Of a stretch of DNA of 64,000 bases, positions 1 through 64,000 are shown piece after piece. Made by a program: the position numbers and the translations under genes. The stretch is from contig NZ_CP036246.2 of NCBI RefSeq assembly GCF_004299785.2, forward strand, positions 1,240,001 through 1,304,000, in the 5' to 3' direction. The stretch comes from Arcobacter porcinus. GTDB lineage: Bacteria > Campylobacterota > Campylobacteria > Campylobacterales > Arcobacteraceae. The notes under the pieces are model-generated. The model was given only the letters and a program-made list of their open reading frames with translations. It had not been told where the DNA came from and did not search any database. Positions within the stretch are counted from its first letter, which is position 1, and every line of letters starts with the position of its first letter.

Positions 1-33
1 TAAATTCCAACTACACCTTCATGCACCATTTTC

Positions 34-1521
34 TTAATTAACCCTTGCAAACCAAACATTGCCTTGTTTTTTTCTTTTGAATTCAAAACCTAATCTTTTA
101 AGATCAGCGTTAAAATTTCTTTGAGCAACTGCTTTTTCACCTTGCTTCTTACAAAATTCTCTAAACATCTCATACATTTGTTGAAAATCAATTGTTTCAG
201 TACCACCTAGATCTGTTGAAGTCAAATTACTAACTTCTATAAACAACTGTATAGGACTTGATTCTCTTTTAAAGTTATCTAAGAAATTTTCACATTTTTC
301 AGATACAAATATATCTTCATTTATTAACACTTCTTCAATTCCTTCAATAATCCAATTCATAACACCAGTTTTATTTTGTAAAATTTTTTTATGAAGATTT
401 TTATCTTGGTCTTTTTTTTCAATAACTTGCTCAAAAGGGATAAATAATAATCTTCTTCCAAAACCATGTGTATTTTCAACGTCAGCATCATCTAGCTTAT
501 TAACATTAAAAATTAATTTTGCATAGTTTTTCATTGTGAATGATTTTTCTCTTATTTGTCTTGTACCAATAGGCTCACCTGAAGCTATCTGTTTAAAAAT
601 AGCCAAATCTACATTCTTCATCGATATGTCAGTTCCATAATTTATAAGCTTATTATTCAAGTCTGCTAATTGATAGCCTAAATGATTAGTTAAGCTAGCC
701 AAAGAATAATTCGTCATCATATCTACAGATAAAATGCCTTTAATTATCTCAAATATGACACTTTTACCATTTGAGCCAATACCATACAAAAAAATTACCT
801 TTTCAAGTTTTAAATCTTTAATAAATAGATATCCAATTGCTTGCTGTAAAGTTTTTTGAGTATCTTTATCAGGAAGAACTTTATTCAAAAAATCTAACCA
901 AACTTGATTTACTCTATTTTTATCGTATTCAAAATCTAACTGATGAGTTAGAAAATGTTTAGAATCAAAATCTCTTAGGTTAACACCATCTAAATCTATT
1001 TTGATAGTTCCATTTAATACATTCAAGTACGTTACATTATCTTGAATCATCTTTTCAAAAAATCCTGATTCTATGAGTTGTTCATATGTACTTTTTATAA
1101 ATTTCACACAACTACTTAAACCAATTGGAATACCCATTTTTTGAGCAGCCATATGAAGAAAACTTTTAAGCAAATCTTCGCTAATTTTTATCCAATATTG
1201 ATTATTATATACATAGAAATGATTCCCATCTTTTGCAAAATGAATATTCCCTTTATTCGCCTGATCTATCAAAGACCTTATAAAACCTATTCGATAGTAA
1301 TCTTTTGAAGTTAAGCATCTACCAATCATTCCTGAATTTAGTTGATCGTGTACTTTTTCCCACTTAGATTGGTCAAAACATTCTATTTTTGACAATAAAT
1401 AATTTAATTTATTTTTAATTTCTTGTTCTTCTGTATCTTTTTCTTCAAATTTAGTATTTTCTTTAATTACTCCTTGTTTTTCATTATTAATATATTTATT
1501 ATCTATATTTAGATTTTCCAT
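34..1521 (-). CDS. P4-type phage/plasmid primase-helicase
   Basis: DNA replication initiator of a small mobile element. The C-terminal half carries a superfamily 3 helicase Walker A (GIGSNGKS, about residues 255-262 counted from an upstream ATG at 1545), and a D5_N-like segment with LNVLNGTI lies before it. The start at 1521 is preferred because AAGGAT precedes that ATG and the upstream gene stops at 1523; an in-frame ATG at 1545 would overlap that gene. It is transcribed with the AlpA-like gene. The family is typical of satellite phages and integrated plasmids, where it drives replication after excision. No N-terminal zinc-binding primase motif is obvious. Family assignment is firm; whether primase activity is retained is not known. 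Confidence 0.85.
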   Translation of the reverse strand: MENLNIDNKYINNEKQGVIKENTKFEEKDTEEQEIKNKLNYLLSKIECFDQSKWEKVHDQLNSGMIGRCLTSKDYYRIGFIRSLIDQANKGNIHFAKDGNHFYVYNNQYWIKISEDLLKSFLHMAAQKMGIPIGLSSCVKFIKSTYEQLIESGFFEKMIQDNVTYLNVLNGTIKIDLDGVNLRDFDSKHFLTHQLDFEYDKNRVNQVWLDFLNKVLPDKDTQKTLQQAIGYLFIKDLKLEKVIFLYGIGSNGKSVIFEIIKGILSVDMMTNYSLASLTNHLGYQLADLNNKLINYGTDISMKNVDLAIFKQIASGEPIGTRQIREKSFTMKNYAKLIFNVNKLDDADVENTHGFGRRLLFIPFEQVIEKKDQDKNLHKKILQNKTGVMNWIIEGIEEVLINEDIFVSEKCENFLDNFKRESSPIQLFIEVSNLTSTDLGGTETIDFQQMYEMFREFCKKQGEKAVAQRNFNADLKRLGFEFKRKKQGNVWFARVN

Positions 1522-1522
1522 A

Positions 1523-1768
1523 TTAATATCCTTCTTTAACTGCATTATTTTCTAACCATTTATCAATGGCAACTCTATCGTATCTGATATACTTTCCTCC
1601 AATCTTAGAAAATGGGATAGTTGAACTATTATTTGCCATTCTCATTTTTGCTTGTGTTGATTTACTAAAACCATACTCTAACGCTAATTCTTCTGGGGAC
1701 ATCCATCTTTTTTGATTACCTAAATACTTTGATGTAAAATCCAATTTGTCATGTAAATTAATTGACAT
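1523..1768 (-). CDS. AlpA/excisionase-like helix-turn-helix regulator
   Basis: Small 81-aa DNA-binding protein. The segment SPEELALEYGFSKSTQAKMR looks like a winged helix-turn-helix, followed by the IGGKYIRYDRVAIDKWL wing and helix typical of AlpA/Xis-type proteins. It sits directly upstream of the primase gene, two bases apart from its likely start, so the two are probably one transcript. A strong AAGGAAGG ribosome site precedes the ATG. By analogy with P4 and related islands it would control integrase or replication expression and excision directionality. That role is inference from family and position. Confidence 0.75.
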   Translation of the reverse strand: MSINLHDKLDFTSKYLGNQKRWMSPEELALEYGFSKSTQAKMRMANNSSTIPFSKIGGKYIRYDRVAIDKWLENNAVKEGY

Positions 1769-2019
1769 AAGAATCCTTCCTTATTAAAATTAGAAATTGC
1801 AATTCCTTTTAGTGTAGGAAACAATATTGAAGCTTCTTTTTGCTTCCCACAGTTTGAAATAATCACAAAAAAATTTCATTTTGATAAGGGGGAATTTTTT
1901 GCAAATTTTCCCAATGACTAATTTATAGGCTTTAGATAATTTAAAATATAAATTTTATTTTGATTCAATCTTATTTTTATAGTTTATATGTATAATATTT
2001 TTTTTAATTAGGATAAAAA
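1769..2019. promoter_or_regulatory. Divergent intergenic region of the small element
   Basis: This 251-bp AT-rich gap separates the leftward alpA-primase pair from the rightward cargo gene, so it must hold both promoters. A perfect palindrome AATTGCAATT lies at 1795-1804, close to the alpA start, and is a candidate operator for the AlpA-like protein. No RNA gene is visible. Confidence 0.35.
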
Positions 2020-3945
2020 ATGAAAGCTATCGAAGAAAATGAATTTTTAAGTTCTTTATGCAAAGAATTTAATATTGAATTACCAATTAACTTACAAAAT
2101 AGAGAAATTTATAAAGAAATTGAAAATTTCAAAGAAGCAGAGTATATTTATTGCATAGCATATGAAATGCTAATTAGAACAGATGAATATAATAGGCTTC
2201 TAAAAGAATATAAGCCACTTAAAAACAAATCAAAATATGATATGACAAATGAAGAATTTTTAAAACTTAGAGAACTAATTAGGAAAATGAATCAGTTAGG
2301 ACTTAAAAAAACAAGTTTTTTAGGATTTGATAATGAAAATGACGATGATCATGTATTTAAAATGATTGAATACTATGATGAAGTTAGTAATAGCCCTTGG
2401 AATGTAAGAATGTTACATAAATTTGAATCTGATTCTGATGAAAATATATTTTATCTATTAGCAAAATTTTATTTGGAGAAAGGTGAATTGTACAAATTAG
2501 ACAACTATTTATATACTATGCCACCAGAATCAAAAGAGCTAGTTTTAGATTATATTAAGAAGAATTCTAAATGTAAAACTCAGGAAGAATATAACGAATT
2601 TTATAGTTATTTAAATGATTTTTATATTCCTTGTACTAATGAAATAACAGGGGAAATTGAATATAAATCATTAGCTAGCGATTCTATTTACTTAAAAGAA
2701 CTTGATAAAAAAATTTTATCTATGATTAAAGAGAAAAAAAACAATAATTTGTTAATACAAATACAATCAAATTTTACAAAATATAATATGGAATTTTGGA
2801 ATAAATTTTATGTAAATGATATTAAGGACGGTTTGAAAAAATTAATAAAGTTCCATTTAGAAAACAAGCTCATATTTGACAAAAATCTTGAACATAAGCA
2901 TGCTTCAATAAATGAAATATTAGATAATCCATCAGATTATTATATTCCATGTGTAAATAGATTAAATGAAGCTATAGAAATAGAATGGAATAAAAAAAGC
3001 AACTTAGACATAGACAATAATTTTATAAATAAACTTAAATTTGATGGTAATGAAGCTGTAATTGGAAATATGGGTTATATTAAATTCAAAACAGAAGAAA
3101 ATATTTATTTTGTACAACTTAGTGAAAATATTTCACTAAGTTTATTAGATGACTCATTTTTAGAGACTATCGCTTACGAAGATCTAAAAAACATTTATAT
3201 TGATACAGAACCTAAATTTAGTAGACCTAGATTAATGTTTGATGAGGCAAGATTAACAAATATTCCTATTAATTTAAATTTATCAAAAGAAGATCTTTTA
3301 CATTATATTTCACAAATTAAAGATGAGTATGATAGAGATAAAAATATTGTTAAAACATTGGATGAATATTTTTTTGATTTACCTCTTGAAAGTGATTTTA
3401 CAGTAATGCCTAAACATATTAAACTAGCATATGACAAAAGAATCAATAGTGATAAAAAAATATTCCCCATAAAAAGAGTTGACTTTCATGAAAGAATTGC
3501 TTGTTCATTTTACATTTATGACATATATAAACTTTTTATTCCATATCTAGAAAAAAAAAGAAACAATATTATAAATGAAAGAGATACTCAGATAGCAAAA
3601 GAAAAGAACAAAAAAGGTATTTATGAAATCTTTCATGATAAGATTGATGATATTATTAAAAATGCTCAAGAACAGAAAAAATACTATTTAAATGAGTGTT
3701 TAATTACTGAAATATCTTATCTTGTAGAAGAAAATAAAATATCTAAAGAACAAGTAAAATATTATTTATCAACTATGAAAGAGTTTATCCATGGGATAAA
3801 TTTAGAAGGGGAAAATAACTTTCTTAAAAAAGTATATAATCCTGAAGTGGATGAAAAGCGTTATCCTAAATATAAAGATCTTATTATTGGAAATTCATAT
3901 ATTACTAAAAGCAACAAAGAAGAATTGATAAGCCTTTTTAATTGA
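2020..3945 (+). CDS. Unrecognised 641-aa cargo protein of the small element
   Basis: I do not recognise this protein. It is hydrophilic, rich in Lys, Glu, Asn and Ile, without a signal peptide or clear membrane segment, and without a Walker A, HNH, PD-(D/E)xK or TIR motif that I can see. Two similar segments, DFYIPCTNEITGEIEYKS near residue 200 and SDYYIPCVNRLNEAIEIEW near residue 305, suggest an internal duplication. It is the only large gene between the primase/AlpA pair and the integrase, and is transcribed against both. That is the position where satellite elements often carry host-defence or superinfection genes. The ATG follows AATTAGGAT. Confidence 0.7.
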   Translation: MKAIEENEFLSSLCKEFNIELPINLQNREIYKEIENFKEAEYIYCIAYEMLIRTDEYNRLLKEYKPLKNKSKYDMTNEEFLKLRELIRKMNQLGLKKTSFLGFDNENDDDHVFKMIEYYDEVSNSPWNVRMLHKFESDSDENIFYLLAKFYLEKGELYKLDNYLYTMPPESKELVLDYIKKNSKCKTQEEYNEFYSYLNDFYIPCTNEITGEIEYKSLASDSIYLKELDKKILSMIKEKKNNNLLIQIQSNFTKYNMEFWNKFYVNDIKDGLKKLIKFHLENKLIFDKNLEHKHASINEILDNPSDYYIPCVNRLNEAIEIEWNKKSNLDIDNNFINKLKFDGNEAVIGNMGYIKFKTEENIYFVQLSENISLSLLDDSFLETIAYEDLKNIYIDTEPKFSRPRLMFDEARLTNIPINLNLSKEDLLHYISQIKDEYDRDKNIVKTLDEYFFDLPLESDFTVMPKHIKLAYDKRINSDKKIFPIKRVDFHERIACSFYIYDIYKLFIPYLEKKRNNIINERDTQIAKEKNKKGIYEIFHDKIDDIIKNAQEQKKYYLNECLITEISYLVEENKISKEQVKYYLSTMKEFIHGINLEGENNFLKKVYNPEVDEKRYPKYKDLIIGNSYITKSNKEELISLFN

Positions 3946-3987
3946 TTAATTTAATTAAAATATGCCCCAAACAAAGCTTAAAGTAAA

Positions 3988-5064
3988 TTATTTTCCTTTT
4001 GTAATTCCTTCAATAGTTTTATTAGCTACAATAGACCCCTCTACGTGATTTAGTGATAAATACTTTGACAATGTACTTGTGTTGTTATGACCTAAAGCAC
4101 CACTCATCAATGTCGCACTTACTCCCTGTTCTGCCATTGCTGATACTATGACATTTCGCATATAATGAAGTGTAAAATTTGGTATCAAAACTTTTAGTTT
4201 TTTAGTCTGTTTTTCAATGTTAATAATTCTATTACCTTGCTTACTTGATGAGGAATAAACCCAACCAAAACTATCTCTAAATTTTAATAACTCATTTTTA
4301 ATATTTGGAGGCAAAAAAAACATTTGATGTTCTCCATTTTTTGTGTCTTCTAAAATATACCTATTATTTTCAAAATCTATTTGCTCCCACTTTAAGTTAA
4401 GTATCTCTGATTTTCTTCTACCTTGTAATGCAAATAAATAGAATGATAAGTAATAAGGATTATTTTCGAATACTTGATGTATTGCTTTGTATAAATTAGC
4501 TAATTGTTCACTTGCCATCATTACAGTTTTTTTAGTTTTTGGAACTTTTACTGAAATCCCTATACAAGGATTAAAATCAATTAATCTATTAGCAATAGCT
4601 TCTTTAAATACTGGATTGAGTATTTCTAGTGTTGTTTTAACTGTTCTTGGTGCCAACCCCTCATTTTCTTGAGATTTTATACAATCCTTGATATGCATTT
4701 GTTTAATATCTGTAACTTTTTTATTTCCAATAGTTTTTTTAATATATTTTTCGTAATGCTTTTTTTTTGTTGCTGTCCATATAGTATTAGGAAGTTTATC
4801 AAAATGCATTTGGATAAACACTTCAAATTTAATCTTTTCATCTAATTCCGTTTTTGGATTTAATTTATTATTTTTAAATGTAATAGATTCTGATTTAGCT
4901 TTTGCTATTCTAGTTCTTTTATCCCAATCTGTTTTAGAATAATCAAATAACTTTGAATAAATCTTACCATTAATTTTGGAGTTGAAATAAAATTTTTTAT
5001 AATCTTCATTAGCCTTTAATCCTATATCTACTTCATTTATATATATCTTTCTATCTATTGCCAT
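3988..5064 (-). CDS. Tyrosine-type site-specific integrase (small element)
   Basis: Catalyses integration and excision at a tRNA gene. The catalytic set is present: Arg in LQGRRKSEIL (about residue 227 counted from the upstream ATG at 5097), HYMR (311-314), LGH (337) and the Tyr nucleophile in SKYLSL (346). HYMR is the H-x-x-R box. I place the start at the ATG at 5064, which has AAGGAA upstream; an in-frame ATG at 5097 lies inside a tandem repeat and has a poor ribosome site. The gene begins about 140 bp from a tRNA 3' fragment, the likely attachment site, so this integrase probably belongs to the element that extends leftward out of the window. Confidence 0.88.
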   Translation of the reverse strand: MAIDRKIYINEVDIGLKANEDYKKFYFNSKINGKIYSKLFDYSKTDWDKRTRIAKAKSESITFKNNKLNPKTELDEKIKFEVFIQMHFDKLPNTIWTATKKKHYEKYIKKTIGNKKVTDIKQMHIKDCIKSQENEGLAPRTVKTTLEILNPVFKEAIANRLIDFNPCIGISVKVPKTKKTVMMASEQLANLYKAIHQVFENNPYYLSFYLFALQGRRKSEILNLKWEQIDFENNRYILEDTKNGEHQMFFLPPNIKNELLKFRDSFGWVYSSSSKQGNRIINIEKQTKKLKVLIPNFTLHYMRNVIVSAMAEQGVSATLMSGALGHNNTSTLSKYLSLNHVEGSIVANKTIEGITKGK

Positions 5065-5075
5065 ATTCTTTTTCC

Positions 5076-5101
5076 TTGGGTCATACTCTTGGGTCATACT
5101 C
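5076..5101 (+). repeat. 13-bp tandem repeat at the integrase start
   Basis: TTGGGTCATACTC occurs twice in perfect tandem, immediately upstream of the preferred integrase start and about 105 bp from the att site. It could be an arm-type binding site for integrase or excisionase, or simply slippage. It adds residues in frame to the longer start form. Confidence 0.6.
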
Positions 5102-5205
5102 TTAATGGAATTATTATATATTTAAAGGAATTAATATGTACTTTAACTACAGTAAAATAGGCTATTTATAAGCAATAGAAATCTTAAGGAAACTCGGGCT
5201 AACAG

Positions 5206-5251
5206 TCTCATAACCGAGTGGTCGAAGGTTCGAGTCCTTCACGACCCACCA
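5206..5251 (+). other. tRNA 3' fragment (CAT anticodon), attachment site of the small element
   Basis: The segment reads as the 3' part of a tRNA: anticodon loop CTCATAA, 3' anticodon strand CCGAG, T-arm GAAGG-TTCGAGT-CCTTC, acceptor strand ACGACCC, discriminator A and encoded CCA. The expected 5' acceptor GGGTCGT and D-arm are absent upstream, and the anticodon stem is unpaired, so it is not a functional gene. It lies just outside the integrase. The intact gene (tRNA-Met, or the CAU-anticodon tRNA-Ile) should lie at the other end of the element, left of this window. Confidence 0.75.
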
Positions 5252-5350
5252 CTTATCTATTTCTTTAAAATCAATTCAATTATTAACAATTTCAACCGAT
5301 ACATTTATACACTTTTAAGTACAATACACAATTATAAAAAAGGGCAAAAA

Positions 5351-5614
5351 TTGATTAATATAAAACTAGAATTAAAAAATTTAATTGAAAAAACAATGAT
5401 ACCAGAATCAAAAAACTTTATAGAAGAGTTAGATGATTTAATAAATAATAACAAAGCTACAAAAGATGATATAGAAGCAAAAAAGGAGATGTTAGTGTTT
5501 TTATCTGAACTTGAAACTATATTAAGTGCTATAAGCAAAAATGATATAACAGATAAAGAAGCAGCAGATATTTATGAAAAGATAATTAATATGCTTGAAC
5601 AGGCTGAAGATTAA
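5351..5614 (+). CDS. Small acidic helical protein, paralogue of the 48088-48342 gene
   Basis: An 87-aa charged protein predicted to be almost entirely helical, with no recognised domain. It begins at a TTG preceded by AAGGG. It resembles the 84-aa protein at 48088-48342: both start MIN-K-L, have an I/L-P-E motif near residue 18, a central IE-L segment, and a C-terminal KEAA/KEAE helix. It lies between the two att fragments, so it is probably an original chromosomal gene left between two integration sites. Function unknown. Confidence 0.65.
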   Translation: MINIKLELKNLIEKTMIPESKNFIEELDDLINNNKATKDDIEAKKEMLVFLSELETILSAISKNDITDKEAADIYEKIINMLEQAED

Positions 5615-5619
5615 TATAT

Positions 5620-5667
5620 TTGGCGACCCCAGCATGATTCGAACATGCGTCATCAAGAGGAAATCTT
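5620..5667 (-). other. attL: tRNA-Glu 3' fragment, left boundary of the 37-kb element
   Basis: A 48-bp sequence identical to 42669-42716, which includes the 3' end of the intact tRNA-Glu gene (T-arm, 3' acceptor and CCA). Beyond base 5667 the two copies diverge and the 5' half of the tRNA is missing here. It lies 117 bp before the earliest start of the neighbouring integrase. This is the standard footprint of a tyrosine integrase using a tRNA 3' end. Confidence 0.9.
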
Positions 5668-5804
5668 TTTGTCTTAATAATTTATTTATTTACATTTTAT
5701 AGTAAATACCCTATTTTATAGGCTATTTAAGTTTTAATATATTAATATAACTCTTATATATTCACATATAACTACACTATATTTTGACACCTAAAAGGAT
5801 ACCA

Positions 5805-6887
5805 TTGGCTATACCAAAAACTACAAAAACTATTTATCCAGGGATAGGATATTACCATGATAACTTTAAAGGAAAAGTATTTGTTGCAACTTTTACAATA
5901 AATGGTAAGAAATATAGAAAAATTATTGGTTATGAAAATGATGAGTTTAAAACAAATGCAAAAATTGCATTTTTAAAAAAAGAAGAACTTAAAAGCGATA
6001 TTTTAAATAACAACTATATAAAAAAAGATTTAACATTTAAAGAATTATTTAGTATTTATTTAAAACATTTAGAAGATTCTAAAGCTGTAGCAAGTAGAAC
6101 TATTTTAGCAAAGAAAAGTAATTATAATGCTCATTTTAAAATTCCATTTGATAATTTTTCAGTAAATAGCATTCAAGTTTTTCAGATTCAAAATCTTGTT
6201 AATAGTTTATTAAAAACAAAAGCTCCTAAAACTGTTGATAATTTATTAGCTGATTTATCTGCAATTTTTAAATATGCAATGAAAAATAAGCTAATTACAA
6301 ATAATCCAGTTTTATTAGTAGATAAACCAAAATATGACAATGGAAGAGAATTTCCTTTAAATATAGAAGAATCAAAAAGATTATTTAGAACTATTATAAA
6401 TTTCAAAGAACCTCTATATAAAGATATATTTACTTTTTTACTTCATGGAAGAAGAAAAGATGAAGTTCTAAGTCTAACTTGGGATATGATTGATTTAGAA
6501 AAAAGAGTTTATTACATTGGATTTGAAATTAACAAAGCTAAGAAAAATATGAGCTATGAAATTACAGATGAATTATATGAAATATTAGTAAATATTGAAG
6601 ATAAAAATGGCTATGTTTTTAAATCTCTTGTTACAGGAGATAAAGTTAAAAACCTAAGATGGGCTTGGAAAAGAATACTTGAAGCTTCTGAAATCACCAA
6701 ACATGTAAGAATACATGATTTAAGACACTTAATTGGTGAGATATCATTAAATGAAACAGATAATAGCATGGAAGTAGTTGCTGCTATTCTAGGGCATAGT
6801 TCTACTCGCCCTACTCGTAGATATGCAAAAGTTCAACAAAAGGTTGCAGCTCAAGGATTAAAAAAAGTTTTTGATACCTTGAAGTAA
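5805..6887 (+). CDS. Tyrosine-type integrase of the 37-kb element
   Basis: Integrase with the full catalytic set: Arg in LLHGRRKDEVLSL, HDLRH (H-x-x-R-H), LGHSS and Tyr in TRRYAKV. There is no ATG start. In-frame TTG codons occur at 5784 and 5805; the latter is preferred because AAAAGGA sits five bases upstream, giving 360 aa. It is adjacent to the tRNA-Glu fragment at 5620-5667, so it should excise and integrate the element ending at 42716. Its last roughly 45 bp recur at 8270 and, degenerately, at 10774. A TATAAT-like box follows the stop codon. Confidence 0.9.
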   Translation: MAIPKTTKTIYPGIGYYHDNFKGKVFVATFTINGKKYRKIIGYENDEFKTNAKIAFLKKEELKSDILNNNYIKKDLTFKELFSIYLKHLEDSKAVASRTILAKKSNYNAHFKIPFDNFSVNSIQVFQIQNLVNSLLKTKAPKTVDNLLADLSAIFKYAMKNKLITNNPVLLVDKPKYDNGREFPLNIEESKRLFRTIINFKEPLYKDIFTFLLHGRRKDEVLSLTWDMIDLEKRVYYIGFEINKAKKNMSYEITDELYEILVNIEDKNGYVFKSLVTGDKVKNLRWAWKRILEASEITKHVRIHDLRHLIGEISLNETDNSMEVVAAILGHSSTRPTRRYAKVQQKVAAQGLKKVFDTLK

Positions 6888-6963
6888 AAATTGATATATT
6901 GCAATATTAACAATTTTATATTATAATGTAATATTGAATATTACAAATGTGAAGGAGTCTAAT

Positions 6964-7218
6964 ATGAGTATTAATGAATATACACCAATGCTGTTATCTA
7001 CTGTTAATAACTCTATTGGTGATAAAAACTCACATTTTACAGTTGATAAACTTCTAAGTTTATTCAATAAAGAGTGTAATAAATTTACAGAACTAGAAAA
7101 ATATGCTGTTGATACTATTCAAACAGAAGCAACTAGTTATGAACTTGATAGTTTTAAAAACTATTATCATATAAAGTCTAAAAATATAGACTATTTATTG
7201 TCGTGCCAACCTTACTAA
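6964..7218 (+). CDS. Small partner gene of an AbiEii-type toxin (putative antitoxin)
   Basis: An 84-aa protein read from the ATG at 6964, which has AAGGAG upstream; an in-frame ATG at 6934 lacks a good ribosome site. It overlaps the next gene by 16 bp, implying translational coupling. I do not recognise its fold, and it is much shorter than the classic AbiEi antitoxin. Its position before an AbiEii-like nucleotidyltransferase is the only evidence for an antitoxin role. Confidence 0.55.
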   Translation: MSINEYTPMLLSTVNNSIGDKNSHFTVDKLLSLFNKECNKFTELEKYAVDTIQTEATSYELDSFKNYYHIKSKNIDYLLSCQPY

Positions 7219-7898
7219 AACCTACTAATTTAGATTTTATAGAAGAACATTATAAAGAGCAAATTATTGCACTAGACTTATTTTTTAAAGAGTCTGGAGC
7301 AAAACATATACCATCTTCACAAATAAGATTTGGAGGTGGTACTGCTTTAGCAATTTACTATTTTCAACATAGACTAAGTTTTGATATTGATTTATTTGTT
7401 TCAGATATTCAATATTTAGATTACATTAGACCAAAAATATGGATTGAAGAATCCAACTCTTTTCAGAATATTGAATATATAGATCAACATAATCATATTG
7501 GTTTGAATACTAAGAATGGAATAAAAGTTGATATTCTTGTAGATTCTAACTCAAGTAATTTTAGAATTGATACTTCAAAAAAATTAGTTGATTTTGATTT
7601 GTATATTGAAGATATTACAGATATTATTGCAAAAAAGATTACTTTTAGGAAAAAAGACAATAAAACAAGAGATATTATTGATATTGCTATATGTTTAGAT
7701 TCTAATCCAAATTTATTTAATGAATTAATAGAACTAGAAAAAGTAACTAAAGATGATTTAAAAATATTAAAAGAGTCTTTGCTTCAGCTAAATAAAAATC
7801 GTTATTTATCACAATTAAATATAGTAAAACCTTTTGAAAAATATCTTGAACTTTCTAAAGAAGCTCCTGAATATTTAATTTCAAAAATTGATTACTAA
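7203..7898 (+). CDS. AbiEii/AbiGii-family nucleotidyltransferase toxin
   Basis: A 231-aa protein with the nucleotidyltransferase signature FGGGTALAIYYFQHRLSFDIDLF around residues 42-65: the GG-T-AL loop followed by R-x-S-x-DIDL with two metal-binding Asp residues. The third acidic residue is probably in GIKVDILVD. The family acts as the toxin of AbiE-type toxin-antitoxin and phage abortive-infection systems by modifying tRNA or protein. It starts at GTG inside the preceding small gene. Toxin activity here is inferred from family. Confidence 0.8.
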   Translation: MPTLLKPTNLDFIEEHYKEQIIALDLFFKESGAKHIPSSQIRFGGGTALAIYYFQHRLSFDIDLFVSDIQYLDYIRPKIWIEESNSFQNIEYIDQHNHIGLNTKNGIKVDILVDSNSSNFRIDTSKKLVDFDLYIEDITDIIAKKITFRKKDNKTRDIIDIAICLDSNPNLFNELIELEKVTKDDLKILKESLLQLNKNRYLSQLNIVKPFEKYLELSKEAPEYLISKIDY

Positions 7899-7922
7899 TA
7901 AATTAAAGAAATAAGGTTAAAT

Positions 7923-8288
7923 ATGTTTAATCTATTTAAAATTGACTTCAGTAATATATCAATAAACTTATTTAATAAAAAAGTTTTAGGTTACAAACTA
8001 ATTTACAAAGATTTTGCAATTTATAAAAATAACGAAATTATTGATAAGAAATTAAATTTAAGAAATCACTCTCCTTGTGGTTTATCTTGGGGATATTCTG
8101 GTTCAGGTCCTTTACAAGCTGCTCTTGCAATATTATATGATTTTACAAAGGATGAAGTTTTTTCTTTGAATAATTATAATGATTTTTCAAATGATATAAT
8201 TAGTTCTTTACCTCAAAAAAACTGTATTCTTAAATTTTCTGACATTCAACATTGGATTGATATTAGAAAGTTGCAGCTCAAGGGTTAA
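7923..8288 (+). CDS. DUF6166-like protein of unknown function
   Basis: A 121-aa protein whose centre, HSPCGLSWGYSGSGPLQAALAIL, matches the conserved core I associate with the DUF6166 family (H-S-P-x-G-x-x-W-G-Y-x-G-S-G-P-x-Q-x-A-x-A). It is often found on mobile DNA, function unknown. The final codons run into a copy of the integrase 3' tail (8270-8316), so the last few residues are probably not ancestral. AAGGTT precedes the ATG. Family assignment is from recall of the motif. Confidence 0.6.
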   Translation: MFNLFKIDFSNISINLFNKKVLGYKLIYKDFAIYKNNEIIDKKLNLRNHSPCGLSWGYSGSGPLQAALAILYDFTKDEVFSLNNYNDFSNDIISSLPQKNCILKFSDIQHWIDIRKLQLKG

Positions 8289-8353
8289 AAAAAGTTTTTG
8301 ATACTTTGAAGTAAATTTTTATATTTTAATATTATTTGTTTTATATTATAAGA
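8270..8353 (+). repeat. Second copy of the integrase 3' tail
   Basis: From GTTGCAGCTCAAG at 8270 the sequence follows the last 45 bp of the integrase gene (6843-6888) with few changes, including GTTTTTGATAC and GAAGTAAA. It then resembles the A/T-rich stretch after the integrase stop, including a TTTTATATTATAA promoter-like box. A more diverged third copy starts near 10774. Confidence 0.8.
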
Positions 8354-8359
8354 GTAAGT

Positions 8360-8500
8360 TTATTTATTTTCTATATATTTTTTTGCAACTTTGATACATA
8401 ATCCAGATTTTGAACTTGCATCTGATATGTTTTCACCATCATTAATAAGTCTTAATAGAACTAATTTTTTAATTCTTATACTAATATTTGTTATTGACAT
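8360..8500 (-). CDS. Very small basic protein with helix-turn-helix-like segment
   Basis: A 46-aa ORF beginning at an ATG with an excellent ribosome site (AAAGGAGA). It is rich in Lys, Arg, Ile and Ser, and its second half (NDGENISDASSKSGLCIKVA) has helix-turn-helix-like spacing. It resembles no named family I know. A longer frame on the other strand (8391-8573) has no ribosome site and is judged a shadow. It lies between the duplicated integrase tail and the cold-shock gene. Confidence 0.5.
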   Translation of the reverse strand: MSITNISIRIKKLVLLRLINDGENISDASSKSGLCIKVAKKYIENK

Positions 8501-8569
8501 TAATCTTCTCCTTTATAGTTTTATTTTAGAGTACAGTTTAATATTTATAAACTATACCTATTATGTTAT

Positions 8570-8788
8570 TTAGATTGCTCTAACATTCTTTGCTTGAGGA
8601 CCTTTTTCATTTTTACTAATTTCAAAAGATACTCTTTGTCCTTCATCTAAAGATGATCTTCCATAACCTGATGAATTAATTTCACTATGATGAACAAAAA
8701 ACTCATTTTTTTCATTTTCTAATTGGATAAATCCAAAACCTTTTTCGCTATTGAACCATTTTACGATTCCAATATTTTGATTTGCCAT
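8570..8788 (-). CDS. Cold-shock domain protein (CspA family)
   Basis: A 72-aa single OB-fold nucleic-acid-binding protein. It contains [15 protein letters not shown] (with RNP1 KGFGFI), the RNP2-like FFVHHSEI, and the C-terminal GPQAKNV. Such proteins bind single-stranded RNA/DNA and melt RNA structure. AAGGAT precedes the ATG. Copies on mobile elements are common. The about 240-bp gap upstream could supply a long leader, as in other csp genes. Confidence 0.92.
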
Positions 8789-9027
8789 TGTGCAATCCTT
8801 ATTTATTTATTTGCTCTATATAAAAGCTATGAATAAAGTGTAATGTGGAGTTATATGTTACTATTTAAGTCAGTTAGTATTAATTTTGTAGATATCAATA
8901 AAAGCAAACGAAAGATGTGATTAAACTCAAAATCATCTTTAACACCTACACTATATCTGAAAAAATAAATAATTGCAAATTATATAATATATTAATTTTT
9001 ATAATAATTTAATATATATTCTTCAGA
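8789..9027 (-). promoter_or_regulatory. Upstream region of the cold-shock gene
   Basis: A non-coding gap between the end of hipB and the csp start. An imperfect hairpin AAAGATGTGATT / AATCATCTTT spans 8911-8940. It may belong to a long csp leader or to a terminator region. No gene seen. Confidence 0.3.
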
Positions 9028-9390
9028 TTATTTAACTCTTTGCTTTTCAATTTTTTCAATCTTATCTTTTATAGTTGGAAGTAAAAGTTTTTCAAGCTCT
9101 TCAAGTCTTCCAAATGTTCTCATTACTTTTATAAAATTAATCATTGAAATACTACCTTTTTGTTCATAGTTAGAGTATGTTGTTGGTGAACTTAGTTCGG
9201 CTTCTTTTGCAAAATCACTTTGCTTTTTATTTTGAGAAAGACGTAGTTTTTTTGCTCTAAGAGCTAATACCATTGATATTTCTTCATCTGTAAGAGTTCC
9301 AAAAACACTATTAATATTAAGATTATTTTTAAGTTTTTGCTTAACTTTTATTTGTGAATCTTGAAGTTTTTTTAAAAGTTCATTGCTCAT
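9028..9390 (-). CDS. hipB: HipB-like XRE-family antitoxin
   Basis: A 120-aa protein with a helix-turn-helix of the XRE type (LRAKKLRLSQNKKQSDFAKEAELSSPTTYSNYEQ, roughly residues 44-78) flanked by helical arms. Its ATG overlaps the stop of the hipA-like gene (TAATG), so the pair is translationally coupled, with the kinase first. In HipBA modules the HTH protein neutralises HipA and represses the operon. The antitoxin role rests on pairing and family. Confidence 0.8.
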   Translation of the reverse strand: MSNELLKKLQDSQIKVKQKLKNNLNINSVFGTLTDEEISMVLALRAKKLRLSQNKKQSDFAKEAELSSPTTYSNYEQKGSISMINFIKVMRTFGRLEELEKLLLPTIKDKIEKIEKQRVK

Positions 9391-10640
9391 TATAGTGCTC
9401 CTTGTAATGTTCTTTTATTAACATGTTCTAAAATTTGTTTTTGCTTTGATATTACAACTTCATACTCTTTAAGTAGTTTTGGTAATTCATTATCTCTTAA
9501 ACTTTTCATTTTTTCTAAAGAATTAGCAACAAACTCTAAATCAATTGAGAATTCAGTAGCTAGAGTAGTAATATCTTCAATATTAATTTTTGATAGAGCT
9601 TTCCCATATAAAGATAATTGATGTTCAACTGTTTGCTTTTCTCCTTTTGCAAATGTTAAATCATATGCAGGTGTAGCTTTGTATTTAAAATCAACATCAC
9701 ACATAAAAGAGAAGTTTCTACTATGATCATCTTGATTTATAAACATATAATTAAAAAGCATCTGTAAAAATAGCTGTTTTAGACTTCCTAATGCTCCTAA
9801 TTTTACAGCTGTTCTAAGTAAATCTTCATATCCTACTGTTCTTGGAATATTGTAGTCTAAGTGAAGTAATCCAGCAAATGAATGAACATGATATCTTTTT
9901 CCACTTGGCTCAATATCAAATCTTTTCGTTACAAAGTGGTGTTTGTTATCAGTTTGAATCAAATAAGAATCTTCCATATCAATACCACTTTCTTTAGCAA
10001 GAAGATGATAAATATATTCTACTTTTGAATATGTTGATTTATTCTCATCATCATTTGATGTATCATCATATTTGATAATAGCATGAATAAATCCATCTTT
10101 TAATGGAATTGTTCGATCACCTAAAAAAACCTCTTTTGTTTCTAAGTTTATTGCACCAACTGCTTTACTTCTTGCTCCTCCTACAAATGAATGAGCACTT
10201 ATCAAAAAAGCATCTTGTAAAGAGTGATAATCTCCTCCTTTTTTTAACTCCTTAGCTTTAAGAAACATAGATTTTAATTCTAAAGTTTCAATAACTCCAT
10301 TTAGCTTTTCCATTTTAGGTTCATATGTAATTGCTCCAAGTCCTCTATGTCCTATAAAAAGAAGTTTATCACTTACAGTTGGATAAATATTTTTATTTTG
10401 TAAAAAGAAATTATTCAATATTTCATTACCAAAATTTCCTGGTAATGAATCACTAATAAATCCAGCAACTCTTTGCTGATGTGTTAAATGAGTTGTATCT
10501 ATCTCTTTTTGATTAGAATTTAGCATTAATGGACTTACTTTATAACATAAGTCATCAACTTGTTTAAGATATACTCTGTCACCATCTTGATACATATCTG
10601 CTATATGTTTATCAAATATATATATTGAGATTTTCTGCAT
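9390..10640 (-). CDS. hipA: HipA-family serine/threonine kinase toxin
   Basis: A 416-aa protein with the HipA layout: an N-terminal subdomain with the LPGNFGNEIL segment, the glycine-rich loop GGARSKA (about 154-160; usually GGARPKA), KRFD lysine region (239-242), catalytic loop NQDDHSRN (302-309) and the metal-binding motif in PAYDLTF (325-330). All key kinase residues appear intact. HipA phosphorylates glutamyl-tRNA synthetase or related targets and causes dormancy. AGGATTAAATA precedes the ATG. The gene order, hipA before hipB, is the reverse of E. coli hipBA. Confidence 0.88.
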   Translation of the reverse strand: MQKISIYIFDKHIADMYQDGDRVYLKQVDDLCYKVSPLMLNSNQKEIDTTHLTHQQRVAGFISDSLPGNFGNEILNNFFLQNKNIYPTVSDKLLFIGHRGLGAITYEPKMEKLNGVIETLELKSMFLKAKELKKGGDYHSLQDAFLISAHSFVGGARSKAVGAINLETKEVFLGDRTIPLKDGFIHAIIKYDDTSNDDENKSTYSKVEYIYHLLAKESGIDMEDSYLIQTDNKHHFVTKRFDIEPSGKRYHVHSFAGLLHLDYNIPRTVGYEDLLRTAVKLGALGSLKQLFLQMLFNYMFINQDDHSRNFSFMCDVDFKYKATPAYDLTFAKGEKQTVEHQLSLYGKALSKINIEDITTLATEFSIDLEFVANSLEKMKSLRDNELPKLLKEYEVVISKQKQILEHVNKRTLQGAL

Positions 10641-10773
10641 TATTTAATCCTAATTCATATTTATTTGTAATTATATCATATATTTCTATATAACTACAAA
10701 TATATATGTTTAATACTTTATATTTGCTAATAAAATTACAGATAAAATGAATATGAAGGAATTCAAATAAAAA

Positions 10774-10818
10774 TTGTAGCTCAAATATTAAATTAAATTC
10801 TAATATTTTGAAATAAAG
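10774..10818 (+). repeat. Third, decayed copy of the integrase 3' tail
   Basis: The stretch ATTGTAGCTCAAATATTA ... TATTTTGAAATAAA follows the same order of words as the integrase tail at 6843-6888 and its copy at 8270, with many substitutions. It ends at a TAA equivalent to the integrase stop and lies just downstream of the divergent start of the hipA module. Confidence 0.5.
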
Positions 10819-10868
10819 TTTGTTACATATAATATTACAATGATAGAATTATAGTAAATATTTAAGGT

Positions 10869-11581
10869 ATGTATATACTAAATAAAAATTTAGATAAATT
10901 GATTGCTTTATAAAAAGTAAAAATAAGAGCAGAAAGAATAGCTTTAGAGTTAACTCAAGAAGAGTTTGCTGATTTTGTTGAAATAAAGTATGCAACTTAT
11001 AAAACTTTTGAGCAAAGTGGAAAAATATCTTTTGAGAATTATCTGAAAATATTAATTAAACTAAATAAAGATGATCAATTTTTAAAGTTTTTAAATAGTT
11101 TTGAGTTTAATGAAGAAAAACAAAGAACTAGTAGTAAAAAAGTAAATGATAAGAATATAGAAGATAACTTTGTAAAACTGATTATTGAAGCTTCACAAAA
11201 ACATATTGTCTTAGATAAAAAGATTTTTGGAGAAGAGTTGTTTTATAGTATAGAGAATGGACATATTTATGAAATACTAAATTTTATAAATATTGTTTTA
11301 TCTGCTTGGAATGATAAAAGATTAATGCTTCTTATTAAATATTTTGGAGAAGAGAGAATAAAAACTCATATTCTTAATCAAAAAGATATAAAGTTATTAA
11401 AATCATTTAATGCTCATTTAGAGTATATAAGGAAAATATACAAGCAAAAGATCTATTTTATGAAAAAAGCAATGACGAAGGAATAAATACTTTAGTTAAA
11501 AATCCAAAACCATATGATTGGTATAGAAATGAAATTGAAAAATATATTCATAAAGTTTTATTAGATGAGATTTATAAATAA
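10869..11581 (+). pseudogene. Decayed XRE-type helix-turn-helix gene
   Basis: Reading from the ATG at 10869, an in-frame TAA follows after 14 codons (MYILNKNLDKLIAL*). The frame then continues open with a clear XRE helix-turn-helix (RAERIALELTQEEFADFVE) to a stop at 11486. A one-base shift near 11445-11455 restores a further open stretch ending VLLDEIYK at 11581, with sensible composition. One nonsense and one frameshift together suggest a dead regulator or antitoxin gene. Sequence errors could produce the same picture. Confidence 0.65.
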
Positions 11582-11629
11582 TAAATATGCAATATATGCT
11601 TATTAATTAAAATTAATATATAATGAAAT

Positions 11630-13102
11630 ATGAATTTTATTATTATGAAAGAGCTTCCCATAGAAGAAAAAGAAAAAATTGCTTTAAAGATGTTAAGGCA
11701 TTATTATTTAAATGATCATCGTCCATTTTGTGTGGCTTATAGTGGTGGAAAAGATAGTAGTGTTTTAGTTTATTTAACTATAAAAATGCTTGAAAATTTA
11801 ATTAAAGAAAATAAGATATTAAATAAAGAGATATTAATAATAAATTCAAATACTTTAGCAGAACTTCCACCTGTTCTAAAACATCTTGAAAATTCATTAG
11901 TAAAAATACAAGACTATTCAGATCTATATAAATTACCTATAAAAGTAAAAGAAGTAAAACCTGAAATTAAAAATACACTAAATGTTCAACTTCTTGGAGT
12001 TGGTATGCCTCCACCATCTAATCAATTAAGATGGTGTACTGATAAATTAAAAGTATTTCCAATAGATAAAGAAATAAAAGAAAATTTTCCAAATGGAGAA
12101 TTTATTTCAGTTATTGGCACTAGAAGAGATGAAAGCTTTTCAAGAGAAGCAAGAATAATAAAAAAAACAGTTAAAGATACAGATCTAAAATTGAATGATA
12201 GGTATAAAAATGCAAGTAATCTAATGCCTATTGAATTTTGGAGTACAAAAGATGTATGGGAATATCTATTTAAACAATCAAATAATCTTATGGATATAGA
12301 CTTCTTATGGAAAATATATAGTGATGCTAGTGGAAAAGATACAAAAGAGTGTACTTTCGTTGGTGCTGGTGGTAAACATATAGAAGAAGGTAAGATTGGC
12401 TGTGGTGTTTCTCGTTTTGGTTGTTGGCAATGTTACATGGTGAGGGATCAAGATAAGAGTCTTGATGGTCTTATGAAAAGTGGTTATAAAGATATAAATC
12501 TATATAAAGAATATAGAGATTGGTTCTGGGATAAAACTCAACAAGGTTGGGAAAAAACAAGAGATGTATATAGTCATAGACATCAAGGTCAAGATTTTTA
12601 TGATAAAGGTGATGAAACAAATCCTAAATATGGAATTACCATGCCAAAAGGTCTTACACTAAAAATAAGAAAAGAAGCCTTTTCAAGACTTTTATCGCTA
12701 CAATTTAAATTAAATGAACCAATTATAACAGAAGAAGAAATTAAACTTATTCAAGGAAGATGGATTTCAGAAGGAGATCTATCACTTACAGCATTCAGAA
12801 TAGCAAGAATATATGGTTATAAATTCAATAGTTATTCTCTATCAATAAATCAAAGAAAAAATATAAGATTAGCTAAACAATATTATAAAGATATTCTAAA
12901 TAAAAAAGAAATAAAGAAAGAATTTGATATAGATACTTTAAAAAGATTTGCTATTCAAAATATTTTAAATCCTGAAAAAGTAAAATATAAATTTTTTCCA
13001 TCAAAACAAGAAGAAAAATATATTAGAAAAGAATGGAAAATTAATAAAAAAAGTAATATGCATATCTCTTTTATAAATTTAAAAGATTTAATTAATTATT
13101 AG
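11630..13102 (+). CDS. DndC-like PP-loop / PAPS-reductase-family protein
   Basis: A 490-aa adenine-nucleotide alpha-hydrolase with the PP-loop SGGKDSS (38-44), RWCTDKLK (135-141) and GTRRDES (163-169). A cysteine cluster (C241, C258, C265, C268 within GCGVSRFGCWQC) resembles the Fe-S site of DndC, the sulfur-transfer protein of DNA phosphorothioation. No dndB, dndD, dndE or cysteine desulfurase is nearby, so this is a stand-alone homologue. Its 3' end overlaps the converging rdrB by 11 bp. It may be an independent defence gene or an accessory to RADAR. Function beyond ATP/sulfur chemistry is unknown. Start may be at 11630 or 11645. Confidence 0.8.
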   Translation: MNFIIMKELPIEEKEKIALKMLRHYYLNDHRPFCVAYSGGKDSSVLVYLTIKMLENLIKENKILNKEILIINSNTLAELPPVLKHLENSLVKIQDYSDLYKLPIKVKEVKPEIKNTLNVQLLGVGMPPPSNQLRWCTDKLKVFPIDKEIKENFPNGEFISVIGTRRDESFSREARIIKKTVKDTDLKLNDRYKNASNLMPIEFWSTKDVWEYLFKQSNNLMDIDFLWKIYSDASGKDTKECTFVGAGGKHIEEGKIGCGVSRFGCWQCYMVRDQDKSLDGLMKSGYKDINLYKEYRDWFWDKTQQGWEKTRDVYSHRHQGQDFYDKGDETNPKYGITMPKGLTLKIRKEAFSRLLSLQFKLNEPIITEEEIKLIQGRWISEGDLSLTAFRIARIYGYKFNSYSLSINQRKNIRLAKQYYKDILNKKEIKKEFDIDTLKRFAIQNILNPEKVKYKFFPSKQEEKYIRKEWKINKKSNMHISFINLKDLINY

Positions 13103-15362
13103 AAAAATAGTAATTCTCACCATTCTTGATCATATTCTTAATAATACTTTTCCTATCTAGATTTGTTTTTTCTAAAAGATTATATAATATAAAATATTCT
13201 AAATATAAATTATTATTAAATATACCTGGATCATCTGATGCAAGTATAATATTTGGAGCATTTGGATTTTGTAACCATTGCAGGATATGATGATCTTTAA
13301 ACTTATTATAAAAACTAATTCTAGTATTACTTGTAATCATTGTTTCTATTGCTATGTCTTTTTCTTTTAATAAAGATAAAATTTTATTTTGTATAAAAAT
13401 TATAATATCGTCTGATATACAATTTAGATCTACTGTAATAAGTTTATTATATTTATAATAGCTATGTATATTATGATATTTATCAAAAATCTCTAATTCA
13501 TTTTTAGTTAATTGTTTACAAGCTTCTTTTCTAGTTAACCATTTATGCTCAAAAAACTTTTTATAACTTTTACGACTAAACTTTTTAGAATATACATCCT
13601 CACTAGTTTGTTTAAACGCTTTTAATAAATTTTTAATTTCAATACAATATCTTTTTTCCTCTTTTATCATTTCTATTATAAAAAATAAATTATCTAAATA
13701 TTCACCTTCCTTCATTATAATAGTATTATTTAATTTTTTCTTCCAGATTTTTGGGTTAAGTCCCAAAGCTGTAGCATGACCTATCCTATCCTTTGAGTTC
13801 ATATCCAGAAACACTACTGCTTCATAAATATAACGGATCCCAGAAACAATATGCACAAAATCTTCACCTGCATGAAAAGTCATATTTATATGTTTATTAA
13901 ATCTCTTTTTTGTTTCTTCTCTTATGTATCTAAAACTTGATGCAAAAGCTTCTGGTCGTGAATAGAGTTCATTACCAGCTGCATCAATAGCATTTAAAAA
14001 GTCAAACTTTTTGAAACTAGGATTATTTAATGATAAATACTTTGGTTTTGACAATGATAACAATCCCATTATAGAAACTACTCTTTTATTTAACTCTGAT
14101 TTAGTTTTAGAGTCTCTAATATAAATATATTTAGGATTCTTTTGTTCCCTATGCTTTATAAAATGAGTAGTTACTGAAATTTTTGGAATTTCCAATAATT
14201 CTTTTAAATCATTTTTATAGTTTTTATATTTATAATGATCATTTACTATATTAGAATATAACTTTACTGTTTTGTACGTTGTATTTTTAGGTGCAAATCT
14301 AAGTTCTAGATGTTTCAATAAATTTGTTTTTTCAACACCCTCTAATTGTTTATATCTATCTATAAAACCTTTATCTTCATATTGATCTCTCAATTTACTA
14401 TCTGTAATTCTTTGGAACTGAGAAAAACCATATTGGCTCAATTGCTGTACAAATAACTTATTAAATAATGACTGTGCTAAAATATAATAATGGAGTAATT
14501 TACTATAAATATCTTTTCTTACATCAAAATCTGCTATGGTATTAAAAATTAAATTATAAAATCTTACTTCTCTATAAATAATATTTTTATTATTGATTTT
14601 TTGTTGTCTTTTCTTTGCATCTATCTTTATCTGTAAGTGCTTATCAAAGATAATCGTTGAAGATAGATACTTTTCCCATTCTTTATAATCATTTGGATTA
14701 AAATCAACTTCATAAAGAATATATTCAAAAATATATTTTGATTTTTTCAAAATATCAATAAAATCTTTAATATTATCTATCCCATTTTGCTTAAAAAGAA
14801 TTGCATTACCTTTAAATGAATCTTTTAAAGTTAAATATGCTTGGTCAAGATTATCCAAAAAATAATGCCAATTATAAATAGTTTCAGATGTACCATTGAT
14901 ATGCAAATGAGTTTCTATCATTTTTGATTTAGTTAAGGCTTCTAGTTCAATATCCTTAGGTATTGGTAATGATGAATAAAAGAAATTTGTTTGTTTGGAG
15001 TTTTCTAACGGATAACAGTTAAAAATGATAGGTGGTACTAATGTTAAGATATTATTCCAATTAAGATATAATTCTTTTTTGATATATCCTTCATTATCAA
15101 AATATTTTTTCTTTATTCGTAGTACACATTTATTTATATAATATGAGAAATCTTTTTTTCCGCATTCAAAAAATTCTTCTATTAAGTTTTCATGAATCTG
15201 ATCAGGTAAATCATACCTTAACTCTCTTTGAGTTAAAAATACATTTTCTTTGATTAATTTTAGATTACTAAAAGATAATTGTTTATATCTATCTAGCAGT
15301 CGCTTTGAACTAAAAAAAGCTAATGGCGTTAATATATCCAGATCAATTAGTTTATAAATCAT
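13092..15362 (-). CDS. rdrB: RADAR adenosine deaminase subunit RdrB
   Basis: A 756-aa divergent adenosine deaminase with the full metal-dependent set: HLH (152-154), HAGED (497-501), IGHA (527-530) and ASDDPG (708-713), matching the zinc ligands, catalytic Glu and DD pair of the family. Large insertions make it about twice the size of housekeeping deaminases. It overlaps the upstream ATPase gene by 11 bp. An AAA+-type ATPase plus a large adenosine deaminase is the signature of RADAR, an anti-phage system that deaminates adenosine nucleotides or RNA during infection. Assignment rests on motifs, size and pairing. Confidence 0.85.
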   Translation of the reverse strand: MIYKLIDLDILTPLAFFSSKRLLDRYKQLSFSNLKLIKENVFLTQRELRYDLPDQIHENLIEEFFECGKKDFSYYINKCVLRIKKKYFDNEGYIKKELYLNWNNILTLVPPIIFNCYPLENSKQTNFFYSSLPIPKDIELEALTKSKMIETHLHINGTSETIYNWHYFLDNLDQAYLTLKDSFKGNAILFKQNGIDNIKDFIDILKKSKYIFEYILYEVDFNPNDYKEWEKYLSSTIIFDKHLQIKIDAKKRQQKINNKNIIYREVRFYNLIFNTIADFDVRKDIYSKLLHYYILAQSLFNKLFVQQLSQYGFSQFQRITDSKLRDQYEDKGFIDRYKQLEGVEKTNLLKHLELRFAPKNTTYKTVKLYSNIVNDHYKYKNYKNDLKELLEIPKISVTTHFIKHREQKNPKYIYIRDSKTKSELNKRVVSIMGLLSLSKPKYLSLNNPSFKKFDFLNAIDAAGNELYSRPEAFASSFRYIREETKKRFNKHINMTFHAGEDFVHIVSGIRYIYEAVVFLDMNSKDRIGHATALGLNPKIWKKKLNNTIIMKEGEYLDNLFFIIEMIKEEKRYCIEIKNLLKAFKQTSEDVYSKKFSRKSYKKFFEHKWLTRKEACKQLTKNELEIFDKYHNIHSYYKYNKLITVDLNCISDDIIIFIQNKILSLLKEKDIAIETMITSNTRISFYNKFKDHHILQWLQNPNAPNIILASDDPGIFNNNLYLEYFILYNLLEKTNLDRKSIIKNMIKNGENYYFSNN

Positions 15363-17964
15363 CAGCTTCTATACTATGTTGAATATTTTCTAAAAAACGA
15401 TCTAATATTTCTTCTCGTTCAGATGTAATTCTTGTATTCTCTTTTTTTATTTTATTCCAAAAATCATTTCGACTTTTTATCTTTCCACTTTGAACTTCAG
15501 AAATAGCATTTTCTATAATATTTAGATCTTCAGGTTTTTCTATCTTTCTTATTTTATTTAAATCACTTGTATTGAGATAGTTTTTCTCAATTATAATACT
15601 TGCATTTATGCTATCATTATTTATATTTTCTTCATCTTCAACTATATCTTCTTTTTGATTTTCAGTATTAATAATACCAAGTGTTCCAAATGAAGTATGA
15701 ATTCTATTTTTATTATCTTGTCCAATCCAATATATTTCTTTAGGTATGACAAATTTTGAATCTTGTAAAAAACAATATAATACTGGACATAGATACATAT
15801 ACCTAAAAAAATCCAATTCTTTATAATCATCATAAAAATTTTTAACATAATCATTACCAAAAGCTTTTTGAAGATTTTTATTTAAATATGTAGGACTCAA
15901 TATGCTTCCATATGGATTTGAATCATTTTTATTATATATAAGTTCAGTTACCAATAAATTAAAAAAAAGTGTTATTTGAGCAGTAATAAAATCTTTTAAA
16001 TGAATAAACTTCTTATTTTGTAAATTAGATTCATGATAGTTAAGAAAGCTATCCCATATTCTATTTATTTGGAAAATTGAGAAAACTTCAACATAATCTT
16101 TAAGCTTATGCCATTCTAACAAACTCTTATAAAGAGAGTTCTTGATAATCTCATCCCTATCATCTCTAAATAAATGATCATCTCCTTTAAAAGAGTAATA
16201 TTCTTCAAATATTGATAACAAATAAGTTTTAGCATCTTCATAGTCTTTCTGTAGAAACTCATGCAAAAAAGTAAAAATGTTTATTATACTTACATTACTT
16301 TGCTCTGAATGTGCTATTTTACCAGATCTAGATAATAAAATATTTAAAAGAAATTTTTCATCTAATTTAGCATTTCTTTGGAATGTATCAATACCTATAA
16401 AACTTTGTTTTTTAGCATAACGAGTGAATGCATAAGTTGCTCTAAATCCAAGTAGTAAACTTTTTTTATTAGTTTGATTATTATTTTCATCAGCAAGTAA
16501 ACTAATTTGGTCTTGTATTGTAATTGGAGTATTGTATTTCAACCTACTTAAAAGAGTTTTTTTATCATCTTGATTTTTTACATCTTTTCCTAAAATATTT
16601 AAATATGTGAACCTTGTAAGCCATTCAAAAAATGTATTTATTCTAGTATCAATTGTCTTACTCAAATGTAAATTAATTACCATTAAAAGTAAATTAATAT
16701 CTTTACTACTTAAATTCATAGGAAACTGACTTAATTTCTCAAAAGAAAACTGTTCATCAGAGAGTAAATATAGTTTTTTTGCCATTTCTTGAATTACAAT
16801 ATCTGTAGATAAATATTCATAGTCTAGATGTGTAAAATTAAACCTTGCAGTGTTAGTAATAAATACATTGCTAATATCGTTTATAAGTTCTTCTGTATCC
16901 TCTTTATTTATAGAGTAAGCATAAAATATTTTCATATTTGTTCTAATAGGAAGTTGTTTGATAAGATTAGATACTTCTTCTTGTTGTAGTTTATTTTCGA
17001 AATTAAATAATATTTTACTTATATATTGGTAAATCAATTTTATAGGTGTTTTATTCTTAGAATCTTTAACAAATATTTCTTCAGTTTTTTTAGTTAACTG
17101 ATAAAAATTTTCTAAATATATACGATATTCTGGCTTTAATACTTTTATTAAGTACTGTTCTTCTAAATCATTAACCAAATTTACTTTATCATGCCATTCA
17201 TTTTCAGGAAGTATTCTTCTATCAAAATTTTCCCACTGTTTCATTCGCACAAGCGATGAATATAGTTCCCAATCACCTGAAACAAATAATTGTAGTTTGC
17301 ATGAAGTCAAATATTTTCTTATAGTCTCAAGAACCATCCAACCTTTATCAATATTTGTATCAATATCATCAAAAACTAATATAAACATCTTCTTATTTTC
17401 TTTTTTTTCCTTAGATAATAAAGATAAACTTTGACATATAAATTTATTTAAATTTTCTTCAAGTTTAAGACCAGAATTTGCATGATCTAAACCCTTTTCA
17501 AGTATTAAAGCCCCGTCATCAAAAAGATCACTTTTAATTATATCACTTCCAATACCATCAAGAAGCTTCAATCCATCTCCAAGCTCGACTAAAGTTTGTC
17601 TCCATTCATCTGTTGCCTGATCCTTTACTTCATCAGTTATTAAAGATATTATAGAAACTAATATATTTTGTTTTGTCTCAAAAAGTGTTGGGTCTATTAT
17701 TCTTAAAAATATAAGTTCATCTTCATATGTTTTCAAAATTGTTTTTAAACTTAAAAGCAAACTTGTCTTTCCACTTCCCCTTTCTCCAAGTACAGTTATA
17801 GTATCATGTTTTCTGTTACTACAATCTCCAGTTTTAATAAGCCTATTTTCAACTAACTTCTTTATTTTTTCTATTGCTCTTTTTTGTAATAGGTTATTAA
17901 CTTCGAAACTATTATTAGCATCTAAAGATTCTTCAATTTTAATTATGATTTCTTCTTTTTCCAT
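15352..17964 (-). CDS. rdrA: RADAR ATPase subunit RdrA
   Basis: An approximately 870-aa P-loop ATPase with Walker A GERGSGKTS (62-70) and Walker B MFILVFDDID (195-204), followed by a long helical region without a named domain. It is the first gene of a two-gene operon with the deaminase. In RADAR this protein forms rings that bind the deaminase complex. The ATG at 17964 is preferred over 17970 because AGGGA lies seven bases before it. The accessory membrane protein found in some RADAR loci is not visible here. The N-terminal ATPase could be mistaken for a KAP or STAND NTPase if it stood alone. Confidence 0.83.
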   Translation of the reverse strand: MEKEEIIIKIEESLDANNSFEVNNLLQKRAIEKIKKLVENRLIKTGDCSNRKHDTITVLGERGSGKTSLLLSLKTILKTYEDELIFLRIIDPTLFETKQNILVSIISLITDEVKDQATDEWRQTLVELGDGLKLLDGIGSDIIKSDLFDDGALILEKGLDHANSGLKLEENLNKFICQSLSLLSKEKKENKKMFILVFDDIDTNIDKGWMVLETIRKYLTSCKLQLFVSGDWELYSSLVRMKQWENFDRRILPENEWHDKVNLVNDLEEQYLIKVLKPEYRIYLENFYQLTKKTEEIFVKDSKNKTPIKLIYQYISKILFNFENKLQQEEVSNLIKQLPIRTNMKIFYAYSINKEDTEELINDISNVFITNTARFNFTHLDYEYLSTDIVIQEMAKKLYLLSDEQFSFEKLSQFPMNLSSKDINLLLMVINLHLSKTIDTRINTFFEWLTRFTYLNILGKDVKNQDDKKTLLSRLKYNTPITIQDQISLLADENNNQTNKKSLLLGFRATYAFTRYAKKQSFIGIDTFQRNAKLDEKFLLNILLSRSGKIAHSEQSNVSIINIFTFLHEFLQKDYEDAKTYLLSIFEEYYSFKGDDHLFRDDRDEIIKNSLYKSLLEWHKLKDYVEVFSIFQINRIWDSFLNYHESNLQNKKFIHLKDFITAQITLFFNLLVTELIYNKNDSNPYGSILSPTYLNKNLQKAFGNDYVKNFYDDYKELDFFRYMYLCPVLYCFLQDSKFVIPKEIYWIGQDNKNRIHTSFGTLGIINTENQKEDIVEDEENINNDSINASIIIEKNYLNTSDLNKIRKIEKPEDLNIIENAISEVQSGKIKSRNDFWNKIKKENTRITSEREEILDRFLENIQHSIEADDL

Positions 17965-17989
17965 CTTCATTCCCTAGTTACTTAAGTAA

Positions 17990-18250
17990 TATGTTATGAA
18001 TAAATTATTCAAATGTACATTAATATACATTATATTGTAAAAAATGAGTAAATTCTAATTTTGTAACTTTTTTATAATTTTGTTCTTTTAACTTGTAACA
18101 AAAATGGACATTCATAAAATATATATAATTAAAATATATCTTTATATTTGTAACTGTTACTTTTAAATGAAACTTTGTATTTGTTACTCTGTATTTGTAG
18201 CAAAAAGATTTTTCTAGCTATCTTCATATAATGCTTTCAACTGCTAAGTG
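17990..18250. promoter_or_regulatory. Divergent region upstream of rdrA with repeated TTGTAAC
   Basis: A non-coding, AT-rich stretch. TTGTAAC occurs at 18061-18067, 18093-18099 and 18148-18154, and its near-reverse GTTAC at 18156-18160 and 18183-18187. This spacing suggests a regulator-binding region for the leftward RADAR operon. No RNA gene or ORF seen. Confidence 0.4.
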
Positions 18251-18388
18251 GTATAAATTTTTTATACCTCCCCATATATTTTATTTATTTTACCCAGTAT
18301 AAAATTTTTATACCAGCTAATATAATTTATTTATTTTGACTAGTATAAATTTTTTATACCACCCAATATAAAATTTTTATACTTCTTT
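18251..18388 (+). repeat. Six-unit 23-bp tandem array with alternating palindromes
   Basis: Units start at 18251, 18274, 18297, 18320, 18343 and 18366, exactly 23 bp apart. Units 1, 3 and 5 are palindromes GTATAAA-NTT-TTTATAC, and unit 6 is the same with one change. Units 2 and 4 resemble each other (ATATA-TTATTTATTTT), giving a 46-bp higher-order period. The array lies 60 bp before the SprT-like gene. It looks like iterons or a cooperative operator array rather than CRISPR, as the units have no unique spacers. Confidence 0.8.
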
Positions 18389-18447
18389 TTTTTATTTCCA
18401 AATTCCTCTAATATTTCGTTTATATAGTACGATATAAAAGGAAATGA

Positions 18448-19224
18448 ATGCAAAAGAATAAATCTACAACTTTAGAATATTATGAGTATTTTCAAGAGAT
18501 ATATAATATTTTTAATAAAGAGCTTTTTTCAAATGAACTTCCTAATTGTATTATTACTATAACTAGACAAAAAAGAGTTATGGGATATTTTAGTCCAAAT
18601 AGATGGATTAATAATAAAGGTAAACAAAACCATGAATTAGCATTAAATCCTTCTTATTTCTCAAGCTCAAATTTCATAGAAATATTTCAAACAATAGTTC
18701 ATGAAATGGTTCATCTTTGGCAATATGAATTTGGTACTCCTTCACAAAGAAGTTATCACAATAAAGAGTGGGCTGACAAAATGGAGAGTTTAGGATTAGT
18801 TCCTAGTTCAACTGGAGCTCCAGGTGGTAAAAAAACAGGTCAAAATATGAATGATTATCCACAAAAAGGTGGAATATTTGAAAAAGTATGTATTGAAATA
18901 TTTAAACAAGGACTATTTTTAAAATGGTTTGATAGGTATTCAAATAAATCTACTTTTATTATAAATGATGAAGAGCTTGATGAGGAAGATATAAAAGAGA
19001 TGATTGATACAAATAATGAAGAAGAGATATTAACATCTTTATATACACCTATTGGAACTATTGTAAAAGATACTTTGCATATTGAAGAGATAGCTTTAGA
19101 AGAGAATAGAAATAAGAGTAAATATTGTTGTGAATGTGGTTGTAATGTTTGGGGTAAAAAGAATTTAGATATTACTTGCAATTTTTGTGGTAATGAATTT
19201 GTATATGTAGAAAACATTAATTAG
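18448..19224 (+). CDS. SprT-like zinc metalloprotease
   Basis: A 258-aa protein with the metal-binding HExxH motif in IVHEMVHLWQ (around residue 90) and a C-terminal zinc ribbon with CCECGC and CNFCG pairs. The SprT/Spartan fold degrades proteins crosslinked to DNA, and plasmid-borne copies are common in Campylobacterota mobile DNA. AAAGGAAATGA precedes the ATG. It is the first gene after the 23-bp repeat array and faces away from RADAR, so it may head the plasmid-like gene block. Confidence 0.82.
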   Translation: MQKNKSTTLEYYEYFQEIYNIFNKELFSNELPNCIITITRQKRVMGYFSPNRWINNKGKQNHELALNPSYFSSSNFIEIFQTIVHEMVHLWQYEFGTPSQRSYHNKEWADKMESLGLVPSSTGAPGGKKTGQNMNDYPQKGGIFEKVCIEIFKQGLFLKWFDRYSNKSTFIINDEELDEEDIKEMIDTNNEEEILTSLYTPIGTIVKDTLHIEEIALEENRNKSKYCCECGCNVWGKKNLDITCNFCGNEFVYVENIN

Positions 19225-19281
19225 TATTTATAGATACTTTTAAATATTAATTAATACTAATTAACACTATAAGGAGTAAAA

Positions 19282-19389
19282 ATGAAATTTGGAAAATATC
19301 TGTTTAAGAGTTTTGAAGAGTTCCAATCCATTCAAAATTTGGCAATGGCGAACGGGATTAGAACTATGAAAGAATTTAAAACTATTTAA
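19282..19389 (+). CDS. 35-aa micro-protein, paralogue of 19872-20015
   Basis: Begins MKFGKYLFKSFEEFQ and contains QNLAMANGIRTMKEF, closely matching the protein at 19872-20015. A strong AAGGAG ribosome site precedes the ATG. The conservation of the two copies at the protein level and the ribosome sites support real translation. Function unknown. A 19-bp operator-like motif lies at 19242-19260 upstream. Confidence 0.65.
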   Translation: MKFGKYLFKSFEEFQSIQNLAMANGIRTMKEFKTI

Positions 19390-19433
19390 TAGTATTTTAA
19401 ATTATATAGAATAGATTAAGAAAAGGAGATGAA

Positions 19434-19850
19434 ATGATTACAAAAGAGCATTGGGAAGAAATAAAAAAACAGTTAGCAGGTGTTTATGGAGATGTTAAAT
19501 TTAAACTAGATGAAACTGAATTATTTGTAAAAAAAGGTTTTATAGCTGAAAATAAACTAGCAATTATGGTTTACATAAATGGACAAATTCAAATAACTGA
19601 AGGTTGGACAGATAGTAAATTTTTCAATCCAATAACTAAAAAAGTATGGTGTACAAAAACTTGTTCTGTATATAAACCAAAAGAAAAAGCAAAACTTATA
19701 AAAATATGGGGAAAAAGAGAAGCATACAAAAGATACGATTTGGATAAAAAATGTGTTAGTTATGTACCATATTTTAACACTTTTGCAACTTTTGAAAGAC
19801 AATATAAAAAGTTAAAGAATCTAGAACTAATAACAGAATTTAAATATTAA
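19434..19850 (+). CDS. Hypothetical 138-aa mobile-element protein
   Basis: Starts ITKEHWEEIKKQLAGVYGDVKFKLD, a pattern familiar from small plasmid proteins. The middle is beta-rich, and the C-terminal half carries many Lys, Tyr and aromatic residues with two Cys (WCTKTC). No catalytic motif recognised. A good AAAAGGAG site precedes the ATG. It lies between two paralogous micro-genes in the same orientation, probably one operon. Function unknown. Confidence 0.7.
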   Translation: MITKEHWEEIKKQLAGVYGDVKFKLDETELFVKKGFIAENKLAIMVYINGQIQITEGWTDSKFFNPITKKVWCTKTCSVYKPKEKAKLIKIWGKREAYKRYDLDKKCVSYVPYFNTFATFERQYKKLKNLELITEFKY

Positions 19851-19871
19851 ATTAAAAAGGAGGTGATAAAT

Positions 19872-20015
19872 ATGAGATTTGGAAAGTATTTGTTTGAAAG
19901 TTTAGAAGAGTTCCAACAAGTTCAAAATTTGGCGATGGCGAACAATGTTAGAACTATGAAAGAATTTACAGAATTCTTAAGTGCAAACTATAGCCAAAAA
20001 TTGATTAAAAATTAA
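19872..20015 (+). CDS. 47-aa micro-protein, paralogue of 19282-19389
   Basis: Begins MRFGKYLFESLEEFQ and continues QNLAMANNVRTMKEF, with a 12-residue C-terminal extension relative to its shorter paralogue. The ribosome site AAAGGAGGTGA is near-perfect. It is helical and amphipathic, with no known domain. The two copies flank the 138-aa gene. Confidence 0.7.
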   Translation: MRFGKYLFESLEEFQQVQNLAMANNVRTMKEFTEFLSANYSQKLIKN

Positions 20016-20029
20016 AAGAAGAAATATAA

Positions 20030-20305
20030 ATGACAAAATTAACTATAAAAACAGTTGAAGAGCTAAAAGAATTGCCTATTAGTGATGATTGGTATAAAAT
20101 AGATAAAAGTGATAAATATTTTATAAGAAGAGAAACTAAAAATTGTTTTTCAATTTCTGATGCAGAATTTCATGTAGGTGAGCTTATTAGAAATAAACAT
20201 AAATGTTTGTTTCATGCAATTCTAAATAATGTTGATTATGAAGCAAATTTTGAAACATTTGAAGAAGCTTTTCATTTCTTAATCGAAAAAGCTAAAACTA
20301 TATAA
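20030..20305 (+). CDS. Hypothetical 91-aa protein
   Basis: A small soluble protein with alternating charged and aromatic residues. It follows the micro-gene by 14 bp with an AAAAGAAG ribosome site, so it is probably in the same operon. No recognised domain; the overall look (mixed alpha/beta with FETFEEAFHFL near the end) is of a small regulator or cofactor protein. Confidence 0.6.
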   Translation: MTKLTIKTVEELKELPISDDWYKIDKSDKYFIRRETKNCFSISDAEFHVGELIRNKHKCLFHAILNNVDYEANFETFEEAFHFLIEKAKTI

Positions 20306-20316
20306 AAGGAAATTAA

Positions 20317-20478
20317 ATGAAAAAGTTTACACTAAAAATTAGTTTTTGTAATGTTCATGCACACATAATTTCAATTACAACAGTTGAAGCAAATGAATTA
20401 GAAGAAGCAAAAGCAAAATGTTTTAAGAAATTCAGTAACAGAACAATCAATAAGATTGAATTGTTAGAAATCAAATAA
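20317..20478 (+). CDS. Hypothetical 53-aa protein
   Basis: A short ORF with an AAAAGGAAATTAA ribosome site, 11 bp after the preceding gene. It reads as a beta-strand rich start (FTLKISFCNVHAHI) and a charged helix. No family recognised. Gene-like spacing in a run of small genes is the main support. Confidence 0.55.
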   Translation: MKKFTLKISFCNVHAHIISITTVEANELEEAKAKCFKKFSNRTINKIELLEIK

Positions 20479-20487
20479 GGAGAAAAG

Positions 20488-20652
20488 ATGAGTAATGAAA
20501 TAAAAAATATTAAATTTCATTTTGATGTAGATAAAAATAAGTATGTTTTAAAAATTGGAGATAAGATTTTTGAATTTTCAAGAGAAGAATCAATTAGCTT
20601 ACATAATCATTTAAATAGAGTTTTAAAAGCAACTCCCATTTTATTTAATTAG
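20488..20652 (+). CDS. Hypothetical 54-aa protein
   Basis: A short ORF preceded by AAGGAGAAAAG, nine bp after the preceding gene. It is charged with a central beta strand. Its TAG stop coincides with the left boundary of the first IS110 copy, so the insertion left the coding region complete. Function unknown. Confidence 0.55.
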   Translation: MSNEIKNIKFHFDVDKNKYVLKIGDKIFEFSREESISLHNHLNRVLKATPILFN

Positions 20653-20927
20653 CCTTTTTATAAAGAATAACTTAAAATGAAGAGAAAATTAAAAAAGGCA
20701 ATATTTTATTAACAATATATTTTTAAAGAACATTTGCAAGTAAATATTTCTTGCTGATGTTTGATTTTTGAAGTACTATTTTTAATGCAATTATCTAGAA
20801 TTTTGCAAATAGTATTTTGATAATCAAACAGTAATGTTTGGTTAAACAATTTAGTAAAGTGATAGCTTTTTTTAATGCTATCTTTTAGATTTAAGTACTA
20901 ACTTGTGATCTTTTTACAATTTACTGT

Positions 20928-22157
20928 TTATGACTTAGAAAATACACGAGATGGATCATATGGAGTGTTGTATCTAAATATAGAGTAAATTATGGTTGCA
21001 AGTTTTCTAGCAACAGCAATAATTCCCTCCTGTTTGGATTTACCTTGAGACTTTTTTGTATCATAATATTGTTTTAGTTCTTTGTTGTGTAATAAACAAC
21101 TAACACTTGCCATATATAAAGCATGTTTAGCTAAAGAAGAACCTCTTTTGCTTAAATGACCTGTAGATTTGGAATTACCTGAGCTATTTTCTGTTGGAAA
21201 TAATCCAAGATAACCAATAAATTTAATAGGTGTTTTAAATCTTGATAGATCTCCACATTCACTAATAACTGCAGCAATAGTTTTAGATGAAACTCCAGGA
21301 ATAGTTTTTAAGTTCTCAATCAATGAATTAGTTGGAACATCTTTTTCCTCTTTAATACCATTTTTTTCAAGAAGTGCTAATATCTCTTCTTCTAATATAG
21401 ATAGTTCTTCTTGATATATTTTAAGAAGTCTAATAGAACTTTTAATAGCAATAGCTCTTGCATCTTTGGCTTTACCTGAATAAATAGAGTTTTTTGCTAA
21501 CTCTAAAACCTCTATAGCCTTTTGGTTATTAAAACTATTTCCTTGAATATGTCTAAAAATTTTAAGTATCCTGTCAACACTACTATGTTTATAGTGGTGT
21601 GCAGTTGGATATTTATCTAAAAGTGCAAGCCCTGTGATGCTAAATATATCAATAAAATTTTCAAGTTCTGGAAATGTAACTGTTACTTGAGTAAGTATTC
21701 TCTTCTTTACTTCTTTCATGTCTGATTGTATAGAAGCACGATTACGATATAAAGTTCTTAAACTCTGATATTCGTCATCAGTTACATAACCTGAACTATA
21801 TTTACCATCTTTTAAAAATAAAGCTATGATCCAAGAATCTATGTTGTCGTTTTTTACTTTCTTCATTGTGTGTTGTTCTCTATATCTAGTTGTTTGAAAT
21901 GGATTTAATAGTTTAACATTAAACCCATGAGAATTTAAAAACTCCCAAAGGTTTTCACCATAAATACCAGTTGCTTCAAGACCAATTATAAAATCATTTG
22001 TATTTGATGAAATAGTTTCAAGTTTAGTAATAAACTTTGAAAATCCATCAATACAGTTTGTAACTCTTATAGGTTTTTGTGTAACTTTTACTTCATTCTC
22101 ATCAATGATAGTAACAACATGAAAGCTTTTAGCAATATCAATTCCAACATAATACAT
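20928..22157 (-). CDS. IS110-family DEDD/serine transposase
   Basis: A 409-aa recombinase. The N-terminal RuvC-like domain starts YYVGIDIAKSFHVV with further acidic residues in LEATGIYGE and KNDNIDSW (DEDD set). The C-terminal Transposase_20 domain contains TIPGVSSKTIAAVISECGDLSRF and the candidate serine nucleophile region ENSSGNSKSTGHLSKRGSS. These enzymes use an element-encoded bridge RNA to choose the target. GAGG precedes the ATG. Confidence 0.93.
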   Translation of the reverse strand: MYYVGIDIAKSFHVVTIIDENEVKVTQKPIRVTNCIDGFSKFITKLETISSNTNDFIIGLEATGIYGENLWEFLNSHGFNVKLLNPFQTTRYREQHTMKKVKNDNIDSWIIALFLKDGKYSSGYVTDDEYQSLRTLYRNRASIQSDMKEVKKRILTQVTVTFPELENFIDIFSITGLALLDKYPTAHHYKHSSVDRILKIFRHIQGNSFNNQKAIEVLELAKNSIYSGKAKDARAIAIKSSIRLLKIYQEELSILEEEILALLEKNGIKEEKDVPTNSLIENLKTIPGVSSKTIAAVISECGDLSRFKTPIKFIGYLGLFPTENSSGNSKSTGHLSKRGSSLAKHALYMASVSCLLHNKELKQYYDTKKSQGKSKQEGIIAVARKLATIIYSIFRYNTPYDPSRVFSKS

Positions 22158-22182
22158 TTTTTTATACCTCGTTTATAATAAT

Positions 22183-22486
22183 CTTTAGTTGCCTAGCCTA
22201 AGCTAGATTCACAGCCTCGTTAATCTATATGTAGTAAGTGCTATACAGCTACCTCCACAGCTTTTAATAAATGATTAACAACTAAAGATATCAACAGGCT
22301 TATATAATGTAGTTTGCTAGAATAAATATAAATTCAATTCCATCATTGCTACAAGGAAAAAAATGTTGTTATATCTAAAGTCATAGACTGTAAAAAGTAA
22401 AAGATTTGAAGTTAGTACTTCAATCTTAAAAGAATATATTTTTTAGCTAAAAGCTAGGTTATATATTCATAAATTTATTATACGAG
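22183..22486 (-). ncRNA. Candidate IS110 bridge RNA region, copy A
   Basis: Non-coding end upstream of the transposase, the location of bridge RNA in the IS110 subgroup. It is rich in long-range complementarity: CTTTAGTTG (22183-22191) pairs with CAACTAAAG (22279-22287), CTAGC-CTAA-GCTAG lies just inside, and ACTAAAGATATCAACA matches an inverted ACTTTAGATATAACAACA further out. RNA ends and binding loops cannot be set from sequence alone. The downstream end (20650-20927) is the alternative location. Confidence 0.4.
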
Positions 22487-22495
22487 GAAAATAAT

Positions 22496-23137
22496 ATGAA
22501 ATTAATTACATTAGCAAATTTAAGAAGTGGTGGTAAAAGTTCTATTGCAAGACTTTTAGCAGAGAAGTTAAATTCAGCAATTTTGAATTTTGATAAAAAA
22601 AGAGATAGTGAATCATATAATGCTATCTCTACAATTAATATTCCAGAAGATAAAACACTTGAGAGAAGAGAAGATTGTTTGATTTTAAAAGATAAAACTG
22701 CAGAACAGTCAATAAAAACAAAATCTGATTATTTGATTTGTGATTTAGGTGGATATTTTGATGAGAGATTACTTGATCTAAAATCTGATTTTTATATCAT
22801 TCCATCTTTTGATGATTATGAGAGTATTAGTGAAAGTATGAGAACAGCTCATCTTATTTTAAAAAGTAATATTAAAGCTAAAATAATATTTGTTTTAAAT
22901 GGTGCATTTATTACAGATAAAATAGTAAGAGAAGAAAAGATAAAAGAGTTTAATGAACATATAGAAGTAAATGGGTTTATTAGATTCCCTCTTATTTATC
23001 TTCCAAAAACTAATTTAATGAGAAAACTAGTTGATGAAGCTGCTAAACAAAAAGAGTTAAAAAATAAGTTTGAGCAAGAGATTAAATATGTAAATATAGA
23101 TAAGTTTTTAGATGAACTTATCTTTAGATTTGAATAG
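22496..23137 (+). CDS. ParA/MinD-like ATPase with atypical Walker A
   Basis: A 213-aa protein with the ParA-superfamily fold: a start like ITLANLRSGGKSSIARLLAEKL, then NFDKKRDSES, YLICDLGGYFDERLL (Walker B region), and VNGFIRFPL. The P-loop reads RSGGKSS rather than KGGVGKT, so the signature lysine at the first position is missing. It probably serves plasmid-style partition or positioning. IS110 copies flank it on both sides, sitting exactly between its ribosome site and the preceding gene, and at its TAG stop. A ParB-like partner is not evident. Confidence 0.75.
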   Translation: MKLITLANLRSGGKSSIARLLAEKLNSAILNFDKKRDSESYNAISTINIPEDKTLERREDCLILKDKTAEQSIKTKSDYLICDLGGYFDERLLDLKSDFYIIPSFDDYESISESMRTAHLILKSNIKAKIIFVLNGAFITDKIVREEKIKEFNEHIEVNGFIRFPLIYLPKTNLMRKLVDEAAKQKELKNKFEQEIKYVNIDKFLDELIFRFE

Positions 23138-23412
23138 CCTTTTTATAAAGAATAACTTAAAATGAAGAGAAAATTAAAAAAGGCAATATTTTATTAACAA
23201 TATATTTTTAAAGAACATTTGCAAGTAAATATTTCTTGCTGATGTTTGATTTTTGAAGTACTATTTTTAATGCAATTATCTAGAATTTTGCAAATAGTAT
23301 TTTGATAATCAAACAGTAATGTTTGGTTAAACAATTTAGTAAAGTGATAGCTTTTTTTAATGCTATCTTTTAGATTTAAGTACTAACTTGTGATCTTTTT
23401 ACAATTTACTGT

Positions 23413-24642
23413 TTATGACTTAGAAAATACACGAGATGGATCATATGGAGTGTTGTATCTAAATATAGAGTAAATTATGGTTGCAAGTTTTCTAGCAACA
23501 GCAATAATTCCCTCCTGTTTGGATTTACCTTGAGACTTTTTTGTATCATAATATTGTTTTAGTTCTTTGTTGTGTAATAAACAACTAACACTTGCCATAT
23601 ATAAAGCATGTTTAGCTAAAGAAGAACCTCTTTTGCTTAAATGACCTGTAGATTTGGAATTACCTGAGCTATTTTCTGTTGGAAATAATCCAAGATAACC
23701 AATAAATTTAATAGGTGTTTTAAATCTTGATAGATCTCCACATTCACTAATAACTGCAGCAATAGTTTTAGATGAAACTCCAGGAATAGTTTTTAAGTTC
23801 TCAATCAATGAATTAGTTGGAACATCTTTTTCCTCTTTAATACCATTTTTTTCAAGAAGTGCTAATATCTCTTCTTCTAATATAGATAGTTCTTCTTGAT
23901 ATATTTTAAGAAGTCTAATAGAACTTTTAATAGCAATAGCTCTTGCATCTTTGGCTTTACCTGAATAAATAGAGTTTTTTGCTAACTCTAAAACCTCTAT
24001 AGCCTTTTGGTTATTAAAACTATTTCCTTGAATATGTCTAAAAATTTTAAGTATCCTGTCAACACTACTATGTTTATAGTGGTGTGCAGTTGGATATTTA
24101 TCTAAAAGTGCAAGCCCTGTGATGCTAAATATATCAATAAAATTTTCAAGTTCTGGAAATGTAACTGTTACTTGAGTAAGTATTCTCTTCTTTACTTCTT
24201 TCATGTCTGATTGTATAGAAGCACGATTACGATATAAAGTTCTTAAACTCTGATATTCGTCATCAGTTACATAACCTGAACTATATTTACCATCTTTTAA
24301 AAATAAAGCTATGATCCAAGAATCTATGTTGTCGTTTTTTACTTTCTTCATTGTGTGTTGTTCTCTATATCTAGTTGTTTGAAATGGATTTAATAGTTTA
24401 ACATTAAACCCATGAGAATTTAAAAACTCCCAAAGGTTTTCACCATAAATACCAGTTGCTTCAAGACCAATTATAAAATCATTTGTATTTGATGAAATAG
24501 TTTCAAGTTTAGTAATAAACTTTGAAAATCCATCAATACAGTTTGTAACTCTTATAGGTTTTTGTGTAACTTTTACTTCATTCTCATCAATGATAGTAAC
24601 AACATGAAAGCTTTTAGCAATATCAATTCCAACATAATACAT
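23413..24642 (-). CDS. IS110-family transposase, second copy
   Basis: Protein identical over all 409 residues to the copy at 20928-22157, with the same RuvC-like DEDD start (YYVGIDIAK) and Transposase_20 segment. Both copies appear intact and potentially active. Confidence 0.93.
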   Translation of the reverse strand: MYYVGIDIAKSFHVVTIIDENEVKVTQKPIRVTNCIDGFSKFITKLETISSNTNDFIIGLEATGIYGENLWEFLNSHGFNVKLLNPFQTTRYREQHTMKKVKNDNIDSWIIALFLKDGKYSSGYVTDDEYQSLRTLYRNRASIQSDMKEVKKRILTQVTVTFPELENFIDIFSITGLALLDKYPTAHHYKHSSVDRILKIFRHIQGNSFNNQKAIEVLELAKNSIYSGKAKDARAIAIKSSIRLLKIYQEELSILEEEILALLEKNGIKEEKDVPTNSLIENLKTIPGVSSKTIAAVISECGDLSRFKTPIKFIGYLGLFPTENSSGNSKSTGHLSKRGSSLAKHALYMASVSCLLHNKELKQYYDTKKSQGKSKQEGIIAVARKLATIIYSIFRYNTPYDPSRVFSKS

Positions 24643-24667
24643 TTTTTTATACCTCGTTTATAATAAT

Positions 24668-24971
24668 CTTTAGTTGCCTAGCCTAAGCTAGATTCACAGC
24701 CTCGTTAATCTATATGTAGTAAGTGCTATACAGCTACCTCCACAGCTTTTAATAAATGATTAACAACTAAAGATATCAACAGGCTTATATAATGTAGTTT
24801 GCTAGAATAAATATAAATTCAATTCCATCATTGCTACAAGGAAAAAAATGTTGTTATATCTAAAGTCATAGACTGTAAAAAGTAAAAGATTTGAAGTTAG
24901 TACTTCAATCTTAAAAGAATATATTTTTTAGCTAAAAGCTAGGTTATATATTCATAAATTTATTATACGAG
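24668..24971 (-). ncRNA. Candidate IS110 bridge RNA region, copy B
   Basis: Same sequence as 22183-22486, including the CTTTAGTTG / CAACTAAAG pairing at 24668-24676 and 24764-24772. Its loops should carry the same target guide as copy A. Confidence 0.4.
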
Positions 24972-24980
24972 AGAATTAAA

Positions 24981-25220
24981 ATGAAAGTTATAATTACAGT
25001 TTTCATCATAATCATATTAAATATTGTTTTTCTTTTACATAAAATAAATAATATTGATGAGAAGATTAATGCTTTTAATAATAATCAAATTTTATTTTGT
25101 GAAAATAAAATAGTTTCTAAAAAGAATGATTATATATTAGAAGAAAGAGGTTTTCTAAAATTTGATAGCAAATTTATTAAAAATGATCATTATATATATT
25201 TATTTACTTGTAGTATTTAA
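24981..25220 (+). CDS. Small single-pass membrane protein
   Basis: A 79-aa protein with one strongly hydrophobic N-terminal helix (VIITVFIIIILNIVFLL) followed by a charged, Asn/Lys-rich tail with two Cys. The ATG follows GAGAGAATTAAA, part of which comes from the IS110 end. Before the two insertions it would have been directly downstream of the ParA-like gene. Function unknown. Confidence 0.55.
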   Translation: MKVIITVFIIIILNIVFLLHKINNIDEKINAFNNNQILFCENKIVSKKNDYILEERGFLKFDSKFIKNDHYIYLFTCSI

Positions 25221-25313
25221 AAATATTATTAAATACTATTTAACATTACTTAATATAATTAAATATTAATTAGTATTATGTTATATTAATAAACTTTTAA
25301 TTTAGGGCTTGAA

Positions 25314-25874
25314 ATGAAAAATATAGATAAAGAGAGTTTAGATAAAGCCTATCATTTATTTGATAGTAAAGATATAAATAAAATTGAAGTAGGAACTTTA
25401 AAAGGCTTACAAGAAATACATAAATATCTTTTTGATGGTCTTTATCCATTTGCTGGAGAGATAAGAGAACTAAATATCTCAAAAGGTGGATTTAGATTTG
25501 CTAATAGCTTATATCTAAAAGAGATATTACCAAAAATAGAACAAATGCCACAAACTGATTTTAAAGAGATTATTGAGAAGTATGTTGAAATGAATATAGC
25601 TCATCCATTTTTAGAAGGAAATGGTAGAACTATGAGAATTTGGCTAGATATGATACTCAAAAAAGAACTTAAGAAAGTTGTTGATTGGCAATATGTAAAT
25701 AAAGATTTATATTTACAAGCAATGGAAAGAAGCCCTATAAATGATTTAGAAATAAGAACACTATTAGGTGAAAACTTAACTGATAAAATAGATGATAGAG
25801 AAGTTATATTTAAAGGAATTGAACAATCATATTATTATGAAGGATATGAGATAGTTAATACTTTAAAATATTAA
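25314..25874 (+). CDS. Fic-family AMP-transferase, probably class III
   Basis: A 186-aa Fic protein with the complete catalytic motif HPFLEGNGR (97-105) and the flap region GGFRFAN (58-64). Near the C-terminus SYYYEG (172-177) fits the (S/T)xxxE(G/N) inhibitory motif placed C-terminally, as in the self-inhibited class III Fic proteins such as Neisseria NmFic. It would transfer AMP to a target protein when inhibition is relieved. No separate FicA-type antitoxin gene precedes it, consistent with self-inhibition. An operator-like TATTAATTAGTA motif lies upstream at 25261-25278. Confidence 0.85.
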
Positions 25875-25907
25875 TTAATACTAAGTAATATTAATAAGGA
25901 TTTAAAA

Positions 25908-26165
25908 TTGGCAAAAAGAAAAATAGAAGCAGCACAAATAGAAGATTTAATAACTATTGAAACAAAAGAATTAGAAGTAACAACAACTTCTAAAGGAAGA
26001 CCAAAAAAGTTTAATAAGAAATTAAATACTCCAGTAAATATTTATTTGTCTGCTGGACAACTAGCTGCTATTGATGAAAAAATAAAAGAGATTGGTTTTT
26101 CAGTTAGACAAGATTATTTTAGAAAATTGTTAAGAGCTGATATTCCTGATTTTGATGAATTATAA
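25908..26165 (+). CDS. Ribbon-helix-helix-like DNA-binding protein
   Basis: An 85-aa protein with a basic GRPKK segment like an AT-hook (around residues 40-44). The C-terminal half, TPVNIYLSAGQLAAIDEKIKE, has the strand-helix look of a ribbon-helix-helix fold, followed by SVRQDYFRKLLRA. It starts at TTG with AAGGAT upstream. A palindrome-containing motif at 25866-25884 lies just before it, overlapping the fic stop, and may be its own operator. It could be the DNA-binding partner of the ParA-like protein or a regulator. Confidence 0.6.
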   Translation: MAKRKIEAAQIEDLITIETKELEVTTTSKGRPKKFNKKLNTPVNIYLSAGQLAAIDEKIKEIGFSVRQDYFRKLLRADIPDFDEL

Positions 26166-26181
26166 AAAGGAATATTAATAT

Positions 26182-26373
26182 ATGGATCCAAAAAAAAGAT
26201 TAAATATAAAAGCTGGGCTAAAAGTGAATATTGTTCTTAAAGCAGACCAAAGAACTAATAAACTAACTCAAGGAATTGTAAAAGATATTCTAACAAATTC
26301 ACCAACTCATCCTCATGGAATAAAAGTAAGATTACAAGATGGACAAGTTGGAAGAGTGCAAGAAATATTATAA
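26182..26373 (+). CDS. YwbE-family protein (DUF2196)
   Basis: A 63-aa protein matching the YwbE family almost across its length: G-x-x-V-x-IVLKxDQRTxKLTxGIVKDILTNSPTHPHGIKVRLxDGQVGRV. Fold is SH3/KOW-like; biochemical role unknown. AAAAGGAATA precedes the ATG. The next gene's first ATG lies inside its 3' end. Confidence 0.9.
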   Translation: MDPKKRLNIKAGLKVNIVLKADQRTNKLTQGIVKDILTNSPTHPHGIKVRLQDGQVGRVQEIL

Positions 26374-27406
26374 AGTTAATTTAGAGATACAAAATAAGTT
26401 AAATAAATTTGTTAAGAAGAATAATATTAGGAAAACTGGTATGAAATTATCAAAAATAAAATATGGAATCAAAATTTTAATTGATGAAAAAAAAGTTAAA
26501 AATAATAAGTTAGAATATATTTCAGAACAACTTGATAACTTTGCAAAAAGTTTACAAATATTAAAGGTTGATAAATATTATTATGCTTGTTCAATGGACC
26601 TAGATTATATTAAATTTATTAAAGGGATAGAAAAAAATAACTGGTTTGGTCTAAACTTTGAATATATTAAAATAGAAAATATATTAAAAATATCTTTACA
26701 AGAATTTTATAAAGATGAATATCATAATGATTTGAGAGTTATTTTAGAAAATTGGATAAGTAATGGGGAGAAACCATTTATTATTAGAGAAGATAAAGAA
26801 ATCCCAATAATTATTGAAGCTTATAATAAAGAATTTAATTCAAAAAAATCAAGAGTTATATTTTCTAATTTTTTAATAGATGATATTAAATTACCATTTA
26901 AAGAAGGAATGATTAAATTAATAAATGAAGATAATAACTTTATTGAAATTTATTTTCATGAAATCAATAACATATTAACTTTTTCAAGCAATAGTTTTTT
27001 AAAAGATGTTTTGCTTGATATATCCTCTAAAGAAAGAATTAGTGATATATTAGTAAGACAAAACATTGATAATGTATCTTATGAAACTATATTAAATTGT
27101 TTTTCAATTTTTCAATATATAATAAACTTTCGTAAAGATGAAGATAGAATAGAAGAGATTAAACAGTTAAATTTACTTAAAATTAAAAAAGGAATAAGAA
27201 AATTTAATTGTACTTTCATTGTTAGAGGGCATTCGAGGAATTACAATGGTGAATCAATATGGATTAACCCTTTTTTTAAAGGAAAAGGTAAGTTTAATCA
27301 AAAAGTTCATAAATTACAAAGAGATTCAATCAATAAAGATACTCTAAAAGCTATGAAAGAAGCTAAAGAGTCTAAAGGTGAAGAAATCACTTTAAAAGAT
27401 TTGTAA
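26339..27406 (+). CDS. Hypothetical 355-aa mobile-element protein with RGHxR...WIxP tail
   Basis: I do not firmly recognise this protein. It is soluble and Lys/Ile-rich. Its C-terminal segment, FIVRGHSRNYNGESIWINP followed by FFKGKGK, resembles a tail (VRGHxR...WIxP..KG) seen in plasmid and phage proteins, some grouped with the anti-CRISPR AcrVA2; this link is from recall and unverified. The start is uncertain: the ATG at 26339 overlaps the YwbE gene by 35 bp, and an ATG at 26441 is an alternative. It is the last gene before a hairpin-rich gap. Confidence 0.6.
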   Translation: MDKLEECKKYYKVNLEIQNKLNKFVKKNNIRKTGMKLSKIKYGIKILIDEKKVKNNKLEYISEQLDNFAKSLQILKVDKYYYACSMDLDYIKFIKGIEKNNWFGLNFEYIKIENILKISLQEFYKDEYHNDLRVILENWISNGEKPFIIREDKEIPIIIEAYNKEFNSKKSRVIFSNFLIDDIKLPFKEGMIKLINEDNNFIEIYFHEINNILTFSSNSFLKDVLLDISSKERISDILVRQNIDNVSYETILNCFSIFQYIINFRKDEDRIEEIKQLNLLKIKKGIRKFNCTFIVRGHSRNYNGESIWINPFFKGKGKFNQKVHKLQRDSINKDTLKAMKEAKESKGEEITLKDL

Positions 27407-27507
27407 TTTTTACAGGTTCAATTGTTTAATGGTTAGTTATATATCTAAATATTGTATTTTATGTATAAAGAAATGCAAGGAAATAAATCATTACATTTCT
27501 ATGACTA

Positions 27508-27746
27508 AAAGGGGTAATCAATCCCTTTATAGCTACTTGCTTTACAAACTAATAGTATTAATTTTCAACTGCCAAAGGCGGTATTTAAAATCAAAGTAAC
27601 CCCGAAGGGGTCAAGGCTTTTAGTAAGCCTTGACTACTATGATGAAACATAGTACAATTACAATGATGATGAATTGGTTCAAAACCTCACCTCTTTTCGA
27701 GAGATAGAATTTTTGCCAGAGGTTGCAGCCTTTGGCAAAACCTCAC
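27508..27746. other. Hairpin-rich non-coding segment
   Basis: The 416-bp gap 27407-27822 lies between converging genes and contains a run of inverted repeats: AAAGGG/CCCTTT (about 27508-27528), ACCCC-GAA-GGGGT (27599-27611), TCAAGGCTT/AAGCCTTGA (27611-27633), TACTATG/CATAGTA (27635-27654) and TTTTGCCA/TGGCAAAA (27711-27740). CAAAACCTCAC is repeated directly at 27680 and 27736. It could be terminators, a structured RNA or part of a transfer origin. No ORF is convincing. Confidence 0.55.
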
Positions 27747-27822
27747 AAAAGATTGTATCTAAATCAACTTTATTTTATTGAAATTGATAGATTTTAAATA
27801 GGCATTTAAAATTAAATCTATA

Positions 27823-28814
27823 TTACAATTCTATTCCCCTTGATAATACTTTATCTATTTTTTTAAGTTGCTCTTTTATTACAAGAGAGCTTCGTGCTTT
27901 TTCCATAATTCCTAATTCTTTATTTATCGTTTTTAAACTTTTTTCTAATGTATATTTATAGTTCTCAAGTGTAGAATTTAAACTCTTTTTATCTTCTTTT
28001 AGTTCATTTTTTAAGAAATCAATTTTAAAATCACTATAACTTATTTCAAAATTATTTTGTTTTTTACATTCTTTTACAAAAGCATCATCTAATTTTTTTG
28101 GGTTATTAGTAAAGTTTTGTAAACCTTCATTTATATATTTATTTTTAAAATCATCATCTTTGCTTTTTTGAATCAATAATGAATTATCAAGTATTATTTC
28201 AGCATTCTTTATTAATTTTGCTACATTTTTTACAAAGTCTTTTTTTAAGATTTTTAATTTATCTTTATGATCAATTTTTTGGAAAATAGAAACTTTACTT
28301 TTATCAACATCATCTATAGCTTTTTCTATTGAAGTTGCTTGATTTATTAGATTTGTTAATCCAGCTTGAGACTCTAATAATTTACTACTAGTAGATTTTA
28401 TTGTAAAGAAGCCTATATCACTATTTTCTAAAGCTTTTAAATGCTTTAAATTGTGTATATTTAAATCATTTTTATCTATTGTTTTTAAATCTTTATTTTT
28501 AAAAAAATCATTTGGAACAGTTTGAAAAGTTTTCAGATTTACATTTTTAATTTCTTCTAAAGGCGATTTTATAGAATCTTTGAAATTAATATCTTCTATT
28601 TTAGTAATATCTTTTAATCCTATGTTTTTACTAATAGTTGATCTTGTTATATTGTTTTTAAAAGAAGATAATTTTATAGAATCTTTTAAATTAACATTTA
28701 CTATTTTAATATTATTTTTTAATCTTAAGTCTTCACTAATAATTGTTTTATTTATACTATTCTTAAAAGATTGTATATTTAGATTTTGATTAATTTCTTT
28801 ATTTTTATTTTCAT
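27823..28814 (-). pseudogene. 5'-truncated large gene cut by the IS3 element
   Basis: The leftward frame is open from the IS3 end at 28814 to a stop at 27823, about 330 codons, but the only start codon in it is a TTG at 28176 with no ribosome site, so the 5' part has been lost. The residue pattern is Lys/Asn/Ile-rich and helical with repeated DSIK segments. No domain recognised. It could be the C-terminal tail of a relaxase or other large conjugation protein, which is speculation based on location. Confidence 0.65.
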
Positions 28815-28886
28815 TGTAAGCCTCCCCAAATATTGGACTAAATAAAACAGAATAATTCTGCTAAAATTAATTTAGGAGAATTGTAA

Positions 28887-29153
28887 ATGAGAAAGAGTAA
28901 GTTTACAGAGAAACAAATAGTAGAAATACTAAGAGAGATAGAAGATGGAGCACCAGTAGTTGAAACATTAAGAGCTAAGGGTGTAAGTAGAGATACCTAC
29001 TATAAATGGAAGCAAAAATATAGTGGTATGCAACAAGCAGATCTTAAAAAACTACGAGAACTTGAGCGTGAAAATGCTAAGTTAAAAAAGATGTATGCAG
29101 AAATGGCATTGGCTAATGAAGCTTTAAAAGATGCAATCGAAAAAAAGCTGTAA
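28887..29153 (+). CDS. IS3-family transposase OrfA
   Basis: An 88-aa helix-turn-helix and leucine-zipper protein (KSKFTEKQIVEILREIEDG; RDTYYKWKQKYSGMQ; LRELERENAKLKKMYAEMAL). It ends in the slippery sequence A-AAA-AAG at 29141-29147, where a -1 frameshift would fuse it to OrfB. GGAGAATTGTAA lies before the ATG. Confidence 0.9.
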   Translation: MRKSKFTEKQIVEILREIEDGAPVVETLRAKGVSRDTYYKWKQKYSGMQQADLKKLRELERENAKLKKMYAEMALANEALKDAIEKKL

Positions 29154-30004
29154 GTCCTGCAGATTATAAAGCCTTAGTAACACATCTAAGTGATAAATTT
29201 AAATTTAGTATCTCAAAGGCTTGTAGATATGTAGGACTTAATAAATCAACATATTACTATCAACCTAAAATAAAAGATGATACAGATATTATTGATGTTT
29301 TAAATAAACTTGTAGATAAACATCCTAGAAATGGTTTCTTTTTAATATATCATAGGATTAGGAAACTGGGATATAAATGGAATCATAAAAGAGTTTATAG
29401 GGTATATAAAGCTCTTGGCTTAAATATAAAAAGAAGAACTAAAAAAAGGATACCTGCAAGAATAAAACAGCCATTGCAATATCTATCAGCTCCAAATGAA
29501 CAATGGGCAATGGATTTTATGTCTGATACACTTTATGGTGGCAGAAGATATAGAATATTAAATATTATGGATGAATTTAATAGAGAGCTTATAGAGTTTG
29601 AAGTTTCAAATTCATTACCATCAAATAAAGTAATACAAGCTTTACAAAGAGCAATTGATTTTAGAGGTAAACCCAAATCTATTAGAGTTGATAATGGTCC
29701 AGAGTTTATATCTCATAAACTTGAAGCATATTGTTATATTCACAATATTGAACTAAAATTCATTCAACCTGGTAAGCCTATGCAAAACTCAAGAGTAGAA
29801 AGATTTAACGGATCAATGAGAAGAGAGTTTTTTAATGCTTATATTTTTAGTTCATTAGATGAAGTTAGAGATATGGCCAAAGAGTGGATTGATGATTATA
29901 ATTATAATAGACCACATACTATTTTAAATAAATTAAGTCCAGTTGAATATTTAGAACAGTACAATTTGAATGCAAATTATTCTGATTTAAGCTGTCCTAA
30001 TTAA
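29147..30004 (+). CDS. IS3-family transposase OrfB (DDE integrase core)
   Basis: Read in the -1 frame from the slippery site, this gives about 285 aa with the rve core: WAMDFMSDTL (D), RVDNGPEFIS (D) and ERFNGSMRREF (E), the DDE triad. The N-terminal part (YKALVTHLSDKFKFSISKACRYVGL) is the usual HTH_21 segment. It has no good independent start, so OrfAB is probably made by programmed frameshifting. The frame is intact. Confidence 0.88.
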   Translation, partial: AVSPADYKALVTHLSDKFKFSISKACRYVGLNKSTYYYQPKIKDDTDIIDVLNKLVDKHPRNGFFLIYHRIRKLGYKWNHKRVYRVYKALGLNIKRRTKKRIPARIKQPLQYLSAPNEQWAMDFMSDTLYGGRRYRILNIMDEFNRELIEFEVSNSLPSNKVIQALQRAIDFRGKPKSIRVDNGPEFISHKLEAYCYIHNIELKFIQPGKPMQNSRVERFNGSMRREFFNAYIFSSLDEVRDMAKEWIDDYNYNRPHTILNKLSPVEYLEQYNLNANYSDLSCPN

Positions 30005-30017
30005 GGGGAGGCTTACA

Positions 30018-30168
30018 TAATCATAAAGATTTTAAAGCAAGGATTGAAGCTCTTAATGATGAAAATGTAGATAGAAAACAAAATTTTCTTGAAGAGAATA
30101 AAACTAAAACAAATAATGTTGATAAAATCAACAATGATTATAATATTAATCATATGTTTGGATATTAA
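30018..30168 (+). pseudogene. 3' remnant of the gene upstream of virB6
   Basis: An open frame of 49 codons from the IS3 boundary to a TAA one base before the virB6 ATG, ending NHMFGY. Composition matches neighbouring conjugation genes. Its 5' part is missing at the IS3. In VirB operons this place is usually held by virB5 or virB4, but 49 residues are too few to assign. Confidence 0.6.
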
Positions 30169-30238
30169 AATGTTTGTAGATTTTTATGAAAAAATGATGA
30201 CAACCTTTAATCTCTTTATGGATAGTAAGTATCAAGCT

Positions 30239-31549
30239 GGTAGTGTTCAATATTCTGTGTCATCATCAGATAAGTCCTAAAATTCTATCATAAATTTAAA
30301 CTATCATCAAGCCGTCCTTCAAAGTGGATGGCTAGTTGAGACAAAGTTAAACTCCAATTTCTAATTGGCATTGTCCATTTTTCTTGAGCATTTTTTATAC
30401 CCATAAATAGTAGTTTTAGTAAGCTATCATCATTTGGAAAAGCCCCCTTAGTCTTAGTTAAAGTTCTAAATTGTCTATGTACTGATTCAATAATATTTGT
30501 AGTATAAATTACTCTTCTTATATCTTCAGGATATTGGAAATAAACTGTTAAATTTTCCCATTTATTTCTCCAGGATTGAAATACTATAGGGTATTTTTTA
30601 CCCCATTTTTCTTCAAGTTTATCAAGTTCATATAATGCTTCATCTTTTGTAAAAGCTTGATATACAGATTTTAACTCTTGTGCAAATTGTTTTTGGTTTA
30701 TAGATCCAACATATTTAATTGAATTCCTAATTTGATGAACTATACAAAGTTGTACTTCGGTATTTGGAAATACAGAATTTATAGCTTCTGGAAATCCTTT
30801 TAAACCATCAACAGAAGCAATAAGAATATCTTTAACACCTCTATTTTGTAAATCAGTTAAAACTTGTAACCAGAACTTTGCTCCTTCACTTTCATTCAAG
30901 TAAAGTCCTAATACCTCTTTTTTACCATCAACTCTAACTCCTAAAACTGTATAAAAAGCTTTAGCGATATATTTCCCATCTTCTTTTACTTTATAATGAA
31001 TTGCATCAAGAAACACAAATGGATATACTGATTCTAGAGGTCTTGTTTTCCAATCATTAAGCATTGGTATTATTTTATCTGTTACAGCACTTATTGTAGC
31101 TTTTGAGAAGCCTACACAATAAAAATCCTCTATATGTTTTGCTATTTGTGAATAGCTATTACCTAGTGCAAACAAAGATAATATTTTATCTTCAATTTCA
31201 CTTGTCATGGTTGTTTGATTTTTCTTTACAATTTCTGGTTCAAAGTTACCATTTCTATCTCTTGGAACATCTAGTTCGAATGTTCCATGATCACTTTTCA
31301 TAGTCTTTGAGCTATATCCATTTTTTCTATTATTACTCAAATCTTGAGCAAGATGTGAATCTATCTCAGCTGCAAGTGCAGCTTCTGTTAATTGTTTGAT
31401 TAAAGAGCCTAGAGCACCATTTGCTCCACCGATACTTTTACCAGCTTTTATATCTTTAGCAAATTGCTCTACATCTATTTCTATTTTCATCTTTGTGTCC
31501 TTTGGTATTTTTTATTTTACCTAATTGACACAAAATTATGAACGGTCCC
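30239..31549 (-). mobile_element. IS256-family insertion sequence inside virB6
   Basis: A 1311-bp element with related ends (GGTAGTGTTCA...TTCTGTGTCA on the left, and GGGACCGTTCA...TTTTGTGTCA as the reverse complement of the right). It is flanked by a perfect 8-bp target duplication, ATCAAGCT at 30231-30238 and 31550-31557, the size expected for IS256. Confidence 0.93.
30288..31490 (-). CDS. IS256-family (mutator-type) transposase
   Basis: A 400-aa transposase with the family hallmarks: AEIDSHLAQD near the N-terminus, PRDRNGNFEP, the first catalytic Asp in FVFLDAIHYKV, the second in IASVDGLKGFPEAI followed by QLCIVHQIRNSIKYV, and the Glu in TTNIIESVHRQFR. The gene is complete. Confidence 0.95.
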   Translation of the reverse strand: MKIEIDVEQFAKDIKAGKSIGGANGALGSLIKQLTEAALAAEIDSHLAQDLSNNRKNGYSSKTMKSDHGTFELDVPRDRNGNFEPEIVKKNQTTMTSEIEDKILSLFALGNSYSQIAKHIEDFYCVGFSKATISAVTDKIIPMLNDWKTRPLESVYPFVFLDAIHYKVKEDGKYIAKAFYTVLGVRVDGKKEVLGLYLNESEGAKFWLQVLTDLQNRGVKDILIASVDGLKGFPEAINSVFPNTEVQLCIVHQIRNSIKYVGSINQKQFAQELKSVYQAFTKDEALYELDKLEEKWGKKYPIVFQSWRNKWENLTVYFQYPEDIRRVIYTTNIIESVHRQFRTLTKTKGAFPNDDSLLKLLFMGIKNAQEKWTMPIRNWSLTLSQLAIHFEGRLDDSLNL

Positions 31550-32523
31550 ATCAAGCTTTTATAGATACATTTAGACCTTTAGCAATAGTTATTTTAACAC
31601 TATATATTATGATAGTTTCTGTTCTTTTATTAACTGGTAAAACAGAAAAATCAAAAGAAATTTTTATTACAGTCTTATTGTCTAGTTTTATATCTACTAT
31701 TGTTTTTTCTTATGGTGTATATAAAGAATGGATATTAGATACTATTTTGTATCAAAGCTTTAAAATTCAAGGTTTTTTCTTAACTAATGATGGTAGCTTA
31801 CCATCGCAAGTTTTTATGGGAATAGATAAAACATTTGAATTGTTTTTTGGCAAAATGAATGAATTATGGAGTAAAACTTCTATATTTAGAGCTGATGGAA
31901 CTCTTACAATGATAGTTATAATTGTATTAAGTCTTATTTTTGGTATTTTATATCTAGTATATGCAGTTCTTGTTATTTTTTCTACATTTGCAATTTTTGT
32001 ATTTTTTGTTATTGGTGGAATTCCACTTTATTTTGCAATTATGCCACAAACTAGATTTATATTTTGGGCTTGGTTAAGAGCTGTTTTAAATTATGCTTTA
32101 ATTCCTATATTTGCTGCTATTGTTATGGGAATAAGTATTAAATTCTTAAATGCTGCAATTGATGATTTATTTGCTATGGACATAAATAAAAATGGAGTTT
32201 TAAATGTAGCTGTTGGAAATGCTATGTTTATAGGATGTTTAGCTATTTTCTTCCATTTAAAAGCTCCAGAATTCGCAGCTGCTTTAACTGGTGGTCAACC
32301 ATCAGGAATAGGTGGATTTTTTACTACTGTTGCTGGTTTAGGTGCTAGTACATATGCAGTAGGAAAATTTGGAACTTCAAAGGCTTGGGGTACAGCAAAA
32401 GGACTATACAACTCTCCAAAAAATGCAATAACTGCTTACAATGAAGTCAAAAATGTAAGTTCAAGTATTGCAGAAACTGCGATAAGAGCAAAAAATGCTT
32501 TTTCTAAATCAAAAGGACTTTAA

Positions 32524-32883
32524 ATGAAAAAAACAAATGATTTTAAAGTGAAAGTTTTAAATCTTCCTAAAAGATATAAAGCATATAGAAATAAATTAAA
32601 TCAAATTGCTCATCATGTTTATTTAGATTCTCTTTTATCAAAAGGCTCTTCTTTTATAGAAGAGAGTAAAGAAGATCTAAAAACATCTAAAACTATAACT
32701 CAAAAAATAAATATATCTGAGGTTACAGAAACATATTATGAGTATTTTAATAGCTCAAATGAGCTATCTTTTAGACAAATGATAAATGCTCTATTTTATA
32801 TCTATGAAAAAAAATCTTTATCTTTTATGAGAGATGATAAAGACTTCTTAGAAGATCAATTAAAAATGTATAACAAAAAATAA
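32524..32883 (+). CDS. Hypothetical conjugation-operon protein
   Basis: A 119-aa charged soluble protein starting immediately after the virB6 stop. No signal peptide or known domain. Its position between virB6 and the lipoprotein, in the same orientation, makes a transfer-related role likely but unproven. Confidence 0.6.
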   Translation: MKKTNDFKVKVLNLPKRYKAYRNKLNQIAHHVYLDSLLSKGSSFIEESKEDLKTSKTITQKINISEVTETYYEYFNSSNELSFRQMINALFYIYEKKSLSFMRDDKDFLEDQLKMYNKK

Positions 32884-32901
32884 AAAACAAAGGAAAAAAA
32901 T

Positions 32902-33066
32902 ATGAAAAAAATATTAAATATATGTTTACTAGCATTGGTAATTACTTTAAGTAGTGGTTGTTTTGGAAAAGATAGTAATGGACTTTTAAAAAGTCCTTGT
33001 AGGGAAGTGCCTATTAAGAATGAACATTCATTAATAAATGATGGAGAAAGTGATTATGGATACTAA
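32902..33066 (+). CDS. VirB7-like small lipoprotein
   Basis: A 54-aa protein with a type II signal peptide: positive KK start, hydrophobic stretch, and lipobox LSSGC. The mature part is about 35 aa with a second Cys that could pair with VirB9. Size, lipobox and position just before virB8 match VirB7. AAAGGAAAAAAAT precedes the ATG. It overlaps the virB8 start by 11 bp. Confidence 0.75.
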   Translation: MKKILNICLLALVITLSSGCFGKDSNGLLKSPCREVPIKNEHSLINDGESDYGY

Positions 33067-33697
33067 GAAAGATGAGCTAACTAGCCCTGTTGTTTATAAA
33101 GTAGCAATGGTTAATAATGTTCTTCTTCAGAGAGTTATTGTTGCTTTAGCATTAATAATTCTAATTTTAGGGATATTGATTATTTCACTATTTCCATTAA
33201 AAGACACAAAAGTAAAGGTTGTAGAGTTTATAGATGGAACAAATAATTTTGTAAGAGTTATAGAACCAAATGAATCTATACAATCTGACTCTTTACTTAT
33301 TGATTATTTTGTAAAAAAGTATGTTACAGATAGAGAAACTTGGAATAAAGTTGATGAAGAACTTAGATTGCCTTATATTAAATCAGTATCAAATGAAAAA
33401 ACTTGGAACGATATGGTTGCAATTTTTACTCACTCTAAATCACCATATTCAAAAAGTGATTTTAAAAGAGCGATAAAAATAATAAGAACAAGTGAATTAA
33501 GTCATAACATAAGACAAGTAGAGTTTGAGACATCAGATATTTATGGAGCTGGAACAGAAGCTCCAAAACACTCAAAAGGTTACTGGATAGCAACTTTAAA
33601 AATGAGTTTTAAAACAAGAGATATAAATTATGAAGATAAAGATTTTAATCCACTTGGATTAATAGTAGAAGAATATTCAATCGCACAAAGGAAATAA
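33056..33697 (+). CDS. virB8: VirB8 type IV secretion inner-membrane protein
   Basis: A single transmembrane helix (VIVALALIILILGILIIS) near the N-terminus followed by a periplasmic NTF2-like domain with YVTDRETW and the RTSE/RQVEFETSD strands typical of VirB8. The start is placed at the ATG at 33056, after GGAGAAAGTGATT; an ATG at 33038 is also in frame. VirB8 is the assembly scaffold of the channel. Confidence 0.85.
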   Translation: MDTKKDELTSPVVYKVAMVNNVLLQRVIVALALIILILGILIISLFPLKDTKVKVVEFIDGTNNFVRVIEPNESIQSDSLLIDYFVKKYVTDRETWNKVDEELRLPYIKSVSNEKTWNDMVAIFTHSKSPYSKSDFKRAIKIIRTSELSHNIRQVEFETSDIYGAGTEAPKHSKGYWIATLKMSFKTRDINYEDKDFNPLGLIVEEYSIAQRK

Positions 33698-33698
33698 A

Positions 33699-34547
33699 AT
33701 GAAAAAATTAATATTTTTAGTATTGTTAATAATAGTAAATGCTTTTGCTTTTAGAGATGAAACAACAATTAATGATAGTACAAATCAAGATATGTTTCCA
33801 TCAGATTTAAAAAGTGTACAAAAAGCATTTAATAAATCTGGTATGCACGAAAATGTGAGTGTATATAAATATGAAGATGAAAATACTTACAAAGTAAGAT
33901 TAAGAACAGCAATAGAAACTATGTTTGTATTACCTCAAGATGAAAAAATAATTAGTTATTCTTTGGGGGATAGCTTAATATTTAAATATAAACCAATAAT
34001 AGTAAAAAGCTATCAAACTGAAAATCTATTTACAGTTAGACCCCAAACAGCTGGTGCAGATACAAACTTAATTGTTGTTGGTGCTAGTGGTAAAATTTAT
34101 AAATTTTATCTTAGAGCTGATAATCATGATAGTCCATTTCTACCAATTTTTGCAATATATATAAGTAAAGATGGAAAGATACCAACTCCAAAATCTTTAA
34201 AAACTGAATTTGAAAATCTAAATGTAGATACAGAACAAAAAACAAAATTATCTCATTTTTTAACAGATAGAGTTGATATGAAAAGTGCTAATTTCTCTTA
34301 CTCTTCTTTGAGTGGAAATGATGATTTAAAACCTGAAACTGTTTTTGATGATGGAAGATTTACATACTTTTATTTTAAAAGAAAAGATGGAGAAGTAACT
34401 ACTCTTCCTGTTGTTTACAGAGTTGTTGATGATTATGATACACCTGTAAATAGTAGAGTTGAAGGAGATTTTATAATTGCTGAAACACTTTCTAAAAGAT
34501 GGACTCTAAGAAGTGGAACAGCTCATCATTGTATTAAAAGAGATTAA
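33699..34547 (+). CDS. virB9: VirB9 outer-membrane complex protein
   Basis: A 282-aa secreted protein with signal peptide (KKLIFLVLLIIVNAFAF). The N-terminal domain has KVRLRTAIETMFVLPQDEKI and the LIVVGASGKIYKFYLRA strand pair; the C-terminal part has DGRFTYFYF, the VirB9/CagX signature. It starts two bases after virB8 with AAAGGAAATAAA. It forms the outer-membrane core with VirB7 and VirB10. Confidence 0.88.
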   Translation: MKKLIFLVLLIIVNAFAFRDETTINDSTNQDMFPSDLKSVQKAFNKSGMHENVSVYKYEDENTYKVRLRTAIETMFVLPQDEKIISYSLGDSLIFKYKPIIVKSYQTENLFTVRPQTAGADTNLIVVGASGKIYKFYLRADNHDSPFLPIFAIYISKDGKIPTPKSLKTEFENLNVDTEQKTKLSHFLTDRVDMKSANFSYSSLSGNDDLKPETVFDDGRFTYFYFKRKDGEVTTLPVVYRVVDDYDTPVNSRVEGDFIIAETLSKRWTLRSGTAHHCIKRD

Positions 34548-34553
34548 TAAATA

Positions 34554-35651
34554 ATGGAAACAAAAACAACTCAAAAAATTAGGAATTTTAATAAATCCTC
34601 TTTAGATAATAAAAAAGTAGCTGCAATAATAGGAGTAATATTATTTACTTTTATAGCTACTTTTATAGTATATAAAATGTTTTTTTCTAAAACAATAGAA
34701 GAAAATGATTTAAGTGTATATAGTGAAATAGATCCATCATTTTTTAATAGAATAGAAGAACCTCCACCACCTCCAAAAATTGAAGAACCAAAACCTAAAC
34801 CAAAGGTAAAGCCAAAGCCTAAACCAAAAGCTACTCCACCACCACCTCCACCAAGAGATGTTTTTGCTCAAAATTATGAAGCTATCAATCCAAATAAAGA
34901 ATTGATTGACAAAATAAACAAGAAGAGATTTGAAAGTGGAAAGACTATGGCTTTGTCAATAAAAGATAATAAAACTTCATTTACAAGGATGGATGGACAC
35001 TTTAAAGTTGATACAGATAAAGCAAGTGAAAGTGTATATTTAAATAGAGTTATTACAGCAGATAGAATGATTCCAGCAATATTAATAAATGAATTAATTT
35101 CAGATATTGAAGGAAAAATATCAGCTCAAATAGAAGATGATATTTATGGATTTCACGGTAGAGATATATTAATTCCTCGTGGAAGTCGTGCAGTTGGTAG
35201 ATATTTGCCTTTACAAAAAATTGGAGATGAAAGACTAATTGCAACATGGGATAGAATAATAACACCAGAGGGGGTGAATATAAATTTAAAAGATAGTAAG
35301 TTAGCAGATACAATGGGAAGAAGCGGTGGTTATGGAGAAATAGATAGAAGATTATCTGAAAGATATGGATTATCTATTTTATTATCTACATTAAATGCAG
35401 CAGTTGGTTATGCAATTTCTAAACAGTCAACAGACTCAACTCAAGCATATACAGCAACAACATATACAAATGGAATAGCTGAAATTACAGGACAAATTTT
35501 AAAGGAGCAATTAAATGTTAAACCAAGAATAACAATGAGAGCTGGAACAAGGATTTTTATAAATCCAACTCATGATATGTTTTTTCCAGAAAATTCAAGT
35601 GGTACGGTCTTGCCAAGTCCATATTACAAAGATAAAGGAGAAAAAAGATGA
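34554..35651 (+). CDS. virB10: VirB10/TrbI channel protein
   Basis: A 365-aa protein with an N-terminal transmembrane helix, a proline-rich periplasmic spacer (EEPPPPPKIEEPKPKPKVKPK...TPPPPPP), and a C-terminal TrbI domain with IPRGSRAVGRY and ITMRAGTRIFINP. It spans inner and outer membrane and senses ATP-driven conformational change. It overlaps the next gene by four bases. Confidence 0.92.
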   Translation: METKTTQKIRNFNKSSLDNKKVAAIIGVILFTFIATFIVYKMFFSKTIEENDLSVYSEIDPSFFNRIEEPPPPPKIEEPKPKPKVKPKPKPKATPPPPPPRDVFAQNYEAINPNKELIDKINKKRFESGKTMALSIKDNKTSFTRMDGHFKVDTDKASESVYLNRVITADRMIPAILINELISDIEGKISAQIEDDIYGFHGRDILIPRGSRAVGRYLPLQKIGDERLIATWDRIITPEGVNINLKDSKLADTMGRSGGYGEIDRRLSERYGLSILLSTLNAAVGYAISKQSTDSTQAYTATTYTNGIAEITGQILKEQLNVKPRITMRAGTRIFINPTHDMFFPENSSGTVLPSPYYKDKGEKR

Positions 35652-38251
35652 GATTTATATTGATGTTTTTATTAATATTTAGTTTTGCAAATGCAAATAA
35701 AAATATTATACAACTTAGATTAATTGATAGTATTGCTATTAATAAATCACAAATTGCAAGAGCAAATTTCTTGAGTTTAGGTGCTAGTGCTAGTTCTGAA
35801 TTTAGAAGAGCTATCTTCCAGGGCAATATAAATTATGAAAAATTATCAAATGGTGAAACTAGAGTTACAATTGTATGGACAAGAGTTATTGATGGACAAA
35901 AAGGTGCAAATGTATCACCATTTCTAACAAAAGTTTCAACTAGAGCTAGTTTAATTGCTGGAGGTACAATTTTAAGAGCAACTGGTAATACAGAAGATTT
36001 AACAAATGCAATAAGAAATATGTCAAATGATAAAGGTTTTAATGAAACAAGTAAAGATTTAGTGAGTGATGGTGGTTTTCAAGAGGATAACTCTTTTTCA
36101 AATAATGATCCTTTTAATTCAACAGAAAATGAAAATAACAATGGTTTTTCATCTAATAATGTTGGAGGAATAGGAAGTGGAAGTAATGGAAAAGATGGAA
36201 ATAATGGGAATAATGGTTCTAGTGGAAGCAATTCTAGTGGTGGAGGTAATGGTAATAATTCTGGTGGTGGAAATGTTACTCCTCCTATAGTTCTTCCTCC
36301 AGAAAAAGGAAAAGATGGAAATAATGGAAATGATGGAAGCAACGGGAATAATTCTGGTGGAGGTAGTAGTTCTTATGATAAAGTTGGTAAATGCCCTCCT
36401 TTAATAGAAAATGGTATTTACACTGTTGCAGAGTATATTGATGGAACTTGTGTTCCTACAAATATGTCTTCAAGTATATATACAACTGCTCAAGGTTGCC
36501 CACAAGATTTAAACTTTGATAAAAATATTGCAACAATATCTACAAGAACTTTTGCAATGCCAATGGGTTCTGAAATATTAGTTACTCCTTGTCAAAAAAC
36601 AAATAAAACAGCAAATCTAATAGAAACTCATAATGGTTGTGAGTGGAAAGCAAATCTTGATAATGAAACAGCAAATTTACAAAAGAGATACTATTTTAAT
36701 TATGATGGAGAGCCAGTTTATGTTACTCAATGTGTAAATAGTAATAAAACAGCTCCAATAGAACAATTTAAAGGCGATTTAGGTTGTCAACCAATTGTGG
36801 ATTGGACTGGTGGAACATATCAAGAAACAGCAAGTGAAAATGGTCTTTGCCGACCTTTTGGAGATATGCAAAAAATATATTATGATGAAGAACAGTGTGC
36901 TGCATTTCCTGATTTCGAAAAAGGTTCTGTAACAATTGCAACTATTCCTTATATAAATAAAGAAACTGGTAAAAAATATATAGGTGCTTGTCAAAAAACA
37001 AATAAAACTGAAAGTATAAAATGGACAAATGAAACTTGTTCTAATGTTATTGATAGAAAAAGAAAAGTTGGTATTGAACAACATAGAGCATATTACACTC
37101 AAAATGGTCAAAAGAAATGGTTAAACGAGTGTGGAAACAGTGAAAATACTTTTGAATTACTTTTATACAAAGAATATGATCAAGCTTGTAAAAATAAAGT
37201 AGATTATGTAAACCTTGAAGTTTATGAAAACTATAGAACTCTTACAAGATTAGATGACAAAACAATTGAAGTTGAAGGTTGTAAATATGAGCCTGAAAGA
37301 CAAGAACTAAAATCTACTTATGAAGGTTGTAGAAAAAGAAATGATTTTCAGAATAAAAAAACTTTTGAGCAAGAGAGATTTTATTTTATGAAAGATGGAG
37401 ATAGACAATATGTAAGTGAGTGTAGGGATAGTGATATAGTTTACAATCATTATAACACTAGAGCAACTTGTGATTTAAAAAATAATAATGGTAAGGTTAT
37501 TGTATTTGAAAGAAATGCAATAAATTTATATGATGGAACTATTGAATATGTAAGTGAATGTCGTCCTATTTCAGATGAAATAAAAATTGAACAAGAATTT
37601 GTAGGTTATGAACATGATTTTGCAAATGGTCAATCTTATAGATTAATTAGAGATTATTATATAGACCCAATAACAAAAGTTAGAAATTACCTTACAAATC
37701 AAACAAGAGATAATGTTAATTTTACACACATTAAAGAAGCTGGAAATTGGGAGCATTTTGATGATAAAAAATATTCTCAAAGAAAATTAAGAATTTATTT
37801 TACAGATAGTGTACTAAATAAAAAAGTATATCCAAATGGAGAAGACTTTTATTATAGTGAACCTGTTGCTTATTCTGTACTTTTCGTTGGCGAAAAAGTT
37901 GGAAGTAAATTTTCTGCAACAAGTCCTAATATAACATTGTCTAATGGTACATACTATTACAATGAAAATGCCATTGACAGAAGTTTAAAACAATCTATTG
38001 CAGATAGATATCGAACTAATAATAGAAGTGGTTGTAGTTCTAAATGGAATGCTGATAATTATCTTATACCTACTGGAAACGGTGCCTATGGGTTAGGTTG
38101 TTATGATGCTGGGTGGAATGGAACAAGTTATACATCATCGTATGGTTATCAAACTAATTTAGAAACTATTACAAACATTTCAGAATATCTAAGAATTGAC
38201 GGAACAAAACTTACTATCACTAATTCAACAAGATATAGAGCAGTGCCATAA
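35648..38251 (+). CDS. Large secreted Cys-repeat protein with collagen-like linker in the T4SS operon
   Basis: An 867-aa protein with a signal peptide (RFILMFLLIFSFANA), a globular N-domain (about 20-140), a Gly/Asn-rich linker (172-242) with GKDGNNGNNGSSG-type repeats, and then about seven modules of 50-60 residues. Each module has the pattern GC ... RxYY ... G ... YV-x-EC/QC. A C-terminal domain follows. Its overlap with virB10 and virB11 places it firmly in the operon. I know no standard VirB component of this kind; a surface adhesin or mating-contact protein is inferred. Confidence 0.7.
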   Translation: MRFILMFLLIFSFANANKNIIQLRLIDSIAINKSQIARANFLSLGASASSEFRRAIFQGNINYEKLSNGETRVTIVWTRVIDGQKGANVSPFLTKVSTRASLIAGGTILRATGNTEDLTNAIRNMSNDKGFNETSKDLVSDGGFQEDNSFSNNDPFNSTENENNNGFSSNNVGGIGSGSNGKDGNNGNNGSSGSNSSGGGNGNNSGGGNVTPPIVLPPEKGKDGNNGNDGSNGNNSGGGSSSYDKVGKCPPLIENGIYTVAEYIDGTCVPTNMSSSIYTTAQGCPQDLNFDKNIATISTRTFAMPMGSEILVTPCQKTNKTANLIETHNGCEWKANLDNETANLQKRYYFNYDGEPVYVTQCVNSNKTAPIEQFKGDLGCQPIVDWTGGTYQETASENGLCRPFGDMQKIYYDEEQCAAFPDFEKGSVTIATIPYINKETGKKYIGACQKTNKTESIKWTNETCSNVIDRKRKVGIEQHRAYYTQNGQKKWLNECGNSENTFELLLYKEYDQACKNKVDYVNLEVYENYRTLTRLDDKTIEVEGCKYEPERQELKSTYEGCRKRNDFQNKKTFEQERFYFMKDGDRQYVSECRDSDIVYNHYNTRATCDLKNNNGKVIVFERNAINLYDGTIEYVSECRPISDEIKIEQEFVGYEHDFANGQSYRLIRDYYIDPITKVRNYLTNQTRDNVNFTHIKEAGNWEHFDDKKYSQRKLRIYFTDSVLNKKVYPNGEDFYYSEPVAYSVLFVGEKVGSKFSATSPNITLSNGTYYYNENAIDRSLKQSIADRYRTNNRSGCSSKWNADNYLIPTGNGAYGLGCYDAGWNGTSYTSSYGYQTNLETITNISEYLRIDGTKLTITNSTRYRAVP

Positions 38252-39144
38252 TGAAACCTCATATTTTAATGCAAAGGACTTTAGAGCCTTTGCAAGAATA
38301 CTTAAATAAAAAAGGGCTTGTTGAATTAATTATAAACAAGCCAGGAGAAATAATTTTAGAATTTAGAGATGGTTTTAAATATATTCAAGATAAATCTCTA
38401 ACTATTGAATATTTAGAAGGTTTTGCACAACAACTAGCAACATCTGTTAATCAAAAGTTTGGAGAGTACCATCCTATCTTATCTTGCACTTTACCTATTT
38501 ATCATTATAGAACTCATATTGTTGGTAAAAGTGCAGTAGATTCTGGTTTTTGTATGGCTATAAGAGTTGCAAGTGCAGATAAATATCCTCTTTCAACTTA
38601 CTTCAATGAAGAAGAGATAAAAATATTTGAAAATGCAATAGCTACTAAAAAAAATATTTTGATTGCTGGAGGAACATCAAGTGGAAAAACTACATTTTTA
38701 AACTCTGTATTGCCTTTAATAAACGATGAAGAAAGAATTCTAACTATTGAAGATGCTAAAGAGTTATCTCTAACACAACCAAATACAGTAAGACTACTAA
38801 AATCTAAAATGGGTACAGATGTAGCAAAAACAACATATGCTGACTTAATTAATAGTGCTGTAAGACTAAGACCCGATAGGATTATCTTAGGAGAACTAGA
38901 TATTGAAAATACTTTTCCTTTCTTAAGAGTATTAAATACAGGGCATGGTGGAAGTATGGCAACACTACATGCAGATAGTGTTGATAAATCTATTGAAGCC
39001 TTAATAATGAATATAACTCTTGCTGGAGCTGGTGGAAATGAAACTATGCTAGAAAAATATATTACTTCATCTATTGATATTGTTGTTCATCTAAAAAGAA
39101 TAGATAGAAGAACTTATAAAGCAACACTCAAGGAACTAAAATGA
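38251..39144 (+). CDS. virB11: VirB11 secretion ATPase
   Basis: A 297-aa traffic ATPase with Walker A GGTSSGKTT, an Asp box-like TIEDAKEL, Walker B region PDRIILGEL and a His box with GHGGSMATLHADS. It energises pilus biogenesis and substrate transfer at the inner membrane. Its ATG overlaps the preceding stop (TAATG) and it overlaps virD4 by four bases, so the three genes are coupled. Confidence 0.95.
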   Translation: MKPHILMQRTLEPLQEYLNKKGLVELIINKPGEIILEFRDGFKYIQDKSLTIEYLEGFAQQLATSVNQKFGEYHPILSCTLPIYHYRTHIVGKSAVDSGFCMAIRVASADKYPLSTYFNEEEIKIFENAIATKKNILIAGGTSSGKTTFLNSVLPLINDEERILTIEDAKELSLTQPNTVRLLKSKMGTDVAKTTYADLINSAVRLRPDRIILGELDIENTFPFLRVLNTGHGGSMATLHADSVDKSIEALIMNITLAGAGGNETMLEKYITSSIDIVVHLKRIDRRTYKATLKELK

Positions 39145-40769
39145 GAATATTTCTATTAATTATTGTAGCAATACTTTTTATGATTTTAACTTTAGGATTT
39201 GGACTATATCAACAGTTTGGAACTATTACAAACTTACCTCCTATTGAAATTATTATAAAACTATTACAAGCTCAACATCCAAGCAGACCATCATCATTTA
39301 TGATTTTATCTGTATTTATAGTAATTACTATATTTATTCCAATTGGTATTTTATTAACTATGTTCGGGTTTAAAGCAAATAATGAATACGGTTCTTCAAG
39401 ATTTGCAAATAGAAAAGATATTAAAAAATTTAAATTAAACTCTAAAACAGGAATAATATTAGGTAAATATGGTTCTAAACTTCTAAGAAGTGAAGAACCA
39501 TTAAGTACACTTTGTGTTGCACCACCTGGAACTGGAAAAACTGCTGGATTTGTAATTCCGAATGCTTTAGCATATGAACAAAGTTTATTTGTTTTAGATA
39601 TAAAAGGAGAAATAAGTGAATATACTTCTAAATATAGAAGTTCTTTTTCAAATGTAATTATCTTTGAACCAGCATCAAAAACAAATGAGTTTGGTTTTAA
39701 TCCTTTAGATGATAGCATCATTAAAGATTTTGATCAAAATGAATTAAATCAACATATTATGCAAGTTTCAGAATTACTCTTTCAAGATAAAAAAGACTCT
39801 GGAGATTTAAAACACTGGAATTTAGAAGCTAAAAACCTTTTTACATTTTTAGCTATTTTTCTTATTTATGAAAGATCATTAAATCCTAATAAAACTCCAT
39901 CAATAAATATTCCATATGTAAGAAGTTTTGCACTTAAAACAGAAAATCTAACTGAAGTAATAGGGGAGATTTTAAATACTTATTATAACTTACCAACATT
40001 AGCTAAAGAATTAGCAAATGCTTTGGTTCAAAAAGCAGAAAAAGAATTTTCTGGATTATTTTCAACCTTTCAAACAAAAATGAATGTTTTTCAAGATGAC
40101 TATGTAGCTAAATCTTTATCTTTTAACTCTTTTACTCCTGAACAATTTAGAAAACAAAACACTTCTTTATATTTTAAGATAAATGAAATAGATGTTGAGA
40201 GACTATCACCTCTTGTAAGATTAATATTAGATTTTTTTGTAAAATCTCTTTTAAAAAGAGAAAAACAAAAAGATGATTTAAATATTTTATTTCTTCTCGA
40301 TGAGTTTCCACGATTTGGAAGTATTCCTGTACTTTTAAAACTTCCAGCAATAGGAAGAAGTTATGGTCTTTTATCAATGTTTTTCTTTCAATCAAATGGT
40401 CAAATAACAGAAATATATCAAAGGCATGGTATGGAAGAGCTAGACTCTACAACAGCTTATAAAATTATTCTAACTCTAAATGAATTTCAAACAGCAAAAA
40501 GTTTTTCAGATAGTATAGGAAATACTACTAGAATAAAAAAAGGAGTAAGTAAAAGTAAAAGTGAAAATTTTATGACAAATAATGGTTCAAGTTCATCTAG
40601 TCAAAATCTTGAAGGTGTTCCTTTAGTAAAAGCTGAAGATTTATTAAGTTTACCATTTGGAGAAGCAATTGTAATTGTTCAAGGGAATAGAACAGTCCCA
40701 ATAAAAGCTAAAACTCCATTTTACTTTAAAAACAAACAAATGATTAAAGCTATTAAAGAATCTAAATAG
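39141..40769 (+). CDS. virD4: VirD4/TraG coupling protein
   Basis: A 542-aa protein with two N-terminal membrane helices, Walker A APPGTGKTAGF and Walker B ILFLLDEFPRFG, plus the YGLLSMFFFQSNGQI segment typical of TraG/VirD4. It recruits the relaxase-DNA complex to the channel. It is the last gene of the rightward conjugation operon and ends in a perfect hairpin. Confidence 0.95.
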   Translation: MRIFLLIIVAILFMILTLGFGLYQQFGTITNLPPIEIIIKLLQAQHPSRPSSFMILSVFIVITIFIPIGILLTMFGFKANNEYGSSRFANRKDIKKFKLNSKTGIILGKYGSKLLRSEEPLSTLCVAPPGTGKTAGFVIPNALAYEQSLFVLDIKGEISEYTSKYRSSFSNVIIFEPASKTNEFGFNPLDDSIIKDFDQNELNQHIMQVSELLFQDKKDSGDLKHWNLEAKNLFTFLAIFLIYERSLNPNKTPSINIPYVRSFALKTENLTEVIGEILNTYYNLPTLAKELANALVQKAEKEFSGLFSTFQTKMNVFQDDYVAKSLSFNSFTPEQFRKQNTSLYFKINEIDVERLSPLVRLILDFFVKSLLKREKQKDDLNILFLLDEFPRFGSIPVLLKLPAIGRSYGLLSMFFFQSNGQITEIYQRHGMEELDSTTAYKIILTLNEFQTAKSFSDSIGNTTRIKKGVSKSKSENFMTNNGSSSSSQNLEGVPLVKAEDLLSLPFGEAIVIVQGNRTVPIKAKTPFYFKNKQMIKAIKESK

Positions 40770-40789
40770 TGTTGTTTTCAACACTATTT
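40764..40789. terminator. Bidirectional terminator between virD4 and the MobC-like gene
   Basis: An 11-bp perfect stem AAATAGTGTTG / CAACACTATTT with a TTTT loop lies between converging stops, with A/T runs on both sides. Confidence 0.8.
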
Positions 40790-40790
40790 A

Positions 40791-41360
40791 TTAAACTTTT
40801 CTTTTATCAATAATTTTATCTAATGTTTCTATTATGCTTTTATTTTGTTTAATAAGATAAGAAATTTCAGGTTTTAGATGTTCTCTATTATATAAATCTC
40901 TTTCTATCCATTTGCTTGGATGTTCTCCACTATTATATGCTTTTAGTATTTGATTTAAGTGATTAGATAAACTATATGCTACTTGTCTTGTTTTTATTGT
41001 ATCTATTCTCAATTTTTCTAATTGCTCTATCTCATTCTTATAATCTTCAGATAAACTAGATTTAAGTCTTTCTCTTGCAAATGTAGATATGTTCTCATAT
41101 CCTTCATCAAAAGCTTTTTTTGTAAATAAAGCTTTATCTTCTTCAGTTACATTAAATTTTATATATTTATTCAGATTATTATTTTCAGAATTAATATTTA
41201 TATTATCTAATTGCATTCTATATATATTTGAAAATTCTCTTTTCATTCTAGCTCTAAAGAACTCTGAAAAAGTTTTATACCCTTCTTTCTTTGCTATCTT
41301 AAAAAGTTCCTCTTTCTCTTCTTCACTATCTAATCTAATTTCAATTCTTATATTTTTCAT
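40791..41360 (-). CDS. MobC-like relaxosome accessory protein
   Basis: A 189-aa protein with two consecutive ribbon-helix-helix-like halves (IRIEIRLDSEEEKEELFKIAKKEGYKTFSEFFRARM and IKFNVTEEDKALFTKKAFDEGYENISTFARERL), then a C-terminal LSNHLNQILKAYNSG resembling the NxLNQIAxxLNSG segment of MobC. Such proteins bind oriT and help the relaxase. No relaxase gene is in the window. The 560-bp non-coding region upstream carries a tandem array it might bind. Confidence 0.7.
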   Translation of the reverse strand: MKNIRIEIRLDSEEEKEELFKIAKKEGYKTFSEFFRARMKREFSNIYRMQLDNININSENNNLNKYIKFNVTEEDKALFTKKAFDEGYENISTFARERLKSSLSEDYKNEIEQLEKLRIDTIKTRQVAYSLSNHLNQILKAYNSGEHPSKWIERDLYNREHLKPEISYLIKQNKSIIETLDKIIDKRKV

Positions 41361-41498
41361 ATTATCCCTTTTATGAATTATATCATCTCAAAATTAAAAA
41401 AACGTACAATATGAACTACTTTACCGTATCCTGTCTTTCTTCTTTCTTTTCTTTTTTTTACAAATTGACAAATTTGGAAAAAAAACGGCTTTATTGAG

Positions 41499-41603
41499 GT
41501 AATTCTCTTGATTTTGTAAGTAACTATTTGATTTTATATAGTAATTATATTTAATTCTCTAGTAATTAATTCATTTTATATGGTAACTAGCTTTTTTTTA
41601 ATT
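41499..41603 (+). repeat. Five-unit 21-bp tandem array, candidate oriT/iteron region
   Basis: Units begin GTAA(C/T)T at 41499, 41520, 41541, 41562 and 41583, exactly 21 bp apart, each followed by a T-rich stretch around TTNATTTTATA. The spacing equals two helical turns, so a protein would contact one DNA face. It lies in the 41361-41919 non-coding gap directly upstream of the MobC-like gene. No ORF is credible in this gap. Confidence 0.75.
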
Positions 41604-41848
41604 CTTGCATCTATTTTCCGTGAAAGTTCTATGCTAAGTATTAAACCATAACAAATATTTAGCTAGAACTTACCCAAAAGCTTTTTAAAAAATTAACATT
41701 TTTTAAACTCTGCTTTTTGGCTCTTAAAATACTATTACAGATTTATTTATTCTCAAGATCAATCATTTAAAAGAAGAGATGAAAAATATATATTTATAAA
41801 GTACGATATAAAATATTATTGTTTATAAAAAATTGATATAATGTCTTC

Positions 41849-41890
41849 TTGAGCTAGTTTATTTTCCCCTATGTAATAAATCTAGCTCAA
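41849..41890. other. Long inverted repeat near the HigA-like gene
   Basis: TTGAGCTAG-TTTATT and AATAAA-T-CTAGCTCAA form a 9+6 bp stem with one bulged base and an 11-base loop. It lies just downstream of the leftward higA stop (41920). It may be that operon's terminator or part of a transfer origin. Confidence 0.6.
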
Positions 41891-41919
41891 ACTATTTTTA
41901 TGCAGTTACTATAAAGAAA

Positions 41920-42204
41920 TTAAATTTGTAATTGTATTTTTAAACCAAAAGAATCTATTACTTTCTTTATAGTTTCAAATTTTGGTTTTGTTCCTTTTTG
42001 AAATGTTTTATATAGGCTTTCTCTTCCAAGACCTGTATCTTTTGCTAATTGACTCATGCCTTTTGCTTTTGCAATATTTCCTAATGCTTCAAGTAACTCA
42101 TCAGTATCTCCATCTGCTAAAATAGAAGATAGATATTCAGCTATTACCTCTTTATCATCTAGATATTGTGCTATATCAAAATTTGTAATTTCTAGTTTAC
42201 TCAT
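41920..42204 (-). CDS. HigA-type addiction-module antitoxin
   Basis: A 94-aa protein of the COG3636 antidote family: FDIAQYLDDKEVIAEYLSSIL, then an XRE-like helix-turn-helix (ALGNIAKAKGMSQLAKDTGLGRESLYKTF) and the PKFETIKKVIDSFGLKI end. Its ATG overlaps the end of the toxin gene by 8 bp. The toxin frame is broken, so this antitoxin is probably an orphan. Confidence 0.85.
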   Translation of the reverse strand: MSKLEITNFDIAQYLDDKEVIAEYLSSILADGDTDELLEALGNIAKAKGMSQLAKDTGLGRESLYKTFQKGTKPKFETIKKVIDSFGLKIQLQI

Positions 42205-42495
42205 TATCTAACTCCTTTAAAATTTCATTTGCCTTTTTTATATCATCACTTTGGGTTGATTTGTCACCAGCAATGAGTAGTATTATAATCTCATCATCTT
42301 TTTGTGTATAGTAAACTCTATATCCAGGATCAACTGAAATTCTTAGTTCTGATATATTATTACCTAAAATTTATAATCTCCAAAGTTACCAAGTTTCATT
42401 CTATCAATTCTTCTTAATATAGAAACCTTGCCTTTTGTATCTTTTAGTCTTAATAGCCACCTTGAAAAGATATTTGTTTGTTTTACTATGTACAT
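42197..42495 (-). pseudogene. RelE/HigB-type toxin gene with a one-base frameshift
   Basis: From the ATG at 42495 the protein reads MYIVKQTNIFSRWLLRLKD ... DRMKLGNFGDYKF and stops at 42364. A shift of one base in the T/A run near 42366-42370 restores LGNNISELRISVDPGYRVYY ... ending at 42197 in the expected overlap with the antitoxin. This matches the RelE/ParE-like HigB family split by a single-base deletion. A sequencing error is possible. Confidence 0.8.
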
Positions 42496-42579
42496 GCAAA
42501 ATTGTATCTTGTAAGATACTTTTTGTCAATAATTTAATTTATTAAGAAAATATAACTAATTCTAGAAATTTATATTTTG

Positions 42580-42602
42580 AGTGGACACCTATAAAGATAC
42601 CT
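42580..42602 (+). repeat. Partner of the integrase-start sequence, candidate arm site
   Basis: GGACACCTATAAAGATACC resembles TGACACCTAAAAGGATACC at 5784-5802, at the other end of the element. In the excised circle the two would lie in the same orientation on either side of the tRNA-Glu core, as integrase arm sites do. Confidence 0.4.
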
Positions 42603-42668
42603 TTGTATCTTTTATTAAATTGTTTATTTCTAAATTTACTTTTAACATTGTTATTTAAGTAGTTTGAG

Positions 42669-42716
42669 TTGGCGACCCCAGCATGATTCGAACATGCGTC
42701 ATCAAGAGGAAATCTT
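42669..42716 (-). other. attR: right boundary repeat inside tRNA-Glu
   Basis: A 48-bp copy identical to 5620-5667. It covers the 3' half of the intact tRNA-Glu; on integration the element supplies this segment and keeps the gene whole. Confidence 0.9.
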
Positions 42717-42745
42717 GAGGTCCTTGGCCGCTAGACGACGGGGTC
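42670..42745 (-). tRNA. tRNA-Glu (TTC)
   Basis: A 76-nt cloverleaf: acceptor GACCCCG/TGGGGTC, anticodon stem TCAAG/CTTGA around loop ATTTCCT (anticodon TTC), T-arm GCATG-TTCGAAT-CATGC, discriminator G and encoded CCA. It is the integration target of the 37-kb element. Confidence 0.95.
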
Positions 42746-42808
42746 ATAAAAAAGAATAGAGATTATAGTCAAGTTTCTGTTTTATATTGCTTAAAAACTC
42801 TATATAAT

Positions 42809-43252
42809 CTATCTTATTCGCTTTAATCTCTTTTTATATAATCTATATATTTTTGAAGAACTAGTTTCAAATAAACCACTCTTTTCTACAACTTCAATAT
42901 CTGAATTTTTTATAGCAAATTCATACTCATAACTATGTTTTGTTTTATTTGCAGAAGTAGAAGATAATATTTTAAATTTCTTTATAAAAGAGTGAAAAGA
43001 AGAATCTTTTGAAATAACTCTAAAAGAGCTTAAATTTGGATAGATAAAAGTAGTTTTAGAACTTTGTCTTATAAATCTTCTAAAAGTCTTAGGAGCTCTT
43101 GTAAACTCTCTTAAAGTAGTAAAACTATCAACTGTTTTTAATATTTTTTGATTAATATCTCTTTTTTTTATATTTGATAGTTTCTCATCATTTATTGATG
43201 AGAAACCAACAGTTGTATCTGTTTGTACCAAATATATTAAATTTGGATTCAT
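42809..43252 (-). CDS. Sua5/YciO/YrdC-like protein (short form)
   Basis: A 147-aa protein starting NLIYLVQTDTTVGFSS, close to the YrdC substrate-binding start (PT-TxYGL), and containing LREFTRAPKTFRRFIR and SSTSANKTKH (the SANxSG-like motif). It is shorter than full YrdC/TsaC, so a role in tRNA threonylcarbamoylation is uncertain. It follows carB by two bases and is probably cotranscribed. Confidence 0.65.
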   Translation of the reverse strand: MNPNLIYLVQTDTTVGFSSINDEKLSNIKKRDINQKILKTVDSFTTLREFTRAPKTFRRFIRQSSKTTFIYPNLSSFRVISKDSSFHSFIKKFKILSSTSANKTKHSYEYEFAIKNSDIEVVEKSGLFETSSSKIYRLYKKRLKRIR

Positions 43253-43254
43253 AC

Positions 43255-46200
43255 TTAAAAGTTTAGATACTCTTGTATAGATTTTGGAGTTGAAACATCT
43301 GATATTTTTAACTCTTTAATTGCATCACTAGCAGCTTGTGCACCAGCTATTGTTGTAAAATATGGAACACCAACTCTAAGAACAGTTCTTCTTATCTCTT
43401 TTCCATCATCTTTAGAACTTCCTTGTTCCCCACTTGTATTTATTGCCATTGCAATATCACCATTTGTTAAAAGGTCAGTTATATTTGGTCTTCCTTCACT
43501 TACTTTTAGAACTTTCTCACAAGCAATTCCAGCTTCACTTATTATTTTTTCTGTTCCACCAGTTGCAACAATAGTAAATCCACTTTCTACTAAACTCTTT
43601 GCAATACTACTTGCAAATGATTTATCTAAATCACATAAAGATATAAATACTTTTCCAGATTTAGGAAGAGAGTTTTTAGCTGCATTTTGTGATTTTGCAA
43701 ATGCCATTGCAAAATTTGAAGCAATTCCCATAACTTCACCAGTTGATTTCATCTCTGGACTTAAAAGTAAATCTGCACCTGTTAATTTATTAAATGGGAA
43801 AACAGACTCTTTTACTGCTACAAGATTTTTAAGTTTTGGTTTTAAAACTCCATTATCTTCATAAACAATACCTTTATCATATACTTTAAGAGCTGATCTT
43901 AAACTCTCTCCCCACATAACTCTAGTTGCTATTTTTGCTAATGGCATTCCTGTTGCTTTTGAAACAAATGGAACTGTTCTACTTGCTCTTGGGTTTACCT
44001 CAATTAAATATATTTGTCCTTTGTGAATTGCATATTGAACGTTCATAAGTCCAACAACACCTAAAGCTAGAGCCATATTTTTTGTTTTTGTTTCTAACTC
44101 TTTAATTAGTTTTTCTTCAATACTAATTGGAGGTAAAGAACAAGCACTATCTCCTGAGTGGATTCCAGCTTCTTCAATATGTTGCATAATTCCACCAATA
44201 TATGCCTCTTTCCCATCACAAATACAATCAACATCTAATTCTATTGCTCTATCAAGGAATTTATCAATTAAAACAGGTGCATCATTTGATACAGAAACTG
44301 CTTCATCCATATATTGTTTTAACTCATTTGTAGAGTAAACAATTTTCATTCCTCTTCCACCAAGAACAAAAGATGGTCTAACTAAAACTGGATATCCAAT
44401 TTTTTCTGCTATTACTATTGCTTCATCAAGTTTTACAGCTGTTCCATTTTCTGGTTGTAAAAGCCCTACTTTTTCAACAAATGTAGAGAATTTTTTTCTA
44501 TCTTCAGCTAAATCAATAACATCTGCTGTTGTTCCAATTATTTTTGCTCCAGCTTTTGTAAGAGCTTGTGCAAGTTTTAAAGGAGTTTGTCCACCAAAAT
44601 GTACAATCACACCATCTGGTTGCTCTTTTTCTACAACACTTCTTACATGTTCAAAATCTATTGGTTCAAAATATAAAACATCTGATGTATCATAATCTGT
44701 ACTTACAGTTTCAGGGTTACAGTTATACATAATTGTTTTTACACCAATTTCAGCTAATGCAAAACTAGCATGTACACAACAATAATCAAACTCTATTCCT
44801 TGTCCAATTCTATTTGGTCCACCACCAATAATCATAACTTTTTTATCATTTGATTTTTTTGTTTCAACTTTTGGAAGTTTAGAAATATTTGTTGTTGAAT
44901 AAAGATATTGATTTAAAGCTTTAAATTCTCCTGCACAAGTATCAACTTCATTATATTCAAAATCAATATTTAAAGATTTTCTTGCACTATAAACATCTTC
45001 TTCTTTTTTTCCTATTAGATTTGCAATAAATTTATCACTAAATCCATTTGATTTAACTTTTTTTAAAAGCTCTTCATCTTTTAATATTGCTGGAGTAATA
45101 GATAGCTCTAATTCATAAATTTCTCTAAATTTAGCTAAGAACCATGGATCAATTTTTGATAATTCAAAAATATCATCATTTGTTAGACCTTGTCTTAATC
45201 CATCCATTAGATATTGAAGTCTTTTATCATTTGGTCTTCTTATCTCTTTTTTTATAAGTTCTAAATCTGTTGTTATTGAATCAAATCCACAAATTCCAGT
45301 CTCTAAAGAGCACATAGCTTTTTGTATTGATTCATTGAAGTTTCTTCCTATTGCCATAACTTCTCCAACACTTTTCATTGAAGTTGTTAAAGTTGAGTTT
45401 GCTTTTGGGAATTTTTCAAAAGTAAATCTTGGAACTTTTGTAACAATATAATCAACTGCTGGTTCAAAACAAGCTTTTGAACCTGTCATATCATTTGTAA
45501 TTTCATCTAAAGTAAATCCAACTGCAAGAAGTGTAGAAACTTTTGCTATTGGATATCCTGTTGCTTTTGAAGCAAGTGCAGAACTTCTACTTACTCTTGG
45601 ATTCATCTCAATTACAAGCATTCTTCCAGTGTTTGGGCACATAGAGAACTGTACATTTGATCCACCACTATTTACTCCAACTTCTCTTAAAATAGCAAAA
45701 GAAGCATCTCTCATCTTTGCATACTCTTTATCAGTTAATGTAAGTGCAGGTGCAATAGTTATACTATCTCCTGTATGAACACCCATTGGATCAAGATTTT
45801 CAATAGAACAAACAACAATACAGTTATCATTTGTATCTCTTATAATCTCCATTTCATACTCTTTCCAACCTAAAACTGATTCTAAAATCTCAATTTCATT
45901 AATTGGAGATGCATCAAGCCCAGCTTGTGCAAGAACTTTAAACTCTTCAAGATTGTAAGCAACTCCACTTCCAGCACCCGCAAGTGTAAATGAAGCTCTA
46001 CTAATAACTGGAAATCCAATATCTTTTGCTACTTTTATAGCTTCTTCAAGATTATAAGCATTTTCACTTCTTGGAAGATCAAGTCCTATTTTTCTCATAG
46101 CCTCACTAAAAAGATGTCTATCCTCACCTTTTTTAATAGCCTCTGGATGAACTCCTAAGAAGTTAATACCTTCTAAAAGTCCTTTTTCATACATAGAAGT

Positions 46201-46497
46201 TGCTACGTTTAGTGCAGTTTGTCCACCCATTGTTGGTAAAATTGCATCTATATTCTCTTTTTTAATTATATTTAAAACAACTTCTTCAGTAATTGGTTCA
46301 ATATATGTCTTATCAGCAAATTCTGGATCTGTCATTATAGTTGCTGGATTTGAATTTACCAAAACTACTCTATATCCTAGTTCTTTTAAAGTTTTTGTTG
46401 CTTGTGTTCCTGAGTAATCAAACTCACACGCCTGCCCTATTACAATTGGTCCTGAACCAATTAACAAAATGTTTTTTATATCTTCTCTTTTTGGCAT
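43255..46497 (-). CDS. carB: Carbamoyl-phosphate synthase large subunit
   Basis: A 1080-aa enzyme of normal length with the two homologous ATP-grasp halves: [29 protein letters not shown] at the start and a second [25 protein letters not shown] near 555. Both carry the E-x-NPR metal sites ([14 protein letters not shown] and [14 protein letters not shown]), and a C-terminal MGS-like allosteric domain follows. It makes carbamoyl phosphate for arginine and pyrimidine synthesis with the small subunit CarA, not in this window. Confidence 0.97.
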
Positions 46498-46532
46498 AAC
46501 TTTCCTTTCGCTGATTTTAAAAATTTGGCAAG

Positions 46533-46568
46533 TTTATCTAAAAAACACTTAAGTTTTTGTTAGATAAA
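46533..46568 (-). promoter_or_regulatory. Hairpin between xseB and carB
   Basis: TTTATCTAA / TTAGATAAA pair perfectly, with an inner AAAAC/GTTTT, about 36 bases before the carB start region. No T-run follows on the carB strand, so it is more likely a leader structure or attenuator than a strong terminator. Confidence 0.4.
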
Positions 46569-46607
46569 TCCGATTCAATGAGTCTTATAGATAAAAAGCA
46601 CTATTTT

Positions 46608-46808
46608 TTAGGCTTTATTTTGAGTTGTAAATACTATTTTTGCATCTTCTAAAAGTTTTTGAGCAAACTCCAACTCTTTTAAACCTTCACTATAAAGTTT
46701 TAAACTATCACTTAATGTAATATCATTTTTTGAAAGTTTTTCTAAAATCTCTTTTGCTTTTAAAACCTTAGTTTCAAAACTCTCTTCATTTAACTTATTT
46801 TCTTCCAT
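46608..46808 (-). CDS. xseB: Exodeoxyribonuclease VII small subunit
   Basis: A 66-aa helical hairpin protein with the family pattern FETKVLKAKEILEKLSKNDITLSDSLKLYSEGLKELEFAQKLL. It partners XseA to degrade single-stranded DNA. It starts one base after the metX stop. Confidence 0.9.
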   Translation of the reverse strand: MEENKLNEESFETKVLKAKEILEKLSKNDITLSDSLKLYSEGLKELEFAQKLLEDAKIVFTTQNKA

Positions 46809-46809
46809 T

Positions 46810-47925
46810 TTAATCCTTTAAAATCTCTTGTATATGTTTTTCAAATTTAGGAACTTCAACTAAAAATGAGTCATGTCCACTTGAACTATCTACTTCAAGA
46901 TAAGTAACTTGATTCTGTTTTCCAATTTTAATCATAATATCTTCAATCTCTTTCATCTCTGAAGGAAAAAAAAGCATATCATCTTTGAAAGATATTAAAT
47001 GAAGTTTTCCAAGAATTTTCATAAAAGAGTATTCAAGTTTATCTTTATTTCGTCCAGCATCAAAAATATTGATTGTTTTACAAATATATAAATATGACAA
47101 AGGATCAAAAAACTTTGGAAAACTATATGAATTATGTTCAAGATATTTTTCTATTTCGAATCTTCCAAAAAGTTCATATAATCCATCTGTATCAACATAA
47201 TCTCTTCCAAATCTTCTATTAAAAAATGATGGGCTTAAATAGGCTATTAATCCTGCCATTCTTCCAACAGCCAATCCTACAAGCCCTTTTGCTTTTAAAT
47301 CATCTTTTTCATAATTTCCATTTTTAAAACTAGGATCATGTCTTATAGCTTCTATTGCAATTTTATTTAAAGCAACTGCCCAAGGTCTTGTATATGCTGT
47401 ACATGCCATTGCTATATAATGTTTTGCAAAACTTGGATGCTCTATACTATAACACAAAGTTTGCATTCCACCCATACTTCCACCAATAACTGCAAGAGCT
47501 TTTTCAATTCCAAGTTTTTTATAAAGTTTCATTTGAGCATTTACAATATCAGATATTGTTAAAACAGGAAATTTTAATCTATACTCTTTTTTTGTTGCTG
47601 GATTTATACTTAATGGACTAGTAGATCCATAAGAGCTTCCAATATTATTTGAACATATTACAAAATATTTTTCTGTATCGATAGTTTTTTTGTCTCCAAT
47701 AAATTTATCCCACCATCCAGCTTTTGCTTCATTTTCATATCTTCCTGCTGCATGATGGCTTCCTGAAAGAGCATGGCAAATTACTATTACATTTGATTTA
47801 TCTTCGTTTAGTGTTCCATAAGTTTCATATATTATCTCAAATTTTTCAAGTAATCTTCCACTTTCAAGATATAAAGGCTCATCAAAACTTGCTATTTTTG
47901 TCTCTATTTTCAAACTATTTTCCAA
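46810..47925 (-). CDS. metX: Homoserine O-acetyltransferase
   Basis: A 371-aa alpha/beta hydrolase with the MetX landmarks: the oxyanion segment NVIVICHALSGSHHAAG, nucleophile elbow VIGGSMGGMQ, and the C-terminal SGHDSFL histidine with an upstream Asp in the DMLFFPSEM region. It acetylates homoserine in methionine synthesis. Cotranscribed with xseB. Confidence 0.95.
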   Translation of the reverse strand: MENSLKIETKIASFDEPLYLESGRLLEKFEIIYETYGTLNEDKSNVIVICHALSGSHHAAGRYENEAKAGWWDKFIGDKKTIDTEKYFVICSNNIGSSYGSTSPLSINPATKKEYRLKFPVLTISDIVNAQMKLYKKLGIEKALAVIGGSMGGMQTLCYSIEHPSFAKHYIAMACTAYTRPWAVALNKIAIEAIRHDPSFKNGNYEKDDLKAKGLVGLAVGRMAGLIAYLSPSFFNRRFGRDYVDTDGLYELFGRFEIEKYLEHNSYSFPKFFDPLSYLYICKTINIFDAGRNKDKLEYSFMKILGKLHLISFKDDMLFFPSEMKEIEDIMIKIGKQNQVTYLEVDSSSGHDSFLVEVPKFEKHIQEILKD

Positions 47926-48087
47926 ATATTTTTAATTTTATAAGCTTAAAGTCTATCTAAACTAAGATAAAAAAGCGTTTTAGTGACACTATTTATTAAA
48001 GATTAAAAAAAACTATTTTTTTCCATATATTTATAAGTAAATTTATATATAATTATAGTTTGAAATTATAAGAAGGATTTTTAGAAT

Positions 48088-48342
48088 ATGATTAATAAAC
48101 TAAAAAAGATTTTAGATGAAGGTGTTTTACCAGAATTAAAATCTGAAATAGAAGCTTTAGAAAAAATGATAAGCAAAAAAAAAGATAGTGAATTAGAGTA
48201 TGAATTAAACTATTTTAAAGAGGTAGAGAAGTTTTATAAAGAAGCAAGAAAGCTTATATATGAGGATAAATTAAGCCAAAAAGAAGCAGAAAATATTTTA
48301 CTGGATTTAGAAGATATGGAAGAAGATGAGGGTCAAATATAG
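48088..48342 (+). CDS. Small acidic helical protein upstream of the YeeE gene
   Basis: An 84-aa charged, helical protein with AAGGATTTTT upstream. Its stop overlaps the GTG of the YeeE-like gene (TAGTG), so the two are coupled. It resembles the 87-aa protein at 5351-5614. No known domain. Confidence 0.75.
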   Translation: MINKLKKILDEGVLPELKSEIEALEKMISKKKDSELEYELNYFKEVEKFYKEARKLIYEDKLSQKEAENILLDLEDMEEDEGQI

Positions 48343-49433
48343 TGTTTGATTTGGAAATTTATCAAATAGTTTTTATACTATTTTTTATAATTGCATTTAT
48401 ATTCGGTTTCATTGCTCAACAAAAACAGTTTTGTTTTAGTGGAAGCATAAAAGATTATTTACAAACAAAATCAACAAGAAGAGCATCAAGTGTTATTATG
48501 GCAATGATTGTTGCAATAATATCTACTCAAATTTTAGTTCATTTTTTTAATTTAGATCTTAGTTCTAGCTCTTATTTTAAAAATAATATTAACTACTTTG
48601 CAATTATTTTAGGTGGACTATTATTTGGTGCTGGAATGATGATAGCAGATGGTTGTAGTAGTAGAAGTATTGTAAAATTTGCACAAGGCGATATAAATGC
48701 TTTAATAACTCTTATATTTATAGCAATTTTTGCATTTGCTAGTACAAGAGGAGTTTTATATCAAGGTGTTGATTTTATTGTATCAAATCAGTTTTTAGTA
48801 AATATATCATCTTATTTAGAAAATTTTATATTAAATATATATTTCGTGCTTCTTGTACTTTGTTCTTTATTAATGTTTTTAATAAAAAAAATAAAAAGAG
48901 TTTTATCTTTACTTGATGGTGTTTTAATTGGTCTTTTAGTTGCTTTTGCTTGGTTTGTTTCAGCATATATAGGACTTGAAAGCTTTGAAAGAGAGATACA
49001 AGCACAAGCTATAAGTTTTGTATATCCTAGTGCAAAAACTTTAGAGTTTATTACGAGTTATGAAATTAGTGAATTATCTATTGGTGTTTGTTTAGTTTTT
49101 GGAGCTATTTTTGGTGCATATATTTCATCATTTTTTAATAAGAAATATAGTTTTGGTTGTACATCACAAATAACTTTTAATAAATTAAAATATAATATTA
49201 TTGGTGGTTCACTAATGGGAATTGGTGGGATTATGGCTATTGGTTGTACAGTTGGTCAAGGATTAAGTGGTATATCAACTCTTCTACTTAGTTCGTTTTT
49301 AGCAATAATTTCTATTTTTGTTGGTGGATATTTTACTGGTAAATATCTTCTTAAAAAAGATAAGCTTCCTATGTGTTTCTTATTTGAATGGGAAGATGAA
49401 AAAGATAATAAACCTTTAAATTTTGAAATATAA
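48342..49433 (+). CDS. YeeE/YedE-family membrane transporter
   Basis: A 363-aa polytopic protein with about nine hydrophobic helices and the paired family motifs: QQKQFCFSGSIKDY, GAGMMIADGCSSRSIVKFAQGD and, in the second half, FGCTSQITFNKLKYNIIGGSLMGIGGIMAIGCTVGQGLSG. The conserved Cys residues carry sulfur substrates such as thiosulfate in characterised members. It starts at GTG coupled to the preceding gene. Confidence 0.88.
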   Translation: MFDLEIYQIVFILFFIIAFIFGFIAQQKQFCFSGSIKDYLQTKSTRRASSVIMAMIVAIISTQILVHFFNLDLSSSSYFKNNINYFAIILGGLLFGAGMMIADGCSSRSIVKFAQGDINALITLIFIAIFAFASTRGVLYQGVDFIVSNQFLVNISSYLENFILNIYFVLLVLCSLLMFLIKKIKRVLSLLDGVLIGLLVAFAWFVSAYIGLESFEREIQAQAISFVYPSAKTLEFITSYEISELSIGVCLVFGAIFGAYISSFFNKKYSFGCTSQITFNKLKYNIIGGSLMGIGGIMAIGCTVGQGLSGISTLLLSSFLAIISIFVGGYFTGKYLLKKDKLPMCFLFEWEDEKDNKPLNFEI

Positions 49434-49462
49434 AAGAAAAGCTTTTTTAAGCTCTTCTTTTA
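49431..49462. terminator. Bidirectional terminator between the YeeE gene and ftsZ
   Basis: TAAAAGAA / TTCTTTTA with an inner AAGCTT/AAGCT stem lies across both converging stop codons. Confidence 0.7.
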
Positions 49463-50617
49463 ATAAAGTGTATATTGAATAATGTAGTCTCTCATTCTAG
49501 GTGGTGTATCTAATTTTGATTCACTATTTTCAGATTTTTGTTCTTTATTATTTACTTCATTATGTTCTGAATCTAATTCTAAATTCTCATTATCACCTTT
49601 ATTTTTACTTTCAAAACCTGTTGCAATAATAGTTATTTTTACTTCATCAGGTGCAAAAGTATTATCATAAGAAATTCCTTGAATAATTTGTGCATATTGG
49701 TCAACTCTTTCTTTAATACTTGAAAAAACTCCATTAACTTCAAATAGTCCTATTTCAGGACTTATTGTGAGATGAACTAAAACTCCCTTTGCACCATCAA
49801 GAGGAACTTTTTCTAGAAGTGGTGAATTAATAGCATTTTCTAAAGCCCTAAATGCTGAGTTTTCACCTTTTGCTTTTCCAATTCCCATAAGTGCAATACC
49901 CTTATGCTTCATAATAGTTCTTACATCGGCAAAGTCAGCATTTTGATCACTTCCACTTCCAGGATTTAAAATAACTTGACTCATACCATTTACTGCTTGA
50001 TATAATATATTATCAACTACTTTATAAGCATTTTTAAAAGTTATCTTTTCATCAACTGATTCTAGTAATTTATCATTTGAAATAATAATTAATGAATCAC
50101 TAACTTTTTTTAGCTCTTCAAGTCCTGTATTTGCAAGTCCTGCTCTCATAATTCCTTCATGAGAAAAAGGTTTTGTAACAACTGAAACCGTTAAAGCTCC
50201 ACTCTCTTTTGCTGCTTTTGCAATAATTGGAGCAGCTCCTGTTCCTGTTCCACCACCTAATCCAGCAGCAACAAAAACGATATCTGAACCTTTTAAAACT
50301 TCTTTTATCTCTTCATAACTTTCAAGTGCAGCATCTCTTCCAACTTCTGGATCCATTCCTGCACCAAAACCATTTGTAAGTTTTGGTCCTAATTCAATCT
50401 TTTTTGGAGCTTTTGAAACATGTAAAACTTTTAAGTCTGTATTTGCAACAATTAAATCAATTAGATGAGTTCCCTCTTCTATCATGTGATTTACCATATT
50501 ACAACCGCCACCACCAACTCCAATTACTGCAATTTTTGGAAGATTATTTGAAAGTGCTTTAGTTGGCATCTGCTCTGTTACAATTATATCATCCATTTTA
50601 AATAGATTATTTCCCAT
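49460..50617 (-). CDS. ftsZ: Cell-division GTPase FtsZ
   Basis: A 385-aa tubulin-like GTPase: [18 protein letters not shown] at the N-terminus, the tubulin signature [13 protein letters not shown], and [11 protein letters not shown] (T7 loop region). The C-terminal tail ends with [16 protein letters not shown], a binding peptide for FtsA and others. The start is taken at the ATG at 50617, which shares TAATG with the ftsA stop; an in-frame GTG lies at 50626. Confidence 0.97.
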
Positions 50618-51975
50618 TAAAACCACTCCGTAAGTCTAGTTAATAGTCCTGTTTTTTTCTTTTGTTGAATAGGTTCAAGAAGAGTATTTGTTTCTAATTG
50701 CTCTTTTTGCAATCCTAACTCTTGATTGAAGCTATCAATTCTATTTTCCACTGGTTTCTCTTTTCTTATTGGTTTTATCAATCTTTTATTTGAATCAATT
50801 TGATAAGCTCTATTAATTCCTAAACCAAACATCATAAGTCCTACAATAGAAGACATATTTAATTCATCAAATCTAACCCTAAATGCATTTGGAAGAGCTT
50901 TAGGTGTAGCAATAGCAACAGGAATACCCTCAAAAACTTTTTTTGATAGCTCTTTAATTCCTATTGTTTCACTCATTCCACCTGTAAGAACTATTCCTGA
51001 TCCTATATTGTCTAAAATTGCATATTTTTTTAGTTCATTTCTTACAAGAACTAAAGTCTCTTCAACTCTTGCATGAACAATTCCTTGAACGAAATCAAGT
51101 GCAATATCAGAAAAAACATCTTCATCATTTATTCTAGGAATAGATACTTTTGCAGCTTCTTCTTGTGTTGAATAGTTTTTAATTAAAGAACCATGATCTT
51201 TTTTTAATTGTTCAGCAAATGGAATTGGTGTTTGAAGAGTTAGTGATAAATCATTTGTTATATTGTTTGAACCAACTGGTAAAAACCCATTATAAATAAT
51301 AGAATTTCCTTTATAATATACAAACTCTGTTGTTGTAGAACCAAGATTTATAACAACAGCTCCAATTTTCTTTTGCTGTTCATCTAAAACAGATAGTGCA
51401 GCTGCATAAGAGTCAAGTACAAAACTTATATCTTCTATTCCAAAAACTCTTAAAGCTGATTTTATATTTATAAGTGCATTTCTTTTTGCTGCAACTATAT
51501 ATACATTTACTTCAAGTCTTGATCCATTCATTCTTATTGGATTATCAACTTCAACTCCATCAACAACAAAAGATGTAGGAATAACATGAACTACATCATA
51601 ATCAATATTAATAGTAGAGTTAGAAAGAGCCATTTGCATAGCTTGAGAGATATGAGATTCTGTAATCAATCCATTTTGTATAGTTACAGCTCCTTCTCCT
51701 TTTATTCCTGATGTATAATTTCCTGATATAGATACAACAGTTGAGCCAATAGTAATATCAGCTGCACTCTCTTTTGCTTTTAAAATAGCTGATTTTATTG
51801 ATCTTGAAGCCTCTTCTATATTTATAATTAAACCTTTATGTACTCCACTACTTTGAACACTACCATAACCTAAAATCTCAATACTATTATCAATATCATA
51901 CTTAGGTTTTGAAATAGCAGCAACAACAGAGCTTGAACCTATACTTAAAGATAATAAAACATCTGTACTATTCAA
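50617..51975 (-). CDS. ftsA: Cell-division protein FtsA
   Basis: A 452-aa actin-like ATPase that anchors FtsZ to the membrane. Motifs: VLLSLSIGSSSVVAAISK (phosphate 1), VINLGSTTTEFVYYKGN (phosphate 2) and GIVLTGGMSETIGI (adenosine), plus the SHS2 insertion in residues about 85-165. The C-terminal amphipathic helix LLTRLTEWF is the membrane-targeting sequence. Confidence 0.96.
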   Translation of the reverse strand: MNSTDVLLSLSIGSSSVVAAISKPKYDIDNSIEILGYGSVQSSGVHKGLIINIEEASRSIKSAILKAKESAADITIGSTVVSISGNYTSGIKGEGAVTIQNGLITESHISQAMQMALSNSTINIDYDVVHVIPTSFVVDGVEVDNPIRMNGSRLEVNVYIVAAKRNALINIKSALRVFGIEDISFVLDSYAAALSVLDEQQKKIGAVVINLGSTTTEFVYYKGNSIIYNGFLPVGSNNITNDLSLTLQTPIPFAEQLKKDHGSLIKNYSTQEEAAKVSIPRINDEDVFSDIALDFVQGIVHARVEETLVLVRNELKKYAILDNIGSGIVLTGGMSETIGIKELSKKVFEGIPVAIATPKALPNAFRVRFDELNMSSIVGLMMFGLGINRAYQIDSNKRLIKPIRKEKPVENRIDSFNQELGLQKEQLETNTLLEPIQQKKKTGLLTRLTEWF

Positions 51976-51977
51976 AA

Positions 51978-53441
51978 TTACTCCTTATTTTGCATATAAG
52001 TTCTAATCTCATATTTTAATTCTAATTTTTTTAATAGATTTACTAAAATTTCATTCTCTATTAAAGATTCTATTTCTGGTTTTACTAAATCAAGATCTGC
52101 AGTTGAAAGCTCTTTAAACTTAGAATCAAGAACTCTATAAAGCACTATTTTATCTTCTAGCTCAACAAAAGACTCTTTTGTTGTAGTTATAAATAAAGCA
52201 CTTAAAAGCTCTTGAGCTTCATTTTCATTTAAATCTTTAAATGTTTTAACACTCTCTCTATTTATATTTTTATAAACTTTTCCTTTGAATGTAGCTAACT
52301 CTTTGTTTGCTTTCTCTTTTAAAAGTTTATATCTCTCTTCATTTAATGCATCTTTATAAATATTAGTTTTTGCTTCTTCAAAACTCAAAGGTTTTGGTGC
52401 AATATTTTTAATCATTTTTACTATATAAAAGCTTCCATTATCTAAAAATGGTTTCCCTATTTCACCATCTTTTAAAGAAGTAACATTATCAATATTTTCA
52501 GCTAAAAAAGGTAGTTTATTTTCTGAAAAAGTTTTACTTGAATCAAATTTTATTTCACCTTTTTTTAACTCTAGATATAAAGTCAAAGCCTCTTTTTTAC
52601 TATTGCTTTCATCTAAATTTTCAATTACTTCAGCTCTAGCTTCTTCAAAAGTTTTTAACTTTCCATCTTCAAACTTATAATCACTTTTAAATCTATCAAA
52701 GTATTTTTTGATTTCATCTTCTGAACTTGTTCCACTTTTTACATCTAGTTTCTTAATATCAAGTTCATAAGCTCTTTGGCTATTATATTTAGTTTTATTT
52801 TTTTCAAAAAACTCTTTTGCTTTCTCTTCATCTATTTTTACACTAATATCATTTAATGATAAAATTTTATACTCAATATCATCTTCTACAAATAATAATT
52901 TACCAATATTTTTTAAACTATCAGGAGAAACATTCATTGTAAAAAGTGATTGGATTTTTTGGAAAAGAGCTGCATCTCTTAAACTAAGCTCAAATTGTGC
53001 TGGACTTATTCTATTTTGTGCAAGAACTTTAATATATTGTTCTTTACTAAATTTACCATCAACTTTAAAATCTTCATATTTTAAAATCTCTTTTACAACT
53101 TCTTCTTCAGTTGATTTAAGACCTAAATCCTCTCCATAAGCCATTATAAGTCTTTTTTGTAATAGTTGAGAAAGTGCAATATCCTCAAGTCTTAACTGTT
53201 TTGCAATCTCTTGATTAAAAGATGACCCAAAAAGTTGTGAATATTGATTATATAAACTTGAATACTCTTGGTTTAGCTCTTCAAATTTAATCTCTCTATC
53301 TCCAATTGTAGCTACTACTCCTGATTTTGAACCATAACTATATGATCCCCAACCAACGAATCCAGCCCCCACAAATGCTATTGTACTTATCCAAATAGTA
53401 ATAACTAACCACTTTTTATGTCTTTGCATCCAAGTTATCAT
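51978..53441 (-). CDS. PpiD/SurA-like periplasmic chaperone
   Basis: A 487-aa membrane-anchored protein: MITWMQRHKKW then one transmembrane helix (LVITIWISTIAFVGAGFVGWG), a SurA N-terminal chaperone domain and a C-terminal region with a parvulin-like stretch (ASLKDGEIGKPF...FYIVKMIKNIAPKPLSFEEAK). It assists folding of exported proteins. It ends two bases before ftsA, an arrangement I associate with Campylobacterota. Confidence 0.85.
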   Translation of the reverse strand: MITWMQRHKKWLVITIWISTIAFVGAGFVGWGSYSYGSKSGVVATIGDREIKFEELNQEYSSLYNQYSQLFGSSFNQEIAKQLRLEDIALSQLLQKRLIMAYGEDLGLKSTEEEVVKEILKYEDFKVDGKFSKEQYIKVLAQNRISPAQFELSLRDAALFQKIQSLFTMNVSPDSLKNIGKLLFVEDDIEYKILSLNDISVKIDEEKAKEFFEKNKTKYNSQRAYELDIKKLDVKSGTSSEDEIKKYFDRFKSDYKFEDGKLKTFEEARAEVIENLDESNSKKEALTLYLELKKGEIKFDSSKTFSENKLPFLAENIDNVTSLKDGEIGKPFLDNGSFYIVKMIKNIAPKPLSFEEAKTNIYKDALNEERYKLLKEKANKELATFKGKVYKNINRESVKTFKDLNENEAQELLSALFITTTKESFVELEDKIVLYRVLDSKFKELSTADLDLVKPEIESLIENEILVNLLKKLELKYEIRTYMQNKE

Positions 53442-53502
53442 AAATATAAATCCTCTTAAAAATTTTAGATATCATATTACTAAAAACTTGCTTTTATCAT
53501 AT

Positions 53503-55842
53503 TTAAATGGGAATAGATATGCTATTTGTTTCTAAAGTTTCCTCTTGAATTTTTATATTTTTACTCAAAATATCATTGATAACACTCTCTCTTATTGTTA
53601 CCTCTATTTTTTTACAAGCACTCTTAAAAGCCTCTTCTTCTCCTACAACAAAACACATCTTTTTTGCTCTTGTTATTGCTGTGTAAAGTAATTTTGTATT
53701 GTGCATTATATAGTGTGAAAAACTCATAGGTATAAGAGCGTTTTCATACTCCATTCCTTGTGTTTTATGAATTGTTAAACAGTATGCTAGATTTAAAAGA
53801 TTATTTATATTATCAAAATCATAAAAAACAACCATATCATCATTTGGATACAAAACAATACACTTTTCATCATCAAAATCAAGTTTTATAATTAATCCTA
53901 ATTGTCCGTTATAAACTCTTCTTTCAAGAAATTCACTAGAGTTATTTTTATACATACTCATGGTTTGAGCTTTCATATTTTCATTTTTGATATGTATTAC
54001 TTTGTCAGTTAATTTATACTCCATCTCTTTAATTTTCAAACTTCTATTCTTTGTATGATTAAATAGTTTTTGTAACTCAATATTTATATTTTCAACTCCT
54101 AAAACTCCACCTTTCATAGGAGTAATTACTTGAAAAAGAGTTAATGCTTTTCCTATATTTTTATCTTTTATAAAAGCATAATAATCAACTATAAACTCAC
54201 TTGCAATATTTAAAATAGTATTTAATATAAGTTCACTATTTTCAAATCTCATATTTGAAAACTCACTATTACTTAAAGAGTTTTTTATTCCATAATAGTT
54301 GTTTATTGAGACATCAACAAATTTAAAATCTTCATAATCATCTTTATAATTTGGTAGTTCACCTTTTCTTATCTCATTTGCAATTAATGCAATTGCTTGG
54401 TTCTCATTTTGTCTATATATTTTTGTAAGTTTACATATTGGTGCTAGTTCATATTTTATACTATCAGCTAATATATTTCCAGCCCCAATTGCTGGAAGTT
54501 GCCCATCATCTCCAACTATTATAAAAACTGTATCATCAGAAATTTTGCTTATTATTTGATAAAAAGTTATAGAGTTTACCATTGAGGCTTCATCAAGAAG
54601 TATTACTTTATAAGGGAAAAAATCTTTTTCTTTATGTTTTACTAAAAGACTTTGTATTGTACTTGAATTATATCCTGTCGTATCACTTATTCTTTGACTT
54701 GCAATTCCAGAAAGTGCAATTGTCATAATATCATCATAAGATACAATTTCTCCAAGAAGTTCCAAAATAGCTCTACTTGAAGTAGATTTTCCAGTTCCAG
54801 CATAACCAATTAAAAATAGTGTTTTTTCTCCACTATTTATAAGTTTAACTGCTTTTTTCTGTTCTTCACTTAAAATAAATCCTAAGCTTTCTTGTTTTTT
54901 TTCTAAATATTCATCAAAACTTTCTACAATTTTTCTATTTTTTTCATCTTTCCTTCTATTGAAAAACTCCAGAATAGACTTCTCAGAATAATAGAGCATT
55001 GATAAAGCAACTCTATTCTCTTTTGTAGAAAAAAGTTCCTCTTTTGCCAACATTTGAACAATCACTTCTTCATATAAAAGCTCTTCATTTTCAAATCTTA
55101 AACTATCATCTAAAAGTTTGTATAAATGATATTTATCTATTGAAGAGTTACCATTATTATCGCAATACTCTTTTAAAGTATAATTTATACAAGATCTTAA
55201 TCTAAAAGCAGATTTTGGATCTATTCCTAAAGATTTTGCAATCTCATCTGCTCTTTTAAAACCTATTCCTTTTATATTTGTCAAAATATATGGATTTTCT
55301 TTTATTTTTTCAATCAAGTTTTCAACTTCACTAAAAGTTGAATATATTTTTGTAATAAGACTTGAACTTACTTTAAATTTTGCTAAAAAAGCTCCAAGTT
55401 CTCGTAAGTGTTTAAAAGCGTGCCAAGATGATAAAATCATCTTTAGTTTTTTCTCTTTTATCCCTTTTATATTTAAAAGCTCATTTGGATTATTCTCTAA
55501 AATATCTATTAGTTTCTCTTCGCCATATTTATCCAAAATTTCACTTGCAGCTTTTTTTGTAAAACCTTTTACTATTTTTGTAAGAAAAAAGAAAAGCTCC
55601 TGCTCTTTTACTTCCAAAGTATCAAACTCAAATTGAACTCCATATTTACTATGAGTTATCCAATTTCCTTTTAAAACTATCTCTTCTCCAACAAGTTTTT
55701 CAATATTTGTATCAAAATATGTTCCACAAATCTTTTGATTATTATCTAAAACTGCAATAATATATCTATTTTCATCGTTTTGATAAAGTACCTTTTTAAG
55801 AACACCACTTAAATTGTACTTTTTTTCAGTTTCCATCATCAT
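53503..55842 (-). CDS. RecD2-like ATP-dependent DNA helicase
   Basis: An approximately 780-aa SF1 helicase with an N-terminal OB-like and helix-hairpin-helix region (IKGIGFKRADEIAKSLGI), Walker A LIGYAGTGKST, VILLDEASMV (Walker B), VGDDGQLPAIGAGN (motif III), and the C-terminal AYCLTIHKTQGMEY and LYTAITRAKK. It matches RecD2/TraA-type helicases that unwind 5'-3' without RecBC. Start is uncertain among three consecutive ATGs at 55842-55836; longer frames overlap the preceding gene. Confidence 0.9.
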   Translation of the reverse strand: MMMETEKKYNLSGVLKKVLYQNDENRYIIAVLDNNQKICGTYFDTNIEKLVGEEIVLKGNWITHSKYGVQFEFDTLEVKEQELFFFLTKIVKGFTKKAASEILDKYGEEKLIDILENNPNELLNIKGIKEKKLKMILSSWHAFKHLRELGAFLAKFKVSSSLITKIYSTFSEVENLIEKIKENPYILTNIKGIGFKRADEIAKSLGIDPKSAFRLRSCINYTLKEYCDNNGNSSIDKYHLYKLLDDSLRFENEELLYEEVIVQMLAKEELFSTKENRVALSMLYYSEKSILEFFNRRKDEKNRKIVESFDEYLEKKQESLGFILSEEQKKAVKLINSGEKTLFLIGYAGTGKSTSSRAILELLGEIVSYDDIMTIALSGIASQRISDTTGYNSSTIQSLLVKHKEKDFFPYKVILLDEASMVNSITFYQIISKISDDTVFIIVGDDGQLPAIGAGNILADSIKYELAPICKLTKIYRQNENQAIALIANEIRKGELPNYKDDYEDFKFVDVSINNYYGIKNSLSNSEFSNMRFENSELILNTILNIASEFIVDYYAFIKDKNIGKALTLFQVITPMKGGVLGVENINIELQKLFNHTKNRSLKIKEMEYKLTDKVIHIKNENMKAQTMSMYKNNSSEFLERRVYNGQLGLIIKLDFDDEKCIVLYPNDDMVVFYDFDNINNLLNLAYCLTIHKTQGMEYENALIPMSFSHYIMHNTKLLYTAITRAKKMCFVVGEEEAFKSACKKIEVTIRESVINDILSKNIKIQEETLETNSISIPI

Positions 55843-56191
55843 ATCTATCTTTTTTGTGTTTATCTTTTTTATATCTTGTTTTATTTTTCTCTTTTTGTAA
55901 AAGATTTGCATCTTTTAATAGAGTTGCTCTCTCCTCTTTAAAATCATCACTTGAAGTTTTTAAATAAGCGATTGTTTTCTCAACAAAACTATTTAATATT
56001 GCATAATATTCTGAATATAACTCAACTTTTTCTGTTTTAGAAAAATCTTCATAGTTTTTTTCTGTTCTTTTTAAAAAAAGTTCTTTATCAAAATTTTCAA
56101 GCTTCAAAAGTGATATGGTTTTAGTAAAAAACTTCTCTAAAACTCTTATATATTTTACTCTTTTTTGCTTCTCATTTGTACTAAAATTCAT
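55826..56191 (-). CDS. Hypothetical 121-aa basic protein
   Basis: A helical, Lys/Glu-rich protein with a strongly basic C-terminal tail (KNKTRYKKDKHKKDRYD). It overlaps both neighbours by about 10-16 bp, so it is part of a run with the ArsC-like and helicase genes. No domain recognised. Confidence 0.65.
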   Translation of the reverse strand: MNFSTNEKQKRVKYIRVLEKFFTKTISLLKLENFDKELFLKRTEKNYEDFSKTEKVELYSEYYAILNSFVEKTIAYLKTSSDDFKEERATLLKDANLLQKEKNKTRYKKDKHKKDRYDDGN

Positions 56192-56537
56192 TCAAAATCT
56201 CTTCAATTTTTAATGGAGGTCTTGCTATAAAAGCTTTTTTTTCTCCAACTATAATTGGTCTTTGAATTAAAACTGGGTTTTTTGATACTATTTCTAAAAG
56301 TTTTTCATCATCTTCTATATCTTTTATATTTAGTTCATAATATAGTTTTTCACTATCTCTTATAATCTCTTTTACAGTTAAATTCAACTTTTTCAATAGC
56401 TCTTTTAATTCATCTTTACTTGGTGGATTATCTAAATAATCTCTTACTTTTACAGCTATTTTATTACTATCTAAATAATCTTTTGCACTATTTGATTTTG
56501 AACAAGATTGATTGTGCCAAATCTCTATATTTTGCAT
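56181..56537 (-). CDS. ArsC/YffB-family thioredoxin-fold reductase
   Basis: A 118-aa protein with the ArsC pattern: IEIWHNQSCSKSNSAKDYL (usual HNPxCSKS, here HNQSCSKS, active Cys retained) and NPVLIQRPIIVGEKKAFIARP. It could be a glutaredoxin-dependent arsenate reductase or a Spx/YffB-like protein; no arsenic operon is nearby. Confidence 0.88.
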   Translation of the reverse strand: MQNIEIWHNQSCSKSNSAKDYLDSNKIAVKVRDYLDNPPSKDELKELLKKLNLTVKEIIRDSEKLYYELNIKDIEDDEKLLEIVSKNPVLIQRPIIVGEKKAFIARPPLKIEEILNEF

Positions 56538-56691
56538 ATTTACCTCTAAAGTATTTTAAAATTTATTTGATTATATCTAAAAAAATATTATAGCAATAGA
56601 TAATATTACATTATGCAATACTTTAAGATAAAGGAAATTAGTATATTTTTTTTGATAAAATATATATCAATAATTCAAAAAAGGATAAATT

Positions 56692-57969
56692 ATAAAAACT
56701 TTTTCAAGCTTAAATTTAGACGAAAATATTTTAAAAGCTCTTAATGATTTAAATTATGAAAATCCAACTTCAATTCAAGAAAAAGCTATTCCTTTAGCTT
56801 TAAAAGGAAAAGATATAATTGGAATTTCGCAAAGTGGTACAGGAAAAAGCTGTGCTTTTATTCTTCCTATTTTACAAAATCTAATAGAAGAGCAAAAAAA
56901 TTCTTCAAATAGTGTTTTAAGAGCTTTAATTATAGCTCCTACAAGAGAACTAGCAAAACAAATAGTAAATTCAATAGATGATTACTCAAAATATTTAGAT
57001 ATAAAAAGAGTTGCTGTTTTTGGTGGTGAAAGTAAAAATTTACAAACAAAAAAATTGAGTGCAGGTACAAATATTGTTGTAGCAACTGCTGGAAGACTTC
57101 TTGAACATATAAAAGAATCAAGTATAAATCTTGCAAGTGTTAAATATGTTGTAATAGATGAACTTGATGTTATGCTTGATATGGGATTTATAAAAGATTT
57201 AGAGATGATTTTACCAAATATTGGGAAAAGCAGACAAATTTCTATGTTTAGTGCAACTATAAACTCAACTGTAAAAAAACTTGCAAAAGAGTTTTTAAAT
57301 AATCCAGCAGTAATTGAAGTAACAACTCAAAGACAAAGCGTATCAACTATAAATCAAGAAGCAGTTTTAGTTGATCAAGATAAAAAACTTGAAGCACTAT
57401 CTTTTTTAATTGGTTCAAAAAACATAAACCAAGCTTTAATCTTTGTAAATAAAAAAGATGAAGCAAATAGTATTGTAGAAAATCTTATGCTTGATGGAAT
57501 AAAAGCATCTTGTATTCATGGAGATATAAGACAAAGTTCAAGAGCATTGGCTTTAAGAAAATTCAAAGAAAAAGAGTTACAAGTTCTTGTATGTACAGAT
57601 ATTGCAGCACGAGGAATTGATATTGAAAATTTACCTTGTGTTATAAACTTCACACTTCCACAAAGCATAAATGATTTCACTCATAGAGTTGGAAGAACAG
57701 GTCGTGCTGGAAATACTGGAACAGCTATAAGCTTTTTAAGCGTAAAAGATTATAAGTTTTTTTCAGAGATAGAAAAAGAGCTTATTTTAAATGTAAAAAG
57801 ATATGAACTTGATGGTTTTGAAACTTTAGAGAAAAAACCAAGAGTTAAACAAAAAATTGTAAAATCTATAAAAGAGAAAAAAGCTTTATCAAAGACAAAA
57901 GAGCAAACAAATAGTAGTAAAAAAACTAAAAAAAGTGATAAATTTAGAAAAATGACAAAAAGGGGTTAA
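56692..57969 (+). CDS. DEAD-box RNA helicase with apparent non-ATG (ATA/ATT) start
   Basis: A complete SF2 core in one frame: Q-motif region (FSSLNLDENILKAL, NPTSIQEKAIP), motif I SQSGTGKS, Ia PTREL, Ib TAGR, II DELD (for the usual DEAD), III SAT, V TDIAARGID and VI HRVGRTGR. The frame is open only back to a TAA at 56686-56688. The only codons before KTFSSLN are ATT (56689) and ATA (56692); the ATA sits six bases after AAGGA, exactly where an ATG is expected. Either the ATG has mutated to ATA or a rare start is used. A start at the TTG at 57055 would delete the ATP-binding motifs. Basic C-terminal tail. Confidence 0.88.
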   Translation: MKTFSSLNLDENILKALNDLNYENPTSIQEKAIPLALKGKDIIGISQSGTGKSCAFILPILQNLIEEQKNSSNSVLRALIIAPTRELAKQIVNSIDDYSKYLDIKRVAVFGGESKNLQTKKLSAGTNIVVATAGRLLEHIKESSINLASVKYVVIDELDVMLDMGFIKDLEMILPNIGKSRQISMFSATINSTVKKLAKEFLNNPAVIEVTTQRQSVSTINQEAVLVDQDKKLEALSFLIGSKNINQALIFVNKKDEANSIVENLMLDGIKASCIHGDIRQSSRALALRKFKEKELQVLVCTDIAARGIDIENLPCVINFTLPQSINDFTHRVGRTGRAGNTGTAISFLSVKDYKFFSEIEKELILNVKRYELDGFETLEKKPRVKQKIVKSIKEKKALSKTKEQTNSSKKTKKSDKFRKMTKRG

Positions 57970-57970
57970 T

Positions 57971-58603
57971 ATGAAAAATAAAAACTTTAAACAGCTAAAA
58001 AATTTTGCAAAAATTGGTGGAATAAGTAGTTTCTTAATTTTTGGTTTAACAGCTTGTAATGATGCAAATAGTCAAAACCAAAATCAAGTGCAAAATAGTA
58101 ATGCTATTTCAAATGCTACTCAACAACAAGGTGCTTTTGTAATTGTAGAACAAGATATAAATGGAAATTACAAAATTGCAGATGAGTTTCCAGCTTCAAA
58201 AACTACAATAGTTCTTAGAAGTCCAGATGGTACTGAAAGAATTTTATCTCAAGCAGAGATTGATAAATTAGTAAAAGAAGAAGAGAAAAAGATCGATGCA
58301 GGAACATCTCCTTTGACAAATCCTGAAATGAGTAGTGGTGGAATGGGACTTGGTGGAGTTTTATTATCTTCTATTGCTGGAGCTATGATTGGTTCTTGGC
58401 TTGGAAATAAACTATTTAATAATCAAAATTTTAATAACCAAAAAGCTGCTCAATATAAATCTCCTCAAACTTATAGTAAATCTCAAAATTCATTTAACAA
58501 TAGAAGCACTGGTTCAAATGCAGGTTCTAGCAAAAAAAGTGGTTTCTTTGGTGGAAACAATTCATCAAATAGATCTTCATCTAATTCAAATTTTGGTGGG
58601 TAA
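57971..58603 (+). CDS. UPF0323-family lipoprotein
   Basis: A 210-aa lipoprotein with lipobox LTAC following a hydrophobic IGGISSFLIFGL segment. The middle has FVIVEQDINGNYKIADEFPASKTTIVLRSPDGTERILSQ, typical of UPF0323, followed by a glycine-rich membrane-like SSIAGAMIGSWLGNKLF and a Ser/Asn/Gly-rich tail. Function unknown. It begins one base after the helicase stop and precedes the synthase-like gene, the order also found in Campylobacter. Confidence 0.88.
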   Translation: MKNKNFKQLKNFAKIGGISSFLIFGLTACNDANSQNQNQVQNSNAISNATQQQGAFVIVEQDINGNYKIADEFPASKTTIVLRSPDGTERILSQAEIDKLVKEEEKKIDAGTSPLTNPEMSSGGMGLGGVLLSSIAGAMIGSWLGNKLFNNQNFNNQKAAQYKSPQTYSKSQNSFNNRSTGSNAGSSKKSGFFGGNNSSNRSSSNSNFGG

Positions 58604-58608
58604 ATATT

Positions 58609-59787
58609 ATGAAATTAGAAAAATTAAAACCTCTTTCAAATGAGTATTTAGAATCAATTGGATTTGTCTGGCACACAGATAGTGATGAGAGTTCATATAT
58701 TAGTGATGAACTTGTTGTAATAAGTGAAGAAGAAGCTGAAGCTTATTATGAAGCTGCAAATGAACTTTATGAGATGTTTAGTGAAGCTGGTCAATATGTA
58801 ATAGACAATGATCTTTTTCATGAATTAAATATTCCTTTTAATTTAGTTGAACTTGTAAAAGAGTCTTGGGAAAACGATGTTCACTGGCATCTATATTCAA
58901 GATTTGATTTAGCAGGTGGATTAGATGGAAAAGCTATTAAACTTATAGAATTTAATGCAGATACTCCTACTTCACTTTTTGAAACAGCTATTATTCAGTG
59001 GGCTATATTAAAACAAAATGGTTTAGATGAAGCTAGTCAGTTTAATAATCTTTATGATGCACTAATTGATAACTTTAAAAGAATTATTACTTTAAATAGT
59101 GATATTGAAAAATTTGATGAATACTACTCAAAACTTGGATGGAAAATACTTTTTTCAAGTATTTCAAGCTCAAGTGAAGATATAAACACAACAAAACTTT
59201 TACAACATATCGCAACTGAGGCTGGATTTAATACAGATTTTGAATTTATTGAAAATGTTGAGTTTAGTGATGATGGAATATTTAAAGGTGATGAACTTTT
59301 TGAATTCTGGTTTAAGCTTATTCCTTGGGAAGATATTGCAATTCAAGAGAGTGAATTAGCACTTATTTTAACAGAAATTATAAAAGAGAAAAAAGCAATT
59401 GTCTTTAATCCTGCATATACTTTAATTTTCCAGTCAAAAGCATTTATGAAGATTTTATGGGATTTATATCCAAATCATCCTTTGCTTTTAGAGACATCTT
59501 ATGAACCTTTAAAAGGTAAAAAATATGTTGAAAAAAGAGCATTTGGTAGAGAAGGAGCTAATATAAAAATAGTAAATTCTGATGGTTCAACTGATATAGA
59601 AACAGATGGTGATTATGATGGTCATAAAGCAATTTATCAAGAGTATGTAGATTTTCCAAAAGATTCAAATGGTAATTGGTATCAAGCTGGAGTTTTTTAT
59701 GCTTATGAAGCTTGTGCTTTAGGATTTAGAAGAGGTGGAAAGATTTTAAATAATATGTCAAAATTTGTAGGACACTTTATAAAATAA
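58609..59787 (+). CDS. Glutathionylspermidine-synthase-like ATP-grasp enzyme
   Basis: A 392-aa protein matching the C-terminal synthetase domain of the GSP family: WHLYSRFDLAGGLDGKAIKLIEFNADTPTSLFET, LLETSYEPL, KRAFGREGANIKI and QEYVDFPKDSNGNWYQAGVFY. It would ligate a carboxylate to an amine using ATP; the true substrate in Campylobacterota is not known. It follows the UPF0323 lipoprotein closely. Confidence 0.9.
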   Translation: MKLEKLKPLSNEYLESIGFVWHTDSDESSYISDELVVISEEEAEAYYEAANELYEMFSEAGQYVIDNDLFHELNIPFNLVELVKESWENDVHWHLYSRFDLAGGLDGKAIKLIEFNADTPTSLFETAIIQWAILKQNGLDEASQFNNLYDALIDNFKRIITLNSDIEKFDEYYSKLGWKILFSSISSSSEDINTTKLLQHIATEAGFNTDFEFIENVEFSDDGIFKGDELFEFWFKLIPWEDIAIQESELALILTEIIKEKKAIVFNPAYTLIFQSKAFMKILWDLYPNHPLLLETSYEPLKGKKYVEKRAFGREGANIKIVNSDGSTDIETDGDYDGHKAIYQEYVDFPKDSNGNWYQAGVFYAYEACALGFRRGGKILNNMSKFVGHFIK

Positions 59788-59911
59788 GCTTAATTTATGT
59801 TACTTTTATTCAATAATTTATTATTAATATAGTTTTGAAGCTCTTTTTTAACGAGAATATATATATTTTGAATACAATTGTACTTTTAAAAAATAATTTT
59901 AAGGATATTAG

Positions 59912-60388
59912 ATGAATGAAGAAGTAAAAAGAGAAAAATCTCTTACAATGTCTATGCTTATGACTCCAGAAAAAGCAAATTTTTCTGGAAAAAATGTTCA
60001 TGGTGGAGAGATTTTAAAGATGCTAGATCAAGTTGCATATGCTTGTGCTGCTAGATATAGTGGAAACTATGCAGTTACTCTTTCTGTTGATATGGTACTA
60101 TTTAAAAATCCAATTAAAATTGGTTCTTTGGTTACTTTTCATGCTTCTGTAAATTATACTGGAAGAACTTCTATGGAAATAGGCATTAAAGTCATTTCTG
60201 AAGATATTAAAGATCATACTATTAAAAATACAAATGTATGCTATTTTACAATGGTAAGTGTAAATGAAGATGGAATTCCTGTTCCTGTTCCAAAACTTGA
60301 CTTAATAACAGAAGATGATAAAAGAAGATATAACGACGCTCTAAAGAGAAAAGAGTTTAGAATGTCTTCAAGACATGCAAAACAATAA
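59912..60388 (+). CDS. Acyl-CoA thioesterase (hotdog fold)
   Basis: A 158-aa YciA/BACH-type thioesterase: LMTPEKANFSGKNVHGGEILKMLDQVAYACAARYSG contains the HGG(E/D)-x-LK-x-x-D motif. VDMVLFKNPIKIGSLVTFHASVNYTGRTSMEIGIKV completes the fold. It hydrolyses acyl-CoA in the cytoplasm. AAGGATATTAG precedes the ATG. Confidence 0.92.
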   Translation: MNEEVKREKSLTMSMLMTPEKANFSGKNVHGGEILKMLDQVAYACAARYSGNYAVTLSVDMVLFKNPIKIGSLVTFHASVNYTGRTSMEIGIKVISEDIKDHTIKNTNVCYFTMVSVNEDGIPVPVPKLDLITEDDKRRYNDALKRKEFRMSSRHAKQ

Positions 60389-60414
60389 AGCCTAGTAGAT
60401 TTATCTACTAAGCT
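60388..60414. terminator. Bidirectional terminator between thioesterase and ABC-F genes
   Basis: AAGC-C-TAGTAGAT-TT-ATCTACTA-A-GCTT forms an 8-bp stem extended by four pairs beyond a mismatch, between converging stops. Confidence 0.7.
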
Positions 60415-60424
60415 TGAATTTCAT

Positions 60425-62020
60425 TTAAGCAATAGCTTTTTGCTCTAAGAACTCTTCATAAGTTCCTTTGAAATCAATTATTGACCCATCAGCTTGAATC
60501 TCTATAATTCTATTTGCATATGAATCAAGTAACTCTCTATCGTGTGTAACACAAATAACAGATCCAACATATTGATGTAATCCTTCACCTAAAGCAATAA
60601 TAGCTTCTAAATCAAGGTGGTTTGTAGGTTCATCAAGAACTAAGAAGTTTCCTTGTTCTAACATAATTTTAGAAAGCATCATTCTATGTTTTTCACCACC
60701 ACTACAAGAATTAACTTTTTTCTCTTGCTCTTGTCCATTAAATAACATTCTTCCTAAACAGTTTCTTATCTCTGCAATATCAGCATCTCTATCAAAATCT
60801 CTTAGCCAATCATATAAAGTGATATCACCATTTATCATATCAGTTGTATTTTGTGGGAAATATGAGTTTTGAATAGTTGCTCCCCATAAAACTTCTCCAC
60901 TATCTGCTTTTAAATTACCCATTAATATCTCACATAGTGTTGTTTTACCAACTCCATTTGGTCCAATAAGTGCAATTTTGTCCCCTTTTTCTAAAGAGAA
61001 TGATACATCTTTTAGTACTACATGGTCATCATAAGATTTTGAAATATTTTTTACAGTTAAAAGCTCTTTTCCAACTTCTCTTTTTTGTCTAAATATAATT
61101 GAAGGATCTCTTCTACTAGATACTTCAATAGCTTGAATATCAAGCTTATCAAGCTGTTTTTGTCTACTTGTTGCTTGTTTTGCTTTTGAAGCATTTGCAC
61201 TAAATCTTGCAATAAACTTTTCAAGTTCTTCTTTCTCTTTTTGCTTTTTATTTACATCTGTTTGTTGTTGTTTTGCAATAAGTGTTGAAGCAATATACCA
61301 ATCATCATAAGTTCCACTAAACTCTCTAATTTTCTTGAAATCAACATCAAGAATATTCGTACAAACAGCATTTAAAAAGTGTCTATCGTGAGAGATTACA
61401 ACCATTGTTCCATCGTGATGTTGTAATTGATTTTCTAACCATGAAATAGTTTCTATATCAAGGTTATTCGTAGGCTCATCTAAAAATAGAATATCTGGCT
61501 TTGGGAAAAGAACTTGAGCTAAAAGAATTTTAACCTTATCTCCTCCTGTTAAACTACTCATTAAATTTTGATGACTTGAAGCAGGAAAACCTAAATCTTC
61601 AAGTATTTTTGTAACTTTTATATCATATTCATAAGTTGGATCTTCTTCACAACAGATTATTTCAAGCTCTGCTAATCTATTATTTACCTCATCAGTAAAC
61701 TCTGGACTCATATAAAGCTCTTCTTTCTCCTTAATTGCATCAAATAGTTTTTTATTTCCCATTAAAACTGTATCAAAGATTGTACACTTTTCAAAGGCAA
61801 ATTGGTTTTGAGATAATACTCCTACTTTTTTACCATTTTGGATTTGTACTTCTCCTTCTGTTGCATCTTCTTGTCCTGAAAGAATTTTAAGGAAAGTTGT
61901 TTTTCCAGCTCCATTTGCTCCAATTAGTCCATATCTTTTACCACTATCAAGTTTTAAATTTATATCAGCAAATAGAACTCTAGCACCAAATGCTTTCTTT
62001 AAATTAACTGTTTGAACCAT
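60425..62020 (-). CDS. ABC-F ribosome-associated ATPase (YbiT-like)
   Basis: A 531-aa soluble twin-ATPase with no membrane segments: Walker A GANGAGKTTFL and GPNGVGKTTLC, signatures SLTGGDKVKI and SCSGGEKHRM, and two DEPTN Walker B motifs (FLDEPTNNLD, VLDEPTNHLD). The interdomain linker has the charged KQQQTDVNKKQKEKEELEKFI region. ABC-F proteins act on the ribosomal E site. Length and motifs resemble YbiT. Confidence 0.92.
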   Translation of the reverse strand: MVQTVNLKKAFGARVLFADINLKLDSGKRYGLIGANGAGKTTFLKILSGQEDATEGEVQIQNGKKVGVLSQNQFAFEKCTIFDTVLMGNKKLFDAIKEKEELYMSPEFTDEVNNRLAELEIICCEEDPTYEYDIKVTKILEDLGFPASSHQNLMSSLTGGDKVKILLAQVLFPKPDILFLDEPTNNLDIETISWLENQLQHHDGTMVVISHDRHFLNAVCTNILDVDFKKIREFSGTYDDWYIASTLIAKQQQTDVNKKQKEKEELEKFIARFSANASKAKQATSRQKQLDKLDIQAIEVSSRRDPSIIFRQKREVGKELLTVKNISKSYDDHVVLKDVSFSLEKGDKIALIGPNGVGKTTLCEILMGNLKADSGEVLWGATIQNSYFPQNTTDMINGDITLYDWLRDFDRDADIAEIRNCLGRMLFNGQEQEKKVNSCSGGEKHRMMLSKIMLEQGNFLVLDEPTNHLDLEAIIALGEGLHQYVGSVICVTHDRELLDSYANRIIEIQADGSIIDFKGTYEEFLEQKAIA

Positions 62021-62116
62021 AATAATTTAACTCCGTTTTATATAATTTTTTATTTTATTTGATTAATTTTTGGCGATTATATCCAAATTTAAAGCTTTTT
62101 GCCTTAAGAAAAAGTT

Positions 62117-63610
62117 TTATAACTCTTTCTCAAAAGCTAGTTTCATAATATCATCTTCACTTATAATATCACTATTATCTTCATTTGGTGGATTTTTTAT
62201 CCATAAAACTTTTGTTTTTAGTTGATCAAGTTGATATTTTGTAAGATTTTTTATAAGTTGATCTGTTACCATCTCTTTTGTTAAAGTATTTGCATTTAAC
62301 ATCTTTTTTATAACTTTCTCTAAATTTTTCTTTGTTGATTCAAATGCTTTCTCCTCATCTGTTAAAGATATATACTCCTCATCAAGATATTTCATAACAG
62401 CATCACCTGGATATTTATAAGTTGTAATCCCTTTGTAGTTATATTTTTGACATTTAAGTCTTGGAATATAAACTCCTGTAAATACATATCCTAAAACTGT
62501 ATTTATTCCTTCAAGAGTTCTTAGTGGATTATGTGAACATATATAATCATCTTTTACTACTGTTGGCGAGTTTTGAAGTGAAGTTATATTATTGTGCAAA
62601 ATAACAAAACTTCCTTTTACCTCTTTTGGTCCACCTCTTAATGATACTAATTCATTTTTATGAGCGAAGAAACTTCCACCTACTCTTGTAGGACTTCCTT
62701 CAAGTGATATTAATTCATTTTCACTAATATCAAAATCACCATCAACATAGTTGAAGTTTAAAGGAAGTTTTGTAAGGTTTGGTAATCTATTTGATAATTT
62801 TACATCTCCTTGAACATCAACTGAGTTATCAGGTAATATTGTAGTTCCTTTAATATCAAATTTATCTAACCAAGCTTGAATATCTTCTTCATTTGTTAAT
62901 GCTACTAAAGGTCTATAAATGTGTGAAACTGCTTCTCTTCCGTTATATCTAAAAACTTGTTCTTCTTCTGATTTTGGATTTATATTTAATCTTATATCAG
63001 TTATTAAATCTCCACCAATTTCATCAGCAACACCATCAAGTTCACTTATTCTATTTGTATTACAAATATAATCTTGCTTAACTGTTATTGGTCCACCCAT
63101 TAAGTTTTCTAATATATTAGAAGAACAATCAAAATAAGTATCTATACTTTTTGGTCCACCCTCTAAAGTAGCAAGTCTATTGTTGTTACATTTAAAATGT
63201 CCTCTTACAGTTCTTGGACTTGCTTTTATTGATGTTAACTCATTATGTGAACAATCATAAAAACCTCTAACCTCTTTTGGTCCATATGATAGATTTTTTA
63301 AATTGTTATTTGAACAATCAAAATCTCCAACTTCAACTGGACAATCAAATAGAGATGTTAGTTTATTATACGAACAGTTGAAATCTTTCATAACAATTTT
63401 TGGGCAACCTTCAAGACTTGGAAGTTCATTGTTACTTATATCAAAATAACCATCTATTCTATCAAACTTAACAGGTAGTTTTTCACCTTTTAGTTTTTCA
63501 CTTAAATTCACATTTCCTTGCACTGAAATATAAAAATCATCTGATATATGATAGTTGTTTATTCCATACTCTCTTAACCAATTTTCAATTTCACTTATAT
63601 TAACCAGCAT
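62117..63610 (-). CDS. Leucine-rich-repeat-like protein with internal duplication
   Basis: A 497-aa protein made of 18-22 residue repeats such as GGPKEVRGxFxCSHNELTSL, with recurring GC/GGP, V-x-G-x-F and C-S-x-N-x-L positions. It divides into two similar halves, each starting with a helical E-x-I-x-x-WLxxx cap followed by VQGxVxLSxxL...LPxxFxxxDGxFDIS-NEL. A charged tail follows. No signal peptide, so probably cytoplasmic. Function unknown; binding scaffold is likely from the fold. Confidence 0.75.
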   Translation of the reverse strand: MLVNISEIENWLREYGINNYHISDDFYISVQGNVNLSEKLKGEKLPVKFDRIDGYFDISNNELPSLEGCPKIVMKDFNCSYNKLTSLFDCPVEVGDFDCSNNNLKNLSYGPKEVRGFYDCSHNELTSIKASPRTVRGHFKCNNNRLATLEGGPKSIDTYFDCSSNILENLMGGPITVKQDYICNTNRISELDGVADEIGGDLITDIRLNINPKSEEEQVFRYNGREAVSHIYRPLVALTNEEDIQAWLDKFDIKGTTILPDNSVDVQGDVKLSNRLPNLTKLPLNFNYVDGDFDISENELISLEGSPTRVGGSFFAHKNELVSLRGGPKEVKGSFVILHNNITSLQNSPTVVKDDYICSHNPLRTLEGINTVLGYVFTGVYIPRLKCQKYNYKGITTYKYPGDAVMKYLDEEYISLTDEEKAFESTKKNLEKVIKKMLNANTLTKEMVTDQLIKNLTKYQLDQLKTKVLWIKNPPNEDNSDIISEDDIMKLAFEKEL

Positions 63611-63657
63611 TTAAACCCTTGTTTAAAAAATATCCTTAGATATTACCATTTTCCTAC

Positions 63658-64000
63658 TTAGTTTATGAACTCAACTATATCTTTAATCTCTTCTCTTAAT
63701 TGTTTACTTTGTTCATTGATTCTATATCCAAAAGGTAATACAACTGATACTTGATATTTTCTTGTATCAAGATTCAAAAGTTTTTCTAGCTTATCTTTTT
63801 CAAATCCTTCAATAGGACAAGAATCTACACCTTTTACAGCAGCAGCTGTCATCATATTTCCTAAAGCAATATAAGTTTGTCTTGCACTCCATGCAAATGT
63901 TGTTTTATCTGAAACAAAATCATCTTTTAAATGATTTGCATATTTTGCTACATATGCTTCAACAGCATCTTGTGGTAAACCTCTTCTATTAAACTTTCTT
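63658..64000 (-). CDS. Nitroreductase-family protein, partial
   Basis: The frame continues to the window edge, so the N-terminus is missing. Visible residues include RQTYIALGNMMTAAAVKGVDSCPIEGF and VSVVLPFGYRI, the NfsB/YdgI-type pattern in which A-x-x-x-x-x-DSCPIEGF is characteristic. It would be an FMN-dependent NAD(P)H oxidoreductase. Confidence 0.88.
   Translation of the reverse strand, partial: RKFNRRGLPQDAVEAYVAKYANHLKDDFVSDKTTFAWSARQTYIALGNMMTAAAVKGVDSCPIEGFEKDKLEKLLNLDTRKYQVSVVLPFGYRINEQSKQLREEIKDIVEFIN

Follow-up and report, generated by a model that had tools for sequence, protein, structure and literature searches.

The window, by which we mean the whole stretch of 64,000 nucleotides that was analysed, carries an element of ~37 kb integrated at a tRNA-Glu gene. 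Within it lie a gene for a predicted DndC-like sulfurtransferase and two genes resembling rdrB and rdrA of the RADAR anti-phage system (Table 1). That the pair sits on a tRNA-integrated element had been proposed in the original prediction, and this is borne out by the exact 48-bp att repeat, one copy of which is the 3' part of tRNA-Glu, and by the tyrosine integrase gene. The type IV secretion set comprises TrbL/VirB6, VirB8, CagX/VirB9, TrbI/VirB10, a VirB11-type ATPase and a VirD4-type coupling protein; no VirB4-type or relaxase gene was recognised on reading through the listed ORFs.

Table 1. Features of the element and of the RADAR locus, by position in the window
Feature	Position	Strand	Remarks
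att repeat, distal copy	5620-5667		exact 48-bp direct repeat of 42669-42716
Tyrosine integrase of the element	5784-6887	+	Pfam Phage_integrase E 2.5e-17
DndC-like PP-loop/PAPS-reductase-family sulfurtransferase (predicted)	11630-13102	+	490 aa; PADLOC DndC E 5e-77
Mosaic junction	13052-13182		dndC-like DNA of one ancestry (left), rdrBA of another (right); blastn
rdrB-like adenosine deaminase	13092-15362	-	756 aa; PADLOC RdrB E 6e-26, PDB, AlphaFold2 model
rdrA-like AAA+ ATPase	15352-17970	-	872 aa; PADLOC RdrA E 4e-21, PDB, model
Type IV secretion/conjugation genes	31525-40769	+	six ORFs above Pfam gathering scores
att repeat at tRNA-Glu	42669-42716		3' part of tRNA-Glu (42670-42745, -)

The rdrA gene is located directly upstream of rdrB on the same strand, and the two genes overlap by 11 bp (15352-15362). 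The dndC-like gene, which did not appear in the earlier listing of the locus, is convergent with rdrB, and the 3' ends of these two genes overlap by 11 bp as well. The ORFs, sizes, rdrA-rdrB overlap and motifs that had been described are all present on the minus strand: GERGSGKTS and MFILVFDDID in the ATPase, and ETHLHINGT, FHAGED, RIGHAT and SDDP in the deaminase. A second in-frame ATG of rdrA, at 17964, would give a protein of 870 aa; it is plausible as the true start because the sequence AGGGA, which immediately precedes the first ATG (17970), lies six bases ahead of the second. The deaminase had been said to possess all of its catalytic positions, and residues H152, H154, H497, E500, H529 and D710 are invariant in 31/31 aligned relatives. 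Likewise, Walker A (G62, R64, G65, G67, K68) and Walker B (D201, D202) of the ATPase are invariant in 27/27. These alignments are the 31 chosen RdrB-type and 27 chosen RdrA-type sequences that were used for folding. A promoter and terminator scan returned 48 promoter-like sites, against 63.6 in shuffled sequences, and no terminator.

Identity of the rdrA-rdrB pair

Both proteins are recognised by the PADLOC models, as had been expected of RdrA and RdrB profiles, whereas their NCBIfam equivalog scores are far below the cut-offs (115.2 bits against 600 for the RdrA-like protein, 123.7 bits against 800 for the RdrB-like one), these cut-offs being naming thresholds from one curated set and no biochemical definition. 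RADAR pairs like this one may therefore go unnamed. Even among three published RADARs, the conserved parts are only 22-28% alike according to the structural paper (PMC9994260). Among PDB sequences, the RdrB-like protein matches solved RdrB with E 7e-52, and the RdrA-like protein matches solved RdrA with E 8e-25 over residues 57-299 or 58-305.

The predicted structures extend these matches. The AlphaFold2 model of the RdrB-like protein (pLDDT 86.3) aligns with eight RdrB chains (8hr7/8fnv) at a TMq of 0.78-0.80 over 824-841 columns, the best E being 1e-30, whereas plain deaminases and Cad1 reach a TMq of about 0.3; RdrB-specific insertions were assessed collectively, through this whole-length match. 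The RdrA-like model (pLDDT 76.8) aligns with 19 RdrA chains (8hr7, 8hr8, 8hra, 8hrb, 8fnt, 8fnw) over 833-905 columns (best E 9e-23, TMq 0.63-0.69) and more weakly with Streptococcus suis RdrA (TMq 0.36), and its best non-RdrA fold is ORC (E 3e-3, TMq 0.19). By structure match it is thus an AAA+ ATPase with an RdrA-type C-terminal lobe. Identities in the structure alignments are 16-18% for the RdrA-like protein (S. suis excluded) and 21-23% for the RdrB-like one.

Because the two models can be matched to solved RdrB and RdrA almost from end to end, we conclude that, judged by sequence and modelled fold, the pair is a true, divergent and complete RADAR (RdrA plus RdrB) in spite of the low profile scores. 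The original identification as rdrA-rdrB therefore holds, also under the structure prediction of each protein alone that it had called for. Two other assignments were rejected. Firstly, an ATPase related only to generic KAP/STAND NTPases, which would have spoken against RADAR, is not what was found: all Pfam matches are below gathering scores (AAA_16, AAA_22, NACHT and others), none at E ≤ 0.1 is KAP or STAND except the sub-threshold NACHT, and the fold is that of RdrA. Secondly, a deaminase of the CARF-ADA/Cad1 type is disfavoured by the PADLOC CARF_ADA score (E 4e-9 only) and by a fold TMq of about 0.3; a deaminase devoid of RdrB-specific insertions, the other result that would have spoken against RADAR, does not fit the whole-length RdrB match. 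In the case of the interfaces, the E. coli RdrA crown contacts K150, E151 and R162 align to T, D and D, and the E. coli RdrB trimer glutamates E595-E597 align to a gapped stretch; these are single-sequence alignments, which are weak at these places, and the interfaces could have co-varied. Since these residues are not conserved in the alignments, the assembly of the window RADAR may differ from the known one.

The DndC-like gene, its neighbours and the mosaic junction

The DndC-like protein scores 213.6 bits against TIGR03183 (DndC), below the cut-off of 290.4. Five DndC cysteines (C136, C241, C258, C265 and C268) are kept in 33/33 homologues, and the spacing of the last three (7 and 3) matches that of C273/C280/C283 in E. 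coli B7A DndC, as numbered in excerpts of PMC12193691. The SGGKDS PP-loop at 38-43 is present in 7/7 members of its subfamily, and genes of PF00266, the family of cysteine desulfurases, occur in 7/7 genomes. A full Dnd system was rejected, as neither DndD nor DndE was found in the source genome (G000). For DndD, the TIGR03185 search was negative at E ≤ 0.001 for G000, G187, G277 and G422, and only 18.3-21.3-bit matches in G027, G240 and G206; the same search did recover DndD-like genes in G086, G365, G423 and G424. For DndE, TIGR03184 found none in G000, G027, G240, G187 and G422, gave 19.6 bits in G206 and 17.5 bits in G277, and failed to detect the DndE-like genes that G086 and G365 have, while a local DndE-like alignment found none in all seven of these subfamily genomes and missed the Shewanella DndE. 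Each DndE model is blind to the other's type, so that the absence of DndE is weaker than that of DndD. Because DndD and DndE were not found, a classical phosphorothioate mark made by this enzyme is doubtful.

A DndC homologue was found in 42/397 Campylobacterota genomes. Six places in these genomes hold the DndC-like protein with at least 63% identity over most of its length; all six are intact, two of them adjoining this type of RADAR and four adjoining nsnABC (L096, L097, L098 and L099, by PADLOC). Counting the window, the subfamily has seven intact loci, three RADAR-linked and four linked to nsnABC. We take the PADLOC Nsn genes to be Menshen. This fits the description of Menshen, in excerpts of PMC10952713, as DUF262-plus-nuclease, and NsnA has a GmrSD_N/DUF262 domain. 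A further piece of the subfamily, in G244, is a broken fragment (57% over residues 252-400, with an internal stop), and neither RADAR nor Nsn genes lie in the 19.9 kb around it. Matches elsewhere are distant: the DndC alignment found 5 loci in IMG/VR (best 35%), the best place among the matches listed from 2203 plasmid records reached 34.6%, and 321 genomes of the class of G424 gave none at E ≤ 1e-60 in a search without a positive control.

In the Sulfurimonas MAG locus L029 and the Sulfuricurvum MAG locus L030, dndC-like, rdrA and rdrB form a row of co-directional genes with ATG starts, in which rdrA again precedes rdrB; the overlaps are 8 and 20 bp in L029 and 20 bp at both junctions in L030. 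These two loci and the window form an RdrB clade (100/100 support) in which a dndC-like gene is present in 3/3. RADAR at large is different: a DndC homologue occurs in 5/47 distinct RADAR loci (stretches of 3.7-22.5 kb, except for the 64-kb window; 51 sources, with L016, L017, L018 and L028 dropped as repeats of L029, L041, L032 and the window) and in 0/4 plasmid neighbourhoods, examined from 7 plasmid records with an RdrB-like match. The DndC-like partner is therefore not a feature of RADAR in general. Two other RADARs adjoin dnd genes proper: L042 (Shewanella) has DndB, C, D and E, and L031 (Gracilibacteria) has DndC, DndD/PbeC, a DndE-like gene and an Orf5/SspE-like DUF262 gene. An IMG/VR scan for RdrB gave none, and no phage with RdrB was found.

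The dndC-like gene and the RADAR pair of the window differ in ancestry. Positions 11570-13052 are 84.9% identical to L096, the Menshen-linked locus of the same genus and the closest match for the dndC-like gene, and positions 13182-17961 are 78.1% identical to L029, the closest match for the window RADAR DNA (both blastn). Consistent with this, the DndC tree (33 rows, excluding search matches without a locus and the short L075/L103 fragment) joins the window with L096 (100/100), apart from L029 plus L030 (100/99), whereas in the RdrB tree (42 rows; without L053, a near copy of L052, and the partial L025, L027, L055 and L063) the window groups with L029 and L030. Relative to L029, dS is 1.52 for DndC-like, 0.87 for RdrA and 0.74 for RdrB; dN/dS is 0.15-0.30 in the seven gene pairs compared. 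An exchange of the effector cassette beside the dndC-like gene is the more likely explanation of the window arrangement, given the DndC tree and because L096 has the same convergent arrangement; an in-place inversion of rdrAB is less likely. These comparisons suggest that the DndC-like gene is a constant module with exchangeable effectors, RADAR or Menshen. A leftover Menshen fragment was also sought in the window with ten NsnA/B/C proteins from relatives (tblastn), and no Nsn trace was found at E ≤ 0.01. A docking domain common to the RdrA tail and the N-terminal extension of NsnA was rejected as well (hhalign probability 0.1%).

A candidate partnership and its place among known systems

Our preferred reading, to which we give a probability of about 0.68, is that this divergent RADAR works with the DndC-like sulfurtransferase as a third protein. 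Judging from folds and active sites, RdrA would be a ring ATPase that assembles on RdrB, and on phage infection RdrB would deaminate ATP and dATP to ITP and dITP, which would poison the nucleotide pool. The DndC-like protein would be supplied with sulfur by a housekeeping cysteine desulfurase and, in the absence of DndD and DndE, would make a chemical mark on DNA, another nucleic acid or a nucleotide; this mark might tell the attached effector to stay off or to fire. At the level of sequence, the partnership draws on the RADAR pair itself, the conservation of the partner beside this type of RADAR, the overlapping same-strand rows and the exchange between RADAR and Menshen, and the opposite strand of the dndC-like gene in the window counts against it. 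As a tentative extension, possible but not favoured, a sulfur-marking DndC-like protein lacking DndD and DndE could be a stand-alone self/non-self module whose killing device, RADAR or Menshen, is exchangeable by recombination. If true, RADAR would here be a modification-sensing effector, and this would also account for the RADAR loci that adjoin true dnd genes in Shewanella and in a Gracilibacterium.

Three other readings concern the DndC-like protein. On the one hand, it might thiolate the DNA backbone, with RdrA reading the phosphorothioate or its absence in the manner of SspE or DndI. All five DndC cysteines are kept, and other RADARs adjoin dndBCDE (L042) or dndCDE-type genes (L031); moreover, the alternative partner NsnA carries the GmrSD_N/DUF262 domain, which is associated with phosphorothioate sensing in SspE and DndI (excerpts of PMC10952713 and PMC11662687). 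However, DndD and DndE were not found in G000, no phosphorothioate reader was recognised, and the RdrA tail bears no detectable likeness to the NsnA extension (probability of 0.1%, as above), so that we regard this coupling as somewhat unlikely. On the other hand, the substrate might be RNA or a nucleotide, with the product (for example a thiolated or adenylated compound), rather than DNA, restraining or triggering RdrA/RdrB or Menshen. In favour of this reading, adenylation or thiolation of tRNA and small molecules is common among PP-loop enzymes, and no DndD/DndE partner was found. RADAR itself acts on nucleotides (excerpts of PMC9994260), but the nearest characterised relatives are the DNA-modifying DndC proteins, and we place this reading on the same level as the previous one.

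An ordinary two-gene RADAR, with the DndC-like gene an unrelated passenger or a separate defence gene in the same hot spot, seems unlikely. Defence genes do cluster, E. coli RADAR works with two genes (excerpts of PMC9994260), in 42/47 RADAR loci the examined stretch lacks a DndC homologue, the dndC-like gene of the window is convergent with rdrBA instead of sharing its direction, and the G244 fragment exists without RADAR or Menshen. Against this stand the overlapping three-gene rows of L029 and L030, the 3/3 presence in the RdrB clade, the division of the six intact places between RADAR and Menshen only, and the fact that the window pairing uses a DndC lineage other than that of L029 and L030. 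A decayed, functionless RADAR remnant, for which the far-below-cut-off scores and diverged interface residues might speak, is highly improbable in view of full-length ORFs, intact checked catalytic residues, near-whole-length folds and dN/dS of 0.15-0.25 for RdrA and RdrB.

The partnership that we favour bears on how RADAR is triggered, described in excerpts of the structural paper as "an unknown phage signal" (PMC9994260): a natural RADAR with a partner of DNA-modification type, swapped with Menshen, makes modification state a candidate signal. The locus also offers a view, with a sharp breakpoint, of an effector being exchanged in a defence locus whose neighbouring module stays constant. The parts of the open PMC subset that were searched yielded no paper in which a PAPS-reductase/DndC gene is connected with RADAR or Menshen.

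Compared with known systems, the window pair shares with RADAR of the E. coli and Citrobacter rodentium types the tandem rdrA-rdrB order, the folds, H152/H154/H497/E500/H529 and the Walker motifs; it differs in its low identity, its scores below the NCBIfam cut-offs, its DndC-like partner gene and an RdrA tail that aligns, by eye, only with those of two other DndC-linked RdrAs. Cad1/CARF-ADA, the type III CRISPR deaminase, is likewise an adenosine-deaminase effector acting on ATP, but its fold matches the window deaminase with a TMq of just 0.27-0.32. With Dnd (DndBCDE) the locus has in common the PP-loop and all five DndC cysteines; yet no DndD or DndE was found in G000, and the window protein belongs to a subfamily of seven (100/100) apart from the dnd-linked DndCs of L031, L042 and L106. 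A sulfur-modification module combined with a separate effector is also the principle of the phosphorothioate-sensing systems Ssp and IscS-DndBCDE-DndI, whereas here the effector is a nucleotide deaminase and no SspB/SspC or DndD/DndE partner adjoins the gene. Finally, Menshen (NsnA-NsnB-NsnC) adjoins the DndC-like gene at four other loci of the subfamily, where this gene is either leading or convergent, as it is beside RADAR, and in the window RADAR stands at the place that Menshen holds in the same-genus relative L096.

The RADAR pair of the window

The two overlapping frames described in the original prediction, with their sizes and 11-bp overlap, are present on the minus strand (see table), and all of the ATPase and deaminase motifs quoted for them were found. 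For the ATPase gene, a second in-frame ATG lies at 17964, with AGGGA six bases ahead of it, and may be the true start instead of 17970.

The expectation that both proteins would hit their families at full length held in part. The deaminase matches PADLOC RdrB (E 6e-26) and the ATPase PADLOC RdrA (E 4e-21), but the scores are far below the NCBIfam equivalog cut-offs (RdrB-like 123.7 of 800 bits, RdrA-like 115.2 of 600), and sequence matches to the solved proteins are partial, lying mostly in residues 287-746 for RdrB (E 7e-52) and restricted to residues 57-305 for RdrA (E 8e-25). The identity of the pair was settled by the predicted folds, because these match solved RdrB and RdrA. The RdrB-like model (pLDDT 86.3, pTM 0.89) matched solved RdrB in eight chains, with E values of 1e-30 to 6e-29 and a TMq (the figure given with each structure match) of 0.78-0.80. 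Cad1 and plain adenosine deaminases reach only about 0.3, so that the deaminase is of RdrB type. The RdrA-like model (pLDDT 76.8, pTM 0.70) matched solved RdrA in 19 chains, with TMq 0.63-0.69 over 833-905 alignment columns (0.36 for S. suis RdrA), and its structure search returned no non-RdrA fold at E 1e-3 or better, which argues against a merely generic NTPase. The view that the window carries a complete, divergent RADAR system on an integrated element is right.

According to PMC9994260, the active site of E. coli RdrB comprises H152, H154, H498, H530 and E501, and during infection RADAR turns ATP into ITP and dATP into dITP. The window equivalents (H152, H154, H497, H529 and E500) are invariant in 31/31 relatives, and fold and active site together suggest that the window protein would likely deaminate the same nucleotides. 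The interfaces may differ from those of E. coli RADAR: with numbering counted by hand along pairwise alignments, the RdrB trimer glutamates E595-E597 lie in a part of the alignment broken by gaps, and at the RdrA crown contacts K150, E151 and R162 the window protein has T, D and D.

Between rdrA and an SprT-like gene lie three direct repeats with 46-bp spacing, each holding the palindrome GTATAAA(N)TTTTTATACC. Allowing up to two mismatches, seven matches to it were found on both strands of the window, six of them in the repeats, versus 0.11 expected; among 117 loci the exact form is absent outside the window's own entry. The repeats are possibly an operator.

Features of the window, with strand and supporting detail
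Feature	Position	Strand	Detail
DndC-like gene	11630-13102	+	490 aa; PADLOC DndC E 5e-77
rdrB-like deaminase ORF	13092-15362	-	756 aa
rdrA-like ATPase ORF	15352-17970	-	872 aa
Direct repeats	18251-18360		three, each with palindrome
SprT-like gene	18448-19224	+	
att repeat	5620-5667 and 42669-42716		exact 48 bp; 3' part of tRNA-Glu; bounds element
Integrase 3' end and its copy	6840-6900 and 8267-8327		89% over 61 nt
IS110-family transposase genes	20928-22157 and 23413-24642		every base identical (region 20609-24642)

A DndC-like gene beside RADAR and Menshen

A third gene, DndC-like, is convergent with rdrB and overlaps it by 11 bp. Its product scores 213.6 bits against TIGR03183 (cut-off 290.4), and its cysteines C136, C241, C258, C265 and C268 are conserved across 33/33 homologues. 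A DndC search of 397 Campylobacterota genomes (E<=1e-20) gave matches in 42, among which six places, the window counted, are at least 63% identical over most of the protein. Two of these flank RADAR (the window and L029, a Sulfurimonas MAG locus in genome G277); the other four (G027, G240, G187 and G206) flank genes named NsnA, NsnB and NsnC by PADLOC, which we take to be Menshen. A Sulfuricurvum MAG locus reached via RdrB, L030, is a seventh intact member of the subfamily. In G244 the match is broken (57% over residues 252-400, with an internal stop); its open part is closest to the same subfamily (50-64%), and the surrounding 19.9 kb holds no RADAR or Nsn gene. All other DndC matches are at 28-38%.

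The DndC-like gene leads the row in L029 and L030 (RADAR) and in three Menshen loci (L097, L098 and L099), and is convergent with the row's 3' end in the window and in the Menshen locus L096. In L029 and L030 the order is dndC-like, rdrA, rdrB on one strand; successive genes share 8 and 20 bp in L029 and 20 and 20 bp in L030, and all six starts are ATG. With the L097 NsnA as query, 25 places were found in 23/397 genomes, the four DndC-linked NsnAs being the top four. These measure 477-578 aa, and 18/21 of the other places have open frames of 368-450 aa; the N-terminal extension may be a docking or sensing part. We found no literature on a DndC-like partner of RADAR or Menshen in the open PMC subset, whose coverage leaves out a dedicated Menshen diversity paper; the partner and its apparent exchange between the two systems are what is new here.

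A DndC homologue occurs in the stretches of five of 47 distinct RADAR loci: the window, L029, L030, L031 and L042. In L042 (Shewanella pneumatophori, 1234-13245), DndB, DndC, DndD and DndE genes are divergent from rdrA-rdrB, and DndD and DndE exceed their NCBIfam cut-offs. In L031 (Gracilibacteria MAG, 170-10285), rdrA-rdrB is followed directly by an Orf5/HEC-06/SspE-like DUF262 gene and then by DndE-, DndD/PbeC- and DndC-type genes. The four plasmid RADAR neighbourhoods inspected, of seven plasmid matches, contain no DndC homologue. A general RADAR-dnd link beyond the window's clade is a lead only.

Three side observations concern RADAR neighbourhoods. L042 has, after rdrA-rdrB, a gene for a 231-aa probable membrane protein (a guess from its sequence) with no PADLOC match. 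A Rhizobium plasmid, L108 (NZ_CP025015.1, 5048-13765), holds a RADAR-like pair annotated as hypothetical (RdrA E 5e-42, RdrB E 3e-52) and, after it in the same orientation, an adenylosuccinate synthetase gene, which puts a purine enzyme next to a purine-deaminating system. Finally, by ORF reading, a short RdrA/RdrB pair (770/769 aa; L017, repeated as L041) lies within a polysaccharide or glycosylation-type cluster.

Probable cassette exchange, ancestry and the element

In the RdrB tree (n=42), the window, L029 (77%) and L030 (65%) form a clade with 100/100 support, within which the window and L029 are grouped at 99/71. RADARs from the window's own genus (L020 and L021) are far off in another well-supported clade, and acquisition by horizontal transfer is therefore likely. 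The DndC tree conflicts with this, joining the window to L096 (100/100) and L029 to L030 (100/99). The DNA identities point in the same direction: the dndC-like DNA (11570-13052) is 84.9% identical to L096, of the same genus, and only 70.9% to L029, and the rdrBA DNA (13182-17961) is 78.1% identical to L029. Between the window and L029, dS is 1.52 for DndC, 0.87 for RdrA and 0.74 for RdrB, values near or above 1 being rough. We favour exchange of the effector cassette beside the dndC-like gene, because L096 has the same convergent arrangement as the window. That shared arrangement counts against the less favoured alternative, in which the dndC-like gene itself was replaced by homologous recombination while the effector cassette stayed. 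Low dN/dS (0.15-0.30 in seven gene pairs) indicates that all three genes are maintained.

The proposed tRNA-integrated, conjugative-type element is borne out in its integration: the att repeat bounds it, an integrase gene adjoins its left end, and it carries VirB6/8/9/10/11- and VirD4-type genes. However, its present mobility is uncertain, because no VirB4-type or relaxase gene was recognised on reading the listed ORFs by eye, and a Mutator-type transposase gene stands just ahead of the VirB6-type ORF. As separate observations, a second copy of the integrase 3' end follows an AbiEii-like nucleotidyltransferase segment, which would fit the insertion of a small unit at the integrase tail, and each IS110-family gene has a 3' stretch of about 300 bp that is 94% identical between the copies.

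A possible sulfur mark and known systems

A sulfur-transfer activity is expected of the DndC-like protein, which would obtain its sulfur from a housekeeping desulfurase; 7/7 subfamily genomes carry PF00266 genes. Profile searches found no DndD in G000 (the window's genome), G187, G277 and G422, and only 18.3-21.3 bits in G027, G240 and G206 versus 83.7-473.9 in true dnd genomes. For DndE, TIGR03184 found nothing in G000, G027, G240, G187 and G422, 19.6 bits in G206 and 17.5 bits in G277; this is a weak test, as DndE-like genes present in G086 and G365 also escaped the model. A search with an alignment built from four local DndE-like proteins gave no match in the seven genomes. Since DndD and DndE were not found, it is doubtful that the mark is a phosphorothioate of the classical DndCDE kind, and some other target could bear it.

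Compared with the Dnd system, all five cysteines of E. coli B7A DndC (C146, C262, C273, C280 and C283; PMC12193691) correspond in order to the window set, and the spacing of C273, C280 and C283 equals that of C258, C265 and C268. The DUF262 protein of Menshen shares that domain with SspE and DndI, which are phosphorothioate-sensing according to PMC10952713 and PMC11662687.
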